Positions 1 to 64,000 of a stretch of DNA of 64,000 nt are shown piece after piece. Each line of letters begins with the position of its first letter. Position 1 is the first letter of the stretch. The stretch comes from Patiria pectinifera (Eukaryota; Echinodermata; Asteroidea; Valvatida; Asterinidae), in contig CM057142.1 of assembly GCA_029964075.1 (NCBI GenBank), forward strand, positions 1,937,770 through 2,001,769, read 5' to 3'. The notes beneath the pieces are model-generated. The model saw only the letters and a list, made by a program, of their open reading frames with translations, was not told the DNA's origin and did not search any database. The position numbers and the translations under genes are program-made.

Positions 1-1202
1 AAAGGTAGGCAGTTTCCATTGGACTGTTGGGCCAAGTGAAAAAAAACCACTTTCTCATGCCCGCCCGCTTTCTTTATTCACGGCCGCCTCTTTTCTTTTT
101 TAAATCAATCATTTGCAATGTATTGTAGTATTTTTATGTTCTTCCAGCAAATTTGCAGCTATGTATGGAAGTTTAGAATCTGTTTTTAAGGCATGATGGC
201 TCATTTAGACATACATGTACATGTACATGTAAAAGTAACAGCAAAAGAGTCAAGAAACTGGAAGAATCCACCTTGGAAAATCTGCCATCTTGAAAAAAGA
301 AAAAAAAAAAAGAAGGGCCTCCTCCCATTTTTAAAAAGTCTGGACGAGAAACAATTGTTTTAACTTGGCCTAATAATCTGGGTATTTTTTTGTTCATTTG
401 TTACGGCTGATGTAATGTGTTGTATTCAGCAGACTGCACACATTGCTGTTGTATTCTGTTCATTTCAACAAGGTGCCAGACTAGTTGCTGAACGGCATTT
501 CCATGGAATTGTGAACCTCAATTAAAATATTTATAGAAATCAAATTGCCACAAATGTAAATCATTTTCAAGCTTATTATCTGTATTTTATTGAAATATTG
601 TATTATCTGACAATGTTCAACGGTACAGCTGTTAGGTTTAACTGAAAAAAATTACTAAGTACACCGAAAAATCAATATGTAGTCTGAGTACATTCCGCCA
701 CCATTGTGTTTCGAGGAAATTTCTACTACAGCAAAAAAAGTTGGATGAATAATTACTTTTTCAAATCATTGTAGTAACAAACTGATACGTTTAATCCAAA
801 TTAAAATCCACTTTTTGATTCTAACCTTTATTATGCACACTGTTGAATTGTCCAAAATGTAAGCCCGACACCGAACAATTCCAAGAAATGGTTATAGCCA
901 AATGATCATCATGTTGGATGCAACAGATTAGAACTAATAGATCAACAAAATCCAGGCCCACTCATTGATTTTGTTTTATTAAGAGCGGCAAGGGTTAATC
1001 AGTGTAATTCAGATTATTGACATGCAGTAATGCTTGTTACTGTCTGAAAATGATTAAAACGGTTGATATGATAAAATCGACCTATTGCAGTAGAATCGCG
1101 GTAGAATCACGTTAGAAGCGCGTCAACGCAGCTTGTGAAATATGGTCCAATTATTGTATATTTATTCTGGGTTGTAAAAATGTTCTTCTTTTTTATAAAC
1201 AG
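1..1202. other. TANGO1 intron, 5' edge of window
   Basis: AT-rich intron with a short ACATGT microsatellite near 210-230 and an A-rich tract near 295-312. No exon, RNA gene or transposon end was recognised. Confidence 0.5.
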
Positions 1203-1307
1203 TCATCCAGTGAGCCTGCAAAGCGAGGTTTTCTCAACCAAGATGTTGTGATGGAGGAGGAGGTTTTTAACAACAATCCCACAATCAAAGTGGGAATCCA
1301 CATCGAG
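1203..1307 (+). CDS. mia3: TANGO1 exon: end of lumenal SH3-like (MOTH) domain
   Basis: Thirty-five codons, phase 0 at both ends. The residues GFLNQDVVMEEEVF followed by PTIKVGIHIE align by eye with the last strands of the MIA/Otoraplin/TANGO1 SH3-like fold (human MIA: GYFPSSIVRED, then KVDVKT). This domain sits in the ER lumen next to the signal peptide and takes part in cargo or chaperone recognition. The acceptor follows a T-rich tract and the donor is GAG|GTAATG. The rest of the domain must be encoded before position 1. The opening bases AAAG|GTAGGC could be the donor of the previous exon, but there is too little sequence to tell. Confidence 0.7.
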
Positions 1308-4300
1308 GTAATGTATTGAAAAGAAGAATATTCATCTTAAAAACGCTTTGTATGATCACTGTGATAGTGGTGCTTAAATATGTGTATCATTGTGTATCTC
1401 ATAAATCATTCGATACCAGCCCAGCCCCTTGTTCATTGTTGATAGATTGTAATTCACCATATTTTTCAATTAAGTTGAGAATTGGTCAATATCATAATAT
1501 GGATTTAGTAAACCTAAGAACTTTATCAATCAAAATTTCAAATCAGCCCAGAGTAGCCAGTCTGAAGTTGTTTCTTCAACATTGAGTAGAGAAAACTGAT
1601 ATGTGTTCCATAACTGATATCTCTGTAAAATCTGATTTCTTGCTATTAATGAATATTGTTTCTTAAATTTAATTTAACGTTTCATACTGAGACCATCAAA
1701 AAGAAAAAATGCCAACATTTAAAATTTCTTAATGTGTCTGATACATGTAAAGGAGATCAGTATAAACTACAAGAATGACTTCCCTTGTTCTACTTTTCAT
1801 GGTTTACATATTTTTTCCCTGCAGGAATCGAGGAATGATCCTTCCCAACCCGCAAGCCACGCGTCTGCCAACAATCCCGACCCCAAACAAGACAATCTAG
1901 GTATGTCTCAGACATTGCTACCCGATGGGACTGAAAACACACATACAGATCCTTTCATAGAAAGTGCAGTCCCTGTCAACGATAATGTAGCTGAAACAGT
2001 AACAAAACCCCACCCAGCCGGGCAGAAAGATGACACAAAACCACTTACCAACCCTGATCTGAAATCAGGAATGGACACAGTGACACTAACAGAAACACAC
2101 AATATACCAGACAGTAATTCACAAGCTCATACAGATCATCATCTGAAACCTGCCACAGATACTAGTAAGCCCACAGACTTGCAGCATAAACAAAACTCTA
2201 AATCACATACAAACACAGAAAAACTGAACCATTTCGAGACAAATAGAGGCATACATACTGATCAACATCACAAAGTTCACAGTGAACCAACAGACCAGAG
2301 AGACCCTCATTTTCAAACAATAAAAGACGCAGACAAACCTACTGACTCCGTCCAGAAATCTAACAGAGAGTCAAAACCAGATAAAGACCCAATGGTAGAA
2401 ACAGTAACAGACACTGACAAACAGCCTGACACACAACACAAGGTAGAGAGAGTGCCAAAACCCAAGACAGACCCTCACGTGCAAGACATTGCTAAACAGC
2501 CTGACCCACACTTCAAAGAAGAGAGTAAGGCAAAACCCCAGGCAGACTCTAAGGTTGAAACAGTAACAGACACTGACAAACAGCCTGACACACACTACAA
2601 GGTAGAGAGAGTGCCAAAACCCAAGACAGACCCTCACATGCAAGACATTGCTAAACACCCTGACCCACACTTCAAAGAAGAGACTAAGGCAAAACCCCAG
2701 GCAGTCTCTCAGGTTAAAACAGTAGCAGACACCGACAAACGTACAGATACACACTTCAGGGTAGACGGAGGTGCAACACCGCAAACAGACCCTCATACTA
2801 CAGTTGCCAACAAGCAGGGAGACACCACACACCACAAAGAAGACAGTGGGACAACTCCACATACAAACCCTGGTACAAAACAAGACCCCAACAGACAGGC
2901 AGATACACTGCCCAGAGTGTTCAGTGGAACAAAGCCACATACAGAAACTCGGTCACAAAAGATGACAAATACTGACAGACGCAAAGAGACACACGATGTT
3001 GACAGTGCGGCAACGCCACAAAGAATCCAAAATACACAACCAGTAACAGGAACCAGCGAACATGCCGACACAGACCACAAAATAGAAAGTGCAGCCACAC
3101 CACTTACTGACCCTCATGCAAACATAGTGACAGACACTAACAAACATGCACCTACACCACACAGTGGTAACCCCAATACAGACCCTCAGTCACCAACAGT
3201 GACAAACACTGACAGAGACATGAACACACATCCCAAAGCAGATCCTAGTGCAGACCCCCACAAAAACAAACACTCAGAAACATACCATCAGGCTGAGAGT
3301 GGGGTGACACCACATGAAGACCCCCAGGTAAAACAAGTGCCAAATGCACAGCAACATAATGAAATACACCACGAAGTAGTAGACAAGACAAAACCAGCCA
3401 GTACTGAAACTATTGTACACAGAAATCTTGACTCTGCAGTGAAGGACAACAGCCAAAGGCAATCAAGTGTAGATCCAGAAGATACCCATGATGCTGGTGA
3501 TATGTCAGAAACTCATATCTACTCTCTAAACAGCCCACAGACTCTTGCAGACTCATCTACTAAATCTATATCATCTACTAAATCTAATGCAAGTGAAAAC
3601 AAGATCGTACAATCAGATAGTAAACATCACATGGAAAGCCACGGAGTACCGGTTCCTGCACATTCAAACACAGTCAGCTCTAACACAAATACACCCTCTG
3701 GTATAGTAACAGCCAGTGATAAACCAGATAAACCACTATCTTCCAAAGTCGAACCATCCATGGAAGCATCTTTTTCAAACCCAAAAGATCGCACTAAGGT
3801 TGTCACCACCCCAGAAACTCAAACTGGGAGAATAATTCAAGACACCAGATTGACAGAGGCTGATAAAGTTGGAGATGATTCCAAAGAAGTCCCTCCAACT
3901 GACTTGGATGCAATTACAAGTCAAGCAGCTAATGAAAAACTAACCTCCAAAGCACAGCCTCCTTCAGGATCTCCCAAGATAACTCCAAAGTCTGAGGATT
4001 CCAGCAATCCCGAAACACCATCCAAGACTGAAACAGAAGATAACAGTCGTAAGCATCTGAAGCAAAATCCTGAGGCAGTTTTTGAAGAAGCACCTATCAG
4101 TAACACTGACAAATCAGCTTCTACAGAAGAACCAACGGCAAAAAGTACAATGTCAAAGCAGAAACCACTCCCAGAAGATGCTGTTAAACCAGAAAAACAC
4201 TCTGAGAGCAGAAGGTCAGATACAAAAGTGCCCCACATTATTGGAAATGGTGAGGCTCTAAAACAAATCCAGCCAGATAACTTTAAAAAAGTTTCTGTTG

Positions 4301-7300
4301 GCACACCTGATTCAAGCATCGAGCCAACAAAAATACAGCAAAACAGGCCTGAAGATACCAAAGCTGAAACACAAACTGTAAGAAGTATTCCAGATGACAC
4401 GGCATCTGAAACTGGAAAAAGTGTTGAGGATTTGGAAGAGAAGCCATCAAGTGGTTCTATTAGATATACCGGTAACAGTGGAGCAGCTGTCAATAAGCCA
4501 GCTTCTGGAGAGGAGCCTCTGGCTAAAGCACCTGAGACAGTCCCCTCAGTGGATTCTATCGAACAAGGAACTCAAGCTAGCAACACAGTTCAACATTCCA
4601 AAGTGTCAGAACCCGATATATCAACTTTACCAGCTCACTCTGAACAAGTTCGCACAGACAGTGATTCATCCTCGGACAGATATACCTTGAAAATTACACC
4701 CCTACCAGAAACGTCTTCATCAAATAAGAAACCTCACATAGAACAGCATATAACTTCTGAAACACTAGGCCAGAATACCATTCCAGGGGATGATTCAGAC
4801 TCTGAAAATGTGGTTGGAGGCTCTAGGCAAAGCAAACCAGACCAACCTAAGACAGAATCTGTTGTTAGTGATGTAGCCCAGGACAAACATGTTTCTCGGT
4901 CGGTTGGTGGTACAGAATCTTCGGTTACCGGCAGCGAGCCTAGACATAATTTACCAGATGACAAAGTGTCTGACTCTGGTAAGCCTGAGGAACACATCGA
5001 GCAAGTCCCTCATGATAAACCTCAACCAAAGGCTGTCAGTAATAGCAAAACAGATGCTGACAGTCCATCATCAACCTTCCCAAGACATGAATCCCAAGAC
5101 AATGAAGAGGAACTCAGTGATGAGATGAAAGCACTCCTGGCATACAAGATTAAGCCGAAATCTAAACGACCGCGTGTGGTTCACGATGTCGTCAATGACG
5201 AGGAAGATTTCCTGGGTGGTATTTTTAGTGCCCGGGAACATCAAATGAAACGCTCAGACGACACCACAAAAGATGACAAATCAGATGAAGAATCCAGGAA
5301 GCGCTTGAAAGCCACGCATCGCAAAGGAGACAAGACGGATGAAGAGGGCAATGACTTGGATCGAGCAGAGAAGGTACAACCTCTCGGAGACTTGAACTAC
5401 AGCCCGCGGAAGATAGAGATCGACTGGATGTTATTTGAACAGCAGCGCATCACTGCTTCCATACCAGATAAAGAGAAGGAGAGAGTCTTGGAGAGGAAGA
5501 GGAGACAGAGGCGTATTGAGACTGAGTTGGAAGTCAGAGAGCATGATGACCAGATGCGAGGTGACTACGGAGAAATCAGTGTAGAAGAGAAAGAGGAAGA
5601 AAAGGAAGATCAGAGTAAAGAGGAAAAGGAGGTACGGTCAGACAAGAATGAGTACGGGACAATGATGCTTTCCAACTATAAGAGTCCTGGGAAGAGTCAA
5701 GAGGATGATATTCTCAGCAAAGAGATGAGAGGTGATCGTCAACAAACTGATTCTGAGGGAGGAAGCGTCTTGACGGCTGATGCCGGCTCTTCGAGTCCCC
5801 CAAGATGGGATCACTTTAGCAAAGGAATTGATGATGAAGACTTAACATCAGAGGAACTGGTTGGGTCAACCGGTAGGACTGTCACAAAGTCCAAGCCAAA
5901 GGCAGTTATAGGCAAGAGGAAAGGTTCAAATGAGGAGACTGAGGACAGAAATCAAGGTACTGTAAACATCTCAATGGAGTCTTGCATGCACTGAGGAATG
6001 GCATCATCATCATCTTACAAGTAATGCATCATTAACCTACACATGTACATGTAATGACCCCAAGCCCTTGACTCTGTCATTCACAGCAATAAAACTCCAA
6101 TCCCTTCGCTGCCATCTTATTGATATTGAGGTATTCAAATTTGAAAGCATACGTAACATGCACTGTTACTTAAATAACTAGAAGTTTACCGCTGAGCTTA
6201 AAACACCATTTGCCACATGTTTCATATGTTCAACAATACTCTAGCTACCTGTATATTAAACAAATATCACATGTTTTCCTTCAAAATTCTAGAAACATAC
6301 CAGGAATGCTGTAAATGTTGTTGTTTAAAAAATACTTTACATGGGGAATTTTAAACTATCAAGCAAGATAGCCCTGTGTCGTTTTAACCCTCTTAGTGGG
6401 AAGTTAATTTTCAGAGCAATATACATGTATGTTAAACCCTACAAAACCCAGCAGGTCAATTTCAAGTGAAGGGGTACGAACTGTTAAAGTAACCATGTCA
6501 CACAGAGAGTCACTGCACACACAAAAACAGCACTGCTGAGAACGGTTAAGTGTTACCGAATCTGCCTGCTTGATCTGAGCTTAACCACACAAAGAAATTG
6601 TTAAGGGATTTGAAGTGTTCTCCATACTCCACAGAAGATTACCTCAAAAGGAATTTGAAGTGTGGATTCTAACTCTGTGGGCAAAAGTGGTTCTGCAGAA
6701 CTTGAAGGGTTGTGAAGTGCAGAAGACTAGGAGAGACAAATTATAATTTATGACATACATTATACATGTAGATGTACATTTGTGTACCTCCTCATTTTCA
6801 CCATCTGCTTTGAATGTTTATCTTTTTTCTCTGAAACAGGTATTGGTTCAATTCATTGGTCTCTTTTTATTGTATTGAATGATTAAGTTACACGTATATT
6901 CCCTTCACTGATTCTTTTAATATCGAAATGGCAAGATAAAAGTGATAATTAAATGACATCATAATTTGAACTAGGACATTGATTCATTTTACTTGTAAAT
7001 CCATGTGTTCTAATAAGGATGTTTAATTTTGTTTTGTGTTTATTAACTACAAATTAAAACAGGTGCAATATTGCTTGACCAAAGTGGAACGGAAGCACAA
7101 ACGCATACAGTGCCAACTGCATGGCAAGATCAGCAAGGCGCCAGACTACTTAACGCAGTTGACAATGTTGGTTGGCTCAGTAGATATCAAAGTGACGGAC
7201 ACCCTTCTGGGCTGCCAAGGGAAAGACATTCTGATTTCAGCCAGTGTCCGACATTGGATGATTCCACAGTTGATGAAGAGAAGAAAATATCCAATATTTG

Positions 7301-10300
7301 TCCACTTCAAAGTTGGCTACAGAGTTCACTGATCTCAGTTGTTCAGACATCTCCGAAGTTTCAGAAGTGTTTTGAAGATGACATTTACTCCAATGAAACT
7401 TGCCACATTTTGGTTGATGGTTACTCAAATGTAGATGCCAAAGAGTCCGAAGAGCAGGTACTGGGCAGGACAGAAGCAACATTCTTGATGAGGTGCCATC
7501 CTTCGCAGAACCCTCTTCAAGATTTCTTGAATCTCATCGGAATTAGCTTAAGTCAGTGCACGGTCAATGATGCTCTGTCCAACACTGAAGAACGGTTTGC
7601 TGATGTTGATGACAAGATTGCAAAGTGTGAGGATGAGGACACACGGGTCAAAGGTCACAAGGAGGTTAAAGACAAAGACAGAGAGGTTGCGTTAGCTGAT
7701 AATGCATCAGATCCTACTGGATCCTTACAATCACTGACTCTATCACATGTACTCGTGGACGTATTTGAGTTTGAAAGTATGAATCAGTGTTTTGATGAAG
7801 ATAAAGTTTTGAATAACAATAACAAAACTAATGAAGATAAAGATCTTGGAAACAACTATGTGCCGTTGCACAAAGACAGAGCACGTTACTCAGTAAAACC
7901 ATTCACATATGCCCCCATTTCTGATTCAAATCGGTGTTTTCATGAGACAGAGCACACCCCCGTGGCAAAAGATTTGACCACAACCCAGAGTATCAAGCAA
8001 TGTAAACTGACAGAACGTTACAATTTCCTGAGATGTTTGCTTGCTCTTGATGCATGTTTGTTGAGACCAGTACTGGGTGTTAAAAGTGTTAGTACTAGCG
8101 GTTTGTGTTTTGTGAGTGATTATTACCCATTCCTGAAGTTGTTCAGCATGAGTCATGTGTGTCTGTCTAACATCACTCTAACTGACAAGAATGAGAGGTC
8201 AATCTGCGCCTTGGAAGAACGCTACTCCTTTCTCTACTTCAGCAAGGAACAGCAAGAATGTCCTGTAGTATCCTCTGTTGTCAAGAGCTCAAACAAATAT
8301 CAATCGGATTTTAAGGAGAAAAGGTTGTGTACAATGAAAGAACATTTTCATTTTCTCAGTTTGGGTCAAAATCGTACTAATGCATACATTGTATCACATG
8401 CAGAGGATGGTCCGTTGGAACTTACCAAAGCCAAAAACAGGAAATGCTACCTTCGTGTACGTCACCAATGGCTAAATGGATACTGGCGTAAACATTCCAA
8501 CCCCATGTGTGATAGAAGAACTTCCACTACAGCGAGAAATACAACACAGAAGTGTCAGCCTCGTGATTACTACGATTGGTTGAGGTTTAATGCCAAGAGA
8601 CGGACTCAAAACTGCTGTCCGACAGCAGATCAAGAGGATAAGCTGGGATTGGCAGAAAGTTCATTCAGTAAACAGAGGAGGTTTAGAAGAGTCAAAAGTC
8701 AAAAGTGCAACCTCAGGATGCAATATCGTTGGCTGTTTGCAGGTAGTTGCAGGGGAACCTGCCCCATACATCTGAAAGATCGGTCTGTGAAAGAGAATCC
8801 CAAACCACCCGGATCTAGGAGTAAAAGACAGTGCCTGCCACACGACTACCATCATTGGCTGCAACCCTCTAACAGTCAAAAATTACCACAGTGTTCACTA
8901 AAGAAAATCAACTCTCAACTTAATCTGCAGACAGGCAGGTGTCTGGTGCAAGATTACCACACATGGTTACGGAGATCAGATGGTTACTGTCAAAAGCATT
9001 TGGTTAAAGAACATCCCCATCCACTGTTAAAAGGCAGACTTGGAAAGTGCAGACTTCAAGCCCACCACCATTGGTTGTTCCCCCTGACTAGACTCTCCTT
9101 GCCGAAATGCAGGGCCAAGAAATCTATCACAACTCTGACTGTACCGCACAGGAGAAAGTGTCAACTGCAACATCGCTACTCTTGGCTCAAAAACTGGAAT
9201 AGATATCGTCACTGTTTACCTGCACAAGAAGTTTCCCTGCCACGAACTACATGTACAAGCAGAGTAAGAAAGTGCCAACTACGTGATCACTATGGATGGT
9301 TGTCTCACATCAAAATTCAACCAGTGCGGCAGTGCTTGCTGGAAAAATTCTACAAACAGCAAACTGTGAAAAAGGGCGGGAAATGTGTAATGCAAGATTA
9401 CTACAAATGGCTGAGAAACTTGAGAAGTTTCCAAAGGTACCAGCAATGCTATGCTGCATCGGGTGATCTGTTACCACCAACTACAAGCAGAGAAAGAAAG
9501 TGCCAACTACGTGATCACTATGGATGGCTGGCTCACATAAAAACACAATCCAAGCAGCACTGCATGCAGGAAAACTTCACCACTCAACAAACTGTGAAAA
9601 AAGAAGGCAGAAAGTGTTTATTGCAAGATTACTACAGATGGCTGAGAAACTTGGAGAGTTTGAGCAAGTTTCAGCAATGTGATGCTGCACCAGATGTTCT
9701 GCTGCCACCAACTACAAGCAGAGTGAGAAAGTGCCAACTACGTGATCACTGTAGATGGTTGGCTCACATCAAAATACAACCAGTGCGGCAGTGCTTGCTG
9801 GAAAAATGCTACAAACAGCAAACTGTTAGGAAGGGCAGAAAATGTGTTATGCAAGATTACTACAAGTGGCTCATAAACTTGAAAAGTTTTCAAAGGTACC
9901 AGCAATGCTATGCTGCATCGGGTGTTCTGTTTCCACCAACTACAAGCAGAGAAAGAAAGTGCCAACTACGTGATCACTATGGATGGCTGGCTTACATAAA
10001 AACACAACCCAAGCAGCACTGCTTGCCGGAAAAATTTCCCAAACAGCAAACTGTGAAAAAAGAAGGCAGAAAGTGTTTATTACAAGATTACTACAAATGG
10101 CTTAGAAACTTGAGGAGTTTGTGCAAGTATCAGCGATGTGATGCTGCACCGGATGTTCTGTTGCCACGAACTACAAGCAGAGAAAGAAAGTGCCAACTAC
10201 GTGATCACTATGGATGGTTGTCTCATATCAAAATACAACCAGTGCGGCAGTGCATGCTGGAAAACTTCTACAGACAGCAAACTGTGAGAAAGGGCGGGAA

Positions 10301-13300
10301 ATGTGTAATGCAAGATTACTACAAGTGGCTGAGAAACTTGAGAAGTTTGCATAGGCACCAACTATGCTATGCTGCATCGGCTGATCTGTTACCACCAACT
10401 ACAAGCAGAGAAAGAAAGTGCCAGCTACGTGATCACTATGGATGGCTGGCTCACATTGAAACTCAACCCATGCAGCGGTGCTTACTGGAAAAATTGCCCA
10501 CACAGCAAACTGTGAAAAAAGAAGGCAGAAAGTGTTTATTGCAAGATTACTACAGATGGCTGAGAAACTTGGAGAGTTTGAGCAAGTTTCAGCAATGCTA
10601 TGCTGCACAGGATGTTCGGTTGCCACCAACTACAAGCAGAGTAAGAAAGTGCCAACTACGTGATCACTATGGATGGTTGTCTCACATCAAAATTCAACCA
10701 GTGCGGCAGTGCCTGCTGGAAAAATTCTACAGACAGAAAACTGTGAGAAATGGCAGGAAATGTGTAATGCAAGATTACTACAAATGGCTCAGAAACTTGA
10801 GGAGTTTGCGAAGGTACCAACTATGCTATGCTGCACAGGATGTTCTGTTGCCTCCAACTACAAGCAGAATAGGAAAGTGCCAACTACGTGATCACTATGG
10901 ATGGCTGGCTCACATAAAAACACAACCCAAGCAGCACTGCGTGCAGGAAAACTTCCCCACTCAACAAACTGTGAAAAAAGAAGGCAGAAAGTGTTTATTG
11001 CAAGATTACTACAGATGGCTGAGAAACTTGGGGAGTTTGAGCAAGTTTCAGCAATGTGATGCTGTACCAGATGTTCTGTTACCACGAACTACAATCAGAG
11101 TAGGAAAGTGCCAACTACGTGATCACTATGGATGGTTGGCTCATGTCAACATTCAACCAGTGCGGCAGTGCTTGGTGGAAAAATTCTACAAACTGCGAAC
11201 TGTGAGAAAGGGCGGGAAATGTGTAATGCAAGATTACTACAAGTGGCTCAGAAACTTGAGGAGTTTGCGAAGGTACCAGCAATGCTATGCTGTATTAGAT
11301 GATCTGTTACCACCAACTACAAGCAGAGAAAGAAAGTGCCAACTACGTGATCACTATGGATGGCTGGCTCACATAAAAACACAACCAGTGCGGCATTGCC
11401 GGCTGGAAAAATTCTACAAACAGCAAACCGTGAGGAAGGGCGGGAAATGTGTTATGCAAGATTACTACAAGTGGCTCAGAAACTTTAGAAGTTTGCAAAG
11501 GCACCAACTATGCTACGCTGCACCAGATGTTGTGTTGCCACCAACTACAAGCAGAGAAAGAAAGTGCCAACTACGCGATTACTATGGATGGCTGGCTCAC
11601 ATTAAAACTCAACCCATGCAGCACTGCTGGCCGGAAAAATTGCCCACACTGCAAACTGTGAAAAAAGAAGGCAGAAAATGTGTATTGCAAGATTACTACA
11701 AGTGGCTTAGAAATTTGAGGAGTTTGCAAAGGCACCAACAATGCTATGCAGCTCAAGATGTTATGTTGCCACCAACTACAAGAAGAGTTAGAAAGTGCCA
11801 ACTACGCGATCACTATGGATGGTTGTCTCATATCAAAATACAACCAGTGCGACAGTGCTTGCTGGAAAAATTCTACAAACAGCGAACTGTGAGAAAGGGC
11901 GGGAAATGTGTAATGCAAGATTACTACAAGTGGCTGAGAAACTTGACAGGTTTGCAAAAGCCCCAACTATGCTATGCTGCACCAGATGTTCAGTTGCCAC
12001 CAACTACAAGCAGAGAAAGAAAGTGCCAACTACACGATTACTATGGATGGCTGGCTCACATTAAAACTCAACCCATGCAGCGGTTCTTGCCGGAAAAATT
12101 GCCCACACTGCAAGAAAGCAGAAAATGTGTATTGCAAGATTACTACAAGTGGCTTGGAAATTTGAGGATTTTGCGGCGGTACCAGCAATGCTATGCTACA
12201 TCGGATGTTCTGTTGCCACCAACTACAAGCAGAGAAAGAAAGTGCCAACTACGTGATCACTATGGATGGTTGTCTCACATCAAAATTCAACCAGTGCGGC
12301 AGTGCTTGCTGGAAAAATTCTACAGACAGCTAACTGTGAGAAAGGATAGGAAATGTATAATGCAAGATTACTACAAGTGGCTCAGAAACTTGAGGAGTTT
12401 GCGGAGGTACCAGCAATGCTATGCTGCATCGGATGTTCTGTTGCCTCCAACTACAAGCAGAGAAAGAAAGTGCCAACTACGTGATCACTATGGATGGCTG
12501 GCTCACATAAAAACACAAACCATGCAGCACTGCTTGCAGGAAAACTTCACCACTCAACAAACTGAGAAAAAAGAAGACAGAAAGTGTTTATTGCAAGATT
12601 ACTACAGATGGCTGAGAAACTTGGAGAGTTTGAGCAAGTTTCAGCAATGTGATGCTGCACCAGATGTTCGGTTACCACGAACTACAATCAGAGTAGGAAA
12701 GTGCCAACTATCTGATCACTATGTATGGCTGGCTCACATAAAAACACAACCCATGCAGCACAGCTTGCGGAAAAACTTGCCCACACAGCAAATTTTGAAC
12801 AACAGTGGCAGAATGTGTTTATTACAAGATTACTACAAGTGGCTAGGAAACTTGAGGAGTTTGCGAAGGTACCAGCAATGCTATGCTACTTCGGATGTTC
12901 TGTTGCCGCCAACTACAAGCACAGTTAGAAAGTGTCAACTATGCGATCACTATGGATGGTTGTCTCACATCAAAATACAACCAATTCAGCAGTGCTTGCT
13001 CAAAAAATTCACAGTCAGAAAGGGCAAACTCAGAAAGTGTGTATTGCAGGATCACTACAAGTGGCTCAGATACTTGAGGAGTTTTCAGCAGTGTCACTCT
13101 GAAAAAGAACATCCTCAGACACCAACTGCAAGTGGAATAAGAAAGTGCCAACTACATGATTATCATCAATGGCTGCCCAACACGAGCAGATGGTCAGTTC
13201 AACAGTGCCTACTCAAAATGTCTGCCATACGGCCAGCAAGGAGGAAAAGCAGCAAGTGTCTGCTACATGATTACCACATATGGCTCAGGAGTCTTAGAAA

Positions 13301-16300
13301 ATCTCGGCAGTGTCGTGCTGTGAGAGAATACTCATCATTAATCATCAATGGTAGTAAGTGCAAACTCCCAGATTACTATCTGTGGCTGTCGCATATGAAC
13401 AAACCAGAAATGCTTCATTGTCTGCCAGAGAGGATCCCAGCAAACTTCACCATGAAAAAAGACAAGAAATGTCAAATGGAAGATTACCGTAGTTGGCTGT
13501 TGGGCAACATAAAGTCACTAAAACCAGCAACCTGTGTGGCTAGGCAAGCTCATCTAGCCAGCAACACAATGGAAGTCGAGAACGTCTTAAGAAGGCCAAA
13601 GAGGTGCAAACCTCATCAGCACTTCTCCTTCATAACTCAGTGGAAACAAGTGTCTGAAATGCCTACGTGTAAAGTACACATCAGTTTTACACAGTCACAT
13701 TCAAAGCATTTGCGGAAAATGAATGCAAAGTGCAGAGCAAATGCAAACCAGTTCTGGAAAGCAGAATACCCTTCCTGTAAAAGTAGATGGTCGTCCAAAA
13801 TACAACAGACCAAGAAGCTGAAAAGGAAATGCAGATTACGTCACACTTTTCTATTTCTGATTTCAAGAGACGCTTCATCCACAGCAGGGATTGAGGGCAA
13901 TGCTTCCAAAGTCATTAAAGACAAAGTCTCAAAGCGGTCTAAATGCCCAGCTGATGTCAATCCATTTCTGCTGAGTCAACGACCAACTTGTGTTGTCAGG
14001 ACTGAGGGAAAAACAGGACTGAATTTCTCTCCAGGAAGCAAGGATACAATCAAAGCCTCAACATGCAGACTTGACAGACGGTATCCATTCCTAAAATTGG
14101 TCAGAGGACACTTGAAAAGGAATCACCAGTGCATGGATAGCTCAAAAGCTGAGATGAGCCCATCCAGATACAGAAGAAATAAATGCAGCAAATCAAGAAA
14201 ATATCCTTTCCTGGTCACACACCGCTCTTGTAAGGAAAAGCAATTTACTGGAAAGGCTGAGACATCACTTACATCCAGGTCTTCAAGAAGAGCATTGAAA
14301 TGTCACGTCTCCAAGAGGTATCCATTCTTGTACCAACAGGGGACTGGGATATGTAAGTTTGCCATCAAAGACACAGTGCTTGAGGCTAAAGTAACCACAA
14401 CAAAAATCTCCAAGTGCATGCTGGATAGGGGATATCCCTTCTTGAATCTAAAAACTTGCTTAAGTAGAGTTAAAGGAAATCTCCCATCAACAAGTTCTGG
14501 AACAAAGGATTCCTTATTCGCTCGAAAATCCGGTGGAACCAGAATGCAGAGAAAGACTTCCAAATGTAGACGGAGTAGCAGATACCCTTTTATGAAAGTC
14601 CAGAAGAGCATCTGCAGAGCAGACATTTATACAACATCTTCCCATGAAAACCAGTTTGTGTTGGATAAAACACATCAATTCAGAAAGATCTTAGTGAAAA
14701 ACCCTGAGTGTGAACTGCGTGAAAGATACCCTTTCCTGGAGTCAAAGATTCAAAGATGTTATGTCAAGACATTTCAGAAGCTGTCTACTGAATCCAGTGT
14801 GAGACGGCACATTCCTTCAAAATGTTGGCTTCAGCAGGTCTATCCATTCTTGAAGTATTTGCATCCTGTAACGAAGCCCTTGTTACCAGCGAGTGTTCTG
14901 TCTTCAAAATCCCAGACTGACAGCCAAAAAGGTGGACAGAAGGAAAAATGCTATCACACTAAAAGGTTCCTGTCCCTTGTGAACGCTTCCAAAACTCTAC
15001 CAAACTGTAGCACTACTGAAGTGTCAACAAAAGTGTTTTTCATTGATGATGGAAGAAAGTGTAGGCTCCAAAGGCTGTATCCATTTTTGCTGGTTGCAGA
15101 GAAGTTATCAAAACCAAAATTATGTCCAGCCAAGTTCAAGGAAATACCTTTTGCCACAAAGTCAACTGCAAACAAGACCTGCCAATCAGAACACTGGACG
15201 GGCAGATTTTCAATGCTCCCATTCATCCAAATGGTGAAACGGTATGCAATGAAGCGTATGGGCAGGACATCTAAAGCTCAACTTCAAACTTCAGAAGTTA
15301 TGGATAATACTTTCATCAATTCATCAAGAAATCCATCACCCTTTCTTCAGTTCCTGCCCAAGAAGTTGCCACTCTGCAATGCATCATCAAACCAACCTGA
15401 AGAGCAAATGAATCCACAGATTCTTGAGGACCCAATTTCTGCTCCTACCATGATTCCTGGAAGGTTTCATGTTAGTAAGAAGAAAACTAGACACCCTATT
15501 GCCATGATGCTTGATGGCAGCGCCTTCAGAAATCAGATCTACATCGATCGCAGACTGGAACACAGACTTCATCACAACCAAACTCGAAATGTTACCGGAC
15601 TCCCCATGACTTCTAGATCTGAAAAGAGTCAACAAAAATGTGAAGCTGCCTACTTTCCAGGAACTTACAGGAGTGAAAATGGACGTGGAAAGATGTGTAG
15701 AGCTAGAAGCAACCATCAGAAACCAAGAATGTTTGGCCAAGCTGCCAGGGCAACGGTTCAGGAGACCTCAACAGCCACTGTTACCTCAAAACCAATCCTG
15801 ACCTCCCAAAGTGAATCCTCCACATCACGCATTTGCCTCCCTCCAAAACCCACCCCTTTCTTGGACTACTCTCTCCCACTTCCGAATGACCTTTGCCCTC
15901 AAGTTGACCCTCCCGTTGACCTGGGTCTCTCCCACAAACCCCTGGGTGAGGTATTTACCCCAATATCACAGGGTCTGGCAAGCGATGTCAGAGCATCTGG
16001 AACAGAACAAAATCAAGGTTGTTTGATTTGTTGATGTATGCAATCCTATAGTTGCTTAGTTGGCATGTGAGATATGTAGAATAAGGAATGGTGGCGGTAG
16101 CTGAAATAGTCGAAACGTCTTCAATGTTTTCAAAGGTTTTTCAGCATTATGTTTCAAAACTGTGTAGCTAGCTACCGGTATCATCTGTGTATCATTTTAT
16201 TAAGGTTACAGACAACTTATCGTTACCACTCTCTTTGACATTTCTGCCCTTCTGTCTCTGTATAGCCACTTCCCTTTTGTAGAATTTTACTTTGAATGCT

Positions 16301-19300
16301 GAACAGATGCATAATAATGTTAGAAAAGCTGTCTAAGGTTAATTAACGATGTACAATGTACATGATGATTCAAGACTTGGTGATATTTTTCTGTCCTTTT
16401 TTTCCCCTGAAAACTATTCATATAATGCTCCCTTGTGCTTTGGGGAAATGTGATTCCATTTGGACATCTTGTAGCATTTTTTTGTCTGTGATATCTTAAA
16501 ACTTAAAAGGTACTTAACTGGCAGGTTTTTCTACATAAAGCAATGTACTGTGTAACAGTGGCTAATATTCTAACAACTATGCATCTCTGAATTTGCATGA
16601 AATGACCATAGTGCATGAATTTGCATGTTTGTATTAATCTGCATGCTGCCTTGAACTAGTTTTTTTTTCTCCCAGAGGAGAAGTTTCTTCTTTAGGAAAC
16701 TTTAGCTACTCTATATGTAGCTACATTTTGTATGTCAGTTATTAAACACAAAACAGAGAATCTCAAATAAAACTGAAATAAAATGAACCAACACTTAGCC
16801 ATTGACAGTATAAATTTCTTGACGTCAACAATTGAAGTTTCATTGTCATGTTCAGTAAGATTTGAGGCTTTGCATGGTGGAGATACTAAATAATGAAAGG
16901 TTTGCGGAAACACCATTTGCGAATAATTTCTCAACTAAGAGAATGGTTCTGAACCTCTGGTTCTTTTCAGAACCATTCTCTTAGTTGAGAAAATATTCGC
17001 GCATGGTGTTTCCGCAAACCTTTAATTATTGTCATGTTCGTCGTTTCCCAGACAAATTGGCTTCATTATGGAATTGGCATGAAGTATGAACTGGCCTTTA
17101 AGCTGTGTACAGGTCTATCTCACGATCTTGCTGGGCAGGAACTAGTTTTTGTGCAGCCAATTTTGGTTAAATGCTCAAGAACTTTGTTTACTTGGCAACT
17201 CCTTGCATATGTATCAGCTCATTATCTGAGAATCAAAAATACTCCTTTGGTACTCTATTTTATACTGTCACCTACCGGTACAGCCCTAGGCCTTGCATGA
17301 CATTTATTTGCATGATTTTTTTATCTTATTAATTAACAAATTAGTCAAAGTTAACTCCACATATACCAGTACAAATAATTCCGAATATGTGTATATATCA
17401 CAAGTTCTGTTGTTGATCCCACTGAAATAATTTAGGTACAAAAATATCACACACACACACAAAAAATGTTTTTTTATTCAACACTGTAAAATACGTATTG
17501 TTGATATAATTTTATCTTTCAAGTTTTAAGTATGATTTTCAACTTCTCTTCCAATTTTGTTAACAGGTCAAACAGAGCAACAACAGCTACCAAGCAGTGA
17601 ACACACCGAGTCAGGTAGGAATGACAAACATGTTGTAGGGTACTGTGGTCCAGTGGTTACGGTGTTCGACTTGTGTGCATTGGTACATGGGTTCGAATCC
17701 TGACCGTGGGAACATGGTGCTTGTGCTCTTGAGCAAGGCACTTTACCATTATTGCTTCGTCCTTCGGATGGAATGTAAAGCCGTAGGTCCCAGGTGTTGT
17801 GTAATGCACTTTAAAGAACCCAGTAACACTTATCACTAAAAGAAGGGGTTTGCCCCGGTGTTTCTGGCAGTGGCTGCAATATGCGCCGCAGCACCTTGTA
17901 AACCCTTATCAGGTGCTACATAATGGGTCTCATATTTCTCATAAACTTTATTTACCTTTCTTTATTAATAGACATAATTCCCAGCGCCTTGAGTACCTAA
18001 TTGTTGGTAGATACGTGGGCTATATAAGACTCCGCTATTATATTATTAAATTTGCTAATAATTCAGATGTGCAAATATCGAAAGTCGATCTTGAAAATAG
18101 ACAGTTTTGATTCCTGAAGGTAGGCTTTTTCTTCATTTGGTCACTGACATTTTGAAGCAAAGTCTTTTACAGAGAGGCCATGAACACATACAGACAGGAA
18201 AAAAACAAAGAAATGTTATGACCAATGAACAAATATCAAAAATAACAAAATAACAGACTTTTAAAGAAAGTCGTGTAATACTGTCATCATTGTTGATACA
18301 GTAAAACCGGTTATTAAATTGTAACTTGCAGATGGTGATCTCCATGAAATCGACAAAAACCCTGAAACAACACATGAAGAATCAGAACAGCAATCCGGCA
18401 AGGAGCGTGAAAATGAACAGGATGCAAATCAAGATGTCCAAGTCATCGATGGAACTACTCTCCACGCCTCAGATCTAGAGCCTACCCCAACTCCCCAAGA
18501 AACGGCTCCAACCATCATGCCCACTCCCACCCCTTCACCTACACAGGTACAAGACAGGGAACCAGACCCCACGAGCAATACGCCTGGCGCTAGCCTCAAC
18601 CCGACACGGTCAACCGGCCAAGCAGACCCAAATGAAAACCAGAAGCAGGCTGGGGAGAATTGGCGATTGATTCAGCCTGGGCAGGGCAATATCTTGCAAC
18701 ACAGTGACATAGCAGATCAACATCAGAAATTCCTACAAGAGGCTGAAAATTTTATGAAGTCAAGGAAGAATACCAAGGATGCACCTTCAATGAGCAATGT
18801 TGTCAAAGATATTATGAGGAAGGGAGTGATGAGAAACGCAAAAGAGAAACAAAAAGCAACTGAAGATAACAACACAGCTGATAAAGAAGACGAAAACGAA
18901 GACGCTGAAAAAACAAATGAGCCTGTTGATCAAGCAAAAGCCGAGAATCCAGCAGCAAAAGGAGATATAGTCCTCCCTTCAGCTCCTGACTTGGACCCCG
19001 AAAAAGTCAAGGAGTTCTTTGAAAGGATGATAGAGCTTCCTCATTTCAAGAATGATCATGAAGCAGCCCTGGCAGAGCTCAATAAGTACCTGGAATCTCA
19101 AGATAGGAGGATAGGTCTGATGAAGGATGACTACCAGTTCAAATTGCGGGAGCAGCTAAAAGCTGAGAAACAAGAGCAGTCGGACGACGAACCACAAGAA
19201 GGAAACCAAGAAGGTGGTGATACAATATCAGATGCCGACACTCTTGAGCAAGATCACTTTGAGTCTGGAAGAGAAATGCTGAAGGAAGAAGCGTCATCAG

Positions 19301-22300
19301 ATGACGCCTTGCAAGATGGAGAGAGTGATCAGAAAGAAACACCAAACAAGGATGACGCAGATCCAGTAAAGGCGCTTCAAGCTGAGGAAGGGCCTGTAGG
19401 TGCTGGTTCAGAAGACGATTTCAAGGAAGAACCAGAAATAAGAGTAGAATCACCAGAACAAGTAGTCAGTGATCCAGCAGAGCTCTTGCAACAAGATGGA
19501 GAACCAGTAGAAGGCTTGGATGGTCATTTAGAGGAGCCGGAGTTAAAAGTAGAAACGCCCGTCGAAGATGCAAATGATCCAGCAAAGCTGCTACAACAAG
19601 ATGGCGATCCAACAAGTGACGGAGAAGGTGATAATTTCAAGGAAGAACCCAAAGTAGAGGTCGAACCTCCAGTGACAGAGCATTATGATCCTGCAAACCT
19701 ATTTCGACAAGATGGAGGTCCAACTGATGAAAGTGTAGATGAATTAGCTTTACGTCATATTCGGGAGGAGGAAGAGAGAAAAGCGAAAGAGATACAAGAA
19801 AAGGAGGATAATAATCCTCAAGTTGCCAAGCCAGAAGGTGAGGAGAAAGAACCTGAAACTCAGGATGACAGAGAACTGAATTGGGAACCAGTTCTTTCAT
19901 ACCAGGAAATCGTTAAACAGAGAGGTCAAGATGAAGCTTCCAAAGGTGAAGGAACAGACCATGATTCAGAAGAATTACCACATGAACCAAATCTAAATAC
20001 CAAGCCAAATCTTGGGGTACTGGATCAGGAACAGGATGAACTTGCGGTGGCAGAAGAACCAAGAACTGGAAAAGATTTTGATGCTGTGCCAGAAAAAGCT
20101 GGTCAAGATGAATATCCGGAAAAGAAAGGATTGGATATCAGTCACAAAGGTCCATCAGGGGTGGAGTCAAAAGAAACAAAAGACGAAGCAATTGGACTTG
20201 GGAATAGAGAGGATAACCACAAATCTGAGGGAACTAATCCAGAAAGTGAGCAATTTGATGTCAACAACAACGAGTTTCCTCCACAAGAGTCATCCAGAAC
20301 AGTTCAGTTTGACCCAGATATTAAAGAACTGCTGAATGATTTTGATCTGATGGATAGTACTGGAAGTGAAGAGAATGGAATTCTAGACATTGACCGTGTG
20401 TCACACGAGACGACCACCGAGCCAAGTGTATCCCATGATGCACCAGAGCCACCATCACCCATCGACCCAAACCTAGAACGGATACACAACTTGGAGGATA
20501 CAGCACCAACTCCTGTAGAACAACCAGCAGCTAGCACACCACCACCTCCTATGGCATCCAATCTAGAGGACTCACAACCTCCCATTAATGTTGAGCAACA
20601 GGGCCATAAACCATCCAGCGCAGGGATGGTATTTGAAGGTGGCAACTCCAATGTGCATCCTGAGATTGAGGTTGCAGTTCCTGGTGATGAGGATGTCAGA
20701 GAAGTTCCCAACAGGTTCAACAGAAGGGTAAGATATACTTTCTTTGTAATGTTATACTTTGGATAATGCAAGGGGAAAAGCATTGGCTTCTTTGTATCCC
20801 CCTGGCTTTTAGGCTTTTAAACCAAGAAAGGGGGATGTTGTGATAGAGTATTCCTCCTGTGTGTCTGTGTGTTCCATTTTGGTTAAAGGGAATATACAAC
20901 CTTTGCAAACAGCGAAAAACAAAACTACCAAGTTTTTACGAAATACCTTACTAGGATGTTGGTAAATGACAGTCTAAAGCATCCTGTAAAATTATGGCAC
21001 CTGGTGTGAAGTCATTTTCAAGAAAAAGGTATTTCTGTATACATTTCCAACGGTGGTCGGCCGACCACCGTTGGAAAAACCTAACTTTTTTTCAACTACT
21101 GCTCCAAATTTACAATTTTTTTTCATTCAACATGTTTGCTATTGGTTACATGTTCATGGACGGGTGCAGGCCAGCTAGACTGGTTTCCTTACCTTACAAT
21201 TTTCCGGCATCTATAATTTGAGCCATTTTATCTTTACTAGAGTCAGGGAACCAGACTACTTGAGCTTTTTTGTTTTTCTTGGTTTCTCCAGCATTTTCAA
21301 ACACAAAACTTCAAACTTGTCAGTGTAACAATATTTGATCTATTGTACTAACCCCTCAAATAGTTCATTTCTGAAAATTGCAGCAAAAGCCAATGATGTA
21401 CATTCCCTTTAAGTTAACTGTTTAGTGCTGTCATACACACATACATATGAAAAGTCAGACTGCAATCTCCACCAAACGTGGTGACAATAATCTTTGGGTA
21501 GGGGGACTTCAGATGACTTGAGACATTTGATGTCAAAGGTCATCTAGGGGTCATATGAGGTCATCATTGTTTTTGGTTCAGGTCAACTGAAAAGTGCTGT
21601 CATATGAAAAGTCAGACTTCACTCTCAACCAAACTTGGTGACAGTAATCTTTTGATAGGGGGACTCAAGATGACTTGAGACATTTGCGGTCAAAGGTTAA
21701 TACTGCCAGTATGACTGGGTTATCGCGCAAGTTTAACTTGCAGTATTTTTAAAAATTGCTTCCCCCTTTATCACAGATGTCTTTAATTATTTTCTTCAAC
21801 GTCATTTAAGTGCATACATGTAGTTTTTAAGCATTGTAGAGCAGCAAAATGTGTTAATCTTCATTCTTATTTTTCAAATATTTAGCTGCTGGAAAAAATC
21901 CCAGTCCATTTGCTCTTTTCCCTGTTTGGGGTTGACTATTTGTTATCCCCCCCCCATTTTTTATTTTTAAAAGCTCAAGTGTTTCGTTAAAGTACACATT
22001 GTTCAACACTTTTTTGGGAGAAGGTGTTTTTTGTTGTTGCTGTTTTTTGTTGGTGATTGGTCAAAATGTTACGGTGTAGGGCCTAATGGAGGATAAGGCC
22101 TCATGTAAAGTATAGTCTTGGCCAAAAATTCATGAATCCATTCGATCCTTTCACCTGATGGGATTTTAGAAAGTATCCATCAAACAAACAAAAACTGTAG
22201 GCAAAAACATGTGTATGTCTTGTCTTTTTTGAAGTACACAAAATATTGTTGTACATGTCTCTTTTCATGATAAGACTTTGAAATGGGTGACTGCGCCTCA

Positions 22301-25300
22301 TAACTGATAAATATCGGGAGGAAACGAGTCTCTGTGTAAAATGAGCATGGAGAATTCCTGGGAGGATCAAAATATTGACTCTCTCTGCTCACAAATGTGA
22401 ACACCCAAAGCAAATAGTAGGACCAGGGTCCTTTTGTGGATGGCACAATGTACATTTACATTGTAGATAAAAAGAAAAAAAGGCATACACAGTACGAAAA
22501 AAAATAAGGCTGACTGAAATAATTTTGGAGAGAAAGTTGTGCAACCTTGGGGTTAGAATGGGGCATTGTTATGAGGTGTCAGGCTATTTGTTATAACACC
22601 TGTTGCGTAGCCACACCTGTTTTCTGCATACAACCTTGTTGCTCTTTCAGTTCAAATAGATAATCCAAGGTTATAGGAATTAATGCAAAATATAATGTTT
22701 GTAAAAATATCAGTGTATGCTCCTGGATGTGTTTTTGAGTGAAAAGAAAAATACAAACCACCCCTTCAAAGAAATGGATGCACCCTCCATTCATGGAAAT
22801 TTAATGTAAGTTGACCATGGACACACTGCATATGACGTATATGTTAATGTTGGCAAACCATATGGGGAAACCTATCTTCCTGTTTTGCCATTATACATGT
22901 ACAAACGCATGCATCTGGACCGGTTTTTATCATCCTCATATGGTTTGTACATGTACATGTATGCAGTGCTGATCAACTGTTGCAAAGACATGGGCGAGGT
23001 ATTGCAGGTATTTCTAATGGAGTGTTGTTGTAATTTGGACTTTCTGTAGTTGTTATGAAGAAATTTGAGTTAAAGAATTGCAGTGATTATAGTCATGAAA
23101 CAGTTTATTTTGTGGAATTCTGAATGCCTGTTTTTTTTGTTCACCCTTCATTCGTATGTGTACTACAATGTACAATTGTACATGCATATAGCATGTCTTG
23201 ATTCAATACTAAGGGTAATGCCAATGAACAGCAGTTTTCATCAGAATTTGTTTTGCCAAATGAAATAGTGAAGTATTTTCAGTACAGACCAAAAATGTAT
23301 GAAATTTCGTTTTCACACAACGGTTGTGAGTTTTCAGACTTCGCAAGGAATGACATCTGTGCCAATTTCAGACATTTTGTCCCACATACATGTACATGGG
23401 AGATGTTGTATGTCACAGTGGCAGCTTTCAGTTCAATGCACCATTGTGATTGTGGTGCTTTTGTGGTGCTCAGTGGTCTTAGGTCAAGCCTTTACTTTCA
23501 CTGTGATGACTGGCCAGCGTATTGTAAATAACCTCCTATTTATGCTAAAACAGTGTAGTCATGGAGAGCCCTAATTTTATCCTTGAAAAGGCATGGAATG
23601 TCATTTGAAGATTTCTGTGGGAGCCCTGCATTTTGACTGTGTTTTCATTTTGTAACCTCAGCAGGTGCCGTTGGGACTAGAAGACGATGAGACGCTTTCT
23701 GATACCATGAATGCAACGGATGAGGATTGGTCTACTGCCGGCTTCAACATGATGAAACCACTACTGCTAGCGGTCAACACATCACTCCAACCACTCGTCC
23801 AAATGGTATGTGGCAGAAAAGACTGCTGCGACGACCCCCCCCCCCCCTCCGAGGTGTTTTTTTTTGGGGGGGGGGTTCATCAGCAAATCAATGCTGAAAA
23901 TGTCAACATGTTTTTTTTTCTCCAGACACTTGGCCTCCTTAAAATCAATAGGCTGGGGGGGGGAGGGGGGAGGCACATTATTTTTTATGTATTTCTGTGA
24001 AAAACAAAATTTGAGTCGAAGCTGGGGGGGGGGGGTTTTGACCCCCCAAACCCCCTCCTAGGGATCCGCGCCTGCTCATCTGAAGATTCTGTGCTGACAA
24101 GATCGGGGCAGAATATTTGTGCTAGTGCTTCAAGCACAGAATGGTGGTCATAAGTGCAGAATTCCAGCAATGAATTTGGACCTTGATCCCAGTATTTCTT
24201 TCTGTTGTTTCTCTCAGTTACCAGATGATGTTCAAGTCGCTCTCCATGGAGCGGATTTCTTGGGCATTCCTTGGCCCATTGTCATCATTATTGAACTCAT
24301 CAGCTGTGCCATCTTCTCATTCCTCCTCTGTGTTTGTGTAAGTATCAAACCCTAAACATGAAAAAATAAAAAATGTCTGAATTGCATTGCAGTGACAGTG
24401 TTTTCGTGTTATCAGATAAACTGATTAAGCATTTCACTTTAGGTGTTGCAGTCAAACCTGAAATGAAATTGTGTTTTTGAGTAATTTTTAATTACGTGTA
24501 CATTACCAGTTGTATAGGGCTTTATATTTGCATTGGTAACATATTCTTTCCTTGTTACCGTTGTCAGAGGCTATTGACTGCCACAATGGAGTTCTAAATT
24601 CATATTTTTATCGATTAAAGTCCCATCAACATTTTTTGAACATGCTCTATGTAACTTTTGGAAATAGGTTAGGAGTTGAAAGCTTCAAGGGAAAACAGTG
24701 TACAGTCTTATGTAATTACTTAAAGCATGTAGCTATTCATCAAATTTATGTTGATATCATTGAATTCACAGATATGCAGCTGCAGAAACCCAAAAGGTGA
24801 GTTTAGTTGAAATTAGAAAACAACAAAATAAATAATGCCATTTGATATTTTAAGGAAAACTGGTGTCAAATGAAACTACATGTATGGTAAATAATTTACC
24901 GCTGAAACTTAAAGATGAAGCAGTTTTAAAATCAGTAGTTTGGGGTAACCCCAGAAATTTGACACTTGATTCATTTCTGTACAGTCATTGAGAAGAATAA
25001 ACATACAATAGAATTACTTGAATATTTGATATGAATCTGTAAAGGGCAAAGTAGCCAGGGCCAAATAGCTAGCCAAAAGTAAGTACATAATTCAGACAGA
25101 TGTACCGTAGCATACAAAATCACCAAATATCATATACTTAGTTTAAATACTTTAATCCTAACCGCCCTGAATCCTTCAAAAGCCTCTTTGGCAAAGTGGA
25201 GGAATTTGGAGGATTGAGGTTACATGGCAAAAGTGCGCTACTGATTTCGTAGGATGCACTTTGTCAAGGTCTTGGGCTGGACCTTATGTTGTTTTTGCTC

Positions 25301-28300
25301 GGCCATGCATAAATATAGGCCTGGATTATGCTTGAAATCCTCCGTACTGCTCCAGGATGTCACTGGCCAAGCCTCAACATATTGACAGTCACTGCCGCAG
25401 GATTTTGCAGGATTTAGGCAGTGGTCACCCCACCACGGACCATATTCAAGAAATAATGGAGGAATTTGCAGGATTGAGGCTACATCCTAGAAAAAAGGCC
25501 TAGGGAGTTGGGGTTAACGCTTCAAGCTTACATTACAGTATTTCTTGTTATCACCTGGAAAATTGAGCAAAGAATGAAACCTAGACCACTCATGTCATCC
25601 TGCGTTGGATTGACCCAGGGCACAGAGTTTTAAGCTGACTGTTACTTGTTTGCCCCAATCATCTTGATTGATGAGTGTTGTCAGTATATGTATATCATAA
25701 CTGCTATCCTCTTGTCAATGCAGCATTTAATGCGTCCATGCTGGATGAGATAGAAGCTCTCCATGGTCAGAAAGCAGACATCTTAGACACGTTGGATATG
25801 ACCACGAGTCAGGTATGTAGCTGAACTGTTCTATCTATTGAAACTATCAAAACTATCAACTCTACAAATCCTGCAGACTGCACATACGTAGATCTCTTTC
25901 AGCATATGTCAAATTTCATCTATCGCCCCCCCCCCCACCTGAAAAAAATTCATCTCAGTTGACTTAAATTGTTCAAAGATCTTTGTCCAGAAAAGGTATT
26001 TTTCCTCCACGGTACAAACTGAGATTAAATATTGTTATATGAGTAAATATAATTATACACTGAATATAGCTGTTGCTACTAAGACCTGCTTTTTGTATTT
26101 AACATGTACTTTTTATTTCTTGAAAAATTTGTTAAAAATGGTATTTCTTAGAGTCAAATGTTCTGATGTTTTCCAGACCACATAACTTCAGTCAAATTTG
26201 CAAGGGGGGGCACTTGGTATGCCGCTAAGGCTTTTATGACAGAAGGCCCATTTTTGCCTTCCCCAAAATCTGAGTAGGGGGCACTAGGTGGCGAAGCCCT
26301 AGGAGGCACTGCCCCCTAAATTTGTAATAAATAAAGCAGAATAATGTATAACAAAATTTGTCTTAATTTAGGAGTTGTCCTTGAATCTCAACTGTTTGAG
26401 TTGAGTGAATCCAGTATGTTTGTTACATGTATATATGTAAGGCTTAGAATAGGACTTACAGTGTTTTAGTAATGTGGAATTATTATTTTGTTTTTTTGGT
26501 CTCATTTTGCCTTTTTTCTATAGTTCCAATCTCAGAATCGGCAGTTTTACGAGCTGAAACAGAGCATTGACAAGACCTCACAGGAAAAAAATGACATGAT
26601 GGTAGGTTTGGGTTTTTGACAAGGCTTCACCTCACTGGCTACACTGGGAAGGTGACTTTGCAACCTGTCTCCCACTTTATCACCTGTTGCTTGCTTGACG
26701 GGTGTACGCCCATTTTGCGGGCGAGTCAGCTCTTTATCTCATGAACAGCTCGTGAACACACCCATCTTAGCATATGGGCAGTTATGGGGTACCGCTATTG
26801 TTCACCGTTACTTCCCTACTGTTTTTGTTTTTATTGAAATCGCAAATTCCATAACGTTACTTGAGATACTCAGATTTCTAAAGAACGACTTGTTAGATGC
26901 CATAACATATCTTGACATGTCCCATTAAGGTTTGTACACGAAAACATTCCGAGGAGTTGGCTCAGGTCCTTAGGGTTATTGTTATCAAAGGTAACCCCAT
27001 GCCCAAGTTCTCAAAGGGAAAAAACTGCATTATCATTTAGTCATGTTTGAATTTATCAAGACAAAAATTACTTTTGAATTTCAGCAATCCTGCACTGACT
27101 TAAAGGACAAGGTGCGAAAACTGCAGAAAGAGTTGAAGACCGTACAATCAATAGTCACCCAACAGGAAACCAAGCTGAAATCAACTCAAGAACAGGTAAG
27201 TAGACGTGGCCTGTCTGCCTTAACATGCTAAATCCTACGATGTTCAACAGTGAACACATTCTACCAAATTCTGTCACTCGGAGCATGAACACAAAATGGT
27301 GGATGTTGTTTCTAGGCCTTGATTTCAGCTGTAACTATTTGTTTTACACTTTTCTGTCATTGAATTCTGTACGATTTAATGGTAATATACAACATTTTGC
27401 TTTTGATGTCATTTTCAGAAATGGATGGATTTGGGGGTTCGTACTTTATAGCAAATTGTTACACTGACTTTTTTTAAAAGTTGTGTGTTCATAGATGCTT
27501 GGAAAATCTAGGGGAAAAAATGCATAACCGATTGCAAACAAAATGTGGACTAAATAAATTTGGTGAATTGGGGGTAGTAGTTGAAAAAAAGTCATGTTGT
27601 TTCCAACGGTGGTCGGCTGACTATCATTAGAAAATTCCACTTTTTTTGAAAATGACAGCACACCAGGTACCGTGATTTCACTGCATTCTTGAGACTATCA
27701 TAATAATTTGGTAGTTTTGTTTTTTGATGTTTACAAATGTTGTGTATTACCTTTAACAGGGTGCTTAGAGAAAACCCAAAGAGGGTAAACCATTTCAATT
27801 CCCTACCCCTCCAAAAAAAAAAATCCTTTTTGTATTTTTACCATGGTGTTTTGTTGTATGGAACAACCGTTTTTGTTCGTAAAAAAAAAATTATTTAGTA
27901 TTTATTCTCCATATTTGTCAGTCCTCGATTTTCTAGAGAGACAATTTTATGGTCCCCTTAAAATATTTCAATGGATGCAGCTGAACATTGTACACAGATG
28001 CCTCCTTAACAACATTTCTCTTTAAGAAAAATTACTCCAAGTAATTAATTAATTTACAATTATCTTCCTTTCTACCTATGCATCATTGACAGGTGGATCT
28101 GTACGAGGAACAGGTTAGCACAGCCAATCAGACGATAGCTGCCTTACAACAACAGGTGCTAGATGTAAGTTGTAGTCTCCTTAACAGTCACAAACAGTCA
28201 AAATTCACTTCCACTTCCCCTGCTGTACTTTTAACAAAGGCTAGTCACCAGCAGTCAGATCATATGTCAAGCAAGCACTGTGACTAGTCAAACTGGGTCA

Positions 28301-31300
28301 ACAGACAAAGCAGGCAAGTTGTGGTCACAGCTGTTTTATCACTCACCAGGAGTCAAAGCACAGCTGTATCAAGTTACCTAAACAGTCCCAGCCAGTCATT
28401 CATGCTTTGTAGGCTGGAGATTCTCAACTGTTCAAAACAGTCACTTGATTGATTTTGACTGAAAGGGCTACTTGGCTCAGAATGCATGTTTGCTTCGGAG
28501 GGTTAAATGTAGATTGGATCGTTAGCAGGTATCCAAACAGTAACCGACCAAATTATTGTTAGAATACTTACTTGGTCTGTCGATAGTAACGACACTTAAC
28601 TCCCTGTGAAATTATTCCTTCTGGCATACTGTCATTTTGAAGAAAACAATAAAAGGTAATTTCCAAAGATGTGTCAAGTGACACATTTTTTGAAATTTCT
28701 GTTTGTATTGGGCAAATCCGTGATTGGATGCAAGTGTTGATATGAGGCATGCGCATGCGCGTCTGCAATTATTCCTCTATTCATTGAATACATAGAGACA
28801 TTGTTTTAAGCCCCTTCTGTGACCTTCCTTTCCCTGTACAAGCTGTAATAAGTTGGAAACCTTTGAGGTAGCATATTTCAATTGGTCAAAATCTAGAGGT
28901 CAAGATGCGGTTGTCTTGCATAATTAATCAGCGAATCTGCTCAAATGTAAAAGACAATGGCTTTCGCCATGGTCTATTGGTCCATTACATTGACTACCTT
29001 TCGTGTACCACATTCCTAAAAACAAATGCTTGCTTCATTCCAACAGCTTAAGGATAGCTTGCACTTCAGCAACAATAACATGTCTGCATTACAACACGAG
29101 GTCCAGTCATTGTCTGAACAGAATCAGCTGTTGACATCGGCAAAGGAACAACTGACAGAAGAAGTAACGGGCTGGAATGAGAGGTACATGTACATACATG
29201 GAAGCTCTAGCGTTATGTGTAGTCTGTCCCCACTATTGCAATCTTTATTGACCAGTGATGTGTAGTAATGTGACAAAGTGTGCAGGCTCAATGTGACACA
29301 CACAAATGCACGCACGTTTGTTTATGGTGTAAATCAAGGACTTTTGTTCCTCTTCCCTTTGTTTGTACTTCAACTTTTTCGTAACAGCTCTCATTGGTTT
29401 TATACGTGTTTTCTAATCGAGGTCGTCCTCAATTTGGTTCCTGTCCTCGATTCACCGATGATGTTGCATGTTTGTGTCCTCGATTTGCACCATAAACAAA
29501 CGCACACAGACTACTGTGTGTTTGCCTGCAATCGGGGACCCCCTGTTGTCCCTTTTTTGTTTGTACTCAAACTTTTTAGGAGGACCTCCCATATGTTTTG
29601 TACACGAATCCAAATTGGGGACCTCTCGGGAATTGGGGACCCTATCGTCCTCTGTTGTTCAACGTCCCCTATTGAATGCAGAAACAAACTCACACAGGCC
29701 TACCGTACACGCCTAGTGTGGTACATTCCATTTTCTTCATGTAGTTAAGAAAAAGTGGAGAAAAAAATCATTTTACTTTCACTGTGAACACACTTTTTGG
29801 CGCGGGGAGGTGGGAGATGGGGTTGAAAATACAATATTTCCAGTGGAGAACTCCTTTATGCATAGTAGTCCTTGGGAGTTAGGGTATATACTCCATGCAT
29901 TGTTATTGTTAGATTTACAGAGTGGGCCACCAGGGGGCCCAATTTTATAGTGCTCCCAGTAGGATTCCAACCAGCCAAATAGAACTCAGAGGATGAATGA
30001 TACGCATAACATGATTCTGGAATATTGAAAAAGGCCAACAATTTGTAAGATTGATTGTCACTCGTGATTATAATTGCTGTGATTGTTGCTTGTCTTTCTC
30101 AGGGTTTCGGAGATGAACGAGCAAGTGGAGCTTCTTCACAACGAGAAAAAGGACCTCGAAGAATCGGTGACATTCAAAGACAATGAAATTGAGGTATGAA
30201 TGACTAAGTAAACTGGAGTATGTGCCCAACCAATATGGCATATCAGGCCAGTTTCTGTGAAATATAACAGTTGAGATTTGTTTTTATAACAATATGGAAT
30301 TTGCTCATCACTTCTTGAAAACAAGTCACAGGATTTTGGTAGTCATGATTTGTTCCTGGATGTCAAGTAAGATTTGAGGCTTTGCATGGTGGAGATACTA
30401 AATAATGAAAGGTTTGCGGAAACACCATGTGCGAATAATTTCTCAACTAAGAGAATGGTTCTGAAGAGAACCAGAGGTATAAACTCGACGTTTCGGTCAG
30501 TATGCTCTGACCGTCTTCAGGAGAGTGCATTAGATGTCCTGGATGTCTTCCGAAACTACATGCATTAGTCCAATGTGTATTAATTAATTTATGTTCTTTA
30601 TCTGTTGGTGAATGATTGAATTTAACTTAATGTTGATATTCTGATATGAATAGATTTCATTGATTTGTTTTCATTTCAGGTCTTGAAAGACTGTCTACTA
30701 CAGCTGAAAGGATTGCAGAGCACCGAGGAGGATGACACAGGTCAGACGTCAAATTTCAATGGGAGACTTTGAGACGTTGGTGGCAGCAAACTTACCGGTC
30801 CTTTTTCCATTGTGTGCGTCAAATTGAGCATGCACGCTTTGGCTTTAATATGACGTAAACAATTGAAAAAGGACTGGTATGTTTGCTGCCACCAACGTCT
30901 CAAAAGTTTCCCATTACATTTTGCAGAGAGAATATTCGAAAATGCAGAATTTTTATCAATTCTGAAAAAAACTGTGTTTCTCAGCTATTATAAATGTCGT
31001 TTTCTTTTTTTCAACAGAAGTTGATAATGAAGCCAGGGTACAGCAACTCATGGATGTAACAAGAGTAAGCAACTCTCTCCCTGAATGTGTATGGTTGTTT
31101 CACCAAGTGTGACTTGGAATGATTTTTGTCCATCATTCAATTTGCATATCAAGTTCAGGACTTAGTAACGTTATAATGTAAAGACATGTCGGTAAAGAAT
31201 TCTTTGCATCTTTGGCAGAATGCTAAACACCTATGTGCTTGGGAATCCTGATTTTGTTTTTTCATGACAGTCACCTGCTTATGGGAGACAAACATATTTA

Positions 31301-34300
31301 TGTATAACGGACCTTATTCACGAGGTAGCCATTTTTGTCTTGTTCCCTGAATGCATTTCATAAATTGTTAACTGTTGAATGGGGTGGCACCAGATTATTT
31401 ATGCAGCCCTATTTTAGGGCAAAAAAAAAGTCTCCGGTTTCTGGTATGGAGCTTGGCCAAAAGTGGTGCGGCGACGCGGCTTTTTTTTTTTTTTTTTTGC
31501 TTCAAATGTCGGCTGATGACTGCAAATGGTGCCCGACTAAACTTAGTGCAAATAAATGGGAGTCCAGGGAGGCCACATAAGCTTATTCTCGATCATAACC
31601 CCATCTAAAAACACGTTAAAATTGTGCAGCAGCAGGATTCCAGTCAAACCAGTGAGTTTGGCGGTCTTTAGACATCATCTTTTATTGAAAATAAAATGTT
31701 TCATTTTGCCGACGCGCATGGCTACGGCAACGCGCGCGCATACCAGAAACCAGAGACTTTTTGGGGGGGGCCTTACTTTCATTTTTTTTAATTCGGGCTT
31801 GAAACATTAGGGAATATTTAATTATAAATTTAAATAATTCATATAAGGCCCAAAAAAAAAATAGGTCGGTCTCTGGTCAGCGCGCGCGTCGATTTTAATC
31901 ATGCGCGTCGATCTTTTTTTTTTCCAAAATGTTCCGCGGTAGCTCCAACAGCGCCCTCTATTTCCGCACCTCATTTTTTTTTACCAAAGAGCACCAAGGA
32001 ATGGGAAATTGCACCAAGGCAAATGATCGAAAGCACCAAGGCAAATTATGGAGGCTACCAATGTACATGAGGACACCAAAAAAGCAAAATAGTACCCACC
32101 TTGTCTGTACAATCCAAGCTTGAAGAAAAAAAAAGAAAAAAAAGCCGCGTGGCCGTGTCAATTCCGGAACTTTGGTCTGACCAGAGACCGAATATTTTTT
32201 TTTTTTGGCCTAAGCCGACTTGAATTATTTAGTAATGTACTTGCTTTCATTTCTCTTCACCAGTTCCAAAAATGAAGATTTTACCTCATTTTCAATTCAA
32301 CATGGCCGACTGGTGAATAAGGCCCATTGCAGTTATTACTTGTTTTTTTGAATACTCATTAATCTTGTGTAAGTTCTACATGTACATTATCTGGTTCTTT
32401 CTGTGTAGGTGAGTGCCAAGTTGTCTCTCGTTGAGAGTGAAAAGAATGAAGTCGAGGCCAAGTATGAGGAAGAAGTCAAAGGAAGACGAGAACTGGAAGG
32501 TGAGTGGGAGAAGTCAAAAGCTGCTTGGATTTAACAAGAAATGTGAAAAAAAGTAAGACTGCTGCAAACTGCTTACTGACTGGATGGACCTGAAATGTAT
32601 AAATCTAAAAATTAATGTGGCCTGACGTTGCGAACTTAGCAAGTTCTTCTTCAGAGGCTAAAACAGAAATGACAGAGGTACAAACATTAACATGGGGGTG
32701 CACACAAACATGCAGGGCTGAAAGAAGAAACACAAAAGGAGGATTAGGTGGGAAAGGTGTGGAAAGATGCAGGGGAGGGTGGATGAGAGAACAAAGGAAC
32801 AAAGGGAGATGGCAAACCACAAGGGGTCTAGTGTAAACAGGGGAGGGATCAGAAAGGGGAAGGATCAAAGGTCACAGGGAGTGGGAACGGACAAAAGAGT
32901 GTGAGAGTGATGATGATGGGGGGGGGGGGGAACAGTATGGGGGTGGAAAGGGATGAAAGATGGGGAAGATGGGTAAACACAAACAAGGAAGACCAGGTGG
33001 ATTATCTGTAACAGAAGACAATGGAGGAAGAAAAGGATTAATCATTCCCTAGTTGGATGTTGAGACCATGTGGTTGAATAGTTCGAAGACGATTCATCCA
33101 CACTTTCTCTCTGCTGAGGCAAACTGAGTCCTTGCGATGGCCAAGAGATTCAATGCCCTGCAAAATCATATCAGAAATGGAGTGGTTAGGCAGGTTGAAG
33201 TGATGACCAACAGGGGTGTCTAGTTTCTTGGTGTTGACCGTTGACCGGTGGGCATAGAAACGCTTCTTGAGCGTATTCTTAGTCTCACCTACATACTGCA
33301 CTCCACAGACCCTGCAAGAAATGAGATATATGACATTAGAGGTGTTACAAGTGATGTTACCAATGGTTCTGTGGGTAGTGACAGAAGAGTGGCCAGAAAA
33401 GGAGTCAGACTCCTGGATATGAATCTGGCAGACAACACATCTGGAACTGCACTTGAAAGTACCATGCTGGGTGGGAGGATGCATCTAAGGATGGGACTTC
33501 AGCTCGAACAATCAGGTCCCGTAGATTTCGAGGACGCCTGTAAGCCAATGTGGGGCCGTTGGGGATGGCGCGGGCAAGGCGATCTGAAGTATGGAGGATA
33601 TGATGATTGTCATTTGTGATTTTGCGAAGGGGAGGGAGATTGGGGTGAAACGTGGTAACCAAGGGAATCATGGGTTTGGCCATGGTATCAGGGGCCTTTC
33701 CCGTGAGGGCTAGATTTCTGGGGATAGCTTTAGCTCTGGCAATGGCACGATGAACTTGGCGAGAGCTGTGACCCCTGGCCACCAAGTTGTTCCTCAGTAT
33801 CTGTGTATGGCGGGAGAAATCGGAATCATTAGAACAAATTCTTCTGAGTCTGAGTGCCTGGCTGAACGCTATGCCAGTTTTGCAGTGCCTGGGGTGACAG
33901 CTGGAGGAGTGGAGGTACTGGTGGGTGTCTGTGGGTTTGGAATACAGGTCAGTGGTTAGTGAGTTGCCTTGCTTGCGGACGGTGACATCCAGAAAGTGGG
34001 TTTGGTGAGCCGAGAACTCCGACGTGAATTTGATGGTTCTGTGGAAGGAATTGATGTGGTTAGTGAAGGTCAAGAGACTGTCCTCATCACTGGTCCAGAT
34101 GAAAAAAACATCATCAATATATCTCCACCAGATCCAAGGGCGACATGGGGCCGAGGCAAGCATGCGTTCTTCGAGGTCACCCATGAAGAGGCAAGCCATG
34201 GAAGGGGCCATGCGAGTGCCCATTGCGGTGCCGTGTACCTGTAGATAGTGTTCACCAAGGAAGGAAAAATTGTTCTTGGTTAGTATAAGTCTCATGAGGG

Positions 34301-37300
34301 TGCCAACATCACTGATGGGAGGAGTCGTGTGTCCTGCCTTGGCCAGAGCCAAGGAGCAAGCACGAACACCCTCCTCATGTGGGATGTTGGTGTACAGAGA
34401 TGAGACGTCGAAAGTCCCAATGATGGCTGTGCTGGGAATCTGGTCCTTGATTCCTTCAAGCTTGCGTAGGAAGTCTGGGGTGTCGTGAATGTATGACGAA
34501 ACCAAGAAACTAGACACCCCTGTTGGTCATCACTTCAACCTGCCTAACCACTCCATTTCTGATATGATTTTGCAGGGCATTGAATCTCTTGGCCATCGCA
34601 AGGACTCAGTTCGCCTCAGCAGAGAGAAAGTGTGGATGAATCGTCTTCGAACTATTCAACCACATGGTCTCAACATCCAACTAGGGAATGATTAATCCTT
34701 TTCTTCCTCCATTGTCTTCTGTTACAGATAATCCACCTGGTCTTCCTTGTTTGTGTTTACCCATCTTCCCCCATCTTTCATCCCTTTCCACCCCCATACT
34801 GTTCCCCCCCCCCCATCATCATCACTCTCACACTCTTTTGTCCGTTCCCACTCCCTGTGACCTTTGATCCTTCCCCTTTCTGATCCCTCCCCTGTTTACA
34901 CTAGACCCCTTGTGGTTTGCCATCTCCCTTTGTTCCTTTGTTCTCTCATCCACCCTCCCCTGCATCTTTCCACACCTTTCCCACCTAATCCTCCTTTTGT
35001 GTTTCTTCTTTCAGCCCTGCATGTTTGTGTGCACCCCCATGTTAATGTTTGTACCTCTGTCATTTCTGTTTTAGCCTCTGAAGAAGAACTTGCTAAGTTC
35101 GCAACGTCAGGCCACATTAATTTTTGGATTTAACAAGATTCTATTCCAGTGCTTCCACGGGGCATCTTGAAACTCTGAAGGCTTAGAACATTCCACTGGG
35201 AATGCATATTTCTTTCTCATTTGGAAGGAACATGCTGCTCCCAATGTTTGCATGTGGGACATTCCAACGTTATAAACGGAAGTGTAATGTCCGTGACAGA
35301 GCTAAATAACCATGATATCTAATCAATGATTCAGAGAAATGATCCAAAACTCCTAGTCTGTAATCTCCTTGACCATTACTAGAAGATGGATGTTTAAGAT
35401 TTGAAAAATACATTTGCAGGTTTATTTACTCAGCTCTTAAAGGCTCCGTCATGGACATTACATTGCAATGGAATTGCCCATATGCGTGTGCTTGATTAAT
35501 TTGAAACAACCCATTTCTTTTAGGAAAAAAAACTGCTCGGGAACACTGCGTGTTCTCATGAGGAATGTGCTGTGTTCTTGAAGTGGACAGAGTGACTTGC
35601 TGTTCTTTTGTGGTGATGCCAAGTATTATGCTTTGTTTACTTTGTCTTATCTCATGTATTTTGTCTTCATCTTGTGTCCATAGCCAAGATTGGTTCCCTC
35701 CAACAAGACGTAGACACAGCCCAGTCTAAATACAAGCAGGCAAAGAGCAGCTTGAGTGAGGCACAGACGAAGCTAGACGTCATGACGGAATACTTCAAGA
35801 ATAAAGAGGTGGATTTACAGAGGTGAGTCTCTCTGTTGGTCAAGATGTCTGTTTAGATGTAGTTTCGGAATTAGAATGGTGCCTGTTAGTACTTTATTAC
35901 AAAAGTAAAGGCTTATCTTAAGACATTTTCAATAAATTTCTTTAAAGCTCTTATGAAAGTTTGCTGTTGTGATGTATATTTTGATGACGTAATTTTACAA
36001 GCACTGTAGCCTGGAGAAGAAAATCACAAGTACACAAGTTTACAGTGGTGGGACTCGAATCTACATGTGTGACCTTGTGCTTAGTAGTGCAGGTGCCTTG
36101 CTTCCGTTGGCTTTTGAATTGAGGAAGAATCTGCTAGGATTCAGGCCCCATAAATTTGAACAATTTAGATGCTTCAGGTGAAAAGTTGTTCGCAGTTTTA
36201 CATGCATTTGACTAGGGAGATATGTTATCCAGTCACAATGTGAATCACTTATTTCTTACTTTTGCAGGAAACTTGGCCGTGAAGAGGCACTGAGGCTACA
36301 GAGTGATTCCAAGCTAGAGTCTGCCGATGGTAAAGCAGCATCAGCAGAAGTTGAGGTTACCAACTACAGGTGGGTACCAGTCAGTGCTGTATGTACTGGT
36401 GCAGCCCACATGTTGGCTGGCCATTCATGAGCAAAAATAAAATGCAAACATGTATTTTCATGAACTTTATGGTCATGATGCCTTGGACCAAGTTAATATA
36501 AACTGTCCTCATACATAGATCTGTCATAAAATTGATTATTTGTACTAATCATACTAAATTCATGTAAGAGTGGCAGTCAATTACCGTAGTTTTGTGATAA
36601 GTTTTAAATGTTGTGGGTATATTTCCTTTTGCTTGCAGGACTCAGATCAGAGATCTTAAAGAGGAACTGGAAAAAGCTGAGAGGAATTTCAGAAATCAAG
36701 TAAGACGGAAAAATGAAAGCAGTATTTATGGAAAACTCTACTCTTTATTCTTGGCCATTTCTGACCATGCAGGGAAATTTGTTGAAATGAAGTGAATTTC
36801 AGTCTCTTGAGATGTGAATATGCAAACTGTGTATGAAGTTCATTGTTCACTTGGGGAAAAAAAACTAAAATGAAAATTCTGTTTGGCTGTGTTTTAACTT
36901 GACCCATTATTACTGTTTTGCCTCAGGTTGCAGCTCATGAGAAGAAAGCACATGACAGCTGGGTAAGTCCGTGTCATTTACAACACAGATCACATTTATG
37001 CGGAAATTTGAATTATCTTGATTTTTAAACCATGTTGCAATTTTCTCTTGGCTTTTTCTTCAAAAGCGTACTAACAAAACTCACAGTGTGTGAGATCTTG
37101 TTTGTACTTCAGAAAAATGCAAAATGCTCATGAGGGGACCACATTTTTGGAGGGAGTTTTTTTGAGTTGGAGAAATAGGGTTTCTAACCCTAACCCTAAC
37201 CTCTCAAATTGACCATGATTTGGAAGTCAATATTTGGTTGTTTGATTGTTGACAGATTTCTGCCCGGTCTGCGGAGAGAGAACTTCAGGAGGCCAAAAGA

Positions 37301-40300
37301 GAAGCTGCCAATCTTAGACACAGGTTTGTCTCCAAATGTTGACAGTCCATTTTTCTCTGACACATTTTTATTTTTGATGATTGACACTACATACCACTGC
37401 CGCATAGTATGACGCCTAGCCCTAAAATTTGGAAACTCTTCAGTTTAATCCATTCTATACTGTGCACTGAGTCCCTTCAAAACTGTTGAATTATGAAAAT
37501 GTGTTAAAGGAAGAAAAAGACTGGTTATTAAAACAAAAACAACTGCCCAATTTTGTTTAGTGTGTTTCAGGAATTCAGTCTCTTCGCCATCCTAGAAATT
37601 TGTGTGAAAAAGTGATTTTCGCAAAAAGTGTGATGTAGGAAAGTTTGAAAAATCAAATCTCACTATCTTAGAGTAGACATTTGTTAATATATAGTAAAAT
37701 AAGTAAGATATTCTTGATTTTTCTTGATTTAGATTGACGGAGCTTGAGGGTCGACGAGCTAAAACTGAAACAGCTCCCTTGTACAAACCATCCCCATCTG
37801 GACGTAAGTCTCACTCCATCTCCCACCTCTCAATGACCTGACCCCCGAAACATTCTCTTCTCTAACGGCAACATTCACCAATGCAATGCTAACATTTTCA
37901 TTGTAAGCCAGCCGGTTCTATTTTGGTTTTACTCATTTTTCTGTTTATTGTTTTTTTCTTCATTTGAAAACACATTTGGGTAAAACATTGACATATAACA
38001 TGTTCTTTTTTAGTTTGGCATTTAAAAAACCATTGATGACTGTTCTCTTTGAAATGACTTTCAGAGGTTGAAATTACTTAAAACTATCAAACCTCCAAAA
38101 ACCAAACATCCAAAAACCCAGTCAATTTTGAGCAGAAAAAGTTGACGGTGCACATGCATTTTTGTTTGCAAAAACATAGAAAATGGTCGTTGAATGTCTA
38201 ATGCCCGACTGTGATTTTACACTTTGCTTACAATATCCTTTATTTTTCACTGGGTGCTTATTTTCCACTAATTGTCTTTGTGTGACAGGTGAGGGGAGCC
38301 CACAGCCCCTAAAGCAAGGAACCGGTATGTGGACAGACATGTAATCCTCACACTAATAACAAGCACTATTCTCATAATCTGTTAAACTCGACTACTTTCT
38401 CTAAGCCCAGACTAAACCTGACCACTCGGGACAATTGTTGCCACAAGGTTTCCCAAATGTCGAAAAATGTACCCATATTAGTAAGCATCATCTAGCAGCC
38501 TATTATTTATTTTTGTTTTGTAAAAAAAACATAAATTGCTGAACTCCTAACTCATTGTCCATATTTCTTCTTTTTCCACTCCATCATCCAACATTGAGCT
38601 TTTTCTGTTGCTTTTTATATTGACACGGACCGTTCATCTTTCACAGCAAAACAACGATTTTCATCTTTACCTACTTTTACTCTTTAGCCTAGCAACTCTG
38701 CAGGCTTAATTCCAGACGTCTTTCTGCTCCTAGAAGAAATACCCATCTCATGGTACCGCTAAGCACAGGGGTTTTTGCTCACTGATTTTGTAACCATGTG
38801 ACAGAGACTATAACAGTTGAGTTCAGCCAAAACAGCATGATACAATTTGGAGGTAGAATTTGATCAAATTAATAAAACACCAGAAATCGTCATGATAGTA
38901 ACAGCACATCCAGGCCATGATATATTCATACAGTAAGCACATTATGGCCGCTGTAACCTTGCCCCTAACCATCCATTAAGCAACTGCATGAAATTGGCAC
39001 TATTTATCTCAGACATTTATCGTAACATTTGATTTAATCTTTAATTCTTTAGGTGCACCTAGCAGGAATAGTCTTCTAGCAGACACCCCTTCACCACCCC
39101 ACCTTGACCCCGGCAGGCCCCTATCCCCACGCCGACCCAGCTACCCTGCTGACCACCCCTCCTCACCCCCAATGGACGGCGACATGGACCCCTACCGACG
39201 CACCTCCAGATCAGGCAGGGATTCTGGACCACACCCACCATTCCCTGATGACAGACCGCCGCCACCTCCCGACATGCGTAGAGACATGGACTTCCCACCG
39301 ATGGGTAGAGCGCCCCCACATGGTCGTCATTCCCGCGGTCCCCCAATGCCAGATATGGACTACGACCCTCACGATATGAGAGACATGAGTCCCGGCCCGC
39401 CTCTAGATTTCCGATTTGACCCCCATGGGCCACCACCACCAGATATGGATTTTGATCCTCACGGCCCGCCCCCATTCGGTGGACCCCCACCCCCTCTACG
39501 ACACCCCTTTGCTTCGAGAGATTTCCCCCCTCATCCAGATGACTTCGACCATCGAGGACCTCCAATGGATGACCGTGATTTTGGCCCCCCACCCATGGAT
39601 GACCGTGATTTCAGGGGGTACGGACCCCCACCCCCTGGAATGGACTTTGGTCCCCGTGGCCCACCGCCACCTGGACCTATGCATGGTCCGGGGCCCTATC
39701 CAAATGACATGGGGCCACCACCCATGGATAGAAGGGAACCTCCTCCACCTATGGGTCCACATGGACCTTCACCAGGCCCAAGAAATCCAGGTGAACTTTT
39801 CTTTGTTTTCTTAATTTAATTTGTCTTTCATGTTCAGCCCTTAATTGTAGGATTTTTGACATTGTATGTTCAGAATTTGTTTTTGGTAACATCATTCTGT
39901 TGTTTCTCTTCCTAAGGATGTTTTTTATTAAACAATTTCTAAATACAGGAATTAAACGTTCATGATGTTAATTGGTTAACTAAAGCATATACAAGAAAAC
40001 AAATCTGCGTGATCAATGAACTCATTTTAAGGGAGCATATGTGAACCATTTTGCTTCCTCCTCGGAAAGGGTACCCATTAAATTTGCTAGCATCTTAAAT
40101 ATCCATACTTCCATAAAATTGTCAATAAGGTCACTATTTCTCTTGTAAGAAAGACGTTCAGTTTAGTATTAAAGAAATGACTCTAGATTTGAGATTTCAG
40201 TATGTAGTCCTCTAAGCAATGTTGGAATGAAGAAAAACAACATGGTAACTCAACAAATTCTGCTGCTTGCTGCCTGTTTGCCCAGTTCCAAGTTTTTGAT

Positions 40301-40926
40301 TCTTTTCTCACTCAGGTATAAGACCAGGCAGTCGTGGTCCCTTCCCCCCTCCTGCTGGAGCCCCGCCCCCAGGAGGGTTCCCACCGAGTGGTCCATCGTT
40401 TGGTACTCCATCAGGATCACATAGAACATCAACGCCATTAGAGGTCAGTTGTAACCAATAACTATTATCATTCTTTGTTTATTCGTCATTTCAAAACTCT
40501 GACTGACTGACTGATTCACTGACTGACTTACCGACGGACTGTAACTTGTGAACTGAGCAGTGCTATCATATAGGAGAACCTCGTAATGCATATAAATGGG
40601 CTAAATCCGGCCCATTATGTAGATTAGTCAATTGAAAGAGTTTTTGTGTCATCATGTATTGATGTGTTCATTAAATTGTGATCCTCATGTGATTATCAAG
40701 GGATCCCCATACGTGACCTTTGTCATCCTCATGTGATCCTCATCATGTGACAACCATGTGATGATCATGTGACTACTATGCGATGATCATGTGATCACCA
40801 CATGCCTGTGATCATTACCAGTACATATTTCAAACCATTTTTTGTTGTCAATTTTATTTTGGTCAACAGGGGATGCCAGTCACACCACAGACTAGGCCCA
40901 GCTCCAGACCACTGCAAGGACCGTGA
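1203..40926 (+). CDS. mia3: TANGO1/MIA3 orthologue, ER exit-site cargo receptor (5' partial, 27 exons in window)
   Basis: Exons: 1203-1307, 1825-5956, 7063-16017, 17567-17614, 18332-20727, 23665-23805, 24218-24337, 24772-24796, 25724-25812, 26524-26601, 27085-27195, 28093-28164, 29047-29183, 30103-30193, 30680-30740, 31018-31064, 32409-32499, 35684-35822, 36268-36369, 36639-36699, 36927-36962, 37256-37323, 37733-37803, 38289-38324, 39053-39790, 40316-40443, 40870-40926. All have AG/GT borders and compatible phases, and they total 6,045 codons with the stop. Family signatures: LPDDVQ before a membrane helix, AHEKKAHDSW and KREAANLRHR in the coiled coil, and a PPP-rich tail. In known animals TANGO1 spans the ER membrane at exit sites, binds bulky cargo such as procollagen in the lumen, and recruits COPII coat and membrane tethers through its cytosolic half. 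The N-terminal signal peptide and most of the SH3-like domain lie upstream of the window. The encoded part (6,044 residues) is about three times human TANGO1 because of exons 2, 3 and 5. MIA2/cTAGE5 is a vertebrate paralogue, so an invertebrate single copy could carry either name. Confidence 0.88.
1825..5956 (+). CDS. mia3: TANGO1 exon 2 of window: acidic, disordered lumenal region with tandem repeats
   Basis: A 4,132-nt exon (acceptor CCCTGCAG|GAATCG, donor CAAG|GTACTG, phase 0 in, phase 1 out) encoding about 1,377 residues. Composition is Ser/Thr/Pro/Asp/Glu/Lys/His-rich with no visible fold. The first half holds degenerate repeats built on T-D-x-H and T-D-P-H words, including 53-residue tandem copies starting at 2395, 2554 and 2713. 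The last 300 residues are strongly charged, with Glu/Lys runs and a likely helical stretch (KEKERVLERKRRQRR). This matches the long acidic disordered lumenal region of vertebrate TANGO1 in position and character, not in alignable sequence. Open frame upstream to 1732 is intron read-through, because the 1825 acceptor gives phase continuity with the exon before it. Confidence 0.85.
5957..7062. other. Intron between acidic exon 2 and giant exon 3
   Basis: About 1.1 kb of AT-rich sequence, bounded by CAAG|GTACTG and AAAACAG|GTGCAA. I see no repeat or coding signal beyond short ACATGTACATGT words. Confidence 0.6.
7063..16017 (+). CDS. mia3: TANGO1 giant exon 3 of window: about 60 Cys/aromatic lumenal repeats (unrecognised family)
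   Basis: One uninterrupted 8,955-nt exon (2,985 codons; acceptor AAAACAG|GTGCAA, donor CAAG|GTTGTT, phase 1 at both ends). After a diverged leader of about 300 residues, units of 33-39 residues run from about 8,000 to 15,130. The general form is C-x(6)-[YHF]-x-[WF]-L-x(8-12)-C, then a 12-17-residue linker rich in Lys, Arg, Thr and Gln. The central type reads KCQLRDHYGWL alternating with KCVMQDYYKWL. Outer units carry RYPFL-type cores. Most units have two cysteines about 20 residues apart, and the exon is strongly basic, unlike the acidic exons on each side. With the SH3-like domain before it and the membrane helix after it, it should face the oxidising ER lumen, so disulphides are plausible. 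I know of no named domain with this motif. The function is unknown; a multivalent cargo-binding or spacer role is only a guess. Confidence 0.85.
9273..13145 (+). repeat. Homogenised tandem array inside the giant exon (17 dimers of about 228 bp)
   Basis: From 9273 the word TGCCAACTAC recurs every 228 or 231 bp (9273, 9501, 9732, 9960 and on to 12933, the last as TGTCAACTAT). Each period encodes one A unit (KCQLRDHYGWL, about 37-38 residues) and one B unit (KC-x2-QDYYKWL, about 39 residues), giving 34 units. Two A subtypes (SHIKIQPVRQC and AHIKTQPMQHC) and two B subtypes (VMQDYYKW and LLQDYYRW) alternate, so the true period is usually four units, about 459 bp. Similarity is high at the DNA level, which points to recent homogenisation. 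The frame stays open throughout. Confidence 0.93.
16018..17566. other. Intron after the giant exon
   Basis: AT-rich intron holding the foldback at 16853-17030 and a short CA-dinucleotide run near 17450-17460. Nothing else was recognised. Confidence 0.6.
16853..17030. mobile_element. Foldback made of two inverted copies of a Penelope-like element terminus
   Basis: The left arm (GGTTTGCGGAAACACCAT, then CTCAACTAAGAGAATGGTTC) is repeated as its reverse complement on the right, around a short spacer near 16950-16965. The left arm and its flank match the fragment at 30364-30480 almost base for base over about 100 bp, so both come from one family. Inverted paired ends are common in Penelope-like elements. 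No coding sequence is present. Confidence 0.7.
17567..17614 (+). CDS. mia3: TANGO1 exon 4 of window: 48-nt linker cassette
   Basis: A small phase 1-1 exon bounded by TTAACAG|GTCAAA and GAGTCAG|GTAGGA. It encodes a Gln/Ser/Glu-rich linker (QTEQQQLPSSEHTES). It has no recognisable motif. Support comes from good splice sites and from keeping the frame between the giant exon and the next acidic exon. Because it is symmetric, it could be spliced in or out freely. Confidence 0.6.
17638..18048 (+). mobile_element. tRNA-derived SINE in TANGO1 intron 4
   Basis: The head carries RNA polymerase III boxes: a B box in GGGTTCGAATCC at about 17691 and an A-box-like TGGTCCAGTGGTTA at about 17647. The body holds the GAGCAAGGCACTTTACC word typical of many aquatic-animal SINEs. 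The tail has GCGCCTTGAGTACC and GGCTATATAAGACTCCGC followed by a TATTATA run, as seen at the 3' ends of SINEs with conserved tails. It is about 410 bp and close to full length. There is no coding function. Confidence 0.85.
18332..20727 (+). CDS. mia3: TANGO1 exon 5 of window: acidic membrane-proximal lumenal region
   Basis: A 2,396-nt exon (acceptor AACTTGCAG|ATGGTG, donor AGAAGG|GTAAGA, phase 1 in, phase 0 out) encoding about 799 residues. It starts with a Pro/Thr-rich stretch. Next comes a likely helical part (FLQEAENFMKS, then KVKEFFERMIELPHF and NKYLESQDRR). After that come four acidic repeats of 35-37 residues marked by DPAxLLQQDG at about 19360, 19471, 19576 and 19687. It lies between the giant repeat exon and the membrane exons, so it is the membrane-proximal lumenal stalk. 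The helical segment may correspond to the short helical region before the membrane in human TANGO1, but I cannot align it with certainty. Confidence 0.85.
20883..21412. mobile_element. TTAA-flanked MITE, copy 1
   Basis: Inverted ends: AGGGAATATACAACCTTTGC after TTAA on the left, and the inverse form ending ACATTCCCT before TTAA on the right. About 530 bp and non-coding. It contains a perfect 34-bp palindrome at 21044-21077. It interrupts a dispersed repeat whose second unit shows the uninterrupted version, supporting TTAA as target duplication. TTAA targets are used by piggyBac and Sola3 transposases; the superfamily is not settled by the ends alone. Confidence 0.85.
21044..21077. repeat. Perfect 34-bp palindrome in MITE copy 1
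   Basis: Seventeen bases (TTTCCAACGGTGGTCGG) followed at once by their exact reverse complement. The same arm is degenerate in the other two copies, so this copy keeps the ancestral hairpin centre best. Confidence 0.95.
23665..23805 (+). CDS. mia3: TANGO1 exon 6: pre-membrane hydrophobic segment
   Basis: Forty-seven codons, phase 0-0. It encodes VPLGLEDDETLSD and then an amphipathic/hydrophobic stretch (MMKPLLLAVNTSLQPLVQM). That stretch matches in position the segment of human TANGO1 ([23 protein letters not shown]) thought to dip into the membrane before the true transmembrane helix. The acceptor is a tandem NAGNAG (CTCAGCAG), so an extra Gln may be included. The donor is AAATG|GTATGT. Confidence 0.85.
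23820..24065. repeat. Homopolymer C/G tracts of a decayed repeat in intron 6
   Basis: Runs of C at about 23837, of T then G at about 23859, and of G near 23955-23972 and 24025-24037. They end in the word CCTAGGGATCCGCGCCTGC, a terminal word shared with a related tract at 62118 (GGTGCGGATCCAGG in the opposite sense). It is probably the end of a dispersed element. The G runs could form quadruplexes. Confidence 0.5.
24218..24337 (+). CDS. mia3: TANGO1 exon 7: transmembrane helix
   Basis: Forty codons, phase 0-0 (CTCTCAG|TTACCA to TTTGT|GTAAGT). It begins LPDDVQ, then DFLGIPWPIVIIIELIS, continuing hydrophobic to FLLCVC. Human TANGO1 has [20 protein letters not shown] at the same point, which is the most diagnostic match in the gene. 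This helix anchors the protein in the ER membrane, with the large N-terminal part in the lumen and the coiled coils in the cytosol. Confidence 0.92.
24772..24796 (+). CDS. mia3: TANGO1 exon 8: 25-nt microexon at the membrane-cytosol border
   Basis: Inferred microexon, TTCACAG|ATATGC to AAAAG|GTGAGT. Exon 7 ends in phase 0, while the 25724 exon only reads open when entered in phase 1. A 25-nt exon here (phase 0 in, 1 out) restores the frame. It gives ICSCRNPK, so the junction reads LLCVCICSCRNPK: four alternating cysteines followed by basic residues, as expected for the cytosolic side of a membrane helix. An alternative acceptor at 24779 would put a stop at the start of the next exon. Confidence 0.65.
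24797..26523. other. Introns around exon 9, no other gene seen
   Basis: AT-rich introns. A word built on GGAGGAATTTG-AGGATTGAGG is repeated at about 25198 and 25459, suggesting an old repeat between them. A poly-C run lies near 25927. I recognise nothing else. Confidence 0.5.
25724..31064 (+). CDS. mia3: TANGO1 exons 9-16: first coiled-coil block (TEER-like region)
   Basis: Eight exons: 25724-25812, 26524-26601, 27085-27195, 28093-28164, 29047-29183, 30103-30193, 30680-30740, 31018-31064. Reading through gives heptad-rich sequence such as MLDEIEALHGQKADILDTLD, LKDKVRKLQKELKTVQ and SALQHEVQSLSEQNQLL. The exon phases run without a break. The 30680 and 31018 exons resemble the human stretch around NALTNCITQLNLLE and QIKQMMDVSRTQ (here CLLQLKGLQS and VQQLMDVTR). 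In known TANGO1 the first coiled coil recruits ER-Golgi intermediate membranes through the NRZ tether. The second binds cTAGE5. Confidence 0.85.
27375..27756. mobile_element. TTAA-flanked MITE, copy 2
   Basis: Same family as the copies at 20883 and 54918. Left end TTTAATGGTAATATACAAC, right end GTGTATTACCTTTAA, and an internal TTTCCAACGGTGGTCGG arm whose partner has diverged. The words GATGTTTACAAATG and GCACACCAGG are shared with the other copies. About 380 bp, in the intron after the 27085 exon, and the most eroded of the three. Confidence 0.8.
28165..29046. other. Intron between exons 12 and 13, nothing recognised
   Basis: Short CAGTCA-rich words are clustered at 28180-28450 (many AGTCA/CAGTC motifs). 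There is no coding, RNA or transposon signal that I can support. Confidence 0.4.
29292..29702. mobile_element. Two adjacent related inverted-repeat elements
   Basis: Left element about 29292-29517: ACGTTTGTTTATGGTG at its start matches CACCATAAACAAACGCACAC at its end in inverted form. The following segment to about 29702 starts TGTGTGTTTGCCTGCAAT and ends with AAACAAACTCACACAGG, and the internal text (TTTGTTTGTACT-AACTTTTT) is shared. They look like two copies of one MITE in tandem within the intron after exon 13. The long open frame across them is not a gene. Confidence 0.6.
30364..30545 (-). mobile_element. Penelope-like element terminal fragment with hammerhead-like motif
   Basis: The first 100 bp match the foldback at 16853. 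It continues into GACGTTTCGGTCAG and TCTGACCGTCTTCAGGAG. Read on the minus strand this is CTGAAGA, a 6-7-bp hairpin, then CGAAACGTC, the arrangement seen in the terminal repeats of Penelope-like elements. No coding part remains. It lies in the intron between exons 14 and 15. Confidence 0.65.
30484..30523 (-). ncRNA. Candidate hammerhead ribozyme motif (type I layout, tiny stem III)
   Basis: Minus strand, 5' to 3': stem I strand CTC (30521-30523), core CTGAAGA (30514-30520), stem II GGTCAG with loop and CTGACC, core GAAAC (30490-30494), GTC cleavage triplet (30487-30489), and stem I partner GAG (30484-30486). Position 7 of the core tolerates any base, so CTGAAGA is allowed. A C-C mismatch closes stem II next to the core, and stem III is nearly absent, as described for Penelope-like elements. 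Activity is unproven. Confidence 0.45.
30757..30915. mobile_element. Imperfect palindromic foldback element
   Basis: GACGTTGGTGGCAGCAAAC and GGTCCTTTTTC on the left answer GAAAAAGGAC and GTTTGCTGCCACCAACGTC on the right. Together they form arms of roughly 60-70 bp around a loop near 30825-30855. About 160 bp in the intron between exons 15 and 16; non-coding. Confidence 0.8.
31311..32328. mobile_element. Nested inverted-repeat elements in intron 16
   Basis: Outer ends: GGACCTTATTCACGAGGTAG at 31311 and the inverse of GGGCCTTATTCACCAGTCGG ending near 32324. Inside lie two further elements. One runs from about 31418 to 31768, with CTCCGGTTTCTGGTATG matching CATACCAGAAACCAGAGAC. The other runs from about 31847 to 32210, with GGTCGGTCTCTGGTCAG matching CTGACCAGAGACCG. 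Long T and A tracts and CG-rich words (GCGCGCG) mark their ends. None encodes a protein. Confidence 0.65.
32409..37803 (+). CDS. mia3: TANGO1 exons 17-23: second coiled-coil block
   Basis: Seven exons: 32409-32499, 35684-35822, 36268-36369, 36639-36699, 36927-36962, 37256-37323, 37733-37803. Conserved words against human TANGO1: YRTQIRDLKEELEKAERNF (human YKRRIEEMEDELQKTERSF), VAAHEKKAHDSW (human IATHEKKAHENW), ARSAEREL and KREAANLRHR. These are almost identical to vertebrate MIA3 and MIA2, so orthology is secure here. The first intron of the block is expanded to about 3.2 kb by the Penelope-like element. In vertebrates this part mediates dimerisation with cTAGE5 and leads into the Sec23-binding tail. 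Confidence 0.9.
32525..32539. repeat. Left 15-bp target-site duplication
   Basis: TTGGATTTAACAAGA, identical to 35124-35138 on the other side of the Penelope-like insertion. Confidence 0.85.
32611..33232. repeat. Left arm of 622-bp inverted repeat of the Penelope-like element
   Basis: This segment is the near-exact reverse complement of 34501-35122; both arms are 622 bp by coordinates. It contains the end of the endonuclease region and the 3' tail, including a poly-G run near 32918-32930 mirrored by the poly-C run near 34804-34814. Confidence 0.92.
34501..35122. repeat. Right arm of 622-bp inverted repeat of the Penelope-like element
   Basis: Plus-sense copy of the element's end (HHFNLPNHSISDMILQG is readable from about 34528). 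It differs from the left arm only at scattered bases, which indicates that the insertion is young. Confidence 0.92.
35124..35138. repeat. Right 15-bp target-site duplication
   Basis: TTGGATTTAACAAGA, identical to 32525-32539. It directly follows the right arm, which fixes the right boundary of the insertion. Confidence 0.85.
37804..39052. other. Introns flanking exon 24, nothing else recognised
   Basis: AT-rich intron sequence from 37804 to 38288 and from 38325 to 39052, interrupted only by the 36-nt exon at 38289. I found no repeat ends or further exons. Confidence 0.5.
38289..40926 (+). CDS. mia3: TANGO1 exons 24-27: proline-rich Sec23-binding tail and stop
   Basis: Exons 38289-38324, 39053-39790, 40316-40443 and 40870-40926, ending in TGA after RPLQGP. 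The 738-nt exon is dominated by Pro, Gly, Asp, Met and Arg, with repeated PPP and PPPP runs and a tandem DDRDFGPPPMDDRDF. In known TANGO1 and cTAGE5, triple-proline motifs bind the Sec23 subunit of the COPII inner coat, delaying outer-coat assembly so that large carriers can grow. The last two exons add FPPPAGAPPPGG and a short polar end. At about 320 residues the tail is close to the length in human TANGO1. Confidence 0.88.
40686..40815. repeat. CATGTGAT/CATGTGAC-rich cluster in the last intron but one
   Basis: The word CATGTGA, followed by T or C, recurs at least seven times in about 120 bp, mixed with GATGATCATGTG. Just upstream, 40497-40530 is a GACT tetranucleotide tract. It is probably a decayed simple repeat. 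Confidence 0.6.
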
Positions 40927-42030
40927 AAGCATTAGGTACTTCAATAAACTGATTTTATGCACACACACAAAAATAACAATACAAAATCTGACGTGGAAAA
41001 TTACAGAAAATTTGAACTCAATTTTGCATTAGTCTGTGTAAATAATTGTAGCGACCAAGTCTTATGCATTTCTCAAGAAAAGAGAAAGATGTATCTTCTT
41101 TTGGATTTCTCGTCAAAAGATGGGTTTTTATGAACATTGTTTCTACTTAAAGCTGTCAATTTGTGTAGATAAAATGTAATTTGTAGAACTTTCGACACTT
41201 CCCTCTAACTTCTTGCAGCTTTATTCCATTCCCATTATAAAGTGATCATATCAAACATTTTACCCCCTTTTTTCGAGTAACAAGATACAAAACTAGGATT
41301 TATTAAAAAATTGTGAATAAATAAAATTGCTTCAAGTAAATGACTGAGATTTTTGATTTACCTTAAATTTTAATTATTTAGTTGCCCCTTCCCCAACCCT
41401 GAAATAGCAGCTACGTGTAGATTAAGTATTCAGAGTAAAGCATTTTGTTTTAGAAAATTTATCATGATTATTATTTTGTCTGTTTATTACTTTTACAGGT
41501 TTGTTTTCCGTGCACGCATTTAAAAATACACCTTTTATTCAATCTGATTGATAGCTTTTAAAGTAAGATGAATATTTCCAACTCGTATCATCGAATGTAT
41601 GATTCTGATTTTATTTTTGGAGGCCCTTTTTCCATTCTGCTCAAGCTTTGCACAAAATTAAAATTCTGTTATTAAATTTACAAGTTTGCAAAAGCTCGGA
41701 TTTCTGGGATTCGTTATCTGATATTTTAGTTGTGAGAATAAAAAGGTTAAGTCAACTGAGATGTTCGCATTAATGATTATAATCCCGATGGTCAGGGGTA
41801 ACGCATAGTGATGTTATGTGTTGCATTCTGATAGTAAAATGGTAAAATTTATGTCAAAAGAAATTAATGAAGCAGTGCAGGCTTTTATGCTTATAAGAAA
41901 AACAAAATCTGAACTCGCCCTTGCTCTGAGTAATATTCTGTAAAAAGAAATGATCACCAGATTGTAGCTTTGAATAAGTAGCATTTTGGAGCAGGGCTCA
42001 GATTAGTGCAATAAATATCAATGATTACAT
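40927..42030 (+). other. Probable TANGO1 3' untranslated region
   Basis: AT-rich sequence directly after the stop, without coding potential. AATAAA words on the plus strand lie at 40942, 41316 (overlapping AATAAATAAA), 41737 and 42010. Any could be the polyadenylation signal, so the end given here is a guess bounded by the last of them. Confidence 0.4.
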
Positions 42031-42245
42031 TGTAATACAGAGAAGACTATTGCCAATAACATGGTGGACAATTTGTCATGGTGCTACTGTTAATGTTAAT
42101 TTCATATCGGAGTCGAAGGGTTTGGTGATGTACATTGTATCTATCAAAAGTTCCCTGTTGTAATCCTCTCTGTGAAAGAAGGAAAAGTTTCCCTGCAATC
42201 TACCCTGCTTGGTGGGAATAATATTTTGCGGCTTTTTATATAGTC

Positions 42246-42486
42246 GTGTTCCCTAACGTGGCGCACTTCGAAGCTTACCCGACTTTCCTCGTGTTGTGTT
42301 GCCAAACCTCTTTTGACAAACCTCAAATTCATGCAGTGAAATACTGGTACTTTTTACCTTATCAATGCTTGCTATTTAACCTCTGTGAACAATTTCGGTT
42401 TCATAAAATTTAATCCGAAATTCAAAAACGGTGGCGTCCGGAAATTGGGCACAAATTGGCGGAGTGTTCCCTAACGTGGCGCACTT
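42246..42486. repeat. Direct 23-bp repeat 218 bp apart
   Basis: GTTCCCTAACGTGGCGCACT and its flanking bases occur identically at 42246-42268 and 42464-42486, in the same orientation. The sequence between them shows no coding potential. Confidence 0.8.
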
Positions 42487-42869
42487 AGATAAATCTCGGA
42501 AAATTTCAAATTAACATTTAAGAATTTCTGTTAAATTGATAAATTCTGATAAATCATTATTATCTCTGCTTACGTACCCAGCCAGATGTTTGTCAGAAAA
42601 TTATTTTCTTATTTTTCGGGGCATTTTCAAAGGGTTCACTTTGCACTTGAAAATTTTACGGAAAATCACTTCAAAATAAATTGTTTATCTAACTTTGTAA
42701 CGGGTAAATAAACTCGCGATTTATGAACGGGAGTGTTTAGAACTTATAGTCAGTGGGCTTATGGTCGAAAATGACCCCCCATATGCAATTTCGGGTACAT
42801 TCTTTGAAACTCTCAGGATCACTAGAGGATACCTCAAGAACTTCAAAACCACTTGATGCCATTTTTTTT

Positions 42870-43260
42870 CTGACCCTTTTGTGGGCGTGGCCATGATTTT
42901 AAAAAGGGGGGGCATCTCGCGCAAAAAAAAATTTAAAAAAATTTACTTTTCTTTTTCACATTTGGACAGTTAACTCAAGTGCTACATCACAAGAAAAAAA
43001 AATCCACGATTGTGCCTCTTTTGGGGGTGGGGCAACCTTTTAAAAAAAGTGGGGACACGCGCTGCTAAAAGAAAATCGACCTGTAACAGGCAATCTTGAG
43101 CTTTTTTGTTTTGTTTGTGTATTTGTTACAATCCCTTATAATTTGGTGTGGAAAACATGTTTACATGTCAACTCCTAAATTCTTTGGTTCCCATTTGGGG
43201 GCGTGTCACACTTTTTTTCATAAAAAGGGGGCATACGTGTATTCCAAAAAGAAGGTTGTG
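42870..43260. repeat. Three degenerate tandem units with GGGGCGTGGC and AAAAAGGGGGCAT words
   Basis: Similar blocks at about 42878, 43018 and 43194 each read T(3-4)G-rich, then GYGTGGC-like, then TTTTAAAAA, then GGGGRCA. Spacing is about 140-175 bp. They form an old repeat in intergenic DNA. Confidence 0.45.
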
Positions 43261-44029
43261 AGAGCCCTTATGGATTTATGGCACATTTTTTTCAAACTCT
43301 CACAAAGACCTATGGACACCTCAACAAGTGAAAAACTGCTCCACCCTATCTCCCCCCCCCCTTGTCCATTAAAATGACTGCTTTTTTTTAACATATCTTG
43401 TAGATATTGTACACATACAAATTGACAATCGATTTTGAGAGACATTTAAGTTTTGATATAAATCTCCATAACTCAAACTTCAAGAGGGTGGGCTCCAATT
43501 TGAGCTAAGCAGAGTTTTGAGTTAAGCAGGGTTGTATATCACTGTTATAGAAGGGAATAAAGTCCTTTTTTTTTTTACTTAACAGGAGGTTTGAGTTATC
43601 AACAGTTTGACATTTTGAGATTTCACTGTATTTTATTCATCCTGACAACAATGTTGACCTCATTTTATTACACACAAACTGCAATAGGCTTTTTAACTTA
43701 AAATTTATTGATCTTCACTTCATTTATAAAAATGATATTATTAAATGTGGTACTCGGTCATTGGAAATAACGTTTGAAAATGACAAAAGTTCAATATTAA
43801 GAGTAAAACTTATCAAACTTGGGTGATTTAGTGAATCCTTTATAAGTCACTTGTAATTGGACAACATATTTGGCATTTAATATCCATGACCTTATTTAGT
43901 AATAGAAAAGTGTGAGACTATATTGTTAATAGTTTCAGAATCCAGATCAGGATGGATTACACAAGATTTGTTTCACTTAACAGTTTTAAATTTGGCATAT
44001 CACCATAAATGATATGATTGGTGATGTAC

Positions 44030-44410
44030 TTCAAGATTGGATATATCAAAAGGATTTGTAGCCACCGAGTAGAGAAACACATCTTAGGCTGAAACTTTGA
44101 TGACTATATTGCCAATAGTTTCTGAAAACCCAATCCACATGAAGGCCCAGGCAGAAATCGAACCCTGCAATAAAAGGCAAGAAAAGTAACCAATGAGCCA
44201 ACCTGACTCTCCAAGCGCCAACCTGGCTCCCCAAAGATTCAAGAAAAGCATGTGACCAGTTCAAATTATAAAAGTATTTTAGTAACTACAAATCCTTTAC
44301 CTTAACATTCCAGCATGGTTTTCCAAAGCGAAAAACTCAAAAGTTAGGCAAACCTCTTGACAGAGGCTTGGGGTATCAAGTTTTCCTTCTGATATATCCA
44401 ATCTTAAAGT
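44030..44410. mobile_element. Inverted-repeat element containing a tRNA-like segment
   Basis: ACTTCAAGATTGGATATATCA near 44031 is mirrored by TGATATATCCAATCTTAAAGT near 44391. Inside, minus strand 44150-44215 reads GGCTCATTGGTTAC then GGGTTCGATTTCTGCC, A and B boxes of a tRNA-derived SINE head. Confidence 0.5.
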
Positions 44411-45959
44411 ATGGCACCAATTATATTAATGATATATATATTCAGTGATATGACATATTGACTCGTCAGTACTGATAACTTCATTGCGGGCAGATTGCGG
44501 GGAAGCTGTTCAAAATCCTGCAACTTATACCCGATGCAATGTCTGCAAACTTGTCCGGAACTCGTGCCGGATATGAATTGAGACGGGCCCCAAGTGGCTG
44601 GCTGTACGGTCTTGAATCCATGAAAATAAAAACCCATCTTGTTGGATTTTGACAGATTTAGGGTAGTTAGGGGTGAACAGAAATTATGTCGGAACATGTT
44701 CACGTGAGGAATCGGAAGGCTTGATTGCAATTTCAGGGTTCTTATTCGGAACCTTTTGCAACAGTTCGAAATTTAATTGGCAATAATCTGTAAGGAGGGT
44801 GAAATGTTTTGGGGGTCAACCCCCAGACCACCTAAACATTGTATCAATTGATCAAACTTTGAATAAAACCAAGTTTTGCGCTTAATATTTGAAGAAAACA
44901 CACCAGTAAGTAGTAAAATTTGGCAATCTAACAATCAAGTTAGTTTGTTCAACTGAACCCCCCCCCCCAGATAATTTAAGTGAAAAGAGACTTTTGTGCG
45001 TTCAAGTTATAGTATAAAAAGAGATGAGCCTATCTGGAGTGCTTATTGAGATTATTTGCACCAGGAGTCCTGTCAAATTTTATGCATTTCTGCTAATTTT
45101 GCTACATTGTCAAGTATAACTGCAAACTGTCAACAGAGGGCCCTTTTTAAATTGAAACTTAAAACACTTGCCGTTTCCTGATTTAAAAAAAAATCAATTA
45201 AAAAAACACCTGTCACCTGAATACCATCAACTTGTCAAGGTCTTCACTTCCTCTTGTCGATGTCTTATAAGAAGAACTACTTATTAAATGATGAGACAAC
45301 ACTTGATGCAGTCATGTTGCCTAGCAACACCCCATCACGCAGTGTCATCTATTGACAATACGATATGAGCATCCCGCCATATTTTGTCATCTTAAATGAT
45401 GTGTCCAGGAATAAAATACCTGTCTACCCGTCCACACTGAACAAACATGCACTCTCTTCAACGCGAGGGGAAACAATAAGACCAGCTTAAAGTCGATCGA
45501 TTTCGAGTGCTGGTGCTTCACGTTGCTGGGGGAGATTGTTATAAGATACGAATTCAGAAGTTGATTGAGCTGAGAGCAGCACATTTGGCATCTCCGTGGT
45601 AACCATGGATTTTTAAATGACGTTGCATACTTAGTACGGCATATGGTGTTTTTATGTAATATTTTGATTGTTATGAGAACATTGTAACTTGAAAATAGGA
45701 ATGACATAGGGCGTATGATGTAGCTGACAGGGAGATTGGATGCTACAACAGTAATGTATGAGAGCCCTACTTTGTCAGGGAAGGAAATTGTTTGTATAAA
45801 GGCAGCGCCATGCACAACTTAAGCATGGAGGAATAAGAACACACTTAAGCAACAGTGCATGCACAAAACGCTCAGCAAATAACTACTGTGGCCAAATTGT
45901 GGCATGATCGAAAGCGAAACAGATAGAAATGGACTTCAGTGGTGGGTGGGGTTTCGCCG

Positions 45960-46230
45960 GCAGAATGGAGGGGGCCCATGGGCGTCGCCAGGATTTTTTC
46001 TAGAGGGGGGCAAAAAAAAATTTGCCAAAAACTGCTTGTATTTCTCAACACATTTTCGATTTATCAGTTTTAGGGGGGCAGGGACATTTTGCCCCCCCCC
46101 CAACTCATTAAATTTACACCACTTTGTCTTCGCGCCTCTTTTTCTTCTTTTTTTTTTTTTTTTTTTGCTTTTCCGGGGGGGGGGCAAGTTGCCCCCTTGC
46201 CCCCCCCCTCGCGACGCTCATGAGGGGGCC
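45960..46230. repeat. Decayed element with long C/G/T homopolymers
   Basis: GGCGTCGCCAGGATTTTTT at the left is roughly mirrored by the CTCGCGACGCTCATGAGGGGG end on the right. Between them are runs of G, A, C and T of 9-20 bases. It looks like a terminal-inverted-repeat element. No coding sequence. Confidence 0.45.
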
Positions 46231-49200
46231 TACAGAGTTCTGTATTAGCAACACGGAAACATGTCTTCTTTGCTCAATTTTTTATGCTCCATTCACATAG
46301 ACCGAAGGTTGAAAGTTTTCACTGATTATGTAACTTATTTTTTTAAGGACCTTTTTATTTTTAATAAACATACATTTATTTCCCTTTCAGGCAAACGGGG
46401 CAATGTGTGAGTAAATGACAACGTTGCTGCTAAAAGTATGTAGCACGTTCCAGATGTTATCATTATTTTGTTTAATGCTTGCCTTATCGCTGCTGGCTAA
46501 AAACCATGGCAACGGCAATTTACCTGTTTTGCGTCATTTGATGATACCTATGGACAACTCGCCTGCATTTGCCAGGAGCTGGAGCTATAAAAGCTTGTCA
46601 TTCGTCTTAAATTATTGGCCTATCAATCATCGATGGGACGGTTTAACTGCAACCACTTTGTCCGTGAAAGCCGCGGACACAGGTGCTTAGGGGTCTTAAT
46701 AATGGAATATCTTTAATGTAGAAAATAATCGGCGATGTACAATTTAGTTATGTCATGTATATCGCATTATCGCCGCGGGTCACTAGTTGACAACTATCTC
46801 TATGTGTTCTGTAACTCGACAACAGAAGAATTCAAGAAATTATTAAAATTTCAAAACGTTGATTGACGAGATGCATGCATTAGCTCCCAAAGCAAGTAAG
46901 CCAATGTGAAGGGAAGGAGGAGTGCCTATGAGTAGGCCCGGTAGTGAATTGACTCGCGTTCATGAGGCGTGACTTTCGATAGAGATGTAACTGTCGTGCG
47001 AGAAAGCGGCACAGCGTGACGGCCGGCTGTACCCTTGTATATTTATGTTTTCAACAAAATCTTTGATGCACAATGTGTCTTTTAGCCGTAGGAAGCGACG
47101 CGAGACGTAGACATCGAGTCAATGATGCGTGAATTTGCCTTGACGCGCAGCTCCGCCAATAAATCGTTTTGCATACAGAAATGTATACGCAACGAATGAG
47201 CGAATTGCATCAGTGCAGTAGAGACGAACGATTTTGAAGCTATTTTGGGAAGGGCCACAGAACGGGCGAATGCAGAGGCCCACGAAGGGGGTTTCATTTT
47301 TTTTTGCTGGGAGCCTGGGGCCGGGGAGGAAGGGAGTTAATCCACTCCTGTAGTGTAGTGGGAGGAACAATGCACACACCCCAATAAGTAGCGTATTAGT
47401 GCAGGCAAGCAACACAAAATTAACTCTTTACAATTTTCCAAATTCCTGGGCGGGGGGGACGAGGTACCTCCTATGCGCTCCCCTGCACACAAAGTTACGC
47501 AAAGGATCTAATACCATGTTATTATTAATGAGGGCACGTACGTGCTCTAGTGGGGTCTGATGGGCCACACATTGACTCGGTCGATATAAATTAAGAGGAA
47601 GAAATGGTCGGGATAGGGTTCAAAATTTACATTTAAGTAGAGATTGCTATCCGCATTTCTAGTTCTGTCCCGCTCTATCTGCACCGGCGCATGTCTGTCA
47701 GAAAAACATACCGCAGGTTGAACTGTTTCCTACCATAACCATAGTACCATGGATGTATATTCCATGTTCCTACCAAGACAAGTGTAACGACGTAGATTGC
47801 ATTGCATTCTGCTCCCTGATTTATGGTCGGTGCCACTTTCACGTCCATTCCGTGCCGCGGCATACGACAGGTCAATTATCACCTGAAAACTGGTTAACAA
47901 ATTGACAACTAAATTCTCATCCGGCCGTCGTTTCATCACACAGTCCCGGTGTGAGAGGGTGCCGACTGTCGACTCGCCTTGTCAGCATTTCTCATTTACT
48001 TCTCAACCAATTTGTTTATTAACGGAACTGAAGTCCAGGTCATGTTTACTTGGTAAATTATTACACAATTTTATTGAATTTGAATACTGCGCGTCACGTT
48101 TTGTTGATCGCACATTAGGTTATTACTTTAGCATGTGAGAACGAGAAATGGTATGGCATTGCTTGGGCAAAGATTGCAGAAAAATGAAATACTCCCAACA
48201 TGTCAACCTAGCTAATCAATGTCCCCTTCCCGAAGCCACCTAATAACCTAGGTAACCTGCCGTAGGATTCATGTCTGTCACAGTGACACTTTTATACGAC
48301 GCAAGATTTGTTAAAATGAAATTAATGTCTACCAAATTAGGTCACCGATGATTACGAGGGGCCGATACTGCAGGTGATGGTTTTGATAGATGGTTGTTAA
48401 TCCGACGGGAAAAAAACTAAAGTCTACATTTGTCTTCCCAAATTGAAGATTACTTTCTGAAAAGGTCCGTATTAGCTTCTTGTACTGGTCTTCAAATTTG
48501 TAAATGGAAGTCGCAAAGAATTTGATGCTCAGTCTTCAGTGACGAAGTCTTCGTTACCTTGGCAACTGTTTTGCTTTCTCCAGCGATAATAGAAAGAATG
48601 GGAAGAGACAGCTCGTGGCCTCGATAGGTCAAATGTCATAAGACCATGCGAAAATCAGGTTGCATTTTGCGTAACCCACTTAATTCGCTGTTCGTGCGAA
48701 CTGATCTGATTATATCAGACGCTTCACATCTTAGGTTTTTAATTTATATTTGTAGTTTAGCCATGCAGTCGGTTATTTGCACCTGCGCTTTTATTCGTTT
48801 AACCTTTATATGTCAGTATGTTATAACATCTTGATAAGAAGACTGTCTCCTCTTCTGATAACGTCTTCTTTTTAGATATTCGAGAGAACTGTCTCTTTAT
48901 CGAAAACTATCAGGAAGATCAGGCAGGAAGCCTGTTTGTTAATGTAAATCGAAGGATTTTGTAGTGTTCTCTATAAGCTGAGGTTAAATAAATAAAACAA
49001 CTCGATTTATTTTATCTTCAAATCAAACGTCGAAGGAGTATTAAAATGCGCGTCTAATTAATGTTATTTTCGTCTAATACTTAATATTCTGAAACTGAAT
49101 GATCTATACCTTCACCGACTGGGTATATTTTGATAACATACTCCCACAAACTTTAATGATTTCTTCTCGTGTACTTCTGTTCATTCATACGGAACACATA

Positions 49201-52200
49201 GTTCGTCGAAAGATGATCTATCTGTGAGAAAAAAAATGGAACGAAGTTAGAAGCAGTCCATTACAACGTGGTGTCATATATACTGGGTGGAACTATTGGT
49301 TTAAAAGAGTTTGAGTGTACCATTGTCGTTTTATTTGCCAAAATAAAATTGGAAAAAACATCGATTATCAAAACTTGTGTTTAATAATTTACTTTCCTGA
49401 TTTGTTGAGTCATTCTTTGTATACTAATTACATGATTGTACCAAGTCCCAAGTTTTTTTTTTTTGGGGGGGAATATATTGTTCCCCCAAAAAGTTGATTC
49501 AAAAATTTACGGCGTGGGCTCGGGGCCCACTTAAGGGCCCCGGATTTTTTTGGTTTCTAGATGCTCTGTGGTGCGATCTGAGGCAATTTCTGACCACTTT
49601 AACCAACCTATTTTAGCAAAAGATGGTGGTGTAAAGGCATTGCCCCCTGTTGCCCCTGGATCCGTCGTTGATGAAAATAAATGTCGAATTGGTTTCTCAG
49701 AATGTCATCGCAGATTTCCGAAGCCTAAACTTTCATGTAGAATTGCAATGCAAATGCCCACTTGAGCGCATGACAGGCATCACAGACTCTCAATTTCGCG
49801 TCCCGTCAATTACAATTGAACCATCATAATGCATGAGACTGCTCCCGGACGAAAATTGTCTTCATTTAAATTCATTGCTTTCACCGGGAAATCGATGGAA
49901 AGGAAATACATGAACGATGCATTCGAGAAAATTCTAAAACTGGGATTCAGCAATTCACGAGTCAATAATGCTTTATGCAACTCACAATTTCTCGACCCTT
50001 GAAGGTTTTTTTTTTTGGGGGGGGGGAGGGGAGTCTAATCCATTTTTTTGTTCCGTTTTCCAGACATTTCATTGAATGTAATTGCTGAATTGGGCCTGGA
50101 TGTCTATCAGATGAATTTTCAGATCCCAAGATTTTATCCTTTGACGACTAAGCAGTCGTACCTGGGGATACCGGGAGACCTCGCATAAGGAGATATATAT
50201 ATTTTTCTCTCCGGGGATGTAATTATTTTCAATTTGCAATCCCCAGCCCGGTGAATTCCTAACAGGCGAAGACGACGGTAATTACTCCTGCGTGGGTCGG
50301 AGTACGAACAAAGGACCTCGTTAAAGTCATTTTCCAATTTTCTGAGGGAAAACAACTTTTTTTTCCTCAAAACATGAAGGCGGGTAAGGTCACTCTCATC
50401 AAACAAAAACGCAAAATGTTCAGAAACACTGAGACATCAAACACCAGATTACAAAACAAACGAACACACGTGTTGTGGAATTTATTCAAACTTCCATCAA
50501 ATGACACAATATGCTTACACTGCAAACTATTTTGTTAGATTATTTTCTCATTTTCATACAAAATTTGAATGGTATAAATCACAACAATTTGTCCTAAAAA
50601 TCAACCACAGACAAATCTGTTCAATTATTTAAAAAGTACCGGCGGAAATATTAGACTTTATCAAACCATGTAAACAAGTGTTAGAATAACCGCCATAATA
50701 TTACATTTTAACTGTACATAACCCCCTAAAAATTGTGATTAAATTCATTTAAATATATCTCATTATGATTGCTTATAAGGCACATGTGGTTTAGTACCAT
50801 TTGTTGTGTAAACTGGTACTATAAAGCCTGAGCAAAATAGCAAAATAATCTTCTTCAAATTCTCCAGTAATCACATATTTTGTTATTACAATACTTATTC
50901 TGTACATAATTTGAGACAGAGGGGTATCACAGAGTCACTTCACACTATACTCACCCAGACTACTGTTATATCTACAAAAAAGGAATTTCTGAGATTCCCG
51001 GAACACAATGATCAACACAAAACAGGTGGGTTCCCTCTCTCGCGTATCTTGTTTCAAATTATATTTCTAGTTGTTTGATCCATGTTGTGTGAATTTCAAG
51101 AAAATCAGCCTTTTGTGTAGCCCAACTGCCTCTATCCGTACACTCACACAAGCGTACTAGTTACAGAGCTTGTGATAGTGTTAAGTCCAGAGGCAGTCAG
51201 GCTAACTTTTGTATACCGCCAAAAAAAAACATTTTTAATTTTTTTTTAAAATATATTGTTCATTATAAAAGAATAGGGCCTACTGCCTCCTGATGCCACT
51301 AATTTTTCATCATATATCATCTCAATGGAGATCAGTCACTGCAAAAATGTTGAAAATATATGAATCTGGGACTGAGAAACATTTCCCATTTTGTTATAAA
51401 ATACTTTGAAAATCTTCCTGACTCTCCAAAGACTTTGCACACAACCCACAAAGTGGCGTCTGGATACTCTTTCCAAGGAGGTCGCCGTTGTTATTGCTCA
51501 TAGCCTTTAATACTGTATTACTCCAAAGTTAAATTAATGCCATCTTTTACAATTGGAAAAAAGTCATTTAAAAGACTGGGGGCAAGTTGTCTTGAATAAA
51601 CCCAAGATGAGTGACTGGGAGAAGTTTGCAGCTGTACTGTCTGAATCGACCAGTTCTAAAAGAGAAAAAAAACTCTCAAAAGAATCGAAAGATGTACCAC
51701 AGACATTATACATGTACAGCCCTCGTCTCATATCACTTTTATAATCAGTTTAACAGAAACTGGTGCATTGGATTATTAACATACATGTACATCATAAATT
51801 ATCTTCGTGGTTTTTTTCCTTTTTATGACCAAGAAAGAGGACAAAGACTGCAAACCAGTCCCTAATAACATTCATTGTACGTTTTAAATATGGCACAAAC
51901 ATTACCGACCCTATTAGTAGGTTACAAATAAATGTTGCCCCGCTCAAACAAAACACAAATTGAAACTGCACTACGCCCAAGACACGTACCGTTATCTGCC
52001 TGTATAGGGTAATTGGTCATGATTTTTCTTTTTAAAATGAGAGTCACCTGAAGACTCCAACACACATTATTTTCACGGAGAGCCTTTTCTGGGCCCCAGA
52101 GGTCACAAAGGAATGTTCTGCTGGAATGACTTGAACAAATCAGCAATAAGAAGTCATGCATGACCAGGAAATACTCAATTTTCAAATGAGTAAATAGTAC

Positions 52201-52589
52201 AGTACTATTTTTACAAAAATCACATCTTAAAACTTGTGACTAAAAGCTCAACTTTAAACACTACATTTTATTTCATTTATGAAAATACTCACTGATAAAA
52301 ATATCAACTCTACAAAATTTAAGGTCGTGATTATAAAATTACATTACTCTTTAAAACTAAAGTTTTGTTTTAAAATCTTTTACAGCCTCTAGAATCATTG
52401 TTTACCAAGGCTGTAAAGATTTTCTCCAAAAATTAATCCCAAAGCTCAAATATTTATATATCCATCTTGAAAACAAAAATGGATTATAGAAAAAAAAGTA
52501 AATAATACTACCCCAAAAAAAACCCCAAGAGCATGTGATGCAATTATGAAGCGTGCAGGATTTGGAATGGTCAATAATCTAAACCTACA

Positions 52590-52656
52590 TTGGCACAAGG
52601 TTGGCATCTGCACTAGTTTCTAGAAGGTCGTGGGTTCAAGTCCCACCCAAGTAAGC
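52590..52656 (+). mobile_element. tRNA-derived SINE head
   Basis: TGGCACAAGGTTGGCATCTG (A-box-like) and GTGGGTTCAAGTCCCAC, a perfect T arm with B box. The second half matches the minus-strand SINE at 56722-56797 (CTGCACTAG, then GGTCGTGGGTTC-AGTCCCACCC-AGT), so they are one family. The anticodon arm is disrupted and no acceptor stem pairs, so it is not a functional tRNA. Confidence 0.75.
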
Positions 52657-54917
52657 ATGTGAAACACTAAACAAGCTTTCAGAAAGCACTGAACATAACA
52701 CTGTGAAATAACAATATGTTAGTTAAGTACAACATCCAGTACTAACATTTACATTATATACCCTGAAAAAAAAAATTAAGTTAAAATTCCATTTGACCCC
52801 CTCTCAGGGAAAATCACATTAAGTAGAACATAAATTTTTGATTCCCCATCAAATTTATTGCTTTTACACCAGGACGAAAATTTCATGTCTGTTTTTAACA
52901 TACAAAACTGATAAATTCTGAACCTGAATCTGGTTTGGTCATTCATACTTCAAAGTATGCTAAGTTCCACCATCTGTGAAGATATCATAGTTTGGAGGCT
53001 GGCTCAGCTATAACAAACATTAATGTTTGCTTGACAAAGCTGATCAAATGTTTGCAACAAATGTTTGCAAGCGAGCGTGTTTAATAACCGGAAACAGGCA
53101 TGCACTAACAGTTACATGGCTTGCTTATGTACAAATCGATGATGCAGTCTGCAACCTATATTAGTTGTATTGATCAGATTGGTGTGACTACAGAAGACGG
53201 GCTTGAATGGTTATTGCTGATTAATGGTCACACGTCTCTGGAAATCGCCAGCAAGTCTGGCTCTTATGATGGAGGGACTTAATATTAAAATTTGGCAATT
53301 TTTTCTATCCATCAGCCGTGATACCCAAATCTGCCAAAAACCAAACACCTGGCTTTGCATATGCCTGGGGCTGACTGAGGATTTCACAAGTGAGAATGGT
53401 TGGAGCTTGAGACAGTTGCAAATGTAGGCCTACACACTGAAAGATTGGTCGGAGGTTATATTAGGGAACATTGTGTTTGATATATTTTGACAGAGTATTT
53501 GTGTGCCAAGTTGCCCGCTTGAATTGGGCCTAGACCCTGCTCGGAATCAAGTACTCTGACGCAGTATACTATCAAATTCTGCTGAATAATACATCAGGAA
53601 AACAGGATTTTGCAGTCTGAAGACCAAGATTACTGTACTCATCTAAAATGCCCCCACCCTAAGCCCGGGATTACGCGTGAGATAAGGGTGGGGATAAATA
53701 AGGGGAAGGGTTACCCCCTTCTAGGCCTCTGACTACAGTAAGGTAGACCATCAACACAGTCAAGATGGGGGGGGGGGGCAATACCCTGGAGGCTGTGTAG
53801 GTGGGGATATCACATAATAGTTCAACAAGTCATATTCATGAAACCTGCTTAACAATGTATACATTCTTAGTAGTAAATCCCCTAAGGATCAGTCTGTTTT
53901 GCCTGATAACCGGTATCTAGCAAAGCCAGGATCGCTGTCATCCAATGCCAAGGCATTGAAATTGCAGTGGCTCTGTAGTTTACAGAAAATAAGAAACTAA
54001 GTTCTGTTTTTAATTTCAATCCCTTTGTTCAACAAGAATAATGCTGAGATTGGAAAAATATAACAGTTACTATGGAATTCACTGAAGTTAATCTAGTAAA
54101 AACAAGGATTTATTGTTTAATTAATTTTCTTGAAATACAATTTACATGTATACATCATGTAGCTTTATTAGCAACTTACATGTATAAGGAATGTTAAAAT
54201 TGGTGTGAATAGAAAAAATATAGAAAAAAAGCTACCAAATGGTTTTTAAAAACATGACCCTGTGAATTTGACCCTGTACATTTTTTAATAACCTTTTTGG
54301 TCCTGTGACCTGACTATGTCTTATTTGTTCAGTTTTACTTAAACTCTTTAGCTTCTCACAATGCAAAGTATTTTGAAAGCATTTCTTCGGGAGACTCATG
54401 ATTGAACCAAATTATCTTTCAATAAGGCTTCATTTTCCCTCAACAAAAATGTTCAACAAAACCTTCCCTGACGATCTTATACACGGTACCCTCTGGAGAC
54501 GTGTGTACAATAGGGAACAAAAGATTGTATACGTCTCCACAGGGCAATTTTTATGGATGAATACGTTTCCACAAGGTTTTCACGTATATGGTTTTTACTA
54601 AAAAATTTGGAATTTCCTAGCTATGTTGATCTGTCGCAAAATGGAAGAGTTTTAGAAAAGGGATATTAACTCCAAGTTTCAGCCAAGGAAATTAATTCTG
54701 GTTAAAATAAGAGCATTAAACTACACTTTCAAACTCAAAAACTTTAGTACACAAGAACAAAGGAATGTCTCCACAAGGATACAAATTCCAGTATGCGTGT
54801 TTTTAACATTTGATAATATTCTGACCTATGTGAAACTACTTCGGCATGAGAACCTATGGAGGACCTGTGAGTTTGATCCTTTTCCTATAACACTGAAAAT
54901 CTGACATTGTGTTGTTT

Positions 54918-55341
54918 TTAAAGGGAATGTACAACATTTGCTTTTGCCGCGATTTTCAGAAATAAATGGATTTGGAGGATTAGTATGTTATAGCAAATAT
55001 TGTTTAACTGACTTGTTTCACGTTTTGGGCTTGTAGATGCTGGAAAAACCAAGAAAACCAATCATGTTCTTGTAGTCAAGTTCCCTGACCCGGCTCAAGA
55101 TGGAACGGAGCAATATATAGACTTTGGGAATTGTAAGGTCAGAGAATCTGTCTAGCAGGCCAGTCTTCTCCAACGCTGGTCTGCCGACCAGCATTGGAAA
55201 AATACATTTTTTGTTGTTAAAAATGTCAGCACACTAGGAGCCTTGATGCTTTAGACTGTCATTCCCTATCCAGTAAGGTATTTCGTGATAATGTGATCAT
55301 TTTGTTTTTTGATGTTTGCAAATGCTGTATCTTCCCTTTAA
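54918..55341. mobile_element. TTAA-flanked MITE, copy 3
   Basis: TTAA, then AGGGAATGTACAACATTTGC at the left, and GCAAATGCTGTATCTTCCCT then TTAA at the right. An internal arm pair CCAACGCTGGTCTGCCGACCAG lies near 55172. About 424 bp. It sits just downstream of the potassium-channel stop codon, so it may be part of that transcript's 3' untranslated region. Confidence 0.85.
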
Positions 55342-55385
55342 TTCTTTGCATTAAGAAGGGCCTGACTGAACTCTAACCCCACCAT

Positions 55386-59596
<4,211 letters not shown>

Positions 59597-59862
59597 CTAT
59601 AAGTTACAAAAAAGATAAACAATGATACAATTTGATCATTCCCAAACCAATTAGGTTCTTAATGTTTACAAATGGGTCATGACATATGACAGCTTTTTAC
59701 AATGAGTTTCTCAACAAAGTTAACTTTTGAGTTTAAACTCGATAAGACATGAAGGTTTATTTCTGTGCCACTATGTGGGAGGGGCAAAGCTCCATACCCG
59801 CCCTCAATATTTAGCCTCCCAGGATCCTTTTTCTTTTCATTTGATCATAAGAAAAGCAGTGA

Positions 59863-60039
59863 GTAGGCGGCCCAAAACTGCTGTATAAGGATGTCCTTAA
59901 GCGTCATCTTAAGGCAGCCAAGACACCACTGGGCAAGTGTGAAGCAACAGCGCTAAATCGTTCAGAGTGGAGGGCTTTCATCAGGACTGGAGCTGAGACA
60001 GTTGAACTGGCCACGCGCCAGGCGTCATATAGCCTTTAG
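59863..60039 (+). mobile_element. LINE ORF2 C-terminal fragment
   Basis: An open stretch ending in TAG reads LLYKDVLKRHLKAAKTPLG, then NRSEWRAFIRTGAETVE. The pattern YKD-LK--LK, DR--WR---TGA is the familiar end of non-LTR retrotransposon polyproteins after the reverse transcriptase. Only the last 60 codons remain. The sequence to about 60240 may be its 3' untranslated part. Confidence 0.65.
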
Positions 60040-60360
60040 TCAAGTCCCACGCGCTTACCCGGACACGTGACGCACCCCGGATGCTGACACGTAAAAAGAC
60101 TAGCACGAGCGGTGAAGCCGCGAGGGCCTTTACCATCTCGTGGAGAACGCCTATGTTTTTCTTTACATTTGTCTACTGATTTGGTAGACATGCATAATGC
60201 AATACCCGTTGTGCTAGGCGTCATAATCCTCAACATCCATCTGTCTACTGTCAGTTCTGTAACAGGGGCTTTGCCAACAGACTTGGTCTGTCTTCACACA
60301 TCTATTAAAAGAATGGTACAACTACTCCCCACTAAGTCACTTGTCATCATCAATTCAGTA

Positions 60361-60377
60361 AGAGAGAGAGAGAGAGA
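60361..60377. repeat. Short GA dinucleotide microsatellite
   Basis: Eight consecutive AG units in spacer DNA. Confidence 0.9.
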
Positions 60378-60701
60378 TCATGATTTTATAAAAGAATTTT
60401 AACATTTGCTGCACACAATCCGAAAATCAGTCACATCTCAAGACACACTCCAAACAATTTTATTGTGGGTTATTTTTCTACTGAGGTGAAAAATCAGAGA
60501 AACCTGTGTAAACCCAAAACTCTTCTTCAATCTTCAGCCTTCATCCAGTTGGAATATATCAATCTCCTGACAGGCAGAAGAAAATATTGATTTTCCAATG
60601 GTTCTTCTCATTAGAACCACACAAAATAACGAAACTAGATTACCCATCACATGTGTATGATGTTTATAGTGTCACCGATGTAAACAATCAATACATATCT
60701 A

Positions 60702-61366
60702 CAGGGTGAGTAAAAAAAGCAGAACCCAAACCCCCCAAAATGTTTCATATTTTACAAAAAAATGAGTAGCACCAAAAATAATAATGACTGGAAAGCCAAT
60801 TTCATAAGCTACTTTCAGATGAAAAAAATTACTGAAATTGCTCAATCCGTTCAAAGAATATCACCATTTGAATGCAATGACTCTTAAACCTGTTTTGTCA
60901 AAAAAAGCAATTTATTGTGTATTCTGACTGTTTGGAACAACAAAGAAAATGACACAGAACACTTGTTTCAACAACTCTCAACAACTGTAGTACACGATAT
61001 CTTTATTAACAACCCTGGTTAGGCAAACAATATGATTTATAAAATCCACTTTTTTTTTAAAAGACAGGCCTTCAAAGGACTTTGTTGAATATTTTTAACT
61101 TTTAAACTGAGGTTTTATCGCTGGTGTTGTTTTAAAGACAATTGTCTTGAAATCACATTTTTGGACGAAAGAGGTTTTAGGGTCTTTGTGTTTAAAGGGC
61201 GATATTCTTTGAATGGATTGAGCAATTTCAGTAATTTTTTTTCACCTAAAAGTAGCTTATGAAATTGGCTATCCAGTCATTATTATTTGTGGTGGGTGCT
61301 ACTTATTTTTTAAAATATGAAATCAAATTTGTGGGGTTTGCGTTCTGCTTTTTTTGACTCACCCTG
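60702..61366. mobile_element. TA-flanked foldback MITE (Tc1/mariner-like ends)
   Basis: CAGGGTGAGTAAAAAAAGCA at the left and the inverse of CAGGGTGAGTCAAAAAAAGC at the right, each next to TA. Arms of about 190 bp match: ATTGCTCAATCCGTTCAAAG answers CTTTGAATGGATTGAGCAAT, and GAAAGCCAATTTCATAAGC answers GCTTATGAAATTGGCTATC. About 665 bp, no coding frame. The TA duplication and CAGGG-type ends suggest mobilisation by a Tc1/mariner transposase. Confidence 0.85.
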
Positions 61367-61379
61367 TAGTGTAAAAAAT

Positions 61380-62100
61380 CACTGATTAATCCTGTACTTG
61401 CATATTATGTAGTTTTCATTTTTTTAAGACACACTGCAAATACACCCCTTTCAATGAATGCTTGTCAACTAAAGTTGTTTCTCTTTCATTTTTAATATAA
61501 ATTTGGCTATTTGTATAATTGAGAACATTTGTTTGTGTGACAGCGAGGCACAGACCTGTATAAAAATGACCTTAAGTCCGAAGGAAGTTTCCAACAAGTA
61601 TTTACGCTTGTTAAACCAAATCGATCTCTGTGCTGATCAATGTCCCGCTAAATCAGTCTGCAGCCTGTTAAATGTCGGACACGACACCCTCTCACTTTTT
61701 AAAACTTGTGGGCCTTTTTTATCAGTTTTTGTTGTTGTAACCACATGCGCATGGTGTGTTTACAACCATCAGCAGTAAAAAGAAATTCTTGTCAAGATAA
61801 GCGGAACTACATGTAGTGTTAAGCAAAGAGATTATATGAAGAACAGAGGCACTGAACTTTTGCATTATTTGTGGTTGAAACTTAAAAAAAGAAAGAGTTT
61901 TACATCATGTTTACCTTTCCCCCTTTCTTTGGGGGAGGGGGGGGGGGGGTGACACACATGGTAAAATAATTGCCATTGGAAATAAGTACACAGCCTCCAA
62001 ACAGTGAAATCAAGGGAACTCTTGCATGAAGACAATATCAGAGGTGTCGGATTTCTCTTGGAATCTCCGATGTCTCTTGTTTGCAGCAACATCAAACTGT
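61380..62100. other. Spacer or 5' intron of the K2P gene, nothing recognised
   Basis: AT-rich, with a poly-G run near 61927-61950. I could not find the missing first K2P exon (first helix and TTIG filter) here or anywhere up to 64000. Confidence 0.4.
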
Positions 62101-62109
62101 CCATGGAGA

Positions 62110-62705
62110 CACTTCAGGTGCGGATCCAGGATTTTTATAGGGGGGGGGGGGGCAACACCGTTGGGTCATTTGATCAGAGAACTAATGCGAGCGGGAAGCC
62201 CTTTACGGTGTGGGGCCCGGGGCCCGCTTAATGAAGGGGCCCGGGAAATTTTCGATTTTAGATGCGGTGCAATCTGAGGCGATTCCTGGTCCCTTTCCCC
62301 CTGAATTATTTTGAGCAAAACGCCCCGAGGACTAATGCGAGCGCGTTGCACGAATCTCTTATGGCGTGGGATCCGGGGCCTGCTTCAGGGCCCCCGGGAA
62401 ATTTTGGATTCTAGATGCTCTGTGGTGCAATCTGAAGTGATTCCTGGCCCTTTCCCCCCTCAGTTATTTTTAGCAAAATGTTTAAAATATACTCTTGCTT
62501 TTCCAAATGTTAAGTTTCTTCTTTACTTCAGTTGAGAACCATGTATTTTCATCTGCATATTTTCTTGCATTTTATTTTTGAAAAAGAATTGTATTGACTT
62601 AGTTTGTAATCTGTTGCAAGGATGCGTAAGGGCATCCGCGCCACCCAGAGAACTAATGCAAGCGCGGAGCGTGAATGTCTTACAGCGTGGGATCCGGGCC
62701 TGCTA
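62110..62705. repeat. Array of degenerate units of about 160-170 bp
   Basis: The word AGAACTAATGCGAGCG or a variant occurs at about 62176, 62329 and 62649. It is followed by GGCGTGGGATCCGGGGCC, GGGAAATTTTGGATT, GATGC-GTG-TGCAATCTGA and TCCTGG-CCTTTCCCCC. The left edge is GGTGCGGATCCAGG plus a poly-G run. A lone unit lies at about 49505-49640. Confidence 0.7.
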
Positions 62706-63068
62706 TACGTTCGTATGAATCGCATTTAATAATGGTATATGCAGGGTTACGTACAAACGGGGTATACATAAGGTGGGATCGTGGTTTATTTCATAGCTTG
62801 TCGAGCTTGCAGTATCATACGCCAGTACGCAATGTTTGCAGGCTGATGTTTAATATCGGCGCCGGTATTTTTGTAAGGAGGTTGCCCTCCTCCTTCCCTC
62901 CTTTTCTCTCATCTCCCCCTTCCCCCCCCCCCTTTTTCCCAGTTTTATATTGTTTGTGGACTCATTTTGATGGGGGCACATGCCCCCCCCCCCCCTCCCC
63001 GAATCCATGCCTGCAGTGTGACACTGACTACATGTTCTCTCATTGGCTGAAGACAGTATGAGCCAGTG

Positions 63069-63225
63069 TTGTAGGTCTCGAGACTGGTCTCGGTCTCGGT
63101 CTCGAGACCACTTTTTGCCGGTCTCGGTCCCGGTCTCGGTCTCGGGAGCTGTGGTCTCGGTCTTGATCTCGGTCTCGGTCCCCTTTGGTCTCGATATTTT
63201 GTTTGGTCTCGAGTCGAGACCAGCC
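63069..63225. repeat. GGTCTC hexanucleotide repeat
   Basis: At least 12 copies or near copies of GGTCTC or GGTCTCG, including the palindrome GGTCTCGAGACC at 63103-63112 and its surroundings. The array is bounded by TGTTGTA on the left and AGCCAAAAAGTGAGGGGGG on the right. It resembles a dispersed repeat rather than a plain microsatellite. Confidence 0.75.
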
Positions 63226-63235
63226 AAAAAGTGAG

Positions 63236-64000
63236 GGGGGCAGATTCCGCCCCCGGCCCTTTTAGGGTTAAGTAAAGAATCAGTTTAGGGCAAATGTGAC
63301 TGCAGTGTGATGCTAATGGCCATGTCTCTCTTCACTTTCTAGTGAGTGAGGCATAGTCCAATAACCATTGCTCCTCTTCTTATTTCTCATTTTTATTGTG
63401 GGATGATCTGTTGAAACAAGCACTTTATAGCCATCCTCATTGATTCCAAATACAACTGAGATTTAAATCTTATGAATCAAGACTGAAACATTATTTTTAC
63501 CGTCAGATTTTGTGTTTTGAATATGGGGAACAATTCAACTTTTTTTCCCTAGAAATATTGGTGATTTTTTTTTCTATTTTCCTTTTCAATTTTTCCTTTA
63601 TTCGTGGAGGCGGAAAAACGTTTTTTTTTTCATTATATTTATTAATGGATATTCATCAATTCGTAGACCGTTAAATTGGTATTAACATGTTCTTTACTTA
63701 TGTCCCAATTATATTTTTTACAAAATGGAGCGTGCCATTTTTTTTTATCATACGGTCACTTTCTTTTTGACTCGCCATGTATTCATCTTTTCATCTGTGA
63801 TAAACACAAATTGAGCTACTGCCATGGTCACACAAAAATAGAGTCTAATTGCCCGCCTCGTCTCCTTCCTAAATGTCAATTGCATTTGCATGAGTCGAGA
63901 AGAATTGTGTTCCGTTAATCGCTATATGCTGTTTACGGCCATCACAATAAACGATTAATATATTGGCAATATGTCGTACTTGTTAATCACTAAAATTTTC
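63236..64000. other. Right edge of window, nothing recognised
   Basis: AT-rich with several T tracts. No coding, RNA or transposon signal could be supported. Confidence 0.4.

Follow-up and report, generated by a model that had tools for sequence, protein, structure and literature searches.

A giant exon of basic cysteine/aromatic repeats predicted to lie in the lumenal arm of a starfish TANGO1-type gene

In the 64,000-nucleotide stretch of Patiria pectinifera DNA analysed here (the window), a giant open frame of cysteine- and aromatic-containing repeats lies upstream of exons resembling those of TANGO1, which raises the question of whether the repeats are part of a TANGO1 gene and what they might do there. 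TANGO1 is a metazoan factor for the export of bulky proteins, collagen among them, from the endoplasmic reticulum (ER). Proteins of the TANGO1/MIA family have an amino-terminal lumenal MOTH/SH3-like cargo domain, and the carboxy-terminal proline-rich domain of TANGO1 binds Sec23 and Sec16. We know of no comparable array in human or fly TANGO1. The modelled parts of the gene are the following:

1825-5956, forward strand: exon A, lumenal, an open reading frame of 1,377 amino acids, acidic and cysteine-free, phase 0 to 1, with low-complexity repeats of its own
7063-16017, forward strand: exon B, the giant repeat exon, 8,955 nucleotides or 2,985 codons, phase 1 to 1
17567-17614, forward strand: candidate exon C, 48 nucleotides, phase 1 to 1, joining in frame, which may intervene between exon B and position 18332
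18332-20727, forward strand: exon D, lumenal, 799 amino acids, acidic and cysteine-free, phase 1 to 0
24218-24337, forward strand: transmembrane exon of the LPDD...GIPW... type, phase 0
29020-37330, forward strand: cytoplasmic exons with coiled-coil sequence; the seven pieces, near 29020, 30107, 35684, 36255, 36639, 36924 and 37256, follow the TANGO1/MIA2 order
38992-39819, forward strand: open reading frame with a long proline-rich stretch, situated where TANGO1 has its proline-rich domain

The downstream exons identify the gene. When compared with a human MIA2/cTAGE5-type segment, eight of thirteen downstream pieces score above all of 300 shuffles and are collinear with it, the transmembrane exon matching residues 1-33 of the segment. 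The remaining five, all cytoplasmic, fail to beat every shuffle, and three of these are out of order. Four of the seven coiled-coil pieces are also recovered by tblastn (E-values of 0.44, 0.43, 0.021 and 0.001); 20 tblastn runs with shuffled versions of the segment gave three matches with E-values of 1 or below. Behind the transmembrane segment thus come cytoplasmic coiled coils whose sequence is of the family, the arrangement that marks TANGO1/MIA proteins, and the resemblance to TANGO1/MIA3 and MIA2/cTAGE5 extends to the long acidic exon ahead of the membrane and possibly to the proline-rich open reading frame past the coiled coils, for which no Pfam match was found at E up to 0.1. Judged by sequence, these comparisons support the assignment of the downstream exons to the TANGO1/MIA2 type.

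Exon B lies within a frame (7047-16034) that is free of stops over 2,995 codons; in 50 base-shuffled versions of the exon, stop-free runs reach 157 codons at most. Frame and phases agree with the proposal, made earlier from the sequence, of a single open exon of 2,985 codons. Exon A opens with an acceptor (15 of 18 pyrimidines), so further exons are expected upstream of it; its donor, AAG/GTACTG, scores 3.7. Candidate exon C has an acceptor with 14 of 18 pyrimidines and a donor, CAG/GTAGGA, scoring 8.6. Joined in the order A-B-C-D, transmembrane exon, F and G, the exons encode 5,280 amino acids without a stop. Of the sequence-only claim that exon B is spliced in frame with TANGO1 exons, the TANGO1 identity of the downstream exons and the stop-free joining hold, and the joining in a transcript is predicted. 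As exon B is upstream of the transmembrane exon, it would be in the ER lumen, as had been proposed. Subtracting 103 residues, which belong to the transmembrane exon and to two exons of the coiled coils, leaves about 5,177 modelled lumenal residues, 2,985 of which are encoded by exon B, so the array does more than double the lumenal arm as modelled. Human TANGO1 differs in having 1,907 residues, 709 of them cytoplasmic (PMC5851698), whereas the basic cysteine/aromatic array of the starfish gene is by itself 2,985 residues long. We consider the claim strong at the level of the gene; the function of the array we infer.

The splice sites of exon B suggest that it may be optional. Its acceptor contains 8 of 18 pyrimidines, the poorest of seven inspected, and its donor at 16017 scores 1.1, the weakest of eight scored (with approximate donor weights); both ends are in phase 1, and joining exon A directly to exon D, with B and C skipped, leaves a frame open over 2,176 codons. 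Weak sites and symmetric phases would allow long-arm and short-arm isoforms to be made. It is a serious possibility, though one we place below even chances, that exon B is left out of the main TANGO1 product and that the repeat-containing isoform serves a single secretory tissue. A human TANGO1 splice isoform without the lumenal domain is described in PMC5851698. Against this, keeping 2,985 codons free of stops needs regular translation, and a better donor, likewise in phase 1, is present at 15945; its score of 7.0, from the same approximate weights, makes the 3' boundary of exon B uncertain. Such tissue-restricted use would be compatible with a role in cargo avidity, discussed below.

The repeat unit has the strict form C-x5-[YHF]-x-[WF]-[LM], which occurs 56 times in exon B; a loose motif matches 58 times, including these 56. 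In 2,000 residue shuffles of the same composition the strict form is found 0.083 times on average and at most twice; across the whole window, the remaining five frames together yield three matches. A profile built from the 58 units finds 59 in exon B (58 by construction and one extra near 13464) and none in A and D, the lumenal exons that flank it. The estimate of about 60 repeats is therefore accurate, while the formula first given for the unit needs correction: its x(6) is one residue too long, the spacing being C-x(5)-Y-x-[WF]-L, and with x(6) no match is obtained even when the residue classes are broadened and the second cysteine is dropped from the pattern, whereas the L-x(8-12)-C part holds in 44 of 58 units. 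A second cysteine (C2) follows the strict motif within 4-17 residues in 51 units. Weighted conservation over 53 of the 58 units is 0.92 for C2, 0.76 for the lysine before the first cysteine (C1) and 0.66 for the leucine two residues after C1; these positions were not selected by the motif, while C1 and the aromatic-leucine positions were, making their conservation partly a matter of construction. Five of 58 units lack a cysteine within 16 residues after the leucine, and units 16, 19 and 44 are among those containing an extra one, so that one loop per unit is not a strict rule.

The array is organised as follows:

7063-7991, forward strand: amino-terminal part of exon B, lacking canonical units; its first 250 residues have a net acidic charge, and cysteines are scattered
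7992-8435, forward strand: units 1-4, divergent [YF]-x-F-L type (motif scan)
8436-9263, forward strand: units 5-11, divergent W-L type (motif scan)
9264-12923, forward strand: core of 16 two-unit blocks, units 12-43, with a higher-order period of 459 bp (four units) and coding-type variation
12924-13595, forward strand: units 44-48 and the profile-found unit near 13464, W-L type, with rising divergence (motif and profile)
13596-15179, forward strand: units 49-58, carboxy-terminal, eight of ten of the Y-P-F-[LM] type (motif and profile; end approximate)

The 16 recent core blocks vary as coding DNA. Their pN/pS is 0.51 in frame, the lowest of six frames (0.57-0.93 in the other five), although the closest competitor, a reverse frame at 0.565, is not far from 0.511. 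No in-frame stop is present across the blocks, versus 32-117 in the other frames. C1, tryptophan and leucine of both units are kept in all 16 blocks, and the second cysteine in 16 and 14 of 16. Blocks i and i+2 are mostly more alike than i and i+1. This pattern and the 459-bp period fit recent unequal exchange, as would be expected of a passive spacer that lengthens the arm without specific binding, grown mostly because a permissive part of the lumenal arm tolerated tandem duplications. Exon A contains a 159-bp tandem repeat unrelated to the array, from which the lumenal arm does seem tolerant of repeats. However, a pN/pS of about 0.5 among the core blocks points to constraint beyond length, and the C2, lysine and leucine positions are conserved across old and young units alike, so we regard a mere spacer as unlikely. 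A separate gene merely adjoining TANGO1, in which exon B, by itself or together with exon A, would encode a secreted repeat protein, is very improbable: a stop does follow five codons past the weak donor at 16017 (at 16032-16034), but the first methionine is at residue 148 or later of 2,995 and no signal peptide is seen by eye at the start of the frame, which would thus need upstream exons, and the strand is the same, the phases fit on both sides and exons C, D and the transmembrane exon run in frame into TANGO1.

The unit, called unrecognised when it was first noticed, has no credible match in Pfam or among PDB sequences. Exon B as a sequence query gave no PDB chain at E up to 10; the best E-values were 0.58 and 0.73 with unit profiles and 1.3 with the stretch 13137-13595, none of them credible. 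No Pfam-A family scores above its gathering threshold in seven stretches of exon B, and no credible match came from any Pfam query: the exon as a whole, the seven stretches, 27 pairs of units, 14 pairs of W-type units and three consensus sequences. Over the whole exon, summed scores exceed the cut-off for Cas6_N (35.2 versus 27, no stretch passing) and DUF4135 (29.8 versus 29, two stretches passing), but both were rejected: neither matches any of the 27 or 14 unit pairs, and the scores are read as sums over many copies. Sortilin_C (PF15901) matches 13137-13595 with an E-value of 0.00065, its 20.5 bits falling below the curated cut-off of 27; it also matches two of the 27 pairs at E up to 1, two of the 14 at E up to 10, and the W-type consensus (E 0.07, 13.9 bits). 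The Sortilin_C/Vps10 10CC-type cysteine modules do have a stretch, C-x3-D-Y-x2-W...C, that resembles the W-type units. This identity was rejected as being at noise level, given the score below the cut-off and unrelated families that do as well: a rhabdovirus glycoprotein domain reaches 0.00041 on 13137-13595, and a forward consensus matches a plant-virus family at 0.00041, with a reversed consensus reaching 0.0085. The W-type consensus is the only one to match Sortilin_C, and its reversed form does match no Pfam family.

The unit pattern matched six times in viral contigs and 15 times in prokaryotic genome contigs, none of them confirmed, and Rfam gave no match at gathering thresholds. Among the matches listed from open-access titles and abstract openings, no such repeat of TANGO1/MIA3 was found. 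With no homologue seen beyond exon B in the collections searched, the unit possibly represents a new family. The array resembles the tandemly amplified cysteine-rich repeats of secreted proteins in its head-to-tail amplification, higher-order period, basic linkers and two cysteines per unit, and differs from them in having no family match and in that the gene which contains it is that of an export factor resident in the ER. AlphaFold predictions of two-unit queries, with alignments of exon B's own units (27 and 14 rows), did not yield a confident fold; mean pLDDT values of 55.3 and 44.9 leave the idea of a module without support from the fold.

Analysis of composition shows that the net charge is -67 for exon A, +294 for B and -122 for D, with 0, 144 and 0 cysteines, respectively (the values for B are over its whole 2,995-codon frame). 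Exon B would add about 59 lumenal units, [K]-C-x-[L]-x3-Y-x-[FW]-L-x(~10)-C, to an animal TANGO1, each probably a small loop closed by a putative disulphide on an aromatic-leucine core. The resulting strongly basic chain would lie between acidic, cysteine-free flanks, past the expected amino-terminal cargo domain and ahead of the membrane. Our preferred reading, to which we give not quite an even chance, is that these modules, each closed by a disulphide, form a polycationic and perhaps optional chain which makes additional multivalent contacts with cargo in the ER lumen. Most likely the chain would operate by avidity: anionic cargo that is bulky or condensed would be retained at ER exit sites through numerous weak contacts, chiefly electrostatic and aromatic. 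It would also extend the lumenal arm. Multivalent, low-affinity recognition of collagen by TANGO1 has been proposed for human cells (PMC13255678); that proposal is about disordered regions rather than cysteine modules such as those envisaged here.

In 2023, PMC10119292 described as unclear how invertebrates, which lack HSP47, position procollagens at their exit sites. The same paper reports direct collagen binding by the amino-terminal domain family, with MOTH domains and an invertebrate intermediate reported to have acquired this binding themselves, so a second cargo region is not required to account for export without HSP47. A bolder version of the avidity reading, which we hold to be distinctly doubtful, is that the unit is a new domain family and gives TANGO1 a second region for recognising cargo, a multivalent one. 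An HSP47-free animal would thereby retain collagen, or bulky cargo of another kind, at ER exit sites, with a capacity set by the number of units and the splicing of one exon. A TANGO1 gene with around 60 constrained, basic lumenal cysteine/aromatic modules is a direct, testable candidate for added, avidity-based capture, and for the tunnel and condensate models of how bulky cargo is exported it supplies a natural series of lengths.

The giant repeat exon, exon B, lies between two lumenal neighbours, exons A and D, of a gene taken from its sequence to be TANGO1 (MIA3), the ER export factor for bulky cargo.

Features of exon B and of the gene carrying it (all + strand)
1825-5956, +, exon A, phase 0 to 1
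7063-16017, +, exon B, phase 1 to 1
7992 to about 15179, +, array of units within exon B (motif and profile matches)
9264-12923, +, array middle, 16 two-unit blocks of 73-77 aa (repeat analysis)
17567-17614, +, candidate exon C, 48 nt, joins in frame
18332-20727, +, exon D, joins in frame
24218-24337, +, transmembrane exon, joins in frame
38992-39819, +, proline-rich ORF 3' of the TANGO1-like pieces (ORF sequence)

Splice-like bounds make exon B 8,955 nt long (7063-16017), within a frame of 2,995 codons without a stop (7047-16034, + strand; frame scan). In 50 base shuffles of the exon, no stop-free run exceeds 157 codons, which bears out the sequence-only reading of one long open exon. Its count of about 60 Cys/aromatic units also stands, with copy number resting on the assembly: the strict motif C-x5-[YHF]-x-[WF]-[LM] matches 56 times, always within exon B and its open frame, a looser form 58 times, and a profile built from those 58 units of exon B itself 59 times, with none in exons A and D. 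Residue shuffles hold a mean of 0.083 strict matches (maximum 2; 2,000 shuffles) and the other five frames of the whole 64-kb window 3 in total. The proposed C-x(6) spacing gives no match and is replaced by x5; the proposed 8-12 residues between the Leu and the second Cys (C2) are found in 44 of the 58 units, the remainder departing from it.

Weighted conservation in 53 of the 58 units (five longer than 50 residues were left out) is 0.92 for C2, 0.76 for the Lys preceding the first Cys (C1) and 0.66 for the Leu two residues past C1; the C1, aromatic and Leu/Met positions served to choose the units and their conservation is partly by construction. Units 5-48 are of the W-L type and units 1-4 and 49-58 of the F-L (or F-I, F-M) type, eight of the ten final units (49-58) reading Y-P-F-[LM]. 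The outer units are more divergent than the middle: on a core of 13 residues, the closest other unit of the array matches at 0.85-1.0 for units 12-45 and at 0.69-0.77 for units 46-48, but at 0.46-0.69 for units 1-11 and at 0.31-0.69 for units 49-58. The middle has a higher-order period of 459 bp, or four units, and we infer that the array grew there recently. Unit 16 and its linker (9723-9950) carry two additional cysteines, in place of a Tyr and a Phe of other blocks, possibly a mutually compensating pair.

Of 120 block pairs, 97.5% have a lower dN than dS (ratio of means 0.43), the pairs being non-independent and gene conversion being able to reduce both. In a nucleotide alignment of the blocks, the coding frame has a pooled pN/pS of 0.51 and no stops. 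The two remaining forward frames reach 0.93 and 0.75, the three reverse frames 0.89, 0.70 and 0.57, and each of these five contains 32-117 stops.

As the earlier reading had it, the unit matches no known domain: searches with unit pairs, stretches and consensus sequences of exon B found no credible Pfam match at unit level, and those with exon B, unit profiles and one stretch no credible PDB sequence match. Cas6_N and DUF4135, whose sums over the whole exon exceed cut-offs, were rejected as its identity, neither being listed for any unit pair. Sortilin_C was likewise rejected, falling below its cut-off on a stretch where unrelated families score equally.

Net charge (K+R minus D+E) is -67 in exon A, +294 in exon B and -122 in exon D, with 0, 144 and 0 Cys and 2, 57 and 2 Trp, respectively, exon B being counted across the full 2,995-codon frame. 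A basic Cys/aromatic chain set between acidic, Cys-free arms in the oxidising ER points to numerous small disulphide loops that could contact acidic partners weakly. AlphaFold gave no confident fold of the unit queries; the loop structure is therefore one that we infer.

Joined by phase, exons A, B, C, D, the transmembrane exon and two more encode 5,280 aa without a stop, and an N-terminal MOTH/SH3-like domain probably lies upstream. That the exons 3' of exon B are of TANGO1 type is upheld by comparison with a human MIA2/cTAGE5-type segment: 8 of 13 downstream pieces outscore all 300 shuffles and are collinear with it (1-33, 160-211, 212-239, 328-372, 373-407, 409-427, 427-440 and 440-464). 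The scores of the other five are reached by 20 to 222 of 300 shuffles, and three of them are out of order. In tblastn, the human segment gave four collinear matches (E 0.44, 0.43, 0.021 and 0.001), and 20 shuffled segments gave 3 matches at E up to 1. Exon A contains a tandem repeat unrelated to the Cys units (2394-2795; 159 bp or 53 aa, 2.5 copies, 89% match); the exon D protein (18332-20727) has a weak 37-residue periodicity, and tandem DNA repeats were not found there.

In-frame splicing of exon B to the TANGO1 exons, as first proposed, is supported by the phases and the open frame but not by the splice sites, which are weak. The acceptor is the poorest of seven examined (8 of 18 pyrimidines) and the donor at 16017 the weakest of eight scored; a better donor at 15945 has the same phase. 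If A is spliced straight to D, a frame of 2,176 codons stays open. Given the weak sites and this open join, inclusion of exon B may be regulated.

Human TANGO1 is described in PMC5851698 as spanning the ER membrane, binding collagen via HSP47 through a lumenal SH3-like domain, and organising COPII and ERGIC membranes. PMC10119292 states that invertebrates lack HSP47, calls the placing of procollagens at their exit sites unclear, and reports that the lumenal SH3-like (MOTH) domain family, an invertebrate intermediate included, gained collagen binding; the array is therefore unnecessary to explain invertebrate procollagen placement. For disordered TANGO1 regions and procollagen condensates, PMC13255678 proposes multivalent low-affinity contact. 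We favour a mechanism in which the array would capture cargo through avidity and would additionally lengthen the lumenal arm. The main rival is passive spacing by the array; an optional, isoform-specific exon B is compatible with either capture or spacing. That the unit is a new domain family forming a second multivalent cargo-recognition region of TANGO1 seems unlikely, the more so because the MOTH family is itself reported to bind collagen directly.

By eye, the intron 3' of exon B holds a long, near-perfect inverted repeat (16880-17030), possibly a small DNA transposon. In the intron 3' of candidate exon C, a stretch at 17640-17960 resembles a tRNA-derived SINE. Between TANGO1 coiled-coil exons, minus-strand ORFs at 33038-34526 resemble, by eye, a reverse transcriptase and a GIY-YIG-like end, as in a Penelope-like element, and inverted copies flank them near 32605-32904 and 34828-35133. 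Minus-strand ORFs at 55386-59603 contain, by eye, pore-like TIGFGDF and GYGHISP stretches; from the pore motif we take them to be, probably, a two-pore potassium channel gene.
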